Source: Cyrtodaria siliqua (lineage: Eukaryota; Mollusca; Bivalvia; Adapedonta; Hiatellidae). From it: a stretch of 64,000 nt of DNA. The DNA is taken from assembly GCA_037043455.1 (NCBI GenBank), contig JAWPHD010007120.1, forward strand, positions 1-64,000. The letters run 5' to 3'. The notes below the pieces were generated by a model. It searched no databases, was not told where the DNA came from, and saw only the letters and a program-made list of their open reading frames with translations. Positions 1 through 64,000 of this stretch are shown piece after piece; the first letter of the stretch is position 1, and each line of letters begins with the position of its first letter. Position numbers and translations under genes: made by a program.

Positions 1-130
1 ACCTCATGATTCAGTGTAAAAGTTAACAACAGAAATGGATATTATATGTGTGTAAAAGACAAGGACATTAACAAAATAACTTTAATAAGTTTCGATAGAA
101 TACATATATTAATTATGTAAATAGATATGC

Positions 131-159
131 ATGAATGAATGAATGAATGAATGAATGAA
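131..159. repeat. (ATGA)n microsatellite
   Basis: Seven perfect or near-perfect ATGA tetramers in a row at the left edge of an R1 repeat copy. It is simple sequence with no further content. Confidence 0.9.
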
Positions 160-515
160 AATGTTACATTCAGTTGTTTTAATTTAATTCTTGTGAAATC
201 AGGGAAACCAGTTGAACCCGTACCGAATTACTCCTGACACATCCAAAATCAGAACTGAACATGGGTACTCCACGATAAAGGCAAGTAAATACCCGTTTCG
301 AGGGAATTGCTGTCATCTATTGATATATTCAAAATGTTGAACTCGACTCAAAATTTAAATTTTTTGAAAAGCATAATTCAAAAATTTAAAATTACATTGT
401 CGTTTTTTTATTTAATTATTGTGAAAACTTTGACCTCAATTATACCCCGATTCACCCAAATTCAGGGATGAACACGGGTACCACGACAAAGGCGGTAAAA
501 TACCCTTTCGAGAGA
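160..515 (+). repeat. R1 dispersed tandem-repeat family, first half of an interrupted copy
   Basis: This stretch runs in the same order as 6190-6535: a TTTTAATTTAATTCTTGTGA start, 'ACACGGGTACCACGACAAAGGC', then 'ATACCCTTTCGA'. The homology breaks off near 515 and resumes near 1117. The intervening 600 bp has therefore been inserted into, or lost from, one of the copies. Confidence 0.75.
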
Positions 516-1116
516 TAAGTATTGGAATTTGTTCTTTAAAGGACAAATTACTGTTATTTAACTGACACATATAAACCATCTATTGTATAACATTCTGCCG
601 GTGCAATTTATAACATGACTTCTTTTTTCAAACAATTTCATAGGGAAGGGTGATCTATGGTTTATACGGTACAATTTTTTTTTTTTATCAATATTCGCAA
701 CATAAACCCACCCACCCTGTCATGTTATTGAAAACAGTGGTTTTGGGCTTTTTCATGTTTATATTTTCAGAACACGGAGACTTCAACGGTTTCAGTCTGT
801 TCTTCCGTCACGGCTTCAACGGGGTTTACAGCACTCAACATTCGGGATTTCCTCATGGTGGCGGCAGCTTTTTGCGATTACAGCAATGACTTATAGTATA
901 GTTAATAAGAATTTTGACATTTTCAATCGAAGAACTGTCAATTAGGTACATTTGTCTTTGTGAACTGCTGTCCCATGGTTCATAAAGTACATATATATGT
1001 TTTAATTAACACATTTTATCTTACTTCTATTTTGTTAAATCCGTGGCCAATATATTCCAATAAACATAAACTGTAAACATCGCCTTGTATTGTTCATAAA
1101 GCCATCTTTAATAACT
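516..1116. other. Sequence interrupting the R1 copy; carries a small Kozak-type ORF
   Basis: Absent from the parallel R1 copy at 6180-6735, where the flanking sequence is continuous, so it is an insertion relative to that copy. No clear terminal repeats or target duplication were found. It contains a poly-T run near 670-685 (poly-A on the minus strand) and the minus-strand ORF listed separately. A retroposed cDNA fragment is possible but unproven. Confidence 0.4.
767..856 (-). CDS. Candidate 29-codon ORF or exon with strong Kozak context
   Basis: On the minus strand the ATG at 856-854 sits in GCCGCCACCATGAGG, a near-perfect metazoan Kozak context. The frame runs 29 codons to TGA (769-767). 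The peptide is mixed and protein-like: basic start MRKSRML, acidic middle (VTEEQTETVEV) and C-terminus SVF. Local base composition is much more GC-rich than the flanks. The frame stays open upstream only to a TAA seven codons before the ATG, with a weak possible AG acceptor between. It could be a microprotein, a first exon, a terminal exon or a fragment of a retrocopy; I do not recognise the family. A poly-A run 80-90 bp downstream on the same strand would suit a retroposed origin. Confidence 0.3.
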   Translation of the reverse strand: MRKSRMLSAVNPVEAVTEEQTETVEVSVF

Positions 1117-1330
1117 CTTTGTTGCTTGCAATATTTTGAACTCAACTCGCCAATTCATGGAGTGGCTGTTAGACGTTCGTCCTGACAGACAGCAAATGGC
1201 GGACGGACGGCGGATTGGCGGACGGACGGACGACGAACGAAGAATTATTATCACAGTACATTAGCTTACCTGATTATTTTACTAATGTTTACTTATGACA
1301 TAAAGATGCTTCATTCAGATTTCGGCCCCG
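1117..1330 (+). repeat. R1 family, second half of interrupted copy with GGACGGACGG tail
   Basis: Matches 6540-6735: 'TTTTGAAC', 'ATGGAGTGG', 'TAGACGTTC', a (GGAC)n/GGCGGATTGGCGGACGG stretch, then 'ATTATTATCACAGTACATTA'. The (GGAC)n run near the 3' side is a hallmark shared with other array elements in this window. Confidence 0.75.
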
Positions 1331-1359
1331 TTCATGATCCAGTAATATAAACGGGTCCT

Positions 1360-1615
1360 GGTAGAACCGATGGTTGGTTCACATTTAAACTCGGTTACTT
1401 ATCTTGGGATAGCCTACTTCAGTAGTCCGACATATGTTGTAGACTGTCATCTGCAATCATACTTATAAATAAACAAGACTATCGGTAGAACCGATGGATG
1501 GTTCACATTTAAACTCGGTTACTTATCTTGGGATAGATAGCCTACTTCAGTAGTCTGACATATGTTGTAGACTGTCATCTGCAATCATACTTATAAACAA
1601 GATTATCCCGATGGA
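1360..1615 (+). repeat. Two-copy tandem duplication, ~124 bp period
   Basis: The unit beginning GGTAGAACCGATGG starts at 1360 and again at 1484, with a third partial at about 1604. It includes ACTCGGTTACTTATCTTGGG and GACATATGTTGTAGACTGTC. A diverged copy of the same sequence lies at 11640-11780. Confidence 0.85.
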
Positions 1616-1669
1616 TGGTTCCTGAATTAAAGGGACAGACTGCAATCTTGAAATTGGTATCAAGCATTA

Positions 1670-1673
<4 letters not shown>

Positions 1674-1712
<39 letters not shown>
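1674..1712. repeat. (GT)n microsatellite
   Basis: Uninterrupted GT dinucleotides, about 19 units, inside the repeat that also recurs near 11760 and 22390. Confidence 0.95.
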
Positions 1713-1713
<1 letters not shown>

Positions 1714-1714
<1 letters not shown>

Positions 1715-2924
1715 TTCTAAGGTGTATAGTCCCTCCACCAACAAACTCGATAAGCCGTTAGGTATCTTAAAGAGATGGACACAATAGAGTCTGGACTATC
1801 AGGCATTAAAATTAGCGTCACGATATATTAATTCAGTATAATTTTAACTTTAAAACTACTTGCATATCATTAAATAAATGTGAGTTTTCATTTTTTCTTA
1901 TTAGTTTTATTTTCTTATTTTCTCTCATAGTTTTAAATATATTATTGGTGCAATATTATCAACAGTTAATAATATGCAAAAACAACTTTCTATATTTATT
2001 ATTAATGATTGAGGTAAAGCAGGGTATGTAGGAAATATCGGGACACCGCGAGTTTCTTAAAATCAAGAATTCCGTGTGTCCCTTTATGGCTATGACTCGG
2101 CATATGGCTCGGCATATAGAGAGCATCGGTAGAGGAGTATGCGGCAATATACAACAGATACTTATCTGACAAATACTTTCACTGGTCAATGCTTTATTAC
2201 GGTTACTCCACATGTTAAAGTATAATGTTTCTGCAGGTCAGTGTTGCCAGTGAACAGTGATTATGGCAGACCAGACTAGCTACTTGTCTGTCTATCACTG
2301 ATGCTAATTAACATAGCAATTATCAAACCATTTTGAAACACACCAGCCAAAAAACGCATGACCCAGCATTACTTAGACTAAATTAAGTTAAGATACGGTC
2401 CTGTATTTACAGTCCTGCCAAACCATAGAAAGTGTATGTCCTTATAGCGGAGGAAATAACTGAGATATTTGGCAAAATAGTTCAAATTGTGATACAAGCA
2501 TGAAAGTTGGCAGAATAATATAATCCTCTAGGGTGTCCTTATCATGCTGAGAACCTGCGCCACTTCATTTTCACCTCATTTCAAAATGTTCACGCATTTT
2601 CCAAATGGCCGTCAAAATGGCCTAGAAGTTCAAAAAGTTCAACCATGTCAAAGTATTATGCATAAACTGGTAGTAAAACGTAATTGTATAATGCGTTATT
2701 ATACACTAAAGAAAGGCTATTATCGTTTCAAACAGTTCTTAGTCAAACTATAATCGTATATATCATAAATTATATATATAATGCATTATATTATACATGT
2801 GATTATAATGATAGGAAAGATCAGAATAAACCAAACATTAAAGGGTTCTTTCGCATCAAAAATAAAATGTTCGGTCGAATGTTTGCATTCAAATGAAAAT
2901 TTATTGATTGTATCACTCATACAT
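1714..2924. other. No gene recognised; dispersed-repeat debris and AT-rich DNA
   Basis: The segment 1800-1860 (GGCATTAAAATTAGCGTCAC) recurs at 11925-11995, and ~1930-1970 recurs inverted at ~13740-13775, so part of this is repeat DNA. From about 2215 to 2924 I see only short open frames without protein-like composition, plus an AT-rich stretch (2680-2810). Confidence 0.55.
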
Positions 2925-3110
2925 ATTACGAATCTATTCTTTAAAATCCATATCACGCCATCAACAGGCATATCGTACAACATATGTACACCGTTTCTAA
3001 ACCTACTGACGACCGAGATATATATTTTTATATATAACTTACAATATTTTGAGAATCCAGACTCTATCGACAAAATATAAGCGGCTTTAACCAGCCAGAG
3101 CAAAACACCA
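2925..3110 (-). repeat. R7 dispersed repeat, minus orientation
   Basis: The reverse complement aligns with 10350-10500: GCTGGTTAAA, GATTCTCAAAATAT, CAGTAGGTTTAG and ACGGTGTA in the same order. The head resembles a tRNA A-box (TAGCCCAGCTGGTTAAAACG in the plus copy), so a degenerate SINE is possible, but no B-box is clear. Confidence 0.55.
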
Positions 3111-3551
3111 AAACTGGAAAGCCGAATTTATTTTACATTCAATCACAGGTATTTTAAGAACTCGTGAATAAACCTATATTTTTAATCGGCACATATACTT
3201 TATAATATGGCCTGAACACATGGAGTTTCGATAAGCGATTCTGTAGTGTACTTTTGCCTTTATTTGGCTGTTAGTTTCTTTAATGAAATGTATTGAACAC
3301 GAATCAGGCTGTTCACGTTAGGAAATGGAATCAAGTTATATAGAATAATTTTGAAATTATTTGTTTACGTCTGTTACAAACGTTATTTTGAGGTATCAAG
3401 GAAATGCTGTAATGCAGAATACAATATCGGTATCATCTCAAACTGAAACAATACAAACGCAAACAACAGTGTATACCTGATACTTTAAAAAGTCCCCTCA
3501 CACACCACCCCAATCCCCATCACACACAAACGCCTCTAGGCGGGTTTCATC
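3111..3551. other. No feature recognised
   Basis: AT-rich sequence with no open frame or repeat partner that I could find in this window. Confidence 0.5.
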
Positions 3552-3716
3552 ATTTAAAAAAGAGTATGATAAGGGACCTTTGGAAAATGGCCGAAAACAA
3601 CACATACAAAATATTACAGTCTCGGTTTGATTGAGACTGTTCATGGGCGGTAGTGAAATATGCTAGCTACCGCTCACGCCCTCTAGCCCCGGATTGAACA
3701 GAACTCAATATAGTCA
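3552..3716 (+). repeat. Dispersed hairpin repeat (H-repeat), plus copy 1
   Basis: Shares long identity with 39405-39560 and, in reverse orientation, with 34071-34318. It contains two predicted stem-loops: CAGTCTC...GAGACTG (9 nt loop), then GCGGTAG...CTACCGC (13 nt loop), followed by CACGCCCTCTAGC. The second stem is preserved by different base pairs in the 34 kb copy, which suggests a structured RNA origin. I do not recognise a parent RNA. Confidence 0.65.
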
Positions 3717-4127
3717 CACTATCACAGCGTTATTGTCGTTATTTTAAGAGCAAGCTCACTCCGGGGCAACAATCAACCTTTCTATGGATATGGTCAAGAA
3801 TGTGTTTGCGTTTCTTAATCATGTACAAACGACGGTAATAACAGTAGATCTTCCGACATTTGCTTTGGCAAAATATTCAGTAGTAATTGTTATTATAATG
3901 GAATGGTTGCACATCGAAATGACAATGTTGAAAGTACTATGTAATTTACTGAAATACAATGGCTGGATAACTGTTCACTTTGAAGCTACTATCGAATCAA
4001 ATGATACGATCGAATCGTTTATATATTATTCAAATGTTTCAAAAACAATTTTAAGAGAACCAGATAACTGAATGTGCCTTTTACAAGCTAAAGGAAAATA
4101 TGTATGCCAACCATACATTGAGATTGC
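3717..4127. other. No feature recognised
   Basis: An open frame of 95 codons exists (3784-4071), but it has no recognisable motif and no neighbouring exon signals. I do not call it a gene. Confidence 0.45.
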
Positions 4128-4435
4128 CATTGGCGTAGCTCTGCGTAGGCCCGGGCCTACGCCTAATTTTCAGAAATAGAAAAATTAAAAATTCCCAAAA
4201 TGCAATAAAAATAGGGGGGAGGGGTCTGTATAGGAGGCGTAGTAACCAGAAAATATCATTTTCATATATATTTGTTTAGTTATCTTTGCCCTTCTTAAAA
4301 GTCTAAAATATACGTCAGCATTCTAACATAAAAAAAAATCGGGGAGTGGGGGGGCATGTCCCCGGACCCCACTAGCATAATAACTTTAACTGCGGGCCTA
4401 TGCCGTCAAAAAGGCCAAGCTACGCCCCTGATGTG
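4128..4435. mobile_element. MITE-like element with CGTAGC termini
   Basis: The left end reads GGCGTAGCTCTGCG and the right end AAGCTACGCCCCTG. These are imperfect terminal inverted repeats of the CAGGGGCGTAGC type often seen in hAT-related MITEs. The left end also holds the palindrome GTAGGCCCGGGCCTAC. No convincing target duplication was found. No coding capacity. Confidence 0.5.
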
Positions 4436-4504
4436 CAATGTTATCTAAACTTTTACTAATATATGTTTATATTGTTTGTTTTGAGATAAAAAAAAACAAA
4501 AAAC

Positions 4505-4534
4505 ATGTACACAGTATATAGGAACTGTGTACAT
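4505..4534. repeat. Perfect short inverted repeat
   Basis: ATGTACACAGT and ACTGTGTACAT form an 11 bp perfect stem around an 8 nt loop. No coding context; function unknown. Confidence 0.8.
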
Positions 4535-4984
4535 ACCTTAGTATTATGTGAACAGTGCAACTCTCAAGAAATGATAGCCATAATGTTGTATAACAGTGTA
4601 AGGTGTTTAAATCAACCAACACGATGAGATCATACTCTTATTTGTTTCCTTGCATGTCCATTTCATCTGTCTGCCATACCCTAACTTCCGATAACTAGTA
4701 GTTAAAGTACAATCTAGCATATTTATTTTCCAATTCAGTGATTTACAACTGTGCAAATACAAAGGAAAGGTCAGCGACGATGCTACAAACAATTTTAATG
4801 TTATTGACTGAATGAAATTATTTTTACTATTTTGAGTAGCATGTAAACTTTCAGATATCACCAGTATTCGAATCAGTGATATAACCTTATAATATGAATG
4901 AGTTATATCGCTCATTTGTATATATATGATATTACAAACCTGTTTTAAACAGCATTCAGAACCAATGGGTAACTCCACTTATCG

Positions 4985-5225
4985 GTACTCATGGTGAGTG
5001 ATATCACTTATACATGTGAGTGATGCAACATATTTCACCCTTTTGAACAAGTGATAGTGCCTATATGGGTGATATTATCTAGCTATTGGAGCGATATCAA
5101 AATGACTTATATTGGTGATATCACCAACTAAGCTTGATTGATATCACCTATTCAAATAGTGTGATATTCCCAATTATGATTGAATGAGTGATATCACTCA
5201 TTACTGAATTAGTGACATCACTCAT
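4985..5225. repeat. Cluster of GTGATATCAC-like palindromes
   Basis: Variants of the self-complementary decamer GTGATATCAC occur roughly every 20-35 bp: near 4990, 5050 (degenerate), 5069, 5090, 5116, 5141, 5162, 5190 and 5212. The spacer sequences differ, so this is not a simple recent minisatellite. It may be an old decayed tandem array or a binding-site cluster. Confidence 0.6.
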
Positions 5226-5308
5226 TTAGATGTGCTATCATCGAACTGTATAACCTAGAAATGGATTCCCACTTAGGTCACTATGCCATAGCATTTAGAT
5301 AATGAACA

Positions 5309-5380
5309 TAAACACTGATAAACACGTTCTACTTAGATGCGCAAAACACTGATAAACACGTTCAACTTAGGTGCGCATCT
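5309..5380. repeat. Short tandem duplication, ~35 bp
   Basis: AACACTGATAAACACGTTC followed by (T/A)ACTTAG(A/G)TGCGCA is present twice in tandem. Confidence 0.8.
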
Positions 5381-6141
5381 TCAAGGATGACAGTCAACCA
5401 CAAACATATACACAGAAACAAAGAACAACTTTAAAGATGAATAAAATGCCAAATAAGACATCACGAACACAACGGGTTGACAATAGGGCTACCGCCTTGG
5501 GACGGTCAGTGGCAAAAAAGGCCGCTGGGGGTTTAATCCAGGTTCTATGGCGCACCAAACCTCTTACCCGCCATGAACTATTCTCTAACCAACAAGGCAG
5601 CATTAATAGGCAAAGATGCTCGTGTATATATCAAAAATATTGGAAGGAACATAAAACAATAGCCTAGAAAGCCACAAAGAAGGTACTCAATGACTTGGCA
5701 AAATCCAGAGCATTACGAGAATAAACCATTGAGGGCACGACAAGACAAGACTGCAGACAAACATCAACGTCACCGTCCTTATCGGCTTTAGGTAGACGTC
5801 ATCATAGGGTCCAAAGCCTGTCCGGTCATCGCACAATTAAATTGAACGCATAGTGGCCAACTGTAAAATGGGTCCACCACCAAGCATGCAGTGCGTTGCA
5901 AAATGATAGGGTCAAAACCTCTTTTGATAAACCGTTTAACAAGTTTAACAAAGATAGTATGAAGGTGGTCATGACCAAGGATCTTACGAAGTTTGTAAAT
6001 CACATCACCATAGACGTCAGGTTGTGATAGTCCGGTCATCGCACAATTAAAGAGGAGAGCATAGTGGCGAATTGTAAATTGGTCCACCACCAAGCATGCA
6101 GTGCTTTGCAAAATGAGCCTTTCTCTAAGCCTTTGGCTCAT
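5381..6141 (-). mobile_element. Penelope-like element remnant, 3' part, minus strand
   Basis: Read on the minus strand this matches the C-terminal part and 3' region of the reverse-transcriptase element at 31085-32545. The frame 6141-5788 contains GDVIYKLRKILGHDHLHTIF, a TACLVVD motif and FNCAMTG; the downstream part continues to the shared 3' sequence around 5381. The TACLVVD/FNCAMTG segment appears twice, because the piece following it has been duplicated. The copy lacks the catalytic RT core and cannot be functional. Confidence 0.75.
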
Positions 6142-6149
6142 GTGTGATA

Positions 6150-8350
6150 ATACGCGAAAGGTGATTTATAAAGAAACAAGACATCAGATTTTGTAAATGT
6201 TACGTTCATTTGTTTTAATTTAATTCTTGTGAAACAGGGAAACCGTTGACCCGAATTCGAATTTACTCCTGTCACATCCAAAATCAGAACGGAACATGGG
6301 TACCACGATAAAGGCAAGTAAATACCTGTGATACCTATCTCTATGATACATTCAAAATATTGAACTCGACTCAAAATTTAAAACTTTTGCATAATTACAT
6401 GTCATTTTCTATTTAATTATTGTGAAAACGAGTCATGAACTTTGACCTCAATTTACCCCGATTCACCCAAATTCAGGACTGAACACGGGTACCATGACAA
6501 AGGCGGTATAATACCCTTTCGATTGATAAGTATCTCGTTGTTGCTCCCAATATTTTGAACACGACTCGCAAGTCATGGAGTGGTTATTAGACGTTCTTCC
6601 GGACAGATAGCAAATGGGCGGACGGACGGCGGATTGGCGGACTGACGGACGGAGAACGAAGAATTATTATCACAGTACATTAGCTTACCTGATTCTTTTA
6701 CTAATGTTGACTTATGACATAAAGATACTTCTTGCATAAACAAAATGATAATGGTTTTCAAAAATGTACATTGAATTTTTCAATTAAATATTCTGGAAAA
6801 CGGTCATGACCTTTGACTTCAATTTACCTCTGCACATATAAAATCAGGGCAGAACACTGGTACCACGACAAAGGTAAGATATTACCCTATTGAGTGATAC
6901 CTGTCTCTTTGCTCCTCGCAACATGTGAACTCACAATTCATTGAGTGGCTAATAGACCTTCTCTCGGACAGACGGCGGACAGGCGGATAGACGGCGGAGG
7001 GGCGGAGTGGCGGAAGGACGGACGGACGAAGACTTACCACCGTATATCAGCTCATCTCTGAGCCTTTTACTTATGTTAGCTTATGACCGAAATATGCTTC
7101 GTGCCTAAACAAAATAATAATGGCAAACGTACATTCAATTTTTCAAATAAATATTCAGAAAAAAGGGTCATGACCTTTGACCTCAATTTACCCCTGTCAC
7201 GTACACAATCAGGGCAGAACACAGGTACCAGGACAAAGGTAAGGAAAGATATCGGTCTCTATGCTCCTCGCAAAATGTTGATATCGACTAACAATTCATT
7301 GAGTGGCTATACTAGACGTTCTTCCGGACAGACGGCGGATGGGCGGACGGACGGCGGATTGGCAGACGGACGGACGCCGGTCGAAGACTGATCACCGTAT
7401 ATCAGCCACCTCTAAGCCTTTTACTTATGTTAGCTTATGACCGAAATATACTTCGTGCATAAAAAAATAAATAATGGCTTTCAAAAATGTACATTTAATT
7501 TTTCAATTAAATATTCTGAAAAAGGGTCATGACCTTTGATATCAATTTACACCTGTCACATACAAAACCAGGGCAGGACACGGGTACCACGACAAAGGTA
7601 TGATATTACCCTTCCGATTGATACCGGTCTTTATGGTCCTCGCAAAATGTTGAACTCGACTCACAATTTGATTGGCTACTGGACGTTCTCCCGGACAGAC
7701 GGCGGATGGCCGGAAGGACGGCCGGACGACGGACGAAGACTTACCACCGTATATCAGCTCATCTCTGAGCCTTTTACTTACGTTAACTTATGACCGATAT
7801 ATGCTTCGTGCATAAACAAAATAATAATGACTTTTAAAAATGTACATTACATTTTTCAATTAAAGGTCATGACCTTTGACCTCAATTTACAACTGTCACG
7901 TACACATTCTGCGCAGAATTCACCTACCACGACAAAGGCAAGATATTACCCTTTCGAGTGATATCGGTGTCTATGCTCCTTGCAAAATGTTGAACTCGAC
8001 TCACAATTCATTGTGTGGCTACTAGATGTTCTTCCAGACAGACGGCGGATGGGCGGACGGACGGACGAAGACGTATCACCATATATCAGCTCACTTCTAA
8101 ACCTTTTATTAATGTTAGCTGATGACCGAAGTATGCTTCGTACATAAACAAAATAATAATAGCTTTCAAACATGTACATTCAATTTTTCAATAAAACATT
8201 CCGAAAAAGCGTCATGACCTTTGACCTCAATTTATCTCTGTCGCGTACAACATCAGGGCTGAACACGCGAACCACGACGAAGGCAAGATATTACCCTTTC
8301 GAATGATACCAATTACTATGCTCCTCGCAAAATGTTGAACTCGACTCAAA
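6150..8350 (+). repeat. R1 tandem array, about six ~355 bp units
   Basis: Each unit holds 'TTTGACCTCAATTTAC' (about 6440, 6808, 7167, 7533, 7876, 8220), 'GGGTACCACGACAAAGG', 'CTCGCAAAATGTTGAACTCG', 'TAGACGTTCTTCCGGACAGA', a (GGAC)n tract and a 'TATATCAGCTCA' segment. Start-to-start spacing is 343-368 bp. The open frames within it are incidental. The order suggests an array-bearing mobile element like the other GGAC-rich ones here, but its ends are not clear. Confidence 0.85.
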
Positions 8351-9048
8351 AATCGTCGAGTGGCCTCTTTTTGAGTAGATAATACACAAAAAACAGCTTT
8401 TTTGATTATTTGTATATTCAGTATGAAAGACGTTACACGAGATAACATCATCCACCTTTCTACTTCACGTCTCACACCACAATTAATTTTCCATAGGGTC
8501 CCATTGTAATGTTTTTGTTCGTGACATAGAGATAAAACAGATTTTGCAACATGTATTTATGCTTAAATTCTTCATTGATCCAATATCTGCAATTTAAATC
8601 ACATTTAACAAATAATTACCAGATTGAACTTTTTTTAATTTCATGTTTGCGTGTCACCTATCAAAATTTAGACAAAAATACAACCCCGTGGTGATTAGAC
8701 CCATGATGTGTAAAATGAGGAAGAATTAGCTAGAAATCTTATATCAACATGCATTTTTCTATGATCTCTTCCTAAAATGCTGTAGATTTAGAACCTGGTA
8801 AAGATAAATCAATGTATCCTGTAAAATGTAGAAAAGCGAACTTGTTTTTTTTATCTACCTCCTTCACGAGTATTCAAGGGAGATAATAGTGGTGTGAGTC
8901 CTTAATTGTTGTTGTTAAACTTTTGCTGCGTATTGGCATTTCGCTGTACACGCTTTATTTCACTTTGAGTGTGTTTGGCATTATGAGACAACACATCACA
9001 TTTGGAGGCAGGCCCCTTTAATACAAATATGATTTAATGAATACTCAA
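8351..9048. other. No feature recognised
   Basis: AT-rich, non-repetitive within this window, no supported coding frame. Confidence 0.5.
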
Positions 9049-9297
9049 ATAAGCATCTCCTTGGCCGAATGGTAAACGACGTTGCGTTGTAATCCTTCGC
9101 CTCTCACCGCTGTGGGTTCGAATCCCACAGGGAGCTCGACTTGTAAGTGAGGAATTATCGATTCTTACGGATGGTGGGAGGTGTACAGTACTGGTTCTAC
9201 CCAGAAAAAAGTGAATGGTCTGCCTCCACCAGAAAAGATCGACCGTCATATATAACCTTACATGTGTTGAAAATGACGTAAAAACCCATTACAAACA
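9049..9297 (+). mobile_element. tRNA-derived SINE (family S1), copy A
   Basis: The head has tRNA-like A and B boxes (TGGCCGAATGG, then GGTTCGAATCCCAC). It is followed by ACGGATGG, the core TACTGGTTCTACCCAG, TGGTCTGCCTCCACCA and a 3' part ending in AAACAAAC-rich sequence. The head pairs like a tRNA arm but lacks a proper 3' acceptor end, so it is not a tRNA gene. Its downstream 390 bp are duplicated with copy B. Confidence 0.85.
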
Positions 9298-9684
9298 AAC
9301 AAAAACAAACTACTGCAAGCCAAGTGCAACTGTTCCTTCCTAAGTTAAAACAAGTACCAACCATGAATGTAGGTTGACAAAGCACAAACCATTTACAAAA
9401 ATCTTACCTTTAAATTCAAACACGATCGTATGTTATAACTCCGTTTTAAAATATATATTACTGGTCTTCTACTAAACACACATTAGAAATAACGTTATAT
9501 ATATCAGTCATCTATGTAAGAATTGGTGTTAATGTTTGTGAGGAGATCCAACGAAAACCAAGGCTTTATAATAAGTAAAAAAAAGTATTGCATGTTCTAA
9601 GACAGTGGTGGTAATGTATTCAGGAATGGGTCTGCATTCTGCCCTGTCACATTAAAAAATAGGTTACCTACTTGGAGCTCGTCC
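9298..9684 (+). repeat. Flank duplicated with 10805-11188
   Basis: Long, roughly 90 percent similar match beginning at the SINE and ending at GGAGCTCGTC in both copies. Copy A includes the sequence that is copy B's right target duplication but lacks the left one. Confidence 0.85.
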
Positions 9685-10349
9685 TTCAGAAGAATGACAT
9701 ATTGGACTTGGACCGGGAACCAGGGGGTCAAAATGGTAGTTGCCGAAAGTAGTCCCATATACAGTTGACTGTATTGTTATTTGAGATGCTGTGTGAATGA
9801 AAGTGCAGTTAATATTTGTGTGTAGAGAGTAGATTCCCAGATATTTTGCTGCAAGAATCAGGTTAATCAGAGCTGAGACAAGTAAATGGCACTACTTTTT
9901 GTGAGGTAAGATTTGTTTGTGTTCTTCGTCAGATTTGACCTGAATTCGTCATAATCGATACCTACTTTCACTTTGAGCAAAATTCTGAAGTTGAAAGCCG
10001 AAATGGAGCTTGATTTTTTGCTATGTCTGTGTTCTGCTGGCTTTGAAGATGGTTTACTGACAGTTTCAAGTATGAAGGAGTATGATGGCATGTGTGACAC
10101 CATTTTAGGCTATAATGTAAGTCTATGGGAAATTAATGGTGGTCCAGTTCCATATGTTGTAGGCTGTGTGGTTCCTGAAGTGGGTGCTTTGTAAATTGCG
10201 AACATATACCGTATAGAAGCTAACTCTGTCCAGGTGTTCAGGTCATATAATAATGTATTATGTGCCGATCAAAAGTATAGGTAGAGTCATGGTTTCTTAT
10301 AATACTTGTGGCTGGATATGTGTACAGCGTTGGTAACTCTTAATCCGAA
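9685..10349. other. No feature recognised
   Basis: A 73-codon frame at 9973-10194 has no recognisable domain. No repeat partner was identified. Confidence 0.45.
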
Positions 10350-10500
10350 GATACAGTTTTGGGGTTTAGCCCAGCTGGTTAAAACGTTGTATATTGTGTC
10401 TATTATAGAGTTGAGATTCTCAAAATATATACCTCATCGACAGTAGGTTTAGCAACGGTGTAAATATGTTGTAACATGTGGCTGTTGTTGACGGAATAGC
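10350..10500 (+). repeat. R7 dispersed repeat, plus orientation
   Basis: Partner of 2925-3110 in reverse orientation. It starts with TTTAGCCCAGCTGGTTAAAA, which resembles a tRNA A-box region. Confidence 0.55.
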
Positions 10501-10547
10501 CACTTAAAGTCTATAAATTACGTTACCGTAATTACTACTGCATGCCA

Positions 10548-10804
10548 TAGCGTCTCCGTGGCCGAATGGTTAACGACGTTGCGTTGTAAACCTTCGCCTC
10601 TCACCGCTGGGGGTTCGAATCCCACTGGGAGCTCGAGTTGTGAGGAAGTGTCGATTTCTTACGGATGGCGGGAGGTGTACAGTACTGGTTCTACCCAGGA
10701 AAAGTTGGTGGTCTGCCTCCACCACAAAAAATCGACCGTCATATATAACCTCACATGTGTTGAAAATGACGTAAAACATCATACAAACAAACAAAAACTA
10801 ACAA
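10548..10804 (+). mobile_element. tRNA-derived SINE S1, copy B, with 14 bp target duplication
   Basis: Best-preserved S1 copy: GTCTCCGTGGCCGAATGGTT head, GGTTCGAATCCCACTGGGAG B-box region, TACTGGTTCTACCCAGG core and an (ACAA)n-like tail. It is flanked by ACTACTGCATGCCA at 10534-10547 and again at 10805-10818, a perfect 14 bp target-site duplication. This marks a genuine retroposition site. Confidence 0.92.
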
Positions 10805-10818
10805 ACTACTGCATGCCA

Positions 10819-11188
10819 AGTGCAACAGTTTCTTCCTAAGTTAAACAAATACCAATCATGAATGTACGAAAACGAAACATTTACAAAAATCTTACCTTTA
10901 AATTCAATCACGATCATATGTTATAAATCCGTTTTAAAATATATATTACTGGTCTTCTACTAAGAACACATTAGAAATAACGTTATATATACCAATGTCG
11001 TCTATGTAAGAATTGGTGTTAATGTTTGTGAGGAGATTAAACGTAGTTTTCCGACACAAAACCAAGGCTTTATAATAAGAAAAAAAACGACTGGCATGTT
11101 CTAAGATAGTGATGGTAATGTATCCAGGAACATGTCTGCATTCTGCCCTGTCACATTTAAACTCGGTTACCTACTTGGAGCTCGTCTA
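10819..11188 (+). repeat. Flank of SINE copy B, duplicated at 9312-9684
   Basis: Matches the sequence following SINE copy A (for example ATTACTGGTCTTCTACTAA and GTAAGAATTGGTGTTAATG) up to GGAGCTCGTC. Confidence 0.85.
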
Positions 11189-11514
11189 GGTATGAAAGCA
11201 CTAATTATTTTCCCCATAGACACCAATGTTAAAGTGTCACATAGTAATGATTTGCTGCAAATTCAACTCAAGTATGGATAATGCAGCAGTGTAATGTTCA
11301 TATAGAAAACTATTTTTCCACTTGAAAAATCACCAGAAAACGATGGGTCACAAGACATGTAAGAAAGTTCTTGTTTGTTTACTAAACAGATCAAGGGTAC
11401 AGCTGTTTTTATTGATCGACTGTTTTCATTGCTCACAACGTGTAAGCATAGAGTCGAAATTTCGAAAATGTTCATCAGTGATCCAGTAAAACCTATTAAT
11501 ACGCTTCTAATACA

Positions 11515-11640
11515 TATAACCACAAAATCGAATAGAAATGGGCATTTTTTCCCTACTTATAATGCCCATTTCCATCGAAAAAGGAGGGATTACTTTTTAT
11601 TATAGGAACTACACCTCGGAGGTTTACATGTAATTGGTGG
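11515..11640 (+). repeat. R8 dispersed repeat
   Basis: AACCACAAAATCGAA, GGAGGGATTACTTTTTATTA and CTCGGAGGTTTACATGTAAT recur in the same order at 27305-27430. This copy contains an inverted repeat (GAAATGGGCAT / ATGCCCATTTC). Confidence 0.75.
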
Positions 11641-11784
11641 TGGTAAACCTCTATAGATACCTTACTTCAGTAGGCCGACATATGTTGTAGACTGTCATCT
11701 ACAATCAACAAGACTATCGGTAGAACCGATGGATGGTTTCTGAATAAAAGGGACGAACTGCAATCTTGAAATTGTTATAAAAAT

Positions 11785-11925
11785 TTGTTTTTGTTTGTAT
11801 GGTGTTTTACGTCATTTTCAACACATGTAAGGATATGACTGTCGATGTTTTGTGGTGGAGGCAGACCACCCATTTTTCCCGGGTAGAACCAGTACTGTAC
11901 ACCTCACAGCATCCGTAAGAATTAA
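11785..11925 (-). mobile_element. SINE S1, 5'-truncated, minus strand
   Basis: The reverse complement carries ACTGGTTCTACCC, TGGTCTGCCTCCACCA and CACATGTGTTGAAAATGACG, as in copies A and B, but the tRNA-like head is missing. It interrupts the repeat also seen at 1640-1860 (the AGCATTAA junction). Confidence 0.85.
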
Positions 11926-12604
11926 GCATTAAAATTAGCGTCACGATATATTAATTCAATATAATTTTAACTTTAAAACTACTTGCATATCATTAAATCA
12001 GTCGGAGATTTCAACTGTAACAACGTTTAAATGCTGAACTTCCCCTACATATGGTTAAACACTTGTGCAGTAAAAAGCAAGATGGCTGTACATATGACTT
12101 TGTGGTGTGCGCGTGTGTTGGGTAGGTGGTGGGTGGGGAGGATAAGGCCAATTATTTTAACAATACGAGAGAGCACATGAGTCAACTCAGTCACATTATA
12201 AGTTAGTCACATTATACGTCCGTCACATTAGCTCAGGCGCGTGGCATATAACCTGAATGAAATCACTGTCAAACAATTTTTTCGGAATACGTTAGCTGCC
12301 GTTAATATGCGCTTAATATCCTACGTTTGTGTTTGTTCATGTTTATTATAACTCTTAACGTTTTCCCCATTCACTTACCTTGATATTGACGTACTAGTAG
12401 TTCTGGAAGAGCTATTGATTTTTTTAAACTGCCGAGTGGACCCAATTTACTTTCCATGCTCAAATTATTTCATATAGAGTGATCTACTAACCTAAGTATA
12501 ACCAAAAGGTACGTACTAATAAATGACAGTACTAATTAGCATTTCTGATGATTAACTAATAATCTGATAAGACAGAGATGTTCCGAATAAAGAAAAGGAA
12601 ATTA
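11926..12604. other. Repeat remnant then no feature recognised
   Basis: 11926-12000 is the continuation of the repeat shared with 1800-1860. The remaining ~600 bp show no supported gene or repeat, apart from three short GTCACATTA copies near 12190-12235. Confidence 0.5.
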
Positions 12605-12920
12605 TTAGACAGGGGCATAGTCTGGATATAACTGATGAATAGGCAGCCGAAGTGACATGTTTAGGGACGAAACCACGAACGGCTAGGGGGCTAGGGGATC
12701 CTGGGATATTTTTTTTTAAATCTAGATTCTTTTAGGTGGCATTTTAAGCATTTCAGAGTCCTAAACAACGTGTTAAGACTGAAATCGATACTCTTTTAAT
12801 ACTGTAAACATAAAGTTTATTTTATTCTTCAACCTGAAGTAGATTTGTTTAAAACAATCGGCAAAATTCTGTGTAGGCAGCTTCCTTTCTGCACTAAGGC
12901 AGCTACGCTCCTGCTAGAAT
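12605..12920. mobile_element. Degenerate MITE-like element
   Basis: Begins ACAGGGGCATAG and ends CAGCTACGCTCCTGC, imperfect inverted ends of the same CAGGGGCGTAGC type seen at 4128 and 16133. Highly decayed; boundaries uncertain. Confidence 0.35.
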
Positions 12921-13605
12921 GTAGGTTATTCTTCTCACGAAGCAGTTTCTAGGATAAGTAATCAGTATAAAAAAATGCTTGGAGAAGTAATCTATATCAT
13001 CAGGTGCTTTTTTTACATTCTCTACTGGCACTTACCAGGTTAATTACCCCAGGTATACGCGAACGCGTACACAATGAGAACGTAATGCATTTGAGATGGC
13101 CTCATGCGAAAACGAATGCAGATGAAATGCTCATCGAATGAAACGTGTGTTAAGACAAAAAGATCATTGAGTGGTATGAAAGAAAAAGAACATCTAATGT
13201 TTTTGTGAACACTATAAACAAGTCATGCATTCCATAACAACGAAATGGGTTAACGAATTGAACTGAACAGGGGTTTTACGGCGCACGAACACAAGAAAGG
13301 TTATATGGCGCCAAACAGGGATGAACATGCCAGGTTCATCCTCTATAAAATATGGAGAATGAGCCTAGAACCTTCTAACCACCAGAACTGCAGAGTTGCT
13401 GCAAATTCTATTGCAGACACTCCATTTACGATGGAGCCACGTTTTCACATTTGCATATGCGGTGTCCTTAAGAAAAACTTGAATGAGCATGATAAAAAAA
13501 AATGACAAAATGAACATGAAGGGAGAGATGGGATTTGCAACACGATGAACGTATTTTGAAATGTTCCTATTCATCATATTTACTCATGCGTACATGTAAC
13601 CATTG
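12921..13605. other. Mostly featureless; possible SINE tail near 13255-13330
   Basis: TTGAACTGAACAGGGGTTTTAC and GGCGC...TATGGCGCCAAAC resemble the tail of a minus-strand SINE, but too little remains to assign it. No supported coding frame. Confidence 0.35.
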
Positions 13606-14589
13606 TTAAAGGGACACACGGCAATCTTGGTTTAGAAAATCTGACGGCGTCCCGTCCTTTTTTTCCTACATAACTAGCATTTGTTTAATTATTAATAGTA
13701 ATTATAAGAATAGTATAAAGCCCTTTTTTTGACATTTCTAAACGTTGATAATATTGCACCAATAATATATTTAAACCTTTGATAGAATATGACGGAAACA
13801 AGGAAACTCAAAATGTTATTTAATTGTATGCAAGCTGGTTTAAAGTCAACATGATACTGGATAAATAAATTGTTAGCTCTGTCCAGACGCTTTTGTGCCC
13901 ATCTCGTTAAGACGTTTTATCTGGTTATGTGGTGGAGTGTTCATTATAATGCAAAATGTACTGTAAACTATTGCAAAAAATATACTAATTTCACCTTAAA
14001 CTCTGATTTTAAGGTTGCGTAATTATTACAAAAAAGTGACGCATTATTTTCAAATAATTACCCCTATTTCTAAGTTCTCAACAGAAATTACTAAAACATT
14101 CTGTAAACTGCACTTTTTAAGACATTTCATTTCGTTTGTTAAACTTAGTTTAAAATTATCAATAATAATATAACTCACTGCTTATGTACGTGACTCTTCC
14201 CTCCCTTGAACAATGATCAGTGTTAATTTTGAACAGTGAACAGTGTAAATTTGAACAGCGCAAATATTGAACAGTGAATAGTGCAAATAGTGAACAGTGA
14301 ACATATTTTATGAACAGTGAGTGTAAATAGTGAACAGTGATTAAATGAACATTCAGATTATATATACATTACACACTTGAAGTAATACTTTCAGTAAAGT
14401 CATACATTTTCATCTCTTTATTATTTAAGAGTGCCGTCCGAGTGACTATTTACATCACTTGGATTTTATTGTATATACAATAATAAAGTTTTATGAAAAA
14501 CAAAAAAATATGCGGTGGAGGGACGTTAAACCTTAGAACGACACACACAATGCTGACAAACACTTCAGTATTACCATGTGTCCCTTTAA
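13606..14589. mobile_element. TTAA-flanked MITE, 984 bp
   Basis: Starts TTAAAGGGACACACGGCAAT and ends ATTACCATGTGTCCCTTTAA, which are 20 bp terminal inverted repeats with three mismatches. Both ends are bounded by TTAA (13606-13609 and 14586-14589), the target typical of piggyBac and Kolobok elements. No transposase is encoded. It carries its own minisatellite at 14215-14345. Confidence 0.75.
14215..14345 (+). repeat. GAACAGTG minisatellite inside the TTAA MITE
   Basis: Irregular tandem array of GAACAGTG and AGTGCAAAT/AGTGTAAAT words, about nine copies, AT-rich spacers of varying length. Confidence 0.8.
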
Positions 14590-15879
14590 CATGAAAAAAG
14601 CTGGACAATTACACTCAATATTGTTAGTTTTGTTTAATCTAAATTCATAATTATGATATATACTGATATATACTCAATCCTCATCCAAACCCGCCCCGCT
14701 ACGCTTCTCCCCCACACCCGCCCACACGACCACAAACACACTTATTTAAATCAATATTAGGTACAAGATTGGGTGAATTTATTTGTTCAGCTGATTTTCC
14801 CATGATAAAATATCATCATAGTCTCATTCATATGTTTATGGTTGTAAAGTGTGTGTGTGCGTGGAGGTGGGGCGGGGTGCTACAGAGAGGGAGCTGGGTT
14901 TTTTATTCATGTAGACATGTGTGTAATTATATGATATAAATGATGTTCTTAGGCAAATGTCAAACGCAATAACATACTCATCGTCTGTTGCCGACCAAGT
15001 AAAAGGAAAATAACAATCCATTACATTTCTGACAACAGTTGTCTGATAAACATGTGATATTGAAATAACTGTGAGTGTACAAAGAGGGATAATTCTACAT
15101 TAATGATATTTCTAAAAAGCTATTTAACTGCATGTAAGATATTATTGTAGAGCTGTAACGATTTTTTGTTGTTATAGATGTAATACGGTTCCGTATATCA
15201 ACATATATCGACAGCGCATTTGTTGTGGTTATACATTCTTTTTGATATTAGTCCATAATAGTATTTTAACTAAATAATAATAACGTTTTCCAATATTGTT
15301 TTATTACAGCACACATACAGGTAACACTTCCAAGTAAATTTAAAGTAAAAGTGACAAAGTTCTTGAATAACAGTATTCGCATAGTATACATGATGTGAGA
15401 CGGCCGACGGACAGCAAGTCCGAGGGCATCTCTTAAAAGCATAACTATAACTAACTGGACTCTTTGATGGCTGACTGTAGATTCTATTTCTCACTGATCT
15501 TCTGATTTTATACAGGAAATACGAATCCATTGGTAACCGTTATAGAAACAGTTACTAACAACATAAAAAATAAAATGCCCCTTAATGTGTATTGACAACA
15601 CAGTTGCTTGTAAATGTTTATGTCATTTGAGTTCTAGTTGTGAAATCTTGAGACCTCAACCTTCATAATCGTGAAAATCGGCTAAACTTAGACGCATGTT
15701 AATTAACTAATACTGACATCTGCACACTGTAAGCAAGTATTAAACCATAAACCAATCAATGAACTACTAACAAAGAGACATTGCAAGCTTGAATATTGCA
15801 AGCTGATAAAAGGATCTGTAAGGTGCAAAAGACATTCTGTAAATCTCTGTTACATAACTTAAGTAATTGTTATTGTGAT
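14590..15879. other. No feature recognised
   Basis: AT-rich DNA with a short GT-rich tract near 14848-14862. The open frames of 61 and 86 codons lack any recognisable protein character. Confidence 0.5.
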
Positions 15880-16735
15880 CCGCAATTCCTCTTACTGCCC
15901 TCACAGACATATTAATAAACAGATAGGAAACGTCCTATCTTAACCAATGCAGTAACCAAAATATCACGTGGCACCATAACTTTTCCTTCTATCTGTGCTG
16001 CCCTCTGTCATTGTATCAAGCTCCATTCCAATCCCATTAGTCGTGTTCAAGTTATGCCCCGGATTTGAGTTATAGGCATAAAATAACCGAGGGAAATAAC
16101 TCTAATTTGAATGAAGAAAGCGTTACGAATATCAGGGGCGTTCCTGGGGCTAATTTAGGTATACTCACCATAGAGTTTGGGATTCACAAATGTGCCTAAC
16201 CCCACTATACCTTCAGTTTTTATTGCATTTTTAGCCTTTTTTATTTGTTTGCTTCTTTAATAGCCTGAACGCACGTGCGTCAGTGCGTATGCCCAGGTAC
16301 GCCCCTGAATATATTTATCAATGTGTGTCGCTTCATTCCAGTCATATTAGTAGTTTTCAAGTTATGCTACTGACGAGAATAACAAATATTCATTACAAAG
16401 GGTAATAATTTTAATTTAAATCAAGATATTGGCATGGTTAGTATGCTCTGCACTTTCTTTCTTTCACTGCCCTCTATCACTGTGTAAAGTGTCATTCCAG
16501 TTCCGTTATTTGTCTTACACTACCGACAAGAATTTAAAGTTGAAATATACAAAGGGCAATAACTCTAATTTGGATGTCGATAGAGATAATTTTTTCGCTT
16601 TGCACTTTCCCTTATTGTCCTCTATCCCATTCCAATCCCATTAGTATGTTTAAGTTAAGACCCGGACAATAGAAGCGGAACGGACGGACAGACACATCGG
16701 CGAGTAATATGCTCCTCCGACTTTTTATTTGGGTG
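15880..16735 (+). repeat. R9 degenerate tandem repeats ending in GGACGGACAGAC
   Basis: CATTCCAATCCCATTAGT-like words recur near 16024, 16336, 16490 and 16628, with CAAGTTATG and AAAGGGTAATAA-type segments between. The array ends with GGAACGGACGGACAGACAC and ATATGCTCCTCCGACTTTT. The GGAC tail resembles other array elements in the window. Confidence 0.65.
16133..16307. mobile_element. 175 bp MITE nested in R9
   Basis: Ends CAGGGGCGTTCCTGGG and CCCAGGTACGCCCCTG, terminal inverted repeats matching at 15 of 16 positions. The flanks are AATAT on both sides, imperfect as an 8 bp duplication. The CAGGGGCG terminus suggests a hAT-type MITE. Confidence 0.75.
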
Positions 16736-16799
16736 GTGGTGGAAGAAATTTTAAAAAAAGTGGTCAGTTATGGGGTAGCATGTTTAGGAAGAGGTTGCA

Positions 16800-17210
16800 G
16801 AGATAGAGACATATATACAAACGCTTACCGTGTAAACCTTGATTTGCCTTATCACAATTTGGGTTCCAAATGAGCCAAGAATTTTATAGAAGACAACATT
16901 GCTAATGCAACATTCTGTATACTACTATAAAGAAGCGCGTGCTCAAATTTGATTAAGCTTGAACAAGAAATGTAATATATATATTCTGTAGACCTGTTAA
17001 CACAGCTTACATGCTAAATTCGATGTGAAATGTTGCATTGCACGTTTTACGGGATATCACAATTTGGGTTCCATGGGATTATAGCGTTCAAAATTACGTA
17101 TGCAACCCTCTAGACGGTAAGGAAGTCCATGTCCAAATTTGCTTGAGCTAGAACAAGATAGACATGTAACCACAGCTTACATGCAAAACTCGAGGTGGAT
17201 GCCAATGCCG
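16800..17210 (+). repeat. Two-copy diverged tandem duplication, ~200 bp
   Basis: ATCACAATTTGGGTTCCA occurs near 16852 and 17056. CAAATTTG(A/C)TT(A/G)AGCT near 16945 and 17131 is followed by GAACAAG, and the CACAGCTTACATGC segment recurs. Confidence 0.7.
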
Positions 17211-17747
17211 GGGACCGGATGTTTGCATGAGCCATTTTATGTTTCGAATAGTCGAGATAAAAATAGTAAAGCATTACTTACAATCTTTTTCCTACCGAAT
17301 AATGTCCCAAAACAAAGTAAGTTCTAACCGACTGATTTAAACTTGACACTGATTTATTATAAGTTTAACTATCATGCAGTTAATTAATAAATGCATATCC
17401 ATGTTTGAATTTGTAACATGTCTGATACCTTTAGTCTATATCATGGATATACAGTAGATATATGGTCTATACGTAGACGTCGGTAATATTGATGATGTAT
17501 TAGTGCTGTATCCCATAAGAAGAAACATGATATTACAATCATTAATTAGTAAAATCGACTTAATTTAAATATGTTGTATATATATAAAGCTGTTTATGAA
17601 TATTTATTTATAAAGGTCGGCTTGACTAGAAGAAGACACGCAAAGCAAGGTCCTCGTCGCTTAATAAAATGTGACTGTGTATGCCATTATTAAGCTTAAG
17701 AAGCGTATACGCATACGAATTGTCTCATCTGTGTAAATTATAATCCT
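17211..17747. other. No feature recognised
   Basis: AT-rich, with short repeated ATATGGTCTATA-like words only. Confidence 0.5.
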
Positions 17748-17960
17748 AACAAGAGGCCCAAGAGGCCCAAGAGGGCCTGTAGACGCTATACTTGTATGAT
17801 GTGATTCAAAAACATAAACATGATAGGGGCCAAACCAAGAAACATGTTATAACTCTATGTAAACTTTGAGTTATCGTGGCGGCCATTTTGAATATTTGAC
17901 GACAACGAAAAACACAAACTAGATAGAGGCCAACAACAGGAACATTCGTATGCTATTTAA

Positions 17961-18533
17961 CTATTGTTTGGGGCGCTTGTTTCAGCCAAAGGTTTTTTGG
18001 ACTTTTAAGATAAAATTAATCTACTACCTATATAAGTTATATATCAGTGGAACAGATATTTTTAGTGGTAAATAAAAATACCTTACTTTTCAAAATCGGT
18101 TGAGAAATAAAAAATATCATGTGCGAAAGTTGATTTTGATGGGTCATTTTCAATGCAAAATTCTGCTGCATGAACAATTCGAAAAATATATTTTTTTATA
18201 TTTTTTATTCAAATATAGTTTTAAATTGTTGGATATTAGTACATTAAGACACCCTGAAAGTTTTATAACAAAATATCAAGTTTTACTGAAGTTATTTGAC
18301 ATTTTGTAATTTTCTGCTGTCCCACCAACAAGGAATTTACATAGGAAAAGCCCCATCAAAAAATCATTCTGCCTGTAAAATATTTATTTCTCAACTGATT
18401 TTCAAAAGTAAAGTAGTTTTATTTACCACCAAAAATGCCAGTTCTAATGATATATAACTGATGTACGTATTATTTAAATTGCTCGAGTTACTGCAGAAAA
18501 ACCTTTGGCTGAAACAAGCGCCCCAAACAATAG
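17961..18533. mobile_element. 573 bp fold-back MITE nested in cassette 1
   Basis: The two ends are CTATTGTTTGGGGCGC and its exact reverse complement. The inverted arms extend well over 100 bp with decreasing identity (TTTCAGCCAAAGGTTTTT, then TATATATCA, TAGTGGTAAATAAAA and TTGAGAAATAAA in both arms). It splits one ~320 bp unit of the host array. The 69-codon frame inside is composed of AT-rich arm sequence and is not a gene. Confidence 0.85.
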
Positions 18534-18779
18534 AATGGAATACGTGGTAATATGTCGTTTGATAAATGTCCTTAAATTTGACCTAAGTTTAGCTCTGATG
18601 GCCATCATGGATTACTGGAGGCCCCATACCTAAATTTGACTAACCCAAAGATCATTGTGATTTATCAAAATCCTTCAAGCAGTTTCAGAGAAGATGTCAT
18701 TTTTAACCTTTTCGTATATAACTCTATGTAAACTTTGGGTCGCTGTGGCGGCCATTTTTGATTATTCGACGATAACGAA

Positions 18780-19104
18780 TTGAATTGAATGTTGTTTAAC
18801 GGCTCATCAACACAGTATAGGTTATTTAGAGCCGCCCCAGAGAGAGGGGAAGGATACATAGGAATCCGGGAACCGTGCCCTACTCTTATTATCGAATAGA
18901 TTCCTATGGTTCTTTAACGTGCTCGTGGGATAGACCGATACACGGGACCGCCAGGTTTACGTACCCATCCGACGGACGAGGCTAAGGGAAAGTGCCTTGC
19001 CCAAGAACACACCGACGAAACTCAGTGGCACCACAGAGGATTGAACCCGGGGCCTTCGGTTACAAATCCGCCGCGTTACCGAATGCGCCAGGCTAGCCCT
19101 CTCT
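18780..19104 (-). mobile_element. tRNA-derived SINE (family S2), minus strand, 8 bp target duplication
   Basis: On the minus strand the head has GTAACGCGGCGG (A-box region) and GGTTCAATCC (B-box). The body includes CAAGGCACTTTCCC, GGTCCCGTGTATCGGTC and CACGTTAAAGAACCATAGG, and the tail is a TTCAA repeat. It is flanked by ATAACGAA at 18772-18779 and 19105-19112, in the middle of a host repeat that normally reads GACGATAACGAAAAACAC. It is nearly identical to 42930-43241. Confidence 0.9.
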
Positions 19105-21409
19105 ATAACGAAAAACACAAACTTGATAGAGGCTATGGTATTTCACAAGAATGCAATAAGTGGTTTCGGAGGAGATGTTGTTTGAAATTTCCTTAAATTA
19201 GACCTAATTGTAGACATGGCGACCATCTTGGATGACCGGCGACCGCGAAAAACACAAATCTGAGAGGGACTATCCCAAATATTATGTTGATTAAGTTTCA
19301 TCAAAATCCTTCAAGAAGTTTCAGAGAAGATGTCATTTTTTAACATTTTCTTATATAACTCTATGTAAACTTTGGGTCGCCGTGGTGGCCATTTTGATTA
19401 TTAGACGAAAACGAGAAGCACAAACTTGATAGAGGCCAACCCAAGGAACATATATATGATATTTCACATGAATGGAATAAGTGGTTTTGGAGGAGATGTC
19501 GTTTGAAATTTCCTTAAATTTAACCTAGTTTTAGCCATGGCGGCCATCTTGGATGACTGGCAACCGCAAAAAAACACAAATTTTAGAGAGACTATCCCAA
19601 AGTTCATTGTGCTTAAGTTTCATCAAAATCTTTCAGGCAGTTTCAGAGAAGATGTAAGTTTTAACCTTTTCCTATATAACTCTATGTAAACTTTGGGTCT
19701 CCGTGGCGGCCATTTTGATTATTTGACGATAACGAAAAACACAAACTTGATAGAGGCTTACCCAAGGAACATGTATATGATATTTCACAAGAATGGAAAA
19801 AGTGGTTTCGGAATATGTGATGTCGTTTGAAATTTCATTAAATTTGACCTAGTTTTAGCCATGGCGGCCATTAAAATCCTTTAAGCGGTTTCAGAGAAGA
19901 TGTCATTTTTAAACTTTTCTTATATAACTCTATATAAATTTTGGATCGCCGTGGTGGTCATTTTGATTAATCGACGATAACGAAAAACACAAACTTTATA
20001 GAGGCCATCTCAGGGAAGATGTATATGATATTTCAGTAGAATGGAATTGGTGGTTTTGGAGGAGATGTCGTTTGAAATTTTCTTAAATTTGACATAGTTT
20101 TAGCCATGACGGCCATATTGGATGACTGGCGGCTGCAAAAAACACAAATCTGAGAGGGACTATACCAAATATCATTGTGCTTAAGTTTCATCAAAATCTT
20201 TCTGGCGGTTTCAGAGAAGATGTAATTTTTAACCTTTTCGTATATATCTCATGTAAACTTTGGGTAGCTGTGGCGGCCATTTTGATTATTCGACCATAAC
20301 GAACAACACAAACACAACACAAACAAACCCAAGGAACATGTATCTTATATTTCACAATAATGCAATAAGTGGTTTTGGAGGAGATGTCGTTATGAATTTA
20401 CTTAACTTTTACCTTGTTTTAGCCATGGCGGCCATCTTGGATGACTGGCGGCCGCGAAAAACACAAATCTGAGAGGGACTATCCCAAATATCATTGTGCT
20501 TAAGTTTCATCAAAATCTTTCAAGCGGTTTCAGAGAAGATGTCATTTTTAACCTTTTCCTATATAACTCTATGTAAACTTTGTGTCGCCGCGGCGGCTAT
20601 TTTTATTATTTGACGATAACGAAAAACACAAACTTGATAGAGACCAACCCAAGGAACATGTATATGATATTTCAGTAGAATGGAATACGTGGTTTCGGAG
20701 ATGTCGTTTGAAATTTACTTAAATCTTACTTAGTTTTAGCAATGTCGGCCATCTTGGATGACTGGCGGCCTTGAAAAACACAAATCTGAGAGGGACTTTC
20801 AAAAATATCATTGTGATTAAGTTTCATCGAAATCCTTCAAGCGGTTTCAGAGAAGATTATTGATTATTTGACGATAACGAAAAACACAAACTTGATAGAG
20901 GCCAACCCAATTTAGGAACATGTAAATGATATTTCAGTAGAATGAAATCAGTGGTTTCGTCGGAGATGTCGTTTGAAATGTCCTTAAATTTGACCTAGTT
21001 TTAGCCATGGCGGCCACCTTGGATGACTGGCGGTCGCGAAAAACACACATCTGAGAGGGGCCTTCCCAAGTAACAGTGTGATGAAGTTTCATCAAAATCC
21101 TTCAAGCGGTTTCAGTGGAGATGTCTATTTTATAAAATTTATAACAGACTGACAGACGGACGACTGACGAAACGTGATCGCATAAGCCCTCCTGGCCTTT
21201 GGCCAGTAGAGCTAAATATGACTAAAATTTCCGTTAATATTTACAGAAAATAACTATTTTAACTATTTTAAATACAAACACTTTTTGATAGTTTTTGTAT
21301 TGATGTTATCACCCAAAATAAGCGAAACACACACACACAAACACGCACGCACGCAAATAATGAAGAAAATAAAAGTTTCTGTATTTTACCCTATCCCGTC
21401 CTCAACTAT

Positions 21410-21625
21410 GGTGTACGATCGGGGTCAAAACTATAGATGTAGGTGCACCTATAAAAAAGTGTAGGTGGCACCTATAAAAGATATAGGTATGCCTTAACTT
21501 TTTATGGGTGCACCTGTAAAATTGTAGGTGCACCCATAAAATTGTAGGTGCACCCACAAAATATATATGTGCACCTATGAAATATATAATTAGACGTGCG
21601 CACAAACGTATCGGTGCACCTATAC
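21410..21625. repeat. Palindromic minisatellite around GGTGCACC
   Basis: Seven to eight units of 20-22 bp built on TGTAGGTGCACC(C/T)ATAAAA; the GGTGCACC heart is self-complementary. The last units are degraded (GTGCGC, TATCGGTGCACCTATAC). Confidence 0.85.
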
Positions 21626-22679
21626 TTTTTCCTTTTGAAATGACCAATCAGATTGCCGCTTATAAAAAGTATATGATAATATTTACTGCTGTATGGGTGG
21701 TGTCGCGTGAAGAATCCACGTTATGTAGGAAAGGTAAAATATCTGCTTTCACTGTCGATTTATAACAATTGCAAATCATATTGGATGTGCAAACCGAGTA
21801 ATTATTGATTAAACGTAAACCTAAATAAAAGAGTAATGAACTTAACAGTATTAAATAGCCTTACTATTTATCCTTGGTTAGGTTATATATGATATATGTA
21901 TCTATATATATATATATATATATACAATATATTATCACAAACACGTAAACGATTGGGAAGAAATAAGATAACTCGACACCAAATAAATAATAGAGAGAGA
22001 GAGGTCTGAAATACATAAAAACACGTGCGTGCGTGCGTGCGTGCGTGCGTGCCTGCGTATATGTGAACCGATAGAACATCACAAAGGTATAGGAACAACT
22101 GATTTTGGAATTCTTTGAATGTGTGTGTGTAGTCTACTTGTAGCAGATATAGTGCTGTCACACTGGAATACCGCGCCGTAGTACATGATAACCCATCAAC
22201 TCAACATATTCTGACACTGGTCCAACCAGACGTAACATTACCAACTATAAGCTTGTCAGGCAATGGTTTCAAGTGACTACTACCATTATTTTTAAAATCC
22301 TAGGTATGATGCGGTCGGGGATTGCACCCACTACCTACCGAATGCCAAGGCCACTAATCACTACGCTTAGGTTATATAAAACAAAATCGTATGTGTGTGT
22401 AGTTCTAAGGATTATACTCCCTCTACCTTCTGAGCCCCGAGAAGAATCCCACGTTGTCTCGACACACAGACATAATAACACTAATATGTTTGTGCTCGGC
22501 ATTATGTGTGGACTTTAAAGCAAAATCACATTTATATAAATTCCAACATCCAAAATGTGTGTTTTTGAAAGTAATCCCTTATTCTATACTATTTAAAATG
22601 CGATTAACACAACTGTTATAAAATTAGCATAAACAACCGTTTTCATTTGATACATGACAGGTGTTATAAAACATTTACA
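21626..22679. other. Microsatellites and repeat debris, no gene
   Basis: Contains (AT)n at 21903-21924, a short (GA)n near 21990 and (GTGC)n at 22024-22052. Near 22380-22440 TGTGTGTAGTTCTAAGG repeats a segment of the 1700-1740 repeat. Open frames here are simple-sequence products. Confidence 0.7.
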
Positions 22680-22945
22680 CCATCGTTAGGGTGATTCCGA
22701 GCTAGGCCTTTCCTCACCCCAGAGTTCCACCCCAGTTGTACACGAGAAATTGTACACATCTTGACACGAGATTTCATCATTTATGACAGGTGTTCTAAAC
22801 ATGCGCTCACACCTATGGATATACGCCATCTTCTAAGGTGCTGCCTATTTGGACCCATAATTTCCCTTCCAGATTTTTAGTACCTTAAATTTTGACACGA
22901 GATATATTGTGCCCGTCTTGACACGATATTTCAGTATTTATGACA
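22680..22945 (+). repeat. Diverged tandem units with GACACGAGAT motif
   Basis: CTTGACACGAGATTTCA, TTTTGACACGAGATATAT and CTTGACACGATATTTCA, together with TTTATGACAG(G)TGT, recur over ~260 bp, consistent with two to three decayed units. Confidence 0.6.
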
Positions 22946-23124
22946 GTTGTAAACATCCACTTTAATCACCGTCAATGTGATGTATATGTGGCACTCATAT
23001 TTAAATACAATATCTTTATTTATTTGCTAATGCTTGCAAAAAAGAACCAACGTTTTTAAACATTGTTAACCCGAGTCTAAAGAGCTATAGTTTGGAATTA
23101 AAGAACAGTTGAAGCTTTATAGTT

Positions 23125-23275
23125 GGTTGATTGAATTATGTTCTACGTCATTTTCAGCACATGTTAGGCTATATGTTAGGATCGATATTATAGTGGATGC
23201 AGATCATTCACTTTTTCCTGGGCAGAACCAGTATTCTTTACCTCCAGAATCTGTAAGAATCGATGGTTGATGGAT
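23125..23275 (-). mobile_element. SINE S1, 5'-truncated, minus strand
   Basis: The reverse complement has TTACAGATTCTGGAGGT, ACTGGTTCTGCCCAGGAAAA and CATGTGCTGAAAATGACG, matching S1 core and 3' part with several substitutions. The head is absent. Confidence 0.75.
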
Positions 23276-23574
23276 TCTGTGGCGAAGTCCAGTATAATTC
23301 TTACTTAATACTTCATTACAATAACACGCTTAATTCATAATAAATGTATCGGGAACCCTCCCCCTACCCACCACCCACCCATAGCACCCCCACCCTCACT
23401 CAAGAGAAACGTCTAACGTACTCTGGAACTCTACACATAAGAGACACGCACGCACGCACACATCCTATGCTTGTTTACGTTTGCATTTAATTGATGCGTT
23501 AACCATATCCGTGTACGAAATCATTCGTTGACTCCCCTCACGGTCTGATAATCGGACTCCCCTCAAAATCAAGT
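23276..23574. other. No feature recognised
   Basis: Includes C-rich CCCCCTACCCACC tracts near 23355-23400; otherwise unremarkable. Confidence 0.45.
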
Positions 23575-25195
23575 CCAAGTTTTTATTTATTCAAGGCTCA
23601 TGAAGAGCATCTGATAAAACAATTAACATTTTGCAGAAACAGAACAATAACAAAACTATTTACATAACAATACACATAATCACATAATCATCACACAACC
23701 AACCATCAATCTGTACATGAATGAAATGACTAGAATGAATAATGAGTGAATCCTAATTTACATGTTTAGTAATGTATTTTTGCTATCTATCTTTTTTGTT
23801 TTTTTTTAACTATTAAGCATAGCATATGGAGAATGAGTGTATACATTTATATTACATAATCTATATATATATATATGTGAAATGTTGAATATCTATATGT
23901 TTTGAGATGAAAGAAACATTTTTTTCTATCAGTCTTTGAGCAAAACTATATGCAGTTATTTACAAGCTTTAAGAATGAGTTCACAAAATCTGGCTAATTT
24001 TAATAATGTATTCTTATCTTTACTATTCATTAATAGCTCATATTTAACAGAATTTGGATTTTTATAAAAAATATTGACCGATAATTTTTTCCTGTCACTT
24101 GCAAAGTGTTACAAATAAATAAGTAGTGAAATTCATCACCCAACAAATGAGCATTACAATGTGTACATGTGCGTCACAGAAATCTTTCTTTCTGTTTAAA
24201 TGTCTTCCTTTTTCTATAGGCATTTTATGATTCATGCAACGGAATTTACAAAAGTATTAGACAAACCAAATGGAAAATATTAAAATACTGCTCAAAAACA
24301 AACTCTCTCTTATACATTCTATAGTTTAAACCTTTACCTAGACTTTGTATATCACTATTCCAAGATTGAACAAATTGATCTCTTATGCGACTCTTAACTA
24401 ATTTTCTAAAATAATCTGGGCTATAAACTTTCTGATCTAACCAGTAATTAGACATCCTAAGTTCGTTGAGTGACTTTTCAACAAATTGTAACCATGGACA
24501 TTTAATTATGTTGTTTTTATGAAGACAATATGTCATTCTATATAGCAAATTGCATATTTTGGTTTCTTTAGCATTTATTAGTTTACACCAGTAAATAAGT
24601 ATTCTACTTCTTAGGTGTAATGGAATCGGAAATATTCCAAGCTCACCATACAACATACAATTCGGTGTAGTTTGTTTCAAGTTAGAATAAATTTACAGTA
24701 TTTAGACTGAAATTGGTCTATAATTTTTAAATCTTCTATACCCCAGACCTCTGATCCATACGAAAATATGGCCACAACCATAGCATCAAACAAATGTAGT
24801 TGCAAATCAAGTGGTAACAACAATTTTCTGACTTTATTAATTAAGGAATATATAGCTTTTCTTGCTTGGTCCACGTATCTTTTCTTAGTTTGACCAAAAT
24901 AAAGCCTCTCCTGCTTTTACAAAATATAACAATTTTAGTTCTCGCCGAGTTCACTTTTAAACCCCAGGTTTTACAATAAACAGACATACTATTTAATGCT
25001 AACTGCAAATCTTCTGTAATTTTAGCTAAAAAAACAGTATCATCCGCATAAAGAAGCAGAAAAGGCTTGAAATAAACCTTAACATCATCATCGCTCAATA
25101 CATCACGAATAGTATCAGACAAAATATCTAGCCCATTGTAATGTTGGGACATGAAATCTACAAGATCATTGAGAAAGAGAGAAAATAAAACTGGT
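23575..25195 (-). mobile_element. LINE A: 5'-truncated APE-type non-LTR retrotransposon
   Basis: Minus-strand reverse-transcriptase fragment starting inside the fingers/palm region (LFSLFLND-like sequence near 25180). It runs through the YADD box, thumb, the connection with YGSEVWG, a long C-terminal domain with DEFHYLF, and an AT-rich 3' UTR reaching about 23575. Upstream endonuclease and the first RT motifs are missing, as expected for 5' truncation during target-primed reverse transcription. The C-terminal DEFHYLF signature is shared with LINE B. By motif order it belongs to the CR1/L2/Jockey-like group; the exact clade is not certain. Confidence 0.85.
23960..25195 (-). pseudogene. LINE A reverse transcriptase C-terminal half
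   Basis: The frames 25152-24841, 24874-24677 and 24680-24246 follow each other with small frameshifts. Visible in order: LLLYADDTVFLAK (catalytic Asp pair intact), the LKVNSARTKIVIF strand, AIFSYGSEVWG, the YGELGIFPIPLHLRSRI region, RIRDQFVQSWNSDI, and after another shift GDEFHYLF and LLKLARFCELI, ending near 23960. At least three frame breaks make it non-functional. Full-length ORF2 proteins of this group are roughly 900-1000 residues; only the last third is present. Confidence 0.85.
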
Positions 25196-25387
25196 AATCA
25201 GGGCGGTACCAAATTTATGGGAGAAGCTAACGCTACACGATTTACCGGAACGGTGTTGATTTACCGAAACGGAGTGAAACAGAGATACGAAACCAAAACG
25301 CAGTTTGTTTGATGATTTAACGAATAATGCGCGCATATATATTTTATTTGTTAGTCTTAATTAATAGTATAATCCTTGTTTGAGTAA

Positions 25388-25500
25388 ATGTATGGTTAAC
25401 GACGTTGCGTTGTAACCTTCGCCTCTCACTGCTGCGGGTTCGAATCCCACTGGGAGCTCGACTTGTAAGTGAGGAAGTGTCCATTCTTACGGATTCTGAC
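25388..25500 (+). mobile_element. SINE S1, 3'-truncated head
   Basis: ATGGTTAACGACGTTGCG, GGTTCGAATCCCACTGGGAG and GTGAGGAAGTGTCCATTCTT match the first half of S1; it stops before the ACTGGTTCTACCC core. Confidence 0.85.
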
Positions 25501-25654
25501 TTTGTTTTATTAATGATAAAGTTATAAGTGCACATCTTTTATTTTTGATATATAATTAATATTATAATCACTTTCGAGCAGATATTAGTTTAAAAAATAC
25601 CGAAAAAAAAGCATTTTCACAAACACACGCACGCGTTTTGGCGTATGAATAGAT

Positions 25655-25810
25655 ATACGGAGTGCGTTGTCCAATGGTAGAGCGTCGGGTAGGTCGAGAG
25701 GTCGTGGGTTCGATCCTCGTCGTAGCCATGTTATTTATCATGCAGCAAATAATTAATCCACATTGCTTAGTACTGATTCTACCCAGGAAGCCATCGAAAG
25801 TGATTAATAT
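25655..25810 (+). mobile_element. SINE with different tRNA-like head (family S3)
   Basis: The head GTCCAATGGTAGAGCGTCGG ... GTGGGTTCGATCCTCGTC has good A and B boxes, unlike the S1 head. Downstream it carries TACTGATTCTACCCAGGAAG, the same core as S1. It is a chimeric or modular SINE rather than a tRNA gene, as no matching acceptor stem follows. Confidence 0.75.
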
Positions 25811-26064
25811 AAGTTGCAAGAACTTGTTTCACAATCGATGTAAAAAGAAATATGTTTAAATAAATTTTTAATAAATATCGAAATATTTTCAAAGTATTTC
25901 CTACCTTACCAGTCCTTCGAATGAGATTCTTAAACCGAGGTCTGCTCGCTAAAATGCTTAGTGCAATACAGAGAGGATAAATAAACGCTTATACGCACGC
26001 CCTCTTTATGACAACATTCGTACGGAATTGTTCGATACATTAACACCACTTTGTAACGTCTCAT
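25811..26064. other. No feature recognised
   Basis: AT-rich, no repeat partner identified. Confidence 0.45.
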
Positions 26065-26760
26065 TAAATTATAGAGGCATATGGCTGCCACGCACTTAAT
26101 TTAAGTTGACATAAATTAACGCGACTTCCTCTAAATTTTATTGCGACTTGTCGTGATAATTTCTCAACTAAGACGATATAATTTCATCATAAAAACGACT
26201 TATAAACCATGATAAATTAACGCGACAATTATTTAAAATCGCGATAATGCTTTAAAGAGCCAAACAATTATAAACAGTTACGATATCTAAAAATAGAATT
26301 GTGGTTATGCGGAAGGGGTCATACTATTCCCCGGTCGATTTCCCGGTAACTTCCAGGTTATAGAGTTTGACATGTTGAACCCTTGGAGGTTTATCACTTG
26401 AAGAAGCATGTTTTTGTGATAACTGATTTTTTAAATTTAATTTTATATCTTATGAGGAAAATCTTCCTTTTTTCAAAATTGCATTAACAGATGTCATATG
26501 CTTATCATTTAACCAATCAAATTTGTAATTTCGCGTTTATCCGACACATTAAGATCTAATGGTTTTCACCACCAGTCGTTTGTTTGCGAGGAACTATTAT
26601 TTGCACTATCAATTTTAATTATTTCTTCGTCACTTCTTTCGGGAAAATTTCAGGTAATACTAATTATTAAATTATTTTCTAACGGTGACTATTTTCGTTT
26701 TTAGAGCTAGTATTCTTATAAGGATGTTTTCGCCGTAACTTGTACTTTAATCATAAAAAC
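26065..26760 (+). repeat. Segmental duplication, copy 1
   Basis: Shared blocks with 27950-29035 in the same order: CACTTAATTTAAGTTGACAT, GCGATAATGCTT, ACGATATCTAAAAATAGAAT, GTCGATTTCCCGGT, TTTTCACCACCAGTCGTTT, CGAGGAACTATTATTTGCA, TTTCAGGTAATACTAATT and CCGTAACTTGTACTTTAATC. Identity is patchy, so the duplication is old. No open frame spans it. Confidence 0.75.
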
Positions 26761-27124
26761 GTTGGTATTGCGGTACTGTTTGTCAACATAATTTGTTTTC
26801 TTTTAAGTTTCCACTTTCAAAATTTAATAATTGAACCAGTTGTTCACTTGATCAAAACCATGATCAGGAAACAAACATGCAGCAGTTGTGAATAATGAGT
26901 ACTAATGCATAATACTAATAATATTACAACTGTAACGATTATACTTCATGAGAAATTACAATAATAGTTTCAGTTTCGATTTTATTCAGGCTCAAACATA
27001 TATACAGTTTCATATGTAATAACATTTAAATGGACAAAAGCATTCACGCTGTAAAAATGAAATAATACATTGTAATTAATACATCACGGGGAATAATGTT
27101 TCGCCTGTGTTTTTCTGTTTAGGT
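26761..27124. other. No feature recognised
   Basis: AT-rich sequence between duplicated segments. Confidence 0.45.
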
Positions 27125-27640
27125 TTAATTACACTAAATCAGCCGGATGTGCTCGACTGGTGCAGTCGAAAGTAGTTCTGTATTAAAGAGTGCTAATCAT
27201 TTTTTCTTTAAAAACGTTTTTAGTGCAATTTCCTGTTTTTTTTGGCTTTAACTGTATTCTGGACATGTATGCTGATATTTGAAAAGGGAGCTCATCATGT
27301 TTTAAATACAACCACAAAATCGAACAGAAATGGGAAGTTTTCCCCTACTTCCATAAAAAAGGAGGGATTACTTTTTATTATAGGAACTACATCCGACTAC
27401 ACCTCGGAGGTTTACATGTAATTAGTGGTGGTACACCTCATATTACACTAATTCAGCTGGATATACTCGCCCGGTGCAGTCGGAAGTAATTCTGTATTAA
27501 AGTGTGCTAGTATATTTTCTTTGAATTGTTTTTTCTTTAAAAACGTTTTAGTGCATTTTCCTGTTATTCTTTGGCTATAACTGTATTCTAGACATGTTGG
27601 TATTTGAAAATGCAGCTCATCATGTTTTGATTACAAAAAA
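27125..27640 (+). repeat. Two-copy tandem duplication, ~310 bp apart
   Basis: The segment with ATTACACTAA(A/T)TCAG, GGTGCAGTCG(A/G)AAGTA, TTTCTTTAAAAACGTTT and CAGCTCATCATGTTTT occurs at ~27125-27310 and ~27435-27635, separated by an R8 copy. Confidence 0.8.
27305..27430 (+). repeat. R8 dispersed repeat
   Basis: Partner of 11515-11640. It lies between the two copies of the tandem duplication, so R8 may be part of the unit. Confidence 0.75.
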
Positions 27641-27949
27641 AATCCCAGGTAAGAAGGAGGTCTGCACAGAAAAGACAATAGTTACGAATCCGTCATGCGA
27701 CAGTTACGTGGTGCATTGAATCTAATTTAAATTTCCCGTTGTTCTCGTAGTTTGTTTACATTTACAGGTCAAGGTCACATTTTATATATTGTAACGAAAT
27801 AAAAGAATATTCATATGAAAGTGTTGTAAGGTATTTATTTAACATTCAGCTTTTATGAAAAATTATAGTTAATGTACAAAATAATGTTCGTAAAAAGTAT
27901 AGCTGTATTTATATCATCCGTATAAGCGAAGCAATGGTGTATATGGTGG
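27641..27949. other. No feature recognised
   Basis: AT-rich sequence; nothing supported. Confidence 0.45.
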
Positions 27950-29035
27950 CATGTGGCTGCCATGCACTTAATTTAAGTTGACATAAATTATCCCACCATA
28001 CGAAGCAGGTCAATGCTATGGTAGCATGTGGCTGACATGCACTTAATTTAAGTTGACATAAATTATTGTGACTTTATGGTCATTTTATTGTGACTTTTCG
28101 TGATAATTTCTCTTTTAAGGCGACATAATTTCACGAATATAAAAATAAAAAGCATGATAAAATATCTCAACAATTAATAAAAAGTCGCGATAATGCTTCA
28201 ACGTGCCATTCAAATAACGACTTAAGATATCTAAAAATAGAATTTTGGTTATGCGGATAGTTTCTGTCATTTACGTAATATCTTTGGAGCCAGGTGTTCC
28301 GAACCAAAACACCGCGGCAAAAAAAGTACGATATCCACCAAAAAACAGTTAGTTACGATATCTAAAAATAGAATTGTGGTTATGCGAAAGGTCCAGTCGA
28401 TTTCCCGGTTGCTTCCCGGTTATAGAATTTGGCTGTTGTTGAACCCTTGGAGTTTTTATAACATGAAGAAGCATATATTTGAGATAACTGAGTTTTTTTT
28501 ATTTAATTTTATATCTTTCAGGCGTTCTTCTTAACTGTTAATTCAAAAGCTCTATCTGGAACTGGTTTAAAACTCATGATCCCGGTGCCAATGATTGGAT
28601 CCATTAAAATGTATTCGACAAGCGTTGCATTTGTTTTGATCATCAATAAATAACGGAGTGTTAGTTGTAGCTTCTAGGCCATTTATATGAGAAAAACCTT
28701 CTTTTTTCCAAATATATATCATATCATTTAACCATTTAATCAAAAACTGTAATTTCTTGTTTATCCGACATTTTAAGACAATTTAAGATTTAACTGTTTT
28801 CACCACCAGTCGTTTATTTTCGAGGAACTATTATTTGCATTTTCAATTTTAATTATGTCTTCGTCATCTTTTTCGGAAAACATTTCAGGTAATACTAATT
28901 TCCTTCCCTTACTGTTTATAAAAATATTTCCTAACAGTGACTCTTTTCGTTTTTAACCGGAGCTAGTAGTCTTATAATGATGTTTTAATCTTCCGCTTTT
29001 AATAACGCCGTAACTTGTACTTTAATCATCCCAAA
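27950..29035 (+). repeat. Segmental duplication, copy 2, with exon-like ATG and donor
   Basis: Longer partner of 26065-26760; its first part is itself duplicated (CACTTAATTTAAGTTGACAT near 27968 and 28045). Near 28856 an ATG opens MSSSSFSENIS and is followed after 34 bp by CAGGTAATACT, a plausible splice donor. Copy 1 keeps the donor but has ATT in place of ATG. No downstream exon was recognised, so a first-exon interpretation is only a suggestion. Confidence 0.6.
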
Positions 29036-29084
29036 CAGAACATCGTCGCACAATGTGATTGAATTAAGAACAGAACAGAACATA

Positions 29085-29470
29085 TTCTTTATTTATTTCT
29101 CGTCATATAAATACATATTACGTTTGTTACTATGTGACAGGTCAATGCAATTTTTACATTAAACAATGAAAAAGTACAAATACACAAATCATACATCTAT
29201 ACACTCATACAACTCACCCATTCACTCTCACGCCCACAATTTCTCACACATTCACTCTGGCGCACATATACACTAAACCAAATTGCTAAGAACCAACCTA
29301 AGACTATGTCAATAATTCTCATTGTTTTGTGTATTTTGAGCTTGATTAGAGATACGGTTAAACTGCAAAATAACGAGTGTAAATCGTCTGCTCTGATGCA
29401 AGACCATATTTATGTGTTTTCTTAGAATTAAGTTATAACACTTATACAACTGGGTATATAGAATTTTATT
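29085..29470 (-). mobile_element. LINE 3' end (UTR with GTTCT tail), minus strand
   Basis: The left end AGAACAGAACAGAAC and TTCTTTATTTATTTC resemble the 3' ends of LINE B (35253-35285) and LINE A: a short pentamer tail followed by AT-rich UTR with CACTC/CACA repeats. No coding sequence remains, so this is probably a heavily 5'-truncated insertion. Confidence 0.5.
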
Positions 29471-29978
29471 CAGTACTTCGAATTAGTGAAGTTTTCGATG
29501 TTCATGATTCTAAAATATGCCAGTTAAAATTATTTTGACATCATGTTTTACTAGCATTACCACTACAAATGCGTTTGCAAAAGAAATTTTCGTAATATTT
29601 AATGTTAACGCTGAATTACAGTTACTTGAATTTTAAACAATATTCAATTTAAAGGGAGGTAATTTAAGATTATCCATGTTTCATTTTTTATAGACGGAAA
29701 ATCTGCGATAAATGAGTCAAAAAAAAAAAAATTATGTTTTTTTTCTATTATTTCATACCAATTTTAAGAATTTTATATCTTTAAGCGATCTTCGACTCAT
29801 GTTATGTGTTTTATAAGTACATTTCATGTTTTCATATAAAGGGAGGGTAACTCTCAAAAGATGTAACAATTTAAACAAAAAATAAATGTTTTACAAACTA
29901 TGGGTCTAAACAAAATACTTATCATATATCTATTCTAAAATATATTTAAAATAAGAAAAAATAGTTAAGATACAAAAG
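29471..29978. other. No feature recognised
   Basis: Strongly AT-rich with homopolymer A and T runs (29709-29745). It could be the 5' UTR side of LINE C, but nothing confirms that. Confidence 0.45.
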
Positions 29979-30640
29979 TTGATACTTAGTAATTTTGTTC
30001 AGTGTATAACAACTGGGTTTTGGAACGTTAGAGGCTGGAACAATAACACTGCTAGTGATAATTATAATTTACGTTCTTCTTGTGTTTATGATATGAACTT
30101 TGACATTATTGGTATAGCAAAAACGCATCTTAAGCCGGAACAAGACCTTATTCTGGAAGATTACCAGTGGTTTGGCAACAACCGAAAGGAGTTACATGTA
30201 CGTGCTAGGACGGGTTCGGGTGGCGTCGGTTTCTTAGTAAGAAATGAATAAGTTTCTGCTTTGATATCAGAGTTCTAGATAGCTCATTTGAAGGCATACT
30301 TTGGCATAATTTTCAAAATTGTATTATTTTACCTTGTGTGTGTATATTCATCCCGAGAACTCGTCTCGACACGTAGATGTTTACTCCTTTTTCGATAATC
30401 TTCTTGCTGATATATACAAGTACCAAAATGGGGGATTACTTTTCATCTGTGGCGACTTTAATGCCCGGTGTGGTCAGAATGATGACTATATTGTATGAAT
30501 AGATAGTGTTTGTGAACGTAATATTGTTGATTTTAAAACAAACTCATATTGCGATATTTTGACTGAGTTTCTAATCAACACAAATATCTGTATATTAAAC
30601 GGCAGAAATTTCATAAAGAATGATTTTACATCTGTTTCAG
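29979..30640 (+). pseudogene. LINE C apurinic endonuclease domain, first part
   Basis: The open frame 29979-30251 has GFWNVRGW (first APE motif), FDIIGIAKTHLK and GGVGFLVRN. In functional endonucleases the second motif carries a catalytic Glu (ETHL); here it reads KTHL, so Glu is replaced by Lys. After a frameshift the next parts read VCVYIHPENSSRH and FICGDFNARCGQ (the GDFNAR motif is intact), then a stop and NTNICILNGRNF. The domain should nick target DNA for target-primed reverse transcription, but this copy is dead. Confidence 0.85.
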
Positions 30641-30649
30641 GTAAAAAAA

Positions 30650-30880
30650 TATAAAAATATCGGACATGGAAAGCAGCATTCAAGGACGACAGTCAACCAT
30701 TAAACACAAAACAAACACGCAAACAGACAAACGAGAAGGCAAAAGTAATAAAAAATGCAAACGACATCACAAACACAAAAGGGTTGACAATAGGGCTACC
30801 GCCTTGGAACGGTCAGTGGCAAAGTAGGCCACAGGGGGTTTAAACCGGTTCTAGGGTGCACCAAACCTCGCACTTACCCT
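30650..30880 (-). mobile_element. Penelope-like 3'-end fragment inserted in LINE C endonuclease
   Basis: Nearly identical to 31085-31320: ATAAAAATATCGGACA, GGAAAGCAGCATTCAAGGAC, CAAACACGCAAACAGACAAA, GGGTTGACAATAGGGCTACC and CACTTACCCTACTG. LINE C resumes at GAAGGTTGTTCTGTCG with VVDYCLVSHD. It shares its 3' terminus with the larger insertion 200 bp away, and its 5' side is truncated at ~240 bp. Confidence 0.85.
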
Positions 30881-31085
30881 ACTGAAGGTTGTTCTGTCGT
30901 AGATTATTGTTTAGTAAGTCATGACCAATTGTCATCATTTGATTCGTTTTCAGTGACAAGTACAACCGATGTAATTAATCGGTCTGGACATGTAAGTGTA
31001 CTTGCTCCATCTGGTATCCCAGACCATTCACTTCTTACTTGGAATCTGGTGTTTGATGAAAATATTAAACCATACTCAAGAAGGA
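30880..31085 (+). pseudogene. LINE C endonuclease, last part
   Basis: Reads VVDYCLVSHDQLSSFDSF, then INRSGHV...GIPDHSLLTWNL. The PDHSLL segment is the terminal APE motif, with its catalytic Asp-His pair intact. Confidence 0.85.
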
Positions 31086-32545
31086 TAAAAATATCGGACA
31101 GGGAAAGCAGCATTCAAGGACGACAGTCAACCACAAAACACAAAAACAAACACGCAAACAGACAAACGAAAAGGCAAAAGTAATAAAAAATGCAAACGAC
31201 ATCACAAACACAAAAGGGTTGACAAAAGGGCTACCGCCTTGGATCGGTCAGTGGCAAAGTAGGCCACTGGGGGGTTTAAACCGGTTCTAGGGTGCACCAA
31301 ACCTCACACTTACCCTACTGTCATCCCATTAAAACAGGGCAGTGTAAATAAAGAAATCCCCGCCATGATCTAATCTCTAACCAACAAGGCAGCATCAATA
31401 GGCAGTATAAGGAAAACACAAATATGCTCGTGTAAATATAATACAAAAAAACAATAGCCTAGAAAGCCACAATGAAGGTACTCAGTGACTTGGAAGAAGC
31501 CAGAGCAGTAAGAGAATACACCATTAAGGGCACGACAAGATAGATCATGGACAAACATCAAACGCCACCGTCCCAATGGGCTTTAGGTAGGCGTCATCAT
31601 AGGGTCCGCAGCCTGTCCGGTCATCGTACAATTAAAGAGGAAAGCATAGTGGCGAACTGTAAAAGGGTCCACCACCAAGCATGCAGTACGTTGCAAAATG
31701 ATAGGGTCATAATCTCGTATGATAAACCTTTTAACAAGTTTAAAAAAGATAGTATGAAAGTGATCATGACCAAGAATCTTACGAAGTTTATAAATCACAT
31801 CACCATAGAAGTCAGGTTGTGATAGTCCTTGTCGCAGAAGAGTCCTTAAATTACCTTTATATTTGGAAAGGAGATCAGGGTTACGATAATAAAATTTTGC
31901 AAAGATTTTACGAAGTTTATGGTAACGGTAACCCTGATTGAGTAACTTTTTAGTTATACAAAGATTACGAATATTAAAGTCCTCAACTCGAGTACAAGCT
32001 CTAGAAAAACGAATAAATTGAGACAGATACACCCTATAAGAAGTTGCTCGGGGAACATCCCCATCCAAGTGGGGATAATTAACAATGTCAAAATTAAAAT
32101 CATCTCTCTTGTCATAGATTTTGCTAATTATTTTACCATTTTCAATCGAGAGATCTAAATCAAGAAAAGAAGCGTTATTATCAGATATATTTTCTTTATT
32201 AAGCCGAAGTTCTTTAGGATAAATATTATCGACCATAGTTGGAAAGAAAGGGTTGTCAATGTTCAGTATGTCATCCAGATACCGAGAGGTGTCATTAAAA
32301 GCTTCAATAACATCTGCCTGGGTATCTGGTGAAAGACTTAACATGAAATCTCTTTCATAGCAAAATAAATACAAATCTGCGACAAGTGGTGCACAGTTCG
32401 TACCCATAGGGATACCAACAATGTGTCTATAAACGGTGGTACCATACCTGACGAAAATATTATCTAATAGGAAGATGAGTGCTTCACAAACTTCATAGCA
32501 AGTCCACATAGTATAATTGTCTAAAGTTATGCTACCGAAAATCAA
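31085..32545 (-). mobile_element. Penelope-like retroelement, 5'-truncated, inserted in LINE C
   Basis: Minus-strand element whose 5' side begins inside the RT domain at 32545 and whose 3' end is GCTTTCCCTGTCCGATATTT at ~31085. The 3' end matches the fragments at 30650 and 38925 and, more distantly, 5381. On either side LINE C reads KPYSRR and then FDMNLIPNDF. After the RT stop, the conserved downstream sequence is still partly open (31576-31370). Confidence 0.85.
31583..32545 (-). CDS. Reverse transcriptase, Penelope-like (partial), 320 residues
   Basis: The longest protein-like frame in the window. Palm motifs: GIPMGTNCAPLVADLYLF (residues ~43-60), SRYLDDILNI (~87-96, the YLDD catalytic box with both Asp present) and ASFLDLDLSI (~125-134). 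They are followed by IYDKRDDFNFDIVNYPHL and YLSQFIRFSRACTRVEDF. The C-terminal part (GLSQPDFYGDVIYKLRKI ... FTVRHYAFLFNCTMTG) is a tail shared with the remnant at 5788-6141. The spacing and FLD...YDKR pattern fit Penelope-like RTs, but I cannot verify the clade. No GIY-YIG endonuclease is seen. The N-terminal fingers are missing, so the protein is incomplete although the frame is intact. Confidence 0.8.
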   Translation of the reverse strand: MIFGSITLDNYTMWTCYEVCEALIFLLDNIFVRYGTTVYRHIVGIPMGTNCAPLVADLYLFCYERDFMLSLSPDTQADVIEAFNDTSRYLDDILNIDNPFFPTMVDNIYPKELRLNKENISDNNASFLDLDLSIENGKIISKIYDKRDDFNFDIVNYPHLDGDVPRATSYRVYLSQFIRFSRACTRVEDFNIRNLCITKKLLNQGYRYHKLRKIFAKFYYRNPDLLSKYKGNLRTLLRQGLSQPDFYGDVIYKLRKILGHDHFHTIFFKLVKRFIIRDYDPIILQRTACLVVDPFTVRHYAFLFNCTMTGQAADPMMTPT

Positions 32546-33290
32546 AGTTTTGTTAAATTTGATATGAACTTAATTCCCAATGATTTTTTATGCAATGATG
32601 ATATATTGGCGAATGTGAATTATATAATAGCAGACTTGGAAGGTGACTTGCGTACGCAGTCCGATATTGATGTCGTTTATAATGGCTGGTGTGATATGGT
32701 TAAAAATGAAATGTATGCCAAGTTACCTTACAAGACAATTAAGTTTAGTTCAAATAATAATAAAAGGAGACGGATAGGGAAGCCATGGTGGAACGATGAA
32801 CTTACACGTTTATGGAACAATGCATGTGACAGTGAAAAACGATGGTTGAACTGTAAAATTAAGTCTGTAAAAATGAGATATAAGGTCCTATAGAAACCAC
32901 AGCGTAAAGTATAATCTTACATCTGAATACTGCTCATATAGAAAGGTTTTTGACCGTGAGGTTCAGAAGTGTAAGCGACTTTATTAGTATAAGCTACAGT
33001 CTGAAATACTTGATGCAGCCAGTTCTGACCAAGCTGAATTTTGGAAAACCATTGGTAGGATTGGTATTAGTCATACCAAGAATAAACGTATTCCAGTGGA
33101 GGTACTGTTGGATGATGGTAGTTTGTCTAGGGATGTAAAGGATGTTTTAAACAAATGGGAACGAGATTGTACAAATCTTTTAAATAGGAAAGGTACATCT
33201 GAACAGCAGGATTCAGACCAAGATTCAAACGGTAGTACTGAGTATGATAGTAGTTTAAACTCAGAAACATCTATATTGGAAGTTGAAAAA
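32546..33290 (+). pseudogene. LINE C region between endonuclease and RT
   Basis: The frame 32564-32893 reads IPNDFLCNDDILANV ... GKPWWNDEL, the PWW-N-EL motif typical of the APE-RT linker. It is followed by shifted frames with AEFWKTIGRIGISH and KDVLNKWERDCTNLL. Several stops interrupt it. Confidence 0.8.
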
Positions 33291-34050
33291 GGTTATTGAT
33301 AATGCAAAACTACGCAAAGCTTTTGGAATGGATACAATACCAGTTGATGTTTTAAAGAATATTATTTCTATTCTGTTTTTGCACACCCTAGTTAATGTAT
33401 GTTTTAACTCAGGTCGTATACCTGCACTATGGGGTAAAAGTTTAATCAATCCTATTCCAAAATCAAACTCCTTGATCCAAAGGACCCCCTTTCGTACAGA
33501 GGTATTTCACTTGCTTGTTCGATGTATAAATTGTATAGTTCTATCATTAATAATCGCCTTACTGTTTGGTCCGAGTCAAATGATAAATTAGTAGATGAAC
33601 AAAATGGCTTTCGGCAGAAACGAAGCACTATAGACCATGTTTCTTCCTTAACACACATTATTGAAACGAGATAGAAAAAGAAAATGTCTACTTTTTGTGC
33701 TTTTATTGACTTAAGTAAAGCTTATGATTTTATTATTAGAGATAAACTGTGGAAGCGATTAAGTTATCTCGGCATATTTGGTAAAATGTTAATTGCTATC
33801 AAATCTTTATATGTATCTGTCTATGCATGTGTACGGATAAACAATCATTATACTGATTGGTTTGATGTTAATTCAGGATTGCGTCAGGGATATTCATTGT
33901 CCCCTTTACTTTTCAATTTATTTATTAATGATCTTGCTGTCCGTATTAAAGCTTTAGGGACAGGCATTGATATTGGTAATGAGAAAGTGAGTATACTGTT
34001 GTATGCAGATGGCATTGTCTTATTTGCAGAAAATGAACATGATCTTTAAG
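33291..34050 (+). pseudogene. LINE C reverse transcriptase core with mutated YADD box
   Basis: In order: KAFGMDTIPVDVLKN; IPALWGKSLINPIPKS; a shifted PLSYRGISLACSMYKLY; DEQNGFRQKRSTIDHV; CAFIDLSKAYDFI (motif A, Asp present); GLRQGYSLSPLLFNLFIND (motif B); LLYADGIVLFAEN. The catalytic YADD is YADG here, so the second Asp is lost. The last clean frame is 33684-34049, ending where the hairpin repeat is inserted. Confidence 0.9.
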
Positions 34051-34070
34051 GATCACCTTTATCAGTACTT

Positions 34071-34318
34071 ATTAACATTCACACTAGCGTTCGTTTAGTG
34101 CAGTGTGGCGGCTGTAAAAAGTCTCCCCGTATTACGAATCAGTAGTGTTATTTTTTTACTGGTCCTTTGGGACCAACGAGCCCAATATAGGTGGCTTTGA
34201 AGTAGAATACCGCTTAAGCCGGTGCTAGGGGGCGTGAGAAGTGTTGCTTCCACCATTACTTCTCATGAACAGACTCAATAAAACCGAGACTGCTGCTTTA
34301 TTCTCTTAGTTGCTCTCA
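34071..34318 (-). mobile_element. H-repeat retroposed into LINE C, 23 bp target duplication
   Basis: A 248 bp insertion flanked by a perfect 23 bp direct repeat (34048-34070 and 34319-34341, containing GGATCACCTTTATCAGTACT). The reverse complement carries CAGTCTCGGTTTTATTGAG, then the stem GAGAAGT...ACTTCTC, then CACGCCCCCTAGC. It is homologous to 3552-3716 and 39405-39560 but has a different, still paired, second stem. The long duplication suggests mobilisation by LINE machinery. Confidence 0.85.
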
Positions 34319-34344
34319 AAGGATCACCTTTATCAGTACTTTTT

Positions 34345-34725
34345 AATATATGCTCAACGAACTGAATAGTTGATGTGATACAAATGGTATGTTTGTGAAT
34401 AATGCTAAAAGTAAAATTGTTCATTTTAGACCAAATTCAGTTCCAACTTCAAGGTCCGTTTTTTCATGTGGATCAGAAAATATTGATATCACTGATAAAT
34501 ATGAATAGAATTAACAGAGCACTTAGATTATAACGTTACAGCAAAAGTAGTAGCTCAAAGTGCAAGTCGTGCTCTGTGTCTGTTAATTGCCAGAGAGTCT
34601 AGGCGGTATGCCATATGATGTTTTTACTAAGCTATATGACTCATTAGTATGGCCAATTATCTCATATGGTGCTGCTATATGGAGTTGCAAATCATATTCA
34701 TGTATTAATGCTGTACAAAACTGGA
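34345..34725 (+). pseudogene. LINE C RT thumb and connection
   Basis: Shifted frames read VNNAKSKIVHFRP, a KYEYLGL-like strand, TEHLDYNVTAKVVAQSASRA, SLGGMPYDVFTKLYDSLVWP and ISYGAAIWSCKSYSCINAVQ. These correspond to the end of RT and the following domain; the C-terminus is lost at ~34725. Confidence 0.8.
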
Positions 34726-34729
34726 CCAA

Positions 34730-35230
34730 TTCTTCATTCCTCTTTCGCAATCTCTCACAGTATCTTTATAAAAGTTGATATTAAAATGTTTTTGAATCGA
34801 CCACCTAATTCCAATACTTTATTATTTTTACAAACCTTAAAATACACAATGGACCTAGTTCTCCATAAATACCGGCTTTACTAGTAGAAGTTTTAACTCT
34901 TAAGAAGTATTCACAGAATTTCAAATTTATTTCGATCTCCTTGGACTTTGTAAAACCCCAAATTTCTGATCCAAAGCTTAATATAGAACCAACGAACGCA
35001 TGAAATAATTGGCAAAATGTTTTTTGGTTCAAATAGTATTGTTTAAAAACAGTTCCGAGGTAGTTAAAATCGTTAACAACTTCTAAATTATTTCCATTAT
35101 AAACCCATGTCTCATTAACTAAAAGATGACCCCTTTTTCTAAAAAACATAACTTTTGTCTTTTCCGCGTTAACCTCTAATACCCATTTTTCGCAATATTC
35201 TTTAAACACATTTAAACATTCTTGTAAACC
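34730..35230 (-). mobile_element. LINE D: internal RT fragment, minus strand
   Basis: The frame 35209-34805 (134 residues) reads WVLEVNAEKTKVMFFRKRG, DFNYLGTVFKQYY, AFVGSILSFGSEIWGFTKS and YGELGPLCILRFVKIIKYW. This is the RT thumb plus connection of a CR1/L2-like LINE, distinct in sequence from LINE A and B. It is truncated on both sides; the 3' tail of LINE B abuts its 5' side near 35235. Confidence 0.8.
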
Positions 35231-35234
35231 AGAC

Positions 35235-35940
35235 CGTTATTTTCCAGAACAGTACAGAACAACAGAACAGAACAATCTTTTAGTATGTACAATCTCAGGC
35301 AAATGAGTTACAACATGAGAGAATTATTATGCATACAACAAAATACAATTACTAATTTTGGATTAAAAAGGATCACACAAACCCCACTTGATATGGTGGG
35401 AAAAGTTAGGGGGATAACAGTTGCGTGGAATAACATTGCAGCTTCAAATGTGAAGCATGTAAATATATATATTTATATTCTTATATTACTTGTTTAACAG
35501 TTTGTAATAGAATTCGGACACAGACACATAGACTGATTTGTATTTTGGTTGACGAATGAGTTAGAGGCTCCTTAAATTTTATAACATTTGCGTGACGGTA
35601 AAAATACCGTTGAATGTACTTTTGATGGCATTTTAAGAGATAGTGAAATTCGTCGACGATATCAGAGACACACAGAGTACAGCGCTTTAAGTTGTACGGG
35701 ATATTCGCAAACCTACCAGTTTCGACAGGAAATCTATGGTTAGTTGTTCGGAATATGAATACATTAATGTAGCAGTTTCTCGGTAACTTTAGATATGGTT
35801 CAAATGAAGGGTCGTCTTTGAATAGGTTATAATTACGCCCTTTGGACGAATTTTGTAGGTCTGCCCTCCATGATTGTGTAAATTGGTCGATTAAAGTTTT
35901 TTTAATGGATCGATGGACATAATTTAAGTTGGATGTCTAA
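35235..35940 (-). pseudogene. LINE B 3' part: C-terminal domain and tail
   Basis: On the minus strand, from 35934: DIQLKLCPSI, then shifted frames giving LIDQFTQSW, FKDDPSFEPYLKLPRN, TTNHRFPVETGRFANIP and the zinc-knuckle-like RCTLCVSDIVDEFHYLLKC. The 3' tail near 35285-35250 is a degenerate GTTCT repeat. A stretch between QLKL and the C-terminal domain seems deleted. Its upstream coding sequence continues at 35978-36199 (inverted) and 41271-42254. Confidence 0.85.
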
Positions 35941-35977
35941 TATGGAACGCCATAAAAGTCGTATTTGGCGTTCCATA
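35941..35977. mobile_element. 37 bp minimal copy of the TATGGAACGCC transposon
   Basis: Begins TATGGAACGCCA and ends TGGCGTTCCATA, a hairpin with the same termini as the large element at 36200-41270. The middle retains AAAGTCGTAT, part of the longer terminal repeat. It is flanked on the left by GTCTAA and on the right by CAAAAC; neither side matches the other, but each matches a flank of the large element in inverted form. Confidence 0.85.
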
Positions 35978-36199
35978 CAAAACTAAAATAATTGTCTTTG
36001 GTGCCAGAAACATAAATCGTTTCTCATTTAACATAGGACCGGAAAAAATCGAAATAACAAATAAATACAAATACCTAGGAGTAATATTTACTAGCTAGGG
36101 TAGCTTTCTAAACACAAGAAAACACTTGGCCGAACAAGCCAAGAGAGCGTCATTTCTACTTTATCGGAGAAAATCAATTACCTAGACCTACCCTTAGAC
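35978..36199 (+). pseudogene. LINE B segment in inverted orientation (RT thumb)
   Basis: Read on the plus strand this gives TKIIVFGARNINRFSF, ITNKYKYLGVIFTS and LAEQAKRASFLLY, then LPLD after a small shift. It is the direct continuation of LINE B codons that end at 41271 on the minus strand (LKVYYSK|TKIIVFG). It also leads into those that start at 35940 on the minus strand (LPLD|IQLKL). The segment is therefore flipped relative to the rest of LINE B. One in-frame TAG follows IFTS. Confidence 0.9.
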
Positions 36200-36229
36200 T
36201 ATGGAACGCCAAACACGACTTTGATGGCC

Positions 36230-37090
36230 ATTTTCCATTATGATGTGGTCACTTTCATTATGATGTGGTCACTTTCCACTATGATGTGGTCCCTTTACAT
36301 TATGATGTGGTCATTTGTCATTATGATGGAGTCACTTTTCATTATGCTGTGGTCGTTTTACATTATGATGTGGTCATTTGTCATTACGATTTGGTCACTT
36401 TCCATTATGATGTGGTCACTTTACATTATGATGTGGTCACTTTCCATTATGATGTGGTAAGTTTCTATCATAATGTGGTCACTTTCATTATGATTTGGTC
36501 ACTTTTCATTAAGATGTGGTTACTATTTATTATGATGTGGTTACTTTCCATTATGATGTGGTAAGTGTCTATTATGATGTGGTCTCTTTCCATTATGATG
36601 TGGTCACTTGCCATTATGATGTGGTTACTTTACATTATGATGTGGTAAGTTTCTATTATAATGTGGTCACTTTCATTATGATGTGGTCACTTTTCATTAA
36701 GATGTGGTCACTTTCCATTATGATGTGGTTACTATTTATTATGATGTGGTTACTTTCCATTATGATGTGGTAAGTGTCTATTATGATGTGGTCACTTTAC
36801 ATTATGATGTGGTCACTCTTCGTTATGATGTGTTACTTTCCATTATGATTTGGTTACTTTGTATTATGATGTGGTCGCTTTTCATTATGATGTGGTCTGT
36901 TTTAATTATGATGTGGTAAGTTTCTATTATGATGTGGTCACTTTACATTATGATGTGGTCACTTTTCATTATGATGTGGTTACTTTTCATTATGATGTGG
37001 TCGCTTTTCATTATGATGTGGTCACTTTACATTATGATGTGGTCTGTTTTCATTATGATGTGGTAAGTTTCTATTATGATGTGGTATGTG
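36230..37090 (+). repeat. 21 bp minisatellite, left arm of fold-back element
   Basis: Unit CATTATGATGTGGTCACTTTC with variants (CACTTTA, GTAAGTT, TCTGTTT, TCGCTTT). Because the unit is 21 bp, one frame reads an open HYDVVTF heptapeptide repeat. Frameshifts of 20 bp units break it into several frames, so translation is not expected. The last eight units match the right arm in order. Confidence 0.95.
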
Positions 37091-37149
37091 TGGTCACGTG
37101 GTTTTTCTTCAGATAGCGCCATCTATTGACACTGCTTGCGGAAATCAAA

Positions 37150-37431
37150 ATGGCGACAATGATAGAAATCTTAAATTATGTTAAAGTATCCGATGAAGCT
37201 CGTGTAAGATTTTTAGAAGAAGAGTATCTTTTCATGCGATTAACACATTGCAACAACAATTACCTATTTTACAGCGAGTTATTTGAGAAATTGTATTGCT
37301 GTGTCGAGGTACACCGTAAATTCACCGTGTATAAATCGGCAAAGTGGAATGGAATTAGAATGACATTATGGTATGAGATTTTGATTCCAATCGCATTTCA
37401 TTCTGCTCTAAATTCCCATTCCATATTTTAG
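37150..37431 (+). CDS. Small ORF in the fold-back arm, 93 residues, function unknown
   Basis: The ATG at 37150 lies in AAAATGGCG context just inside the minisatellite. The product starts MATMIEILNYVKVSDEARV and continues RFLEEEYLFMRLTHCNNN; the second half (HRKFTVYKSAKWNGIR ...) looks less conserved. The codons for IEILNYVKVSDEAR through about NNN are repeated in the right arm (40500-40370, minus), where a ~40 bp deletion removes the ATG. TTTTACAG at 37268-37275 could be a splice signal. It may be the first exon of a former transposase or captured gene. I do not recognise the family. Confidence 0.35.
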   Translation: MATMIEILNYVKVSDEARVRFLEEEYLFMRLTHCNNNYLFYSELFEKLYCCVEVHRKFTVYKSAKWNGIRMTLWYEILIPIAFHSALNSHSIF

Positions 37432-39055
37432 TCTGTGACACATAATAAAATATGGAACGAATCTGGAAGAAGACACAACGAAAAAGTGTGAAATAGGCTT
37501 ATTAAGGTTATCTAATTATCAGGAAAGCATGGGAACAACAATTCAATATCATAGATCTGTAATTTTCTAAATACATACATAACCTCTAAGTATTAGCCAG
37601 GATTATAGACATTTCTTATGTTAAGTCTTCTAGTCGTACCCTAGATTGTTTTTCGTTTTGGCTGAGACTGCTGTGGTTGTTCAGTACAATTCTGGATACA
37701 TCATGTATCCCCGCAGTGATTGTTCAGTATCATCATGAATCGTACTGAAAAATCACAGCCTAAGGTATTTCTAATTATGTATATTTTAAACAGCTTTACA
37801 ACAAAATCTTAGTTTATATTTAGTTAATTTCTACGGATATGATCTGTCTTTATTCTTAGCGATTTAGGCTTGTTTACGTTGTCTTTTCAATTTGGACGCT
37901 GAAGACATGATAATAGCAATGACTGTGTACACATAAAATCGAGACAAGCTAACCTTAAAGGGAGTAGATCAGGCTTTGTGGCTAAATCTATTTTAAAAAA
38001 GCTATACAATTACCAATTTAAAACAGAAAATGATATACATGTAGATGGGAAATGAACAGTTTCTTATAATAAAACGCAATAATTAATAATTATAAATTAC
38101 AATACGTCATGTTAGTCCTTTTAAAAAGCACTGAACATTTTTTTACCGCCAAGTTTAAAATAGCTATCCCTGGCGCGTAACTATAGTTAGGAAATACCTT
38201 CTTTTGGTTGTTTATTTTATATGATAATTGCTATTTCGTTTGGGTTTATTGCTCAATTAGTTTACTTTAATCAATTAAATACATATCTAATGTATAACAA
38301 TTCTAAAACAAATACCAATCCTGATGTACTTCCTTTAACCTGTTGGCCTTATTGCCTACCGACCGTTCAAAGTCGGTAACAGTCTTCATTTCACCGCTGT
38401 GCGGGTCTACGATGTCATTGCGTTTGGGTACTGTGATTACCATATTCTCATGTTTTATTTATAAACCAATAGAAAGCCAAAACGCAATCACAGGAAGGAA
38501 ACCTTTGCACATACACAATATAGAAATTATAAATCTATAAATCATGTATCGCAACTGCCAGTGAAAAACTAAGAGATGACATCTACTTATAGAGGATTTT
38601 ACATGAGTGCCCGTTTAATATTGAATTTATTAAACGAGTTTGACGGACACACGCACAGACACGTGAGAGCGCGCGCACACACACATTGACATATGTACAT
38701 GGCATACACAAACGAAGTCAGTGCACATTATCATAGCATTATAGTATGGTCGGTGAAATTGCCTTGTATGAATGTCATGCAAACAATTCATTACAAACAA
38801 TAAAGGGGCGGAGCTTTACGTCCGATACATTTATGGAAGTTAGAGCAAGACAGCACGCGCGGACATGGGCACTGAGTACAAAATACCATACTACAAACAT
38901 AGAGCTTGTATTAGAAATATCAAAAGATCGGACAGGGAAAGTAGCATTCAAGGAGGACAGTAAACTAGTTTTTTCTATGTTTAGCGTCATTGGGTTCGTA
39001 GGTTTTTGAATGGCTGGGCTAAAAAAAAAATCTTCATCAAACTTTCAATATATAC
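37432..39055. other. Internal region of fold-back element, no gene recognised
   Basis: AT-rich with inverted words (CAGTACAATTCTGG...; GATACATCATGTATC near 37690-37715). At 38925-38955 GATCGGACAGGGAAAG(T/C)AGCATTCAAGG repeats the 3' terminus of the Penelope-like elements, so a small fragment of one lies here. A CA-rich tract sits near 38645-38690. Open frames up to 87 codons lack recognisable motifs. Confidence 0.5.
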
Positions 39056-39170
39056 TCATCATGACCACATCAAATTTAGAGCAGAATGGAATGCGATTGG
39101 AATCAATATCTCATACCATAATGGTATTCTAATTCTAATTTAAACCATACGTTTTGTACCTCGACAGCGC
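39056..39170 (-). repeat. Inverted partner of 37310-37420
   Basis: The reverse complement has GCTGTCGAGGTACA, ATTATGGTATGAGAT and TTGATTCCAATCGCATT, as in the left arm. It is followed by TTTGATGTGGTCATGATG, which recalls the 21 bp unit. Confidence 0.8.
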
Positions 39171-39404
39171 ATATTTTTTATATATATTTTTTATTATTTA
39201 CCTCGTCATAGGTCTATGGAGGTTCGAGGCCATCCTCCATAAACCTTACAAATGTATATATATAATGTTGCAATAAGTCTGAAAAGACCCTTGAGCAAAT
39301 AAATCAAATACAAATACAATTTAAACTATGTTTCTCGGTCATAGTGGACAGTGTGACTGTTTTCTTTGTTATCTGAAGACAACATGGCAGTAAAATTTAA
39401 AAAA

Positions 39405-39560
39405 AAGAGTATGATAATGGACCTTTGGAAACGGCCGAGCACGACACATACGAAATATTGCAGTCTCGGTTTGATTGAGACTGTTCATGAGCGGTAGTGA
39501 AATATGCTAGCTACCGCTCACGCCCTCTAGCTCCGGGTTGAGCAGAACTCAATATTCATA
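39405..39560 (+). repeat. H-repeat, plus copy 2, inside fold-back element
   Basis: Over 90 percent similar to 3552-3716. The second stem is perfect here: GAGCGGTAG...CTACCGCTC. No target duplication was identified. Confidence 0.7.
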
Positions 39561-40060
39561 AAATCAACAGCACAAAATTTTAACCATCCCGAAGATGGCA
39601 TGCATATGGCGGCGGACATGGAGTTATCCTTCTTTAACGTCTTCCCCATGTCGTACGGCGTATGGTCCCAGTATCTAATCATTCATCCATTCATGAGTTA
39701 TAATTAAAATATATACCCCTACAGAATATAAACACTTAGCACTCTTTTCTTAGTTTCGGTTTGTAATAACAGTGAAACTTATATATATACGGAAATAATA
39801 AAATAAATCGTCAATCAAACAATCACAACATTTTTTGTTCATCTGCAGCTATATATCCAAGTGTTGTTTGTTATATTTAGACATTAACTAAACCATATTT
39901 TTGAGTTATATGCTTGTTATAATTATAAATGTAAAATACTGTACTATATCTAGACGTATACGCGCGTTATTATTGGCGGAGAAAAAAAATGTATATACTA
40001 GCACACAAAAAATAATAGTGACAACAAACATAACAACATAATTATATCTATGTCTTCAGG

Positions 40061-40370
40061 TGCCTCTCTATTGAATATATATTGACCCATGCGAAATCGA
40101 AATTCGAGAAAATATCTATTCAGAGAGGTCCCTCTAGTGCAAAGTAATACATACAACGTTTATCTACTTTACGTGTACGTCATGACTTATTTGTAATATA
40201 TAATTCCATTGTGTTATAGGTAACGTTTTACGTCTAAATGCATGCTATAATCTGTAAGTGATTCTCTAAGTTCTCTATTGAACATATATGACCCATGCGA
40301 AATCGAAATTCGGGATAATATATGTTCAGAGAAGTCCCTCTAGTACATAGTAATATACATACAATTTCTT
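40061..40370. repeat. Direct repeat pair inside fold-back element
   Basis: CTCTCTATTGAA...GACCCATGCGAAATCGAAATTC...GTCCCTCTAGT occurs at 40065-40150 and again at 40275-40355. The 5' halves CTATTGAA(T/C)ATATAT match; each also contains inverted words (CAGAGAGGTCCCTCTAG). Confidence 0.75.
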
Positions 40371-40524
40371 AAGTAACTCGCTGTAAAATAATTAATTGTT
40401 GTTGAAATGTGTTAATCGCATGAAAAGATACTTTTCTTCTAAATATTTTACACGAGCTTTATCGGATACTTTAACATAATTTAGGATTTCTATGGCGCTA
40501 TTTGAAGAAAACCCACGTAACCAC

Positions 40525-41240
40525 ACATATCACATCAAAATAGAAACTTACCACATCATAATGAAAACAGACCACATCATAATGTAAAGTGACCACATCA
40601 TAATGAAAAGCGACCACATCATAATGGAAAGTAACCACATCATAATGAAAAGTGACCACATCATAATGTAAAGTGACAATATCATAATAGAAACTTACCA
40701 CATCATAATTAAAACAGACCATATCATAATGTAAAGTGACCACATCATAATGAAAAGCGACCACATCATAATGAAAAGTTACCACATCATAATACAAAGT
40801 AACCACATCATAATGGAAAGTAACCACATCATAATGAAAAGTGACCACATCATAATGTAAAGTAACCACATCATAATAGACACTTACCACATCATAATAA
40901 AAAGTGACCACATCATAATGGAAAATGACCACATCACAATAGACACTTACCACATCATAATGAAAAGTAACCACATCATAATGTAAAGTGACCACATCAT
41001 AATGTAAAGTGACCACATCATAATGTAAAGTGATCACATCATAACAAAAAGTGACCACATCATAATGGAAAGTGACCACATCATAATGGAAAATGACCAC
41101 ATCATAATGACCAATGACCACATCATATTGGAAAGTGATCACATCATAATGACAAATGACCACATCTTAATGTAAAGCGACCACATCATAATGGAAAGTG
41201 ACCGCATCATAATGAAAGTGACCACATCATAATGGAAAAT
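40525..41240 (-). repeat. 21 bp minisatellite, right arm of fold-back element
   Basis: The reverse complement of the left-arm array. One minus-strand frame stays open for 221 codons of HYDVV(T/S/A/C)(F/L) heptads, because nearly all units are exactly 21 bp. It ends with VTWVFFK, matching VTWFFFR at the inner end of the left array. The open frame reflects the unit length, not a gene. Confidence 0.95.
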
Positions 41241-41270
41241 GACCATCAAAGTCGTGTTTGGCGGTCCATA

Positions 41271-42254
41271 GTTTTGCTGTAGTATACTTTTAATTTCCGA
41301 GATAGACGATACTCGTGGAATTTATTAAGGCCTAATTGGAAAGTTTCGGGGTTCTCACCTAGGATAATGGTATCGTCAGCCTATAGTAGTATTATAATCT
41401 TTATAAAGACATTTATTTGGGGTTCGACTCTAATTCCATCTAGGCCTGTGTTAAGCAAATACTCCTGTAAGTCATTTAAAAAGAAGATAGCAAACATTAT
41501 CGGTGATACATTTTCACCTTGACGGACTCAGCATTGACTCACAAAGAAATTCGAGGTATCGTTATTTATGGACACTCATCATTTAATGTTTTGATACATG
41601 TTATATATTATACGGACGAATTTGCCTTTAATTGTATTACTTAGGAGTTTGCACCATAGGCCCATTCTCCATATAGAGACAAATGCCTGTGTGAAATATA
41701 TAAAGCAGCAACTTTTTCTTTTGTGAACGTAACATCTCCACCAATTTGTGTAATACAAATATATGATCAGTTGTGGAATATTTGGCTCTAAACCCTGCTT
41801 GATTTTCAGCTAAGATTCCTTTTTCATTTAGGAACTTGTTCATTCGTTCGTTTAGTATAGATGTAAACAGTTTGACGAAACAATTTAATATGGTGATCGG
41901 GCGATAAGTTTCAGGTCTTAAGGGATCGCCTTTGTTTTTGAAAATGGGTTTAATGATGCCTTCTAACCAACTTGCTGGGAGAAACCCTGTATTAAGAATA
42001 ATATTGAAGAGTTTGTATATATCGGTAGCATGACTTTTTGAGTAACCTTAATATATTCATTTTATTTGGTCATCAGCAGAGGCTTTTGAGTTTTTCAGTT
42101 TAGATATATTTTTTAAGATCTCATCTGGCGCGATAGGAGAGTTTAAAATGACATCGTCATCCGCAACATTAATTTCGAATGGATCATTATCTTTTTCGTT
42201 TTCTGGAGTATATCGTCCCTTGAACGCTAAAACCATGTAAGTGACATTTTTCAC
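41271..42254 (-). pseudogene. LINE B 5' part: RT motifs to the ADD box
   Basis: Minus-strand frames: PIAPDEILKNISKLKNSKA; FLPASWLEGIIKPIFKNKGD; TYRPITILNCFVKLF; NEKGILAENQAGFRAKYSTT; DHIFVLHKLVEMLRSQKKK; a degraded motif A; SPIMFA-like motif B; ADDTIILGENPETFQLGLN (YADD with the Tyr codon disrupted); KLKVYYSK. The sequence stops at the fold-back element and continues at 35978 on the other strand. The 5' truncation lies near 42240. Several stops are present. Confidence 0.88.
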
Positions 42255-42929
42255 AAAATCACTTTTTTACATAAATCAGTGTATTTAACCAAGATACATA
42301 CCCCATAACTGTGTTTTTAGTCAATTTCCAACTATTTAGTATTTTATTAACTATTTGCAAAATGATGTATCTTTGATGGCTTTTTTTCTTAACGTAAAAA
42401 CAATGTAAGTGCACTTACACTGTTTTTGAATTAAAATTTAAACTGGACCTGCACTTGAGAGAGGTGTGCACTTATTTGCAATATGACATCACAACACATG
42501 ACACATGACTGTGACATCTATTTGGCCAAATAAAAATGTGGTTCCGGTTTCCCGACCGACCCCGTTTTTAAGGGCTCGTCATAATCATTTCATGCCAAAA
42601 AAAAACATAAAAAATATAAATAAATAAAATAAATTAAAAATTATAATTTAAAAAAAAAAGAAAAAGAAAAAAAACTGATATCAACACACATGTATTTAAG
42701 TTAGGTGATTAAGTTTTAAAAGTATTGAGTGATAAAAATACCAAATATAAAAAAATATATTTTTAGAAAATAAAAAAAATCCCTACCTGACCTACCCTAT
42801 ATATAATAGTAACCACTTTCAAGGACTTGTCTATTTGAAAGGCATAATTCCTCAAACTTATGGCACTTGCCTCTGAGTTTTTCATATGAAAGTCAGTGCT
42901 TGTTAGATGTGTCATTGAATTCTTTTTGG
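42255..42929. other. AT-rich non-coding DNA
   Basis: Contains AATGTAAGTG(C)AC-type words twice, an A-rich tract (42595-42680) and nothing that looks coding. Confidence 0.5.
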
Positions 42930-43241
42930 AACTGAACTGAATGTTGTTTAACGGCTCATCAACACAGTATAGGTATTTAAAGCCACCCCAGAGAGAGGGG
43001 AAGGATACATAGGAATCCGGGAACCGTGCCCTACTCTTATTATCGAATAGATTCCTATGGTTCTTTAACGTGCTCGGAGGATAGACCGATACACGGGACC
43101 GCCCGGTTTACGTCCCCATCCGACGGACGAGGCTAATGGAAAGTGTCTTGCCCAAGAACACACCGACGAAACTCAGTGGCACCAAGGAGGATTGAACCCG
43201 GGGCCTCCGGTTACAAATTCGCCGCGCTACCGACTGCGCCT
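42930..43241 (-). mobile_element. SINE S2, minus strand, 10 bp target duplication
   Basis: Same family as 18780-19104. Minus-strand head GGCGCAGTCGGTAGCGCGGC and GGTTCAATCCTCC boxes; tail TTCAGTTCAGTT. Flanked by TTCTTTTTGG at 42920-42929 and 43242-43251. The head is better preserved than in the other copy but has no acceptor stem, so it is not a tRNA. Confidence 0.93.
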
Positions 43242-44084
43242 TTCTTTTTGGGGGTTTAAGATATAACAAAAATATAAATTTAAAAAAGAATTTAGTTGAC
43301 AAGCTTACATACAAAACTGTAACAAGTTTGACTGTAACCAGTTTGTTCTAAGTATAAAAGGGGCTATAATTTTGTTAAAATAAAAGCATGAGTTATAGAA
43401 CCAGGCTTTATGAAGTTGTCTAATGATGCCGAATACATGTGTGAAGTTTCAATCCAGTATGTAAAGTAGTTTGGGAAATACAAGCTGACATACAAAACTA
43501 TAACTGGACACGACGATCGAGCGATGACAATAGCTTTTTTTTCGTCGAAAAGGTCGAGCGAAAAATGTTTACGACATCAATTTTGTGAAAGGACCTTTTG
43601 GGGATATTGCTTCAGATATTTATTGCTTCAGATATTTATGAGTCTGATGACGCGGCTTAGGCAGTATTTTCAGGAATAATCACCTAAGTCAAACTTGTCG
43701 TATTATTTTATTATTGTAATTTTAAGAATTTTAATTTCATAGTCTCTTAAAATTCTTTTAGAACAGCATAGTTTAAATCATAAATTATGATTAATGGTAT
43801 AGTTTACTGTAATATTAGTTATTTGCTGTTAACTATAGGATTACGATAGATTCTAACACACTTTTGAAAATTCCTGCAATCCCACTGGTTGACGTTAACA
43901 AAAAAAGTTCGACAATCAAATAATGAATAATCCATCACAAATCCTTTCGTGTGTAGTTAAACCGTCAGAACCATGACATCATTAATTTTATTTCAATGTG
44001 TTTTTGAATAAAACTGCCAAAAACAATGAAATGCATTAGAAAAGGGTTAACCAGTATTAAAATTCTGACTTTAGCATATCTGTC
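43242..44084. other. No gene recognised
   Basis: Two diverged copies of CATACAAAACT(G/A)TAAC near 43308 and 43490, and a short GCTTCAGATATTTATT duplication near 43610-43638. Otherwise AT-rich. Confidence 0.5.
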
Positions 44085-45623
44085 ATTTATGATGTTGCTG
44101 TTGTTGCTGCTTCTGCTGCTGTTGTTTTTGCTGTTGCTGTTGTTCAGGGTATTTGTTCCAGTCATTGTTGTTGTTGTTTTAAGGTTGCTGCTGCTGCAGC
44201 TGCTGTTGCTGTTGTTGTTGTTGCTGCTGCTGCTGCTGCTGTTCAGGTTATTTGTTCAGGTCGTTGTTGTTCTTGTTTTGTTCTTTTGTTTTGTTTTGTT
44301 GTTTTGTTTTTCAGGTTTTTGTTGTTGTTGTGCTGCTGCTGCTGCTTTTGCTACTGATGATGATGATTATGCTGTTGTTGTTATTGTTCAGGTTTTTTGT
44401 TCAGGATATTGTTGTTTTCAGGTTGTTGTTGTTGCTGCTGCTGCTACTGATCATGATGATGATTATGCTGTTGTTGTTGTGTTGTTTTTGCTGCTGCTGC
44501 TGCTGCTGCTGCTGTTGTTGTTGCAGTCGCTGTAGTTCAGGTTCTTTGTACAGGTAGTTGTTGTTGTTGTTGTTTTTCAGATTGCTGCTGCTGCTGTTGT
44601 TGTTGTTGCTGTTGCTGTTGTTCAGGTTCTTTGTTGATGTCATTGTTGTTGTTTTTCAGGTTGTTGTTGCTACTACCGATGATGATGATGATTATGCTGT
44701 TGCTGTTGTAGTTAATGTCTGTATTGTTGTTATTGTTGTTGTTCATATCATTGTTGTTGTTGCCACTGTTTTGTTGTTGTCGTTTTGTTGCTGCTGCTGT
44801 TGCTATTGTTCAGGTTCTTTGTTCAGGTCTTTGTTGTTGTTTTTCAGGTTGTTGTTTTTGCTGTTGCCGTTGTTCAGGTTCTTTGTTCAGGTCGTTGTTG
44901 TTGTTGTTTGTTAGGATGCTGCTGCTACTGATGATGATGATAATGCTGTTGTTGCTGCTGCTGCTGCTGTTTGTTGTTGTTCATGTCTTTGTTGTTGTTG
45001 TTTGAACAACAACAACATCGTTTTTACTGCTGCTGTTGCTGTTGCTGTTGCTCTTATTCATTTTTTTTTTGTTCAGGTCATTGTTGTTGTTGTTTTTCAG
45101 GTTGTTGTTTGTTGTTTTGATTTGTTTTGTTGTTTTGTTTTGTTTTTTTAGGTTGTAGCTGCTGCTGATGCTGCTGCTGCTAATGCTATTGTTCAGGGTA
45201 TTTGTTCAGGTCATTGTTGTTGTGTTGTTGTTGTTGTTTTGTTGTTTTATTTTGTTTGATTTCTTTTTCAGGTTGCTGTTATTGCTACTGATTTTGCTGT
45301 TGTTGCTGCTGCTTCTGCTGCTGCCATTGTGGTTACTGTTGTTCAGGTCCTTTGTTCAGGTCTTTGTTGTTGATTTTCAGGTTGTTGTTGCTGCTGTTGA
45401 TTATGATGTTGTTGTTGCTGCTTCTGCTGCTGTTGTTTTTGCTGTTGCTGCTGTTCAGGTTATTTATTCCGGTCGTTGTTGTTGTTGTTTTAAGGTTGCT
45501 GTTGCTGCAGCTGCTGTTGCTGTTGTTGTTGCTGCTGCTGCTGTTCAGGTTATTTGTTCAGGTCATTGTTGTTGTTTTGTTGTTCTTTTGTTTTGTTGTT
45601 TTGTTTTTCATGTTTTGTTGTTG

Positions 45624-45654
<31 letters not shown>

Positions 45655-47742
45655 ATTGCTACTGATGATGATGATTATGCTGTTGTTGTTCAGGTTTTTG
45701 GTTTAGTTTATTGTTGTTGTTGTTTTTCAGGTTGTTGCTGCTGCTGCTGCTTTTGTTGCTATTGCTGTTGTTTAGGTTCTGTGTTCAGGTCATTGTTGTT
45801 GTTTTAAAGGTTGTTGTTGCTACTGCTACTGATGCTGCTGCGACTGGTGATGATTATGCTGTTGTTGCTGTTGATAATGCTGTCGATGTTGTTGTTGCTG
45901 CTGTTGTTCAGGTTCTCTGTACAGGTCATTGTTGTTGTTGTTGTTTTTCAAGTTGCTGTTGTTGCGGTTGTTGTTGTTGCTGCTGCTGCTGTTGCTATTG
46001 TTCAGGATATTGTTGTTGTTGTTTTCATGTTGTTGTTGTTGCTGCTACTGATGATGATGATGATTATCCTGTTTTTTTGTTTTTTTGGGTGCTGCTGCTG
46101 CTGTTTTTGTTGCAGTTGCTGTAGTTCAGGTTCTTTGTACAGCTATTTGTTGTTGTTGTTGTTTTTCAGGTTGCTGCTGCTGCTACTGCTGCTGTTGTTG
46201 TTGCTGTTGTTCAGGTTCTTTGTTGATGTCATTGATGTTGTTTTTCAGGTTGTTGTTTCTGCTACTGATGATGATGATTATGCTGTTGTTGTTGTAGTTC
46301 ATGTCTGTATGTTTGTTGTTGTTCATATCATTGTTGTTGCCGTTGTTTTGTTGTTGTTTTGTAGCTACTGCTGTTGCTATTGTTCAGGTTCTTTGTTCTG
46401 GTCTTTGTTGTTGCTTTTCAGGTTGTTGTTGCTGTTGCTGCTGTTGCTGCTGTTGTTGTTGTTGCTGTTGCTGTTGTTTAGGTTCTTTGTTCGGGTCGTT
46501 GTTTATCAGGTGTTGTTGTTGCTGCTGCTGGTACTGATGGTGATGATTATGCTGTTGTTGTTGCGGCTGCTGCTGCTGCTGCTGCTGTTGCTGTTGCTCT
46601 TATTCATTTTTTTGTTCAGGTCATTGTTGTTGTTGTTTTTCAGGTTGTTGCTTGCTGTTTTGATTTGTTTTGTTGTTTTCTTTTGTTTTGTTTTTGTTTT
46701 TCAGGTTGTAGCTGCTCTGCTGCTGCTGCTGCTGCTGCTGCTATTGTTCAGGTCATTGTTGTTGTTTTGTTATTGTTGTTGTTGTTTTGTTGTTTTATTT
46801 TACTTGATTTGTTTTTCTTTTTCAGGATGTTGTTGTGTTGCTGCTGCTGTTATTGCTACTGATTATGCTGTTGTTGCTGCTGTTGTTGCTGCTGCTTCTG
46901 CTGCTGCCTTTGTGGTTGCTGTTGTTCAGGTTCTTTGTTCAATTCGTTGTTGTTGTTTTTCAGGTTGTTACTGCTGCTGCTGCTGCTGTTTTTGTTCAGG
47001 TCATTGTTGATGTTGTTTTTCATGTTGCTGCTGTTGCTGTTGCTCAGGTTCTTTGTTCAGGTCATTGTTGTTGTTTTTTAGGTTGTTGTTACAGTTACTA
47101 CTGATGATGTTGATGATGATGATGATGATGATGATGATTATGCTGTTGTTGCTTTTGTTCATGTCTGTATTTTTGTTGTTGTTCACATCGTTGTTATTGT
47201 TGCCATTGTTGTTTTGTTTTGTTGTTTTGTTGCTGCTGCTGCTGCTGTTGCTATTATTCAGGTTCTTCATTCAGGTCTTTGTTGTTGTTTTTCAGGTTGT
47301 TGTTGTTGCTTGATTATGATGTTGTTGTTGTTGCTGCTTCTGCTGCTGTTGTTTTTGCTGTTGCTGCTGTTCAGGTTATTTGTTCAGGTCATTGTTGTTG
47401 TTGTTTTGTTGTTGTTTTGTTTTGTTGTTTTGTTTTTCAGTTTTTTGTTGTTGTGCTGCTGCTGCTGCTATTGCTACTGATGATGATGAATATGCTGTTG
47501 TTGCTGCTGCCGTTGTTGTTCAGGTTTTTTGTTCAATTCATTGTTGTTGATTTTTAGGTTATTGCCGCTGCTGCTGATGATTTTGTTGCTATTGCTGTTG
47601 TTTAGGTATTTTGTTCGGGTCATTGTTGTTGTTTTAAAGGTTGTTGTTGCTGCTGCTAGTGATGATGCTGCGACTGATGACTGCTGCTGTTGTGGTTGCC
47701 GTTGCTCTTGCTATTGTTCAGGTTTTTTGTTCAGGATATTGT
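44085..47742 (+). repeat. GTT/GCT trinucleotide array with higher-order structure, block 1
   Basis: Built from GTT and GCT triplets with recurring landmark words: TTGTTCAGGTTCTTTGTTCA, GTTTTTCAGGTTGTTG, CTACTGATGATGATGATTAT, GTTCATGTCTGTATTG and TTTAAAGGTTGTTGTTGC. Landmarks recur at ~1.55-1.83 kb (TTTAAAGG at 45805 and 47633; TTTTTCAGGATGTTGTTGTG-type at 45270 and 46815; CTTTGTACAG at 44540 and 46130). It is therefore a higher-order array, not a simple microsatellite. Long open frames (up to 399 codons) encode only Leu, Val, Cys or Ala runs and arise because these triplets rarely form stops. Confidence 0.9.
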
Positions 47743-50700
47743 TAAACCCCCACAAACGAAGTTTGGGGGTGTAAATAGGAGTGAGCTTGTCTGTCCGTCT
47801 GTCGGTCAGTCTGTTGGTTTCTGGACGATAACTCATGAAAGGGTTGATGGATTTAAATAATATTTGGTACACGGGTATAACACCACAAAGTAAAGCCAAG
47901 TTCGACTTTGGTTACAAACCACCAATTTTTGACGGAGTTGTGGCCCCTTTTCAACTTACAAACCACCAATATTTTACGGAGTTATGGCCCCTTTTCAACC
48001 GGCCTGTTGGTTTCCGGACGATAACTCATGAAAGGGTTGACGGATTTAAATAATTTTGGTACACGGATATAACACCATAAAATACAAGTCAAGTTCGACT
48101 TTGGTTACAATCCACCAATTTTTGACGGAGTTATGTCCCCTTTTCAACTTAGAATTTGCGCAAAAAACGGTGTCCGGACGATAACTCATGAAAGGGTCGA
48201 CGGATTTAAATAATGTTTGGTACACGGGTTTAAGACCATAAAATACAGGTCAAGTTCGACTTTGGTTACAAACCACCAATTTTTGACGGAGTTATGGTCC
48301 CTTTTCAACTTAGAATTTGCCAAAAAAACGGTGTCCGGACGATAACTCATGAAAGGGTCGACGGATTTAAGTAATTTTTAGTACACGGGTTTAAGACCAT
48401 AAAATACAGGACAAGTTTGACTTTAGTTACATACCACAAATGTTTGACAGAGTTATGGCCCCTTTTCAAATTATAAATTGTCCAAAAAACGGTGTCCGGA
48501 CAATAACTCATGAAAGGGTTGACTGATTTAAATAATTTTTGGTACACGGGTTTAAGACCATAAAATACAGGTCAAGTTCGACTTTGGTTACAAACCACCA
48601 ATTTTTGACGGAGTTATGGCCCCTTTTCAACTTAGAATTTGCCCAAAAAACAGTGTCCCGACGAAAACTCATGAAAGGGTCGACGGATTAAAATAATGTT
48701 TGGTACACGGGTTTGAGACTATAAAATACAGGTCAAGTTTGACTTTGGTTACAAACCACCAATTTTTGACGGAGTTATGGCCTCTTTTCAACTTATAAAT
48801 TGCCCAAAAAACGGTGTTCGGACAATAACTCATGAAAGGGTCGACGAATTTAAATAATATTTGGTACACTGTTACAACACCATAAAATACAAGTCAAGTT
48901 CGACTTTGGTTACAAACCACCAACTTTTGACGGAGTTATGGTCCTTTTCAACTTATAAATTGCACAAAAAAACGGTGTCCGGACAATTACTCATGAAAGG
49001 GTCGACGGATTTAAATAATATTTGGTACATGGGTATAACACCATAAAATACAGGTCAAGTTCGACTTTGGTTACAAACCACCAAATTTTTACGGAGTTAT
49101 GGCCCCTTTTCAACTTAGAATTTGCGCAAAAAACGGTGTCCGGACGATAACTCATGAAATGATTAAATAATTTTTGGTACACGGGTTTAAGAGCATAAAA
49201 TACAGGTCAACTTCCACTTTGGTTACAATCCATCAATTTTTGACGGAGTTATGGCCCCTTTTCAACTTAGAATTTGCCAAAAAACGGTGTCCGGACGATA
49301 ACTCATGAAAGGGTTGACGGATTTAAATAATATTTGGTAGACGGGTATAACACCATAAAATACAGGTCAAGGTCGACTTTGGTTACAAACCACCAATTTT
49401 TGCCGGAGTTATGGCCCCTTTTCAACTTAGAATTTGCGCAAAAAACGGTGTCCGGACGATAACTCATGAAAGGGTCGACGGATTTAAAGAATTGTTGGTA
49501 CACGGGTTTAAGACCATGAAATACAGGTCAAGTTTGACTTTGGTTACAGACCACCAATTTTTGACGGAGTTATGGCCCCTTTTCAACTTATAAATTGCCC
49601 GAAAATCGGTGTCCGGACAATACCTCATGAAATTGTCGACGGATGTAAATAATAATTGGTACAAGGGTATAACACCATAAAATACAAGTCAAGTTCGACT
49701 TTGGTTACAAACCACCAATTTTTGACGGAGTTATGGCCCCTTTTCAACTTAGAATTTGCCCAAAAAACGGTGTCCGGATGATAACTCATGAAACGGTCGA
49801 CGGATTTAAATAATTTTGGTACACGGATATAACACCATAAAATACAAGTCAAGTTCGACTTTGGTTACAATCCACCAATTTTTGACGGAGTTATGTCCCC
49901 TTTTCAACTTAGAATTTGCGCAAAAAACGGTGTCCGGACGATAACTCATGAAAGGGTCGACGGATTTAAATAATGTTTGGTACACGGGTTTAAGACCATA
50001 AAATACAGGTCAAGTTCGACTTTGGTTACAAACCACAAATTTTTGACGGAGTTATGGTCCCTTTTCAACTTAGAATTTGCCCAAAAAAACGTTATCCGGA
50101 CGATAACTCATGAAAGGGTCGACGGATTTAAGTAATTTTCAGTACACGGGTTTAAGACCATAAAATACAGGTCAAGTTTGACTTTGGTTACAAACCACAA
50201 ATGGTTGACAGAGTTATGGCCCCTTTTCAAATTATAAATTGTCCAAAAAACGGTGTCCGGACAATAACTCATGAAAGGGTTGACTGATTTAAATATGTTT
50301 TGGTACACGGGTTTAAGACCATAAAATACAGGTCAAGTTCGACTTTGGTTACAAACCACCAATTTTTGACGGAGTTATGGCCCCTTTTCAACTTAGAATT
50401 TGCCCAAAAAACCAGTGTCCCGACGAAAACTCATGAAAGGGTCGACGGATTAAAATAATTTTTGGTACACGGGTTTAAGACTATAAAATACAGGTCAAGT
50501 TCGACTTTGGTTACAAACCACCAATTTTTGACGGAGTTATGGTCCTTTTCAACTTATAAATTGCACAAAAAAACGGTGTCCGGACAATTACTCATGAAAG
50601 GGTCGACGGATTTAAATAATATTTGGTACACGGGTATAACACCATAAAATACAGGTCAAGTTCGACTTTGGTTACAAACCACCAAATTTTTACGGAGTTA

Positions 50701-51530
50701 TGGCCCCTTTTCAACTTAGAATTTGCGCAAAAAACGGTGTCCGGACGATAACTCATGAAATGATTAAATAATTTTTGGTACACGAGTTTAAGAGCATAAA
50801 ATACAGGTCAAGTTCCACTTTGGTTACAAACCATCAATTTTTGACGGAGTTATGGCCCCTTTTCAACTTAGAATTTTCCAAAAAACGGTGTCCGGACGAT
50901 AACTCATGAAAGGGTTGACGGATTTAAATAATATTTGGTACACGGGTATAACACCATAAAATACAGGTCAAGGTCGACTTTGGTTACAAACCACCAATTT
51001 TTGCCGGAGTTATGGCCCCTTTTCAACTTAGAATTTGCGCAAAAAAGGGTGTCCGGACGATAACTCATGAAAGGGTCGACGGATTTAAAGAATTTTTGGT
51101 ACACGGGTTTAAGACCATAGAATACAGGTCAAGTTTGACTTTGATTACAGACCACCAATTTTTGACGGAGTTATGGCCCCTTTTCAACTTATAAATTGCC
51201 CGAAAATCGGTGTCCGGACAATACCTCATGAAAGTGTCGACGGATTTAAATAATAATTGGTACAAGGGTATAACACCATAAAATACAAGTCAAGTTCGAC
51301 TTTGGTTACAAACCACTAATTTTTGACGGAGTTATGGCCCCTTTTCAACTTAGAATTTGCCCAAAAAACGGTGTCCGGATGATAACTCATGAAACGGTCG
51401 ACGGATTTAAATAATTTTTGGTACACGGGTGTTTCCGGACGATAACTCATAAAAGGGTTGATGGATTTAAATAATATTTGGTACACGGGTATAACACCAT
51501 AAAATACAAGTCATCTTCGACAAACAATAG
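47743..51530 (-). mobile_element. Satellite-bearing element, ~160 bp units, with hairpin end
   Basis: Starts with the hairpin AACCCCCACAAACGAAGTTTGGGGGTG, then a GTCTGTCCGTCTGTCGGTC tract: the inverse of a (GGAC)n-plus-hairpin 3' end. The element therefore lies in minus orientation. The core is ~22 units of ~161 bp: GGACGATAACTCATGAAAGG, ATAAAATACAGGTCAAGTTC, GACTTTGGTTACAAACCACC and GACGGAGTTATGGCCCC. Units 48043-49800 reappear at 49803-51400 (distance 1760, reduced to 1601 after loss of one unit). The minus-strand frames around 66 codons are unit-length artefacts. The element interrupts the trinucleotide array. Confidence 0.85.
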
Positions 51531-52195
51531 CACGTGTAACCGTATAATAAAGCATGTGTAGCTGTATTATAATATAACCTATTGTCATATACTATAACCT
51601 ATTGTCAATATACTCCGACATCAAATAGGGCGGAGATATATAAGTACTGGCGACATGTTAATTCAACTGCACTGCGCTAGAACTGCTCCCAGTGTCTGTT
51701 TATATAGTGCTCATACCCTTCTCCACCAAAACGTTCCAATGAAAGTAGTCCAAATTTCAAATTTGCATAACACAGTCCAATGAGAACAGTCTACATCATC
51801 ATAAATGAATTTGCATGAAATAATTTGCATATACATTGTAAACATGTTTACATCTATTCTAATTTTAGCTGTTATTCAATGCCAGAGAACAGTTTACATC
51901 ATCATAAATAAATTTGCATAAAATAATTTGCATATACATGGTAAACATGTTTACATCTACTCCAAGCCAAATCAATAACAACTTGCAATAATGCATGTAC
52001 ACATTCAGACTTGCATTTTCTGAAATCAGTTCGCAATATGCGAGTACTCAAGTGATAACTTCACATTATAGTGTCTCTTACTATGCATCATCTCTGTGGT
52101 TGATTACATCGAGTGATGTGTGAGGGAAGTTGGGCAGCATACAGAGGTATTTTCACAACACACATCATAGTACAAGTTTGACTAATAATCTACTA
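51531..52195. other. Unique-looking insert with promoter-like motifs
   Basis: Part of the ~5 kb that interrupts the trinucleotide array. It contains AGGGCGGAGATATATAAG near 51625, two CCAAT words (51738, 51776) and the duplicated octamer/palindrome unit annotated separately. No coding frame follows on either side, so promoter function is unproven. Confidence 0.4.
51782..51958. promoter_or_regulatory. Duplicated unit with octamers and forkhead-like palindrome
   Basis: Two 74 bp copies (51782-51855, 51885-51958; 103 bp apart). Each has two ATTTGCAT(A/G) octamers (first copy 51809-51816 and 51823-51830) and the palindrome GTAAACATGTTTAC (first copy within 51837-51852), which resembles two opposed forkhead sites. 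Another ATTTGCAT lies near 51761. Identity to known binding motifs is by consensus only; there is no evidence of activity. Confidence 0.4.
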
Positions 52196-52217
52196 ATCTC
52201 TCTCTCTCTCTCTCTCT

Positions 52218-52264
<47 letters not shown>
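52196..52264. repeat. (TC)n microsatellite
   Basis: Almost uninterrupted TC dinucleotides with one AAC interruption near 52218. Confidence 0.95.
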
Positions 52265-52267
<3 letters not shown>

Positions 52268-52650
52268 CGGATCCCTCAGGGGCCTAGGAATCTTTATGTG
52301 AGGAAGCTATCCACCTGGCTTACAGAACGTCGGTAGTTCTACCCAGGTGCCCGCCCGTGCACGAAAATTGCCCGGAGGGGCACCTGGGGTCTTCCTCCAC
52401 CAATGGAAGCAGAAAGTGTCTCTGCCTTGAAATCACTTGCTCCTCACCGCTGTAGGTTCGATCACTCAGGGGCCTAGGAAAATTAATGTGAGGAAGCTAT
52501 CCAGCTGGCTTGCGAAACGGCGGTGGTTCTACCCAGGTGCCCGCCCGTGCACGAAAATTGCCCCGAGGGAAGCAGAAAGGGAAGCAGAAAGTCGTCATAT
52601 GACCTTAGCTGTTGGTGCGACTATAAAATCCAATTCAATTCAATTCTCTC
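52265..52650 (+). mobile_element. Two tandem SINE-like units (family S4)
   Basis: The segment GGGGCCTAGGAA, TGTGAGGAAGCTATCCA, CTGGCTT, CGG(T/C)GGTTCTACCCAGGTG, CCCGCCCGTGCACGAAAATT occurs at ~52270-52380 and ~52455-52560. Between them GCTCCTCACCGCTGTAGGTTCGATC resembles a tRNA B-box region, and the end is an (AATTC)n tail. The GGTTCTACCCAGG heart is shared with S1 and S3. The second unit looks like the fuller 3' copy. Confidence 0.7.
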
Positions 52651-52764
52651 ACTCTCATATGTCGTAATAACTTCTGGCCCTACCATTGTTTTCTTCTGGT
52701 TGATATGTTTATGTGACTATGCGGTATTTTGGGGGTATTAATCACTTTCAGTGATAATTCTAGT
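52651..52764. other. Right flank of the insertion in the trinucleotide array
   Basis: Unique sequence up to about 52764, after which array words (TTTTTGTTGTTTTCAGG) resume. Confidence 0.5.
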
Positions 52765-54400
52765 TTTTGTTGTTTTCAGGTGTTGTTGCTGCTGCTGCTG
52801 CTGCTGCTGCTACTGATGAGGATGATGATTATGCTGTTGTTGTTGTGTTCTTTTTTGCTGCTGCTGCTGTTGTTGTTGCAGTTGCTGAAGTTCAGGTTCT
52901 TTGTACAGTTAATTGTTGTTGTTGTTGTTGTTTTTCAGGTTGCTGCTGCTGCTGTTGTTGTTGTTGCTGTTGCTTTTGTTCAGGTTCTTTGTTGATATCA
53001 TTGTTGTTGTTTTTCAGGTTGTTGTTGCTGCTACTGATGATGATGATGATTATGCTGTTGTTGTTGTTGTTCATGTCTATATTGTTGTTGTTCATATCAT
53101 TGCTGTTGTTGCCATTGTTTTGTTGTTGTTGTTTTGTTGTTGCTGCTGTTGCTATTGTTCAGGTTCTTTGTTCAGGTCTTTATTGTTGTTTTTCAGGTTG
53201 TTGTTGCTGTTGCTGCTGTTGTTGTTGTTGCTGTTGCTGTTGTTCAGGTTCTTTGTTCAGGTCATTGTTGTTGTTGTTTTTCAGGATGTTGTTGCTGCTG
53301 ATCCTACTGATGATGATGATGATTATGCTGTTGTTGTTGTTGCTGCTGCTGCTGTTGTTGCTGTTGCTGTTGTTCAGGTTTGTTTAGGTCATTGTTGTTG
53401 TTTCTCAGGTCGTTTTTGTTGTAGTTCATGTCTTTGTTGTTGCTGTTGTTGTTCACATCGTTTTTGCTGCTGCTGTTGCTGTTGTTGTAATTCAGTTTTT
53501 TTTGTTCAGGTCATTGTTGTTGTTGTTTTTCAGGTTGTTGTTTGTTGTTTTGATTTGTTGTTTGATTTGTTTTTCTTTTTCAGGTTGTTGTGTTGCTACT
53601 GCTGCTATTGCTACTGATTATGCTGCTGTTGTTGTTGTTGCTGCTGCTTCTGCTGCTGCCTTTGTGGTTGCTGTTGTTCAGGTTCTTTGTTGAGGTCATT
53701 GTTTGTTTTTTTAGGTTGTTGTTGCTACTGATGATGATGATGATGATTATGTTGTTGTTGCTTTTGTTCATGTCTGTATTGTTGTTGTTGTTGTTCACAT
53801 CATCGTTGTTGTTGTTGTTGCATTGGTGTTGTTTTGTTGTTGTTGTTTTGTTGCTGCTGTTGCTATTGTTCAGGTTCTTCGTTCAGGTCTTTGTTGTTGT
53901 TTTTCAGGTTGTTGTTGCTGCTGTTGATTATGATGTTTTTTGTTGTTGCTGCTTCTGCTGCTGTTGTTCTTGCTGTTGCTGCTGTTCAGGTTATTTGTTC
54001 CGGTCGTTGTTGTTGTTGTTTTGTTGTTTTAAGGTTGCTGCAGCTGCTGTTGCTTTTGTTGTTGCTGCTGCTGTTGTTCAGGTTATTTGTTTAGGTCGTT
54101 GTTGTTGTTGGTGTTTTGTTGTTGTTTTGTTTTGTTTTGTATTGTTGTTTGTTTTTTTGTTGTTGTGCTGCTGCTATTGCTACTGATGATGATGATGATG
54201 ATAATGTTGTTGTTGATGTTGCTGCTGCGGCTGCTGCTGCTGCTCAGGTTTTTTGATCAATTCGTTGTTATTTTTCAGGTTGTTGCTGCTGCTGCTTTGT
54301 TGCTATTGCTGTTGTTTAGGTTCTTTGTTCAGGTCACTGTTGTTGTTTTAAAGGTTGTTGTTGCTGCTGCTACTGATGATGCTGCGACTGATGATGATGA

Positions 54401-54432
<32 letters not shown>

Positions 54433-54518
54433 CTGCCGATGCTGTTGTTTTTGCTGTTGTTCAGGTTCTTTGTACAGGTCGTTGTTGTTGTTTTTCAAGT
54501 TGCTGCTGCTGCTGCTGT

Positions 54519-54555
<37 letters not shown>

Positions 54556-54775
54556 ATTGTTCAGGTTATTTGTTCAGGATATTGTTGTTATCGTTTTCAG
54601 GTTGTTCTTGCTGCTGCTGCTACTGATGATGATGATGATTATGCTGTTGTTGTGAGTTTTTTTGCTGATGATGCTGCTGCTGCTGTTGTTGTTGCAGTTG
54701 CTGTAGTTCATGTTCTTTATACAAGTAGTTGTTGTTGTTTTTCAGGTTGTTGTTGCTGCTACTGATGATGATGAT
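52765..54775 (+). repeat. GTT/GCT trinucleotide array, block 2
   Basis: Resumes in the phase where block 1 stops: block 1 ends TTGTTCAGGATATTGTT, and block 2 begins TTGTTGTTTTCAGG(T)TGTTG. In intact units (for example 44400-44425) these two words are contiguous. The same landmarks recur at ~1.6-1.7 kb once the 5,022 bp insertion is subtracted. On the minus strand the array reads poly-Asn/poly-Gln with KEPEQ spacers. No gene is called. Confidence 0.9.
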
Positions 54776-56397
54776 GAGATTTTCAAAAAACAAGTTTGTA
54801 GCGACTACTTCTTGAAAACTGTAGGTAATATTGATATGGGACTTTTTCTAAAATAATCAATATGACATGATGTTGATCCTTGTCAGCGGCCATCTTCGTT
54901 TACATAGAGTTATATAATGAAAACTTGTAGCGACTACTCCTCTGAAACTACTTCACGGATTTTCATGAAACTTCACAGGAATGTTGCTCTTGATGTCTAA
55001 TTGATCCTAGCAAAATTTCAGGTTGGCCGGAAATTCAAGATGGCCGCCATGGCTAAAAATAGATTTTCAAAATACAAGTTTGTAGCGACTACTTCTTGAA
55101 AACTATAAGTGATATTGATATGGAACTTTTTCTAAAATGATCAGTATGACATGGCGTTGATCCATGTCGAAAATTATTTTGAGTAGGTCATTTATGTATA
55201 CCCATCTGTAGAAATGCCACGGAATACTGTAAAATTCCGCGGAGTTATATTATGAAAACTTGTAGTGACTACTCCTCTGACACTACCTGATGGATTTTCA
55301 TGAAACTTTACAGGAATGTTGCTCTTGATGTCTAATTGATCCTAGCAAAAGTTCAGGTCAGACGGAAATTCAAGACGGCCGCAATGGTTAAAAATAGATT
55401 TAAAAAATGCAATTTTGTGGTGACTACTTCTCAAAAAACATAAGTGATATTGATTTGGAACCTTTACCATAATGACTGGCACGACATCTTGCAGGCTGAT
55501 CAGGGTTTAACTGTCTTGGTGCTCGTCAGTCATTTGATCGAAACAACCCTTTGTACTACAAATGGACTGGTCCAAATTAAAAGGACAGTCCATTATACAT
55601 TCATAGAGTGGTAAGGATTTAGTCTTTCGTATTTTGACTCTCAGAAAAAGACTGAAAACAAATTGTAGGATTTTAAGATTTTATTTTAATTCTGATTTCC
55701 CAACTATAACCTGAGACGAGAGCAAATCTACTGAGATAGTTACATAATTCTCAGGAGATATTACATAACATGACCTGTGTGTGGTCACACACCTGCTATA
55801 TTTCTGAATACAGATCATTCCATTTCTGTTTCACAGTGTGATTTGGTGCAGAAAAAAAGAGGATATACTAAGGTTGATGTTGTAAGGGATTTAATTGATA
55901 TAGTTTTATAATTAAACTTTTGAGTAGCATTATGACATTTTTATAAGCTGGAAAAAAAAAATTCTTTAGAGTAGGATAAAACGGAACGAGATTATAATAT
56001 TGCATAATAGGAATATAGGATTATTGCTCTTGATGTCTAGTTGGTCCTAAGTAAAAAATCAGTTTGTCGGAAATTCAAGATGGCTGACCACAGCTTAAAT
56101 ACTCGTTTGTGGCAACTACTTACCAAAAAACATTAGTGGTATTGATTTGGAACCTTTACTAAAATGACTGGCATAACATGTAGTTGGTCCTAAACAAAAT
56201 TCATTGGTTCTATGTCAAACATGGATGCTTGCGACCATCTTTTTTTTTATAGATAGAATGATGATAGGAAAAACTTGTGGCGACTACTTCTCTGAAACTA
56301 TTTCCATAAAACTTAACGGGTTCCCATGGCTGATCAAGCTATCAAAATCTATCAGTAGAGCTTCAAGGTCATTGACCTCTTGTTATAAATGTGATTA
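54776..56397 (-). mobile_element. Cassette element 4 (5' hairpin only), minus strand
   Basis: The 5' end on the minus strand is AACAAGAGGTCAATGACCTT at 56385-56366. Leftwards come ~330 bp units with TTGTAGCGACTACTCCTCTG, CATGAAACTTCACAGGAATG, GTTGCTCTTGATGTCTAATT and ATTCAAGATGGCCGCCA (near 54929, 55267 and 56275). The left side runs directly into the trinucleotide array at 54775, so the 3' end is missing or was cut by that array. Confidence 0.65.
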
Positions 56398-56423
56398 TTT
56401 TTACCGCGTTCATTATGTTATTG

Positions 56424-58266
56424 GTTTTTTAGCTCTACTGATCAGAGATCAGCAGAGCTTATGCCGTGGTCCGTCGTCCGTCTGTCCGTCCGTAAACTTT
56501 TTTTGTAGCGACTACTCCTCTGAAACTACTAAATGGATTTTCATGAAACTTTACAGAAATGTCGCCCATGAAGTCTAGTTGATCCTAGCAAAAATTCATG
56601 TTGATGTGAAATCCAAGATGGCCACCAAATCTAAAAATAGATTTAAAAAAACAAGTTTGTAGCGACTACTTCTTGAAAACACTAAGTGATATTGATATGG
56701 GACTTCTTCTTAAATTATCAACATGATATGATGTTGGTCCTTGTCGAAAATCGTTTTGATTCGATGTTAAACATGGCTGCCAGTGGCCATCTTTGTTTAC
56801 ATATTTATTTAGTAAAAACTTGTAGCGACTACACCTCTGAAACTACTCGACGGATTTCCATGAAACTTCACAGGAATGTTGCTCTTGATGTCTAAATGAT
56901 CCTAGCAACATTTCAGGATGGTCGGATATTCATGATGGCCACCACAGCTAAAAATAGATTTTTAAACATGAAATATCATTGTCAGGGATAAATGCCCCGA
57001 AGTGTCCCTTGACCTCTAAGTGTGACCTTGACCTTGGAGCCATGGAGCTGGATTTGTGCACAACACCTCATTTGGTTGTGGTGAGCACTTGTGCCAAGTT
57101 ATTTTAAAATCCGTCCAGTCATGCAAAAGTTATTGACCGGACACAATTTGACCTTTGACCTCTAAATGTGACCTTGACTTTGGGGCCACAGACCTGGATT
57201 TTGTGCGTGACACATCATCTTGTTGTGGTGAGCGCTTGTGCCAAGTTATTTGAAAATCCATCTATGAATGCCAGAGTTATTGACCGGACACAATTTGACT
57301 TTTGACCTCCAAGTGTGACCTTGACCTTGAAGACCTGGGTTTTGCGCGCGACATATCGTCTTGTTATGGTGATCACTTGTGCCAAGTTATTTAAAAATCC
57401 CTGCAGGGGTTGTGACGTTTCGGTCTGGACACGAAATTGCGTACCTGTTTTTGACCTATGAACTGCAAGTGTGACCTTGTCCTTTGAGGTACGGACCTGG
57501 ATTTTGCGCATGACACATCGTCTTGTTATGGTGATCAATTGTGCCAAGTAATTTTAAAATCCCTGCAGGGGTTGTGATGTTACGGTCCGGACACGAAATT
57601 ACGTACCTGTTTTTGACCTATAAACTTCAAGTGTTACCTTGACCTTTGAGGTACGGACCTGGGTTTTGCGCGCGACACATCGTCTTGTTATGGTGATCAC
57701 TTGTGCCAAGTTATTTAATAATCCCTGCAGGGGTTGTGACGTTACGGTCCGGACAAGAAATTGCGTTCCTGTTTTTGACCTATGAACTTCAAGTGTGACC
57801 TTGACCTTTGAGGTACGGACTTTCGTTTTGTGCACGACACATCGTCTTGTTATGGTGATCACTTGTGCCAAGTTATTTAAAAATCCCTATAGGGGTTGTG
57901 AAGTTACGGTCCGGACACGAACTTCGGAATGACAGACGGACAGAATCTGGACGGACAGAATCCGGACGGACAGACGGACGTGCGATTACTCTATGCCCCC
58001 GAAAATATTTCGGGGGCATAAAAACAAGTTTGTATTGATATGGGATTTTTTCTAAAATGATCAGTATGACGTGATGTTGATCCTTGTCAAAAATTATTTT
58101 GATTTGATGTTAAACATGGCCGCCAGCGGCCATCTTTGATTACATAGAGCTATATAATGAAAACGTAGCGACTTTTCCTCTGAGACTACTTGACAGATTT
58201 TCATGAAACTTCACAGGAATGCTGATCTAGCTATCAAAAACCTATCAGGTCATTAACCTCTTGTTT
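56424..58266 (-). mobile_element. Cassette element 2: same ends, ~330 bp core, minus strand
   Basis: The 5' hairpin AACAAGAGGTTAATGACCT lies at 58265-58247 and the 3' end CATAAGCTCTGCTGATCTCT...GATCAGTAGAGCTAAA at 56463-56428. It is preceded on that strand by a GGACGGACAGACGGACGACGG tract. The core units carry TAGCGACTACTCCTCTGAAA and GGATTTTCATGAAACTTCAC. The terminal stems differ from cassettes 1 and 3 (CTGATC/GATCAG instead of CTGGCC/GGCCAG) but still pair. A second array element is nested inside. Confidence 0.8.
56985..58021 (+). mobile_element. Nested array element with GCCCCCGAAA hairpin end
   Basis: Left end GTCAGGGATAAATGCCCCG; right end GGACAGACGGACGTGCG followed by TATGCCCCCGAAAATATTTCGGGGGCATA, a 13 bp perfect stem. 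The core is about five units of 150-185 bp: TGACCTTGACCTTTGAGGTA, CGACACATCGTCTTGTTATG and GTGATCACTTGTGCCAAGTT. The host units continue on both sides (AAAAATAGATTTTTAAA on the left, AAAAACAAGTTTGTATTGAT on the right), confirming insertion into cassette 2. Confidence 0.8.
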
Positions 58267-58983
58267 ATATTTTTGATATTATTGCTGCATTTCTTCCATG
58301 TGAATTGCAAAAATATTAAACTTTATGAAACATTTGAAAGAATTCTTGTTTTTTTCAGACGGATATACTGATCACCTCAAATTCTGTGTATCCATATATC
58401 AGTGTCTGTTCTTGGAGATTTGTTTTGTTTGTTTTCTTCAGATAAGGAGAGTTTAAATGTTATTGTATGTACAAAAACACAAATAAATTGTATGCATATA
58501 ACACGAAAGGGAGCAAGTCGTTAAGATTAATTATCGTTGCTCTACATATATGCAGTCTTCAAAATTAGCCGGTAGCCTAAAGCCCGTGGTCAGTAAAAAT
58601 CAAGTCAGGCATGTAAATTTTAGTCTGACATGCCTGTTGAGTATGTTGAAAATTAGACAAAAATATAATGCCAAAATGAATCGGAACGAAATCTGACCAA
58701 AAAATTAACGACTTTGCATGTGAAATAATTTAAACATAGATTTATTTTGTATATACATCGCCGGAAACGACTCCGTTTCAGAACAGACTGGTTTTCTAAT
58801 TTGTTTGCTGTTTTCGAACGAGGTTGGGGACGACTGAGCAATATTTAGTACAAATCAATACAGCGGCTCAATAAACCTGACTGATAATGAACTGAAGATT
58901 GTTTTCGGTCTAATTTGTAACCTACGTTGAGCTTCTCTGTTTTTTCCAAGGTGCGAAACCAGCATAAAAAGATCGGCAAAATA
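58267..58983. other. No feature recognised
   Basis: AT-rich spacer with short inverted words such as CAGGCATG...CATGCCTG near 58600-58632. No supported gene. Confidence 0.5.
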
Positions 58984-61297
58984 AACAAGAGGCCCAAGAG
59001 GGCCTATGGACGCTCTACTGGCTCTAGATAAAGTTTATGTATAAGGGGGCCATAACTCTTTCAAATATCGTTCAACCAGAACATGGTGAAGATATACGCA
59101 ACTAGGCTTGGTACTGATTGTCCCTGACAAATTTCACTGAAATCCAGCCAGAGGTTCAGGAGAACTAGTCTGTACAAAGTTAGTATATTAAAACCTTTAA
59201 GGGGTCATAACTCTGCCAAAATTCATTCAACCAAAACACGGCAATGACAGATGCAACTAGGCTTGGTACTGATCATCCCCATCAAGATTCGTTGAAATGC
59301 AGCAAGGAGTTCAGAAGAGACTAATCTGGACAACGTTTGGCTATTAAAACCTTTAAAGGGCCATAACTCTGCCAAAAATCATTCAACCCGAATATGGCGA
59401 CGATATGCACAACTAGGCTTTATACTGATCATCCTTGTCAAGTTTCGTTAAAATCCAGTCAGGGGTTCAGGAGAACTAGCCCGGAAAATGCTTGTGTATC
59501 AAAAACCTTTAAAGGGCCATAACTCCATCAAAAATCTGTTAACCGGAATGCCAAGATGATATGCACAATTATGCTTGCTGCTGATCATCCCTGTAAAGTT
59601 TCGTTGAAATGTGGGGAGTCGTTCAGGAGAACTAGTCCAGACAAAGTTTGTGTATTAAAACCTTAAAGGGCCATAACTCTGTCAAAAATCATTCAACCGA
59701 ACACGGCAATGATTTGCACAACTAGACCTGATACTGATCATCCTTGTCAAGTTTCGTTAAAATCCAGCCAGGGGTTCAGGAGAACTAGCCCGGAAAATGT
59801 TTGTTTATCAGAAACCTTTAAAGGGCCATAACTCCACCAAAAATATGTTAACTGGACGATGATATGCACAACTATGCTTGGTGCTGATCATCCCTGTAAA
59901 GTTGAAATGTGGGAGACGTTCAGGAGAACTAGTCCAGACAAAGTTTGTGTATTAAAACCTTTAAAGGGACATTACTCCGGCAAAATCATTCAACCGGAAC
60001 ACGGTGACAATATGTACAACTAGGCTTGGCACTGATCATCCTTGAAAAGTTTCACTGAAATCTGCCCAAATGAAGGCCCTTTCTTCTTAATGAGGCCAAA
60101 ATATAGCATATTTCAGAAACTCCGGTGTAAATGGTCCAATCTGGCTGGTATTTAAAATTGTCAGAGCTTTCATTGATAGTAACAATCTGGTAAAGTTTGG
60201 TTAAGATCGGATGAAAAATGAAGGCCCTATTGTAGTAATAACGAGGCAAAATATAGCATATTTAACTAAATCATGGGCCATAACTCCGCTGTTCTGGTCT
60301 GATCTGGTTGGTTTTTGAACTTGTGCGAGCTTTCATTTATATTAACAATCTGGTAAAGTTTGGTAAAGATCGGATGAAAAACGAAGGCCCTATCTTAATA
60401 TAGCATTTGTAACTAAATCAAGGGCCATAACTCCACTGTTGCTGGTCCGATCTGGCTGGTTTTCGAACTTTCCAAGCTTTCATTGATATTAACAATCCGG
60501 TAACGCTTGGTAAAGATCGGATGAAAAATGAAGACCCTATCGCTTTAACGAGGCAAAATATAGCCTTTTTAACTAAATCAAGGGCCATAACTCCGCTGTT
60601 ACTAGTCCGATATGACTGGTTTTCGAACTTGTCCCAGCTTTCATTGATATTAACAATGTGGTTAAGTTTGGTAAAGATAGAATGAAAAATGAAGGCCCTA
60701 TCATCTTAATGAGGCAAAATATAGCATTTTGAACATAATCAAGGGCCATAACTCCACTGTTACTGGTCCCATATGAATGATTTTCGAACATGTTTGAGCT
60801 TTCTAAGACATTAACAATTTGATAAAGTTTGGTAAAGATCGAATGAACAATAAAGCCCCTATCGTCTTAACGAGGCAAAATATAGCATTTTTAACTAAAT
60901 CAAGGGCCATAACTCCGTTGTTACTAGTCCGATATGGCTGGTTTTCATACTTGTCCGAGCTTATATTGCTATTAATAACGTGGTAAAGTTTGGTAAAGAT
61001 AGGATGAAAAATGAAGGCCCTATCGTCTTAACGAGGCAAAATATAGCATTTTTAACAAAATCAAGGGCCAAAACTCCGCTGTTACTGGTCCGATCTGGCT
61101 GGTTTTCAAACTTGACCGAGCTTTCATTGATATTAACAATCTGTTAAAGTTTGGTAAAGATCGGATGAAAAATGAAGGCCCTATCGTCTTAACGAGACAA
61201 AAGTTAACGACGGACGACGGACAACAGACGGACGACGGACGGACGACGAACACCACATCCCATAAGCTCTGCTGGCCGTTGGCCAGTAGAGCTAAAG
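58984..61297 (+). mobile_element. Cassette element 3: same ends, two different tandem cores
   Basis: 5' end AACAAGAGGCCCAAGAGGGC, 3' end CATAAGCTCTGCTGGCCGTT GGCCAGTAGAGCTAAA after a GGACGACGGACAACAGACGG tract. Core A (59030-60060): about seven ~150 bp units with AAAGGGCCATAACTCTGCCA, ACAACTAGGCTTGGTACTGA and CAGGGGTTCAGGAGAACTAG. Core B (60065-61200): about eight ~150 bp units with ATGAAAAATGAAGGCCCTAT, CGAGGCAAAATATAGCATTT, ATCTGGCTGGTTTTCGAACT and TTGGTAAAGATCGGATGAA. Cores A and B are unrelated to each other and to cassettes 1 and 2, although GGGCCATAACTC appears in both A and B. Confidence 0.85.
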
Positions 61298-61587
61298 AGT
61301 AAAAAAATAGATATGAAATAAACAGAAGCCCTAATTTTCAGACCCATTGACTGACAATAAAGTGTCAAAACAATGAAGTTCTTAATTTTATTTAATTATT
61401 TGTGATATTTTTCTATAGAAATGCAATGTTATTATCTGTGACAAAATATTCACATTTGTCTAAAAATAACACTAAAATTACACTTTAGACAATTCGGGTC
61501 AGTAGAAATGTGTTAGGGCTGGTATAAAATGTTTGCATGTCACATGCCCAACAGGCTAGTAGCTCAAAACGTTTTTCATGGAGACTG
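61298..61587. other. No feature recognised
   Basis: AT-rich; ends with a solo copy of the 63 kb minisatellite word at 61590-61620. Confidence 0.5.
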
Positions 61588-61625
61588 TATGGTTGGTATC
61601 CTTAATAATGGATTTATATATAGAG

Positions 61626-61780
61626 GATCTTATTCCCATTTCATATAAGATATATGAAATTAGTTATGAATTATTTTAATTTTGACGAGCCTTTTGGGAG
61701 TTAAAATTAAAAATAATTCATAACGAGTTTCATAAATCTTATATGGAATGGAAACGAGTTTAAGATCCTTTTTATCACAT
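61626..61780. repeat. Palindromic element, ~60 bp arms
   Basis: GGATCTTATTCCCATTTCAT, ATGAAAT and TTATGAATTATTTTAATTTT on the left pair with AAAATTAAAAATAATTCATAA, TTTCATAAATCTTATATGGAATGG and AAGATCC on the right, around a GACGAGCC...GGGAG centre. It is probably a small MITE; it sits directly next to the solo minisatellite unit. Confidence 0.7.
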
Positions 61781-61834
61781 AACATATATTGCAATCAAGT
61801 TAGTAAAAATTAATTCAGATGGACATAGAACCGC

Positions 61835-61920
61835 CACGACGTCAGACACACTTTAGCGCCAAAACGTCAAAAAATATGTGACGTCGTGTCTCACACATAA
61901 TGTTGCGTATAAAAGAGTTT
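61835..61920 (+). promoter_or_regulatory. CRE-like inverted pair and TATA-like box
   Basis: CACGACGTCA (61835-61844) and its exact inverse TGACGTCGTG (61879-61888) lie 34 bp apart. They are followed by GCGTATAAAAGAG with TATAAAAG at 61908-61915. The arrangement looks like a small TATA promoter, but no recognisable transcript follows, and an element terminus is equally possible. Confidence 0.3.
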
Positions 61921-62234
61921 GTGTTTTACCTCTTTACAAAATAGCAGTTTACGCCAAATTTTTAACAAACCAACAACAATGTTTTGTATAATGTGCATTA
62001 TTTTTATAAGCTGTCACAAATAATAAGTTTATGACTCAGATCTTGGTGACTTTGTAATAAATACAATAGTTTCAGTTAATAAATTTATGTAGTGTTATAG
62101 GTTTAACTCGACCAATCAAAATCGTTCCAGGCTGTATTACATGTGTGTCATACAATAGAATATTAAATGGGTGTTCGACACTGCTAAAAAGGGACGTTAT
62201 GTGATAAATACATGTATATATGATTGGATTTATA

Positions 62235-62463
62235 TATATATATATATATAGATGGTTGGTCTCCATAATGCTGGATTTATATGTTTGGTCTCCATAATGC
62301 TGGATTTATATATATATATATGGTTAGTCTCCTTAATGCTGGATTTATATTTATATGCTTGGTCTCCTTAAGGCTAGATTTATATGACTGGTCTCCTCAA
62401 TGTTGGATTTATAATTATATGAGTGGTCTGCATAATGCTGGATATATATATATATATATATAT
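62235..62463 (+). repeat. ~36 bp minisatellite, left block
   Basis: Units of GGTTGGTCTCC(A/T)TAATGCTGGATTTATAT with a variable (TA)n linker. Continues beyond the Tc1-like element at 63295. Confidence 0.9.
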
Positions 62464-62464
62464 A

Positions 62465-63294
62465 CTCAGCAAAAATAAAAAATATCCACTTTGTTTTCCT
62501 GCAACATCGGAGACAATAAGAAAGAACTAACAATTGTAGCACGATTTTCTTTTAATAACATCTTTGTTTGATGTTCACACAAATTTTCATCGAAATATAC
62601 CGAATAATAAAAAAAAAAATCACAGTTTAAAAACACAGGTGTGAAAACGAAATTCACAAAACTGAACAAATGTAAAGGTAAGACAATAACACAGATTCAA
62701 CAGTCTTAGTCGATTCAAATACACAGAAAAATATTCAAAACCTCGCTAATATCTCATGTGTCCACCGTTACACCGAATACACGCAAGAATGCGACGTCGC
62801 ATGCTTCTGACGTAACGATTGACGAATTCTGGAAGTAATGTGTTCCATTCGCGGACAAGTACTGCTGCAAGGTCCTGAACACTTTGGATAGTGTCATCCT
62901 GACGTATACCACGTTCCAAATTTGCTCAATGCTTCGTCAGTCGTTACGTCAGAAGCATGCGACGTCGCATTTTTGAGTGTATTCGGTGTAACGATGGACA
63001 CATGAGATATTAGCAAGGTTTTGAACATTGTCATGTGTATTTGAATGGGCTTAGACTGCTAAAACTGTGCTATGTCGCTAATCTTTACATTTGTTAAGTT
63101 TTGTGAATTTTGTTTTTATACTTATGTTTTTAAAGTTTGATTTGTTTTTTAAGCATTCGGTATATTTCGATGAAATTTTGTGTGAACCACAAACAAAGAT
63201 GTTATTAGAAGAAAATCATGCTACAATTTTTTAGTTCTTTCTTAGTCTCAGATTTTACAGGAAAACAAAGTGGATACTTTCTATTTTTGCTGAA
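62465..63294. mobile_element. Palindromic (fold-back) Tc1-like remnant inserted in minisatellite
   Basis: The ends are TCAGCAAAAATA and its inverse, followed by TATCCACTTTGTTTTCCTG on both sides. The inverted arms extend ~350 bp: TAACATCTTTGTTTG, GAAATATACCGAAT, CTAATATCTCATGTGTCCA and GCGACGTCGCATGCTTCTGA all appear in both. Both arms carry the last codons of a Tc1-type transposase, so the element is two 3' ends joined head to head. TA lies next to the termini, as expected for Tc1/mariner. Confidence 0.85.
62746..62950 (-). pseudogene. Tc1-like transposase C-terminus
   Basis: On the minus strand the frame reads NLERGIRQDDTIQSVQDL, AAVLVREWNTLLPEFVNRY and VRSMRRRILACIRCNGGH, then MRY and a stop at 62748-62746. 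The RRR-ACI-GGHTRY-like ending is characteristic of the Tc1 transposase tail. The catalytic DDE part is missing. A shorter diverged copy of the last ~25 codons lies on the plus strand at 62940-63014. Confidence 0.85.
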
Positions 63295-64000
63295 TTTGTA
63301 TGATTGGTCTCCTCATTGCTGGTTTTATATTAATATGAATGGTCCCCATAATGCTGGATTGATATTTATATGATTGGTCTCCTTAATGCTGGATTTAAAG
63401 TTATAATTGGTCTCCATATTGCTGGATTTATATTTATATTGTTGGTCTCCTTAATGCTGTATTTATATGTATATGTGTGGTCTCCATAATGCTGCATATA
63501 TATGGTTGGTCTCATTAATGCTGGATTTACATGTTTGGTCTCCTTAATGCTGGATTTACATATATATATATATGTGGTTGGTCTCCTTAATGCTGGATTT
63601 ATATTGTTGGTCTCCTTAATGCTGGATTTATATGAGTGGTCTCCATAATGCTGGATTTATATATATTTGTATGGTTGGTCTCCTTAATGCTGGATTTATA
63701 TATATATATGGTTGGTATCCTTAATGCTGGATTTATATTTATATGAGTGGTCTCCATAATGCTGGATTTATATTTATATGGATGATCTCCTTATGCTGGA
63801 TTTATATTGTTGGTCTCCATAATGCTGGATTTATAATGTCGGTCTTCTTAAAGCTGGATTTATATTTATATGAGTGGTCTCCATAATGCTGGATTTATAT
63901 ATATATATATATATATGGTTGGTCTCCTTAATGCTGGATTTATATTAATATGGTTGGTCTCCTTAATGCTGGTTTTATATATATTATATATGCTTTAAGT
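63295..64000 (+). repeat. ~36 bp minisatellite, right block, running off the window
   Basis: About 20 units of TGGTCTCC(T/A)TAATGCTGGATTTATAT joined by (TA)n tracts of varying length (for example 63896-63916). Same array as 62235-62463. The right edge of the window falls inside it. Confidence 0.92.

Follow-up and report, generated by a model that had tools for sequence, protein, structure and literature searches.

In the 64-kb window (the whole stretch of DNA that was analysed), a 222-bp piece of an old LINE at positions 35978-36199 is inverted relative to an older arrangement, and it is bordered by a 37-bp transposon remnant and a 5,071-bp fold-back element whose target duplications have been exchanged across the inverted piece. 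This is a kind of event that is already known from fruit flies, and the present example is unusually small. The inversion probably originated from ectopic recombination between two fold-back copies that lay 222 bp apart, followed by the collapse of one of them, a scenario to which we assign a probability of roughly 0.55.

On the plus strand, the order can be read directly from the window: GTCTAA (35935-35940), the 37-bp palindrome (35941-35977), the LINE piece, which begins with CAAAAC (35978-35983) and ends with TTAGAC (36194-36199), the 5,071-bp fold-back element (36200-41270, with TATGG..CCATA ends) and GTTTTG (41271-41276). This order and its coordinates had been given correctly, to the base, in a preliminary description of the locus. 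As they now stand, the flanks of either element do not match, but GTCTAA and TTAGAC are reverse complements of each other, as are CAAAAC and GTTTTG. Inverting 35978-36199 re-pairs these flanks to a perfect 6-bp target duplication around each element, as had been proposed, with CAAAAC and GTTTTG being the two halves of the duplication at site A, and GTCTAA and TTAGAC those at site B; the duplication size of 6 bp rests on these two sites of a single case, after re-pairing. At base resolution, the four junctions are undamaged, including the 6-bp halves and the TA ends. The old LINE lies on the minus strand on both sides, with its 3' part (LINE sense IQLKL...) to the left at 35487-35934, where 109 of 120 homologues have minus-strand HSPs, and its 5' part (LINE sense ...LKVYYSK) to the right of the element at 41277-42263, as delimited by LINE homologues; the outer edges of both parts are approximate. 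The 222-bp piece is on the opposite, i.e. the plus strand, and corresponds to the part of the LINE that follows the reverse transcriptase core (TKIIVFG ... LPLD). The 3' part is degenerate, and frame comparison points to a deletion after LKLCPSIH.

Both exchanged 6-bp pairs are perfect. Calculated with the 6-mer frequencies in the flanks, the probability that both matches occur by chance is 4.6e-7, and it rises to 9e-7 when a further pairing is permitted. A simulation gave both matches 2 times in 2,000,000.

The LINE homology supports the inversion independently of the duplications. Homologues were searched with a query that was already in the flipped order, and the 120 listed out of 701 found were used. 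At the first junction, with at least 60 bp required on each side, the flipped piece was aligned through in all 120 listed homologues, while two unflipped controls reached 15 and 12 of 120. The preliminary description had named LINE copies that naturally carry the segment inverted as contrary evidence; at this junction, all 120 follow the flipped order instead, which was also that of the query. In a peptide test at this junction, 64 of the 120 homologues were anchored in the flipped order and 41 of 62 gave positive scores, as compared to 27 anchored and 0 of 23 positive in the present order. For the second junction, only the gap-free peptide test gives a clear result: 109 of 120 homologues were anchored on the piece, and the flank scores were positive in 103 of 108 cases but in 0 of 108 for the control join. 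The alignment test is weak at this position because of a frameshift just inside the 222-bp piece, with 102 of the 120 plus-strand HSPs stopping at 36170: with a margin of 15 bp the flipped order was aligned through in 40 of 120 homologues versus 6 and 23 in the controls, with 30 bp in 11 versus 3 and 13 (one control thus being higher), with 45 bp in 11 versus 3 and 0, and with 60 bp in 7 versus 0 and 0. In the present order, the homology breaks at the respective positions, with plus-strand HSPs in the piece starting at 35979 in 90 of 120 homologues, and with 115 of the 120 minus-strand HSPs that end within 41200-41400 ending at 41270.

In the flipped order, the peptides ...LSRKLKVYYSKT|KIIVFGARNINRFS... 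and ...NYLDLPLD|IQLKLCPS are continuous and ungapped relative to the homologues. Both motifs were found in 68 of the 120 listed homologues, and in 58 of these the cut points lie 71 codons apart when the motif pair nearest 72 is taken; in this LINE, the distance is 71 codons plus 2 nt. At the resolution of the protein comparison, the 222 bp were thus inverted without loss or gain. The two junctions are in different reading frames, and the piece contains a frameshift and stop codons, so that the flip restores homology and not one open frame. The continuity of the LINE at both joins, which had been noted before, therefore holds for the homology, but not in the sense of a single open frame.

The element between 36200 and 41270 begins with TATGGAACGCC... 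on the left and finishes with ...GGCGGTCCATA on the right, and its termini are of the TA..TA type (TATGG...CCATA). It is a fold-back element by its long inverted arms with tandem arrays of a 21-bp unit, 41 copies in the left arm (36225-37085, plus strand) and 34 copies in the right arm (40531-41245, minus strand). An inner part of the left arm outside the array (37162-37296, plus strand) is 92.6% identical to the right arm over 135 bp, and with such arms a full copy offers ample homology for pairing. The 7.4% divergence of the inner arms would be compatible with a chimeric element as in the case of Galileo, and equally with age. Neither the 101-amino-acid ORF nor one 90-amino-acid open stretch of the element has a Pfam match, and a homologue search with the 101-amino-acid ORF found none; the element may be non-autonomous. 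Exact searches in IMG/VR with the element end and with the 21-bp unit gave 0 matches each, and the text matches to these letters in open papers were unrelated, as judged by title and the start of the abstract.

The remnant at 35941-35977 reads TATGGAACGCCATAAAAGTCGTATTTGGCGTTCCATA and can form a 12-bp stem with a 13-nt loop. It had been described as a hairpin, which is correct, but it is more than that, since it holds both ends of the element, namely 9 bp of one end, CCA, and 25 bp of the other. Seen from its right end, it consists of the 28-bp terminal sequence of the element, of which 26 of 28 positions are identical to the element's left end, and 9 bp of the opposite end. With up to two mismatches, TATGGAACGCCA matches in the 64-kb window only at the four element ends; this loose pattern is by itself not above chance (3.88 matches expected in the window), and the agreement of the four ends continues further inward. 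By sequence comparison, the palindrome corresponds to the product expected if the 5,071-bp element had suffered a deletion at a 3-bp (CCA) microhomology: the predicted product has the same length and agrees in 34 of 37 bases, and one of the three differing bases is peculiar to the right end of the element. Copies of one transposon are thus present at both breakpoints. The ends of the remnant, like those of the element, are inverted repeats, and the remnant is too short and too symmetric to be oriented. The inverted match facing across the 222-bp piece is now perfect over 14 bp, and extends over 28 bp with 2 mismatches.

Mechanistically, we propose that an old minus-strand LINE received two separate insertions of the fold-back element, one at CAAAAC (site A) and one at TTAGAC (site B), with 222 bp between them. 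With their long inverted arms, the two copies could then pair and recombine within the chromosome, which would turn round the intervening 222 bp and swap the inner half of one 6-bp duplication with that of the other. Either during the same repair or at a later time, the left copy would lose the stretch between the CCAs of both terminal repeats, leaving the 37-bp palindrome. The placement of recombination before collapse is an assumption: if long homology was used, this order is required, because the facing perfect inverted match now measures only 14 bp. Some points weaken the case for recombination. With its 37 bp, the remnant is too short for the test for chimeric copies that was used for Galileo, and further copies of the family were not seen. 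Moreover, that the same family inserted twice within 222 bp would be coincidental, except if it is abundant or has a preference for the site.

How else could the locus have acquired its present form? It is possible, albeit less probable, that it arose in a single event, in which a copy at one site inserted 222 bp away, either by hybrid element insertion with ends taken from sister copies or by a replicative reaction within the molecule. The stretch would be inverted and a second copy with its duplication made at once, and an interruption of copying could generate the 37-bp remnant joined at CCA. Such an event would account for the closeness of the two copies without coincidence, and if copying stayed incomplete, a remnant that holds both ends, joined at a 3-bp microhomology, would be explained as well. 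The Galileo paper describes a strikingly similar outcome of a single event, except that the two copies would be identical (PMC2775673). Here, the copies can be compared over 37 bp only and differ at three of these positions, which may be later changes, and the element has no detected transposase in the two open stretches examined. That one local transposition inverted the adjoining 222 bp and that interrupted copying left a full copy and a 37-bp stub is a tentative proposal of lower probability. If the family is rare, the closeness of the two sites would favor one-step transposition over two insertions and recombination.

By reasoning alone, a cut of both elements at the ends facing the piece, with the freed 222 bp being rejoined backwards by end joining, would likewise turn round this very piece and lead to exchanged duplications. 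Small losses or filler are usual in end joining after excision, whereas here neither the four 6-bp halves nor the TA ends are damaged, which makes this improbable. An assembler that flipped the piece between inverted repeats would produce the identical pattern, but misassembly is very unlikely because the facing inverted match is perfect for only 14 bp and extends to 28 bp with 2 mismatches, and the piece has just 222 bp; repeats of 14–28 bp are below the length on which assemblers normally rely. A coincidence of two unrelated insertions with an unrelated LINE fragment has nothing in its favor beyond the shortness of the 6-mers, and it can practically be dismissed, as the chance is about 5e-7 and the flip re-establishes the homology of the LINE at these very positions. 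A composite transposon spanning 35941-41270 is ruled out by the different outer flanks GTCTAA and GTTTTG, and a capture or copying of the LINE piece by the element is ruled out since the piece is absent from the LINE at this place, while homologues have it.

The agreement of exchanged duplications and LINE order thus bears out the inversion between transposon copies that the preliminary description had proposed, and its comparison with Galileo is apt, although the BuT5-associated inversion 2s is the closer precedent. Recombination between two copies and a single transposition had both been named there as possible origins. At inversion 2s of Drosophila mojavensis, a 981-bp BuT5 copy lies at one breakpoint and a 27-bp BuT5 scar (12 + 15) at the other, and the 9-bp duplications are exchanged as inverse complements (PMC3355041). 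Both loci combine a large copy with a tiny two-ended scar and exchanged duplications, but inversion 2s is a chromosome inversion fixed in the fly, with a MITE and 9-bp duplications, while here 222 bp are inverted within a dead LINE, with a fold-back element and 6-bp duplications. Inversion 2z3 of Drosophila buzzatii has Galileo copies at both breakpoints and 7-bp exchanged duplications (PMC2775673); a foldback-like element with long inverted arms is common to both cases, as are the exchanged duplications and the copies at both breakpoints, but both Galileo copies are long and were shown to be chimeric, whereas one copy here has 37 bp. The authors of both studies interpret their inversions as ectopic recombination (PMC3355041, PMC2775673). 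According to work on maize, recombination of inverted copies results in inverted inner duplications that are usually non-identical, and in none that are new (PMC8225341). The Ac/fAc inversions of maize, which result from alternative (reversed-ends) transposition, resemble our case by transposon ends at both breakpoints but have a new matching 8-bp duplication at their junctions, whereas here two exchanged pairs exist and a third site is absent (PMC8225341). By this criterion, the reversed-ends transposition of two existing copies to a third site is ruled out, as a third duplication is absent. The IS3EU/GingerRoot elements share the TA..TA ends and the 6-bp duplications with the element described here, which differs by long arms with 21-bp arrays and by a transposase not having been found in the two stretches examined (PMC10045372). 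A literature search for inversions with exchanged duplications, with most subscription journals being outside its scope, revealed no 222-bp case.

How very small inversions arose can usually not be read from the sequence, but the present one retains all four scars. The architecture of a large copy and a stub, as found in a chromosome inversion of a fly, also occurs over 222 bp. A single local transposition, if true, would parallel in a eukaryote the adjacent inversions that bacterial transposons generate by replicative transposition, and would open a route to very small inversions that are not expected from recombination at short homologies. A full copy and a stub with exchanged duplications form a signature that could be searched for genome-wide.

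The 222-bp LINE segment at 35978-36199 lies between two elements, and each element has unequal 6-mers on its two sides. On the plus strand, GTCTAA (35935-35940) is followed by a 37-bp palindrome (35941-35977), by CAAAAC (35978-35983), which starts the LINE piece, by TTAGAC (36194-36199), which closes it, by a fold-back element of 5,071 bp (36200-41270) and by GTTTTG (41271-41276), with positions and letters exactly as in the preliminary description. The inner and outer 6-mers are crosswise reverse complements. Calculated from how often each 6-mer occurs in the flanks, the chance of both crosswise matches at fixed positions is 4.6e-7, or 9e-7 if the alternative pairing is allowed, and only 2 of 2,000,000 simulated 6-mer quadruples had both matches.

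Both flanks of the event carry the LINE on the minus strand, whereas the 222-bp piece has it on the plus strand. A 473-aa reading of the LINE, in which the piece was already turned back (“flipped”), found 701 homologues, and each of the best 120 of these has a reverse transcriptase domain. Two of the 120 are named as coming from Candidatus Thiodiazotropha assemblies; as these bacteria are symbionts of lucinid clams, the two proteins are probably host sequence, and the window may come from a mollusc. The DNA was tested in both orders against the best 120 of the 701. In the present order, plus-strand HSPs in the piece begin at 35979 in 90 of 120 cases, the other 30 beginning at 35886-35934 and crossing the 37-bp unit, and of 120 minus-strand HSPs that end within 41200-41400, 115 end at 41270; both limits are at most one base from the CAAAAC copies. 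The left flank is matched on the minus strand by 109/120 homologues, 16 of which extend slightly beyond the duplication. A second minus-strand LINE fragment of the same protein region (34697-35323; KTKVMFF...), which contains a 134-aa ORF (34805-35209) and is matched by 119/120 homologues, sits just downstream of the studied LINE.

For the junctions, the sequence was stripped of both elements and of one copy from each duplication, and the piece was flipped, with two unflipped constructs as controls. At the first junction (the CAAAAC/GTTTTG pair), all 120 homologues align through the flipped order with at least 60 bp on either side, versus 15/120 and 12/120 in the controls; in an ungapped peptide test, the flipped order was anchored in 64/120 and positive in 41/62, the present order anchored in 27 and positive in 0/23. 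At the second junction (GTCTAA/TTAGAC) the alignment test is weak, because a frameshift sits just within the piece (102/120 HSPs end at 36170): the flipped order is crossed by 40/120 homologues at a 15-bp margin (controls 6 and 23), 11/120 at 30 bp (3 and 13), 11/120 at 45 bp (3 and 0) and 7/120 at 60 bp (0 and 0). The ungapped peptide test is clear here: 109/120 are anchored on the piece, the flank score is positive in 103/108 and at least 10 in 76/108, and the control join is positive in 0/108. The spacing of the cut points, taken from the motif pair nearest 72 codons, is 71 codons in 58, 72 in 9 and 73 in 1 of the 68/120 homologues with both motifs, and 71 codons plus two bases in the studied LINE. 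The junction tests and the codon spacing show that the piece is indeed inverted relative to the ancestral LINE, as had been proposed, and at protein resolution they reveal no missing bases.

Read from its right end, the 37-bp unit begins with the 28-bp terminal sequence of the large element, differing at two bases from the left end, and then has 9 bp from the opposite end; its fold has a stem of 12 bp and a 13-nt loop. Joining the large element across two CCA triplets, one at positions 10-12 of its left end and one lying 26-28 bp from its right end, with a single CCA retained, yields exactly 37 bp, of which 34 match the unit; of the three mismatches, one is a base that only the right end of the large element has. 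The unit is thus a stub of the same transposon, left by a deletion at microhomology, by copying that was interrupted or by an imprecise excision.

How could such an arrangement have come about? Two insertions 222 bp apart would have come first, the inverted arms of the two copies would then have recombined, and one copy would have collapsed to the stub. We favour this sequence of events because the arms are long, and give it a probability of roughly 0.55. More tentatively, a single aberrant local transposition of one copy may have inverted the piece and at the same time given rise to the second copy and the second duplication, leaving one copy incomplete; the closeness of the two sites speaks for such an event. 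For the inversions with the Drosophila transposons Galileo and BuT5, the authors who described them preferred recombination (PMC2775673, PMC3355041). The Galileo account describes the outcomes of both routes as strikingly similar and separates them by chimeric versus identical copies (PMC2775673); here only 37 bp of one copy remain. End joining of a freed fragment usually leaves damaged junctions, but all four are intact, and such a rejoining is very improbable. A misassembly of the piece is unlikely, because the repeats that face it match perfectly over only 14 bp.

Closest to the present arrangement is inversion 2s of Drosophila mojavensis. One of its breakpoints carries a 981-bp BuT5 and the other a 27-bp scar composed of both BuT5 ends, and its 9-bp duplications are exchanged (PMC3355041). 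The architecture of a large copy, a scar of both ends and exchanged duplications is already known, and the present inversion adds another case, with a transposon of another type and over 222 bp within a dead LINE.

The large element has TA..TA termini, arms with 21-bp tandem arrays of 41 and 34 copies, inner arm parts that are 92.6% alike over 135 bp, and a middle of ~3 kb without recognised coding, as judged from a 101-aa ORF and a 90-aa open stretch, neither of which has a Pfam match; no homologue of the 101-aa ORF was found. TA..TA ends and 6-bp duplications are reported for IS3EU/GingerRoot (PMC10045372), but as no transposase was recognised in the two stretches tested, the kinship is only a lead. 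The unit of the arms (36225-37085 and 40531-41245) has the same length as that of CgiSat43, a 21-bp satellite reported for the Pacific oyster (PMC8268682). Within the loop, 39401-39555 recurs at 3556-3711 (~155 bp, 92% identity), probably as a nested or shared repeat; an inverted 63-bp pair (39073-39135 and 37352-37414, 93.7% alike) adjoins the main arms, a sign that ~1.2 kb may interrupt the right arm. The right half of the loop also holds a direct repeat of ~94 bp (40065-40156 and 40272-40364, 88% alike).

Remains of another LINE, on the strand opposite to the studied one, lie at 32564-34049 (plus strand) and include an RVT_1 match (33684-34049, E 1.6e-15). ORFs at 24246-25152 (minus strand) resemble the same LINE region as the studied one, their translation being judged by eye (YADDTVFL..., RTKIVIF). 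A 320-aa ORF at 31583-32545 (minus strand) with YLDDIL and GIPMGTNCAPL, which by eye we take to be reverse-transcriptase-like, matches nothing in Pfam at E 0.01. The end of this ORF overlaps 31359-31828, a segment that is 85% similar to 5567-6033. Long low-complexity blocks rich in TTG/TGC (44090-47743 and 52767-54781) are mutually related and have strong AT and GC skew, and a satellite array at 48009-51430 consists of 21 copies of a 161-bp unit with 88% matches.
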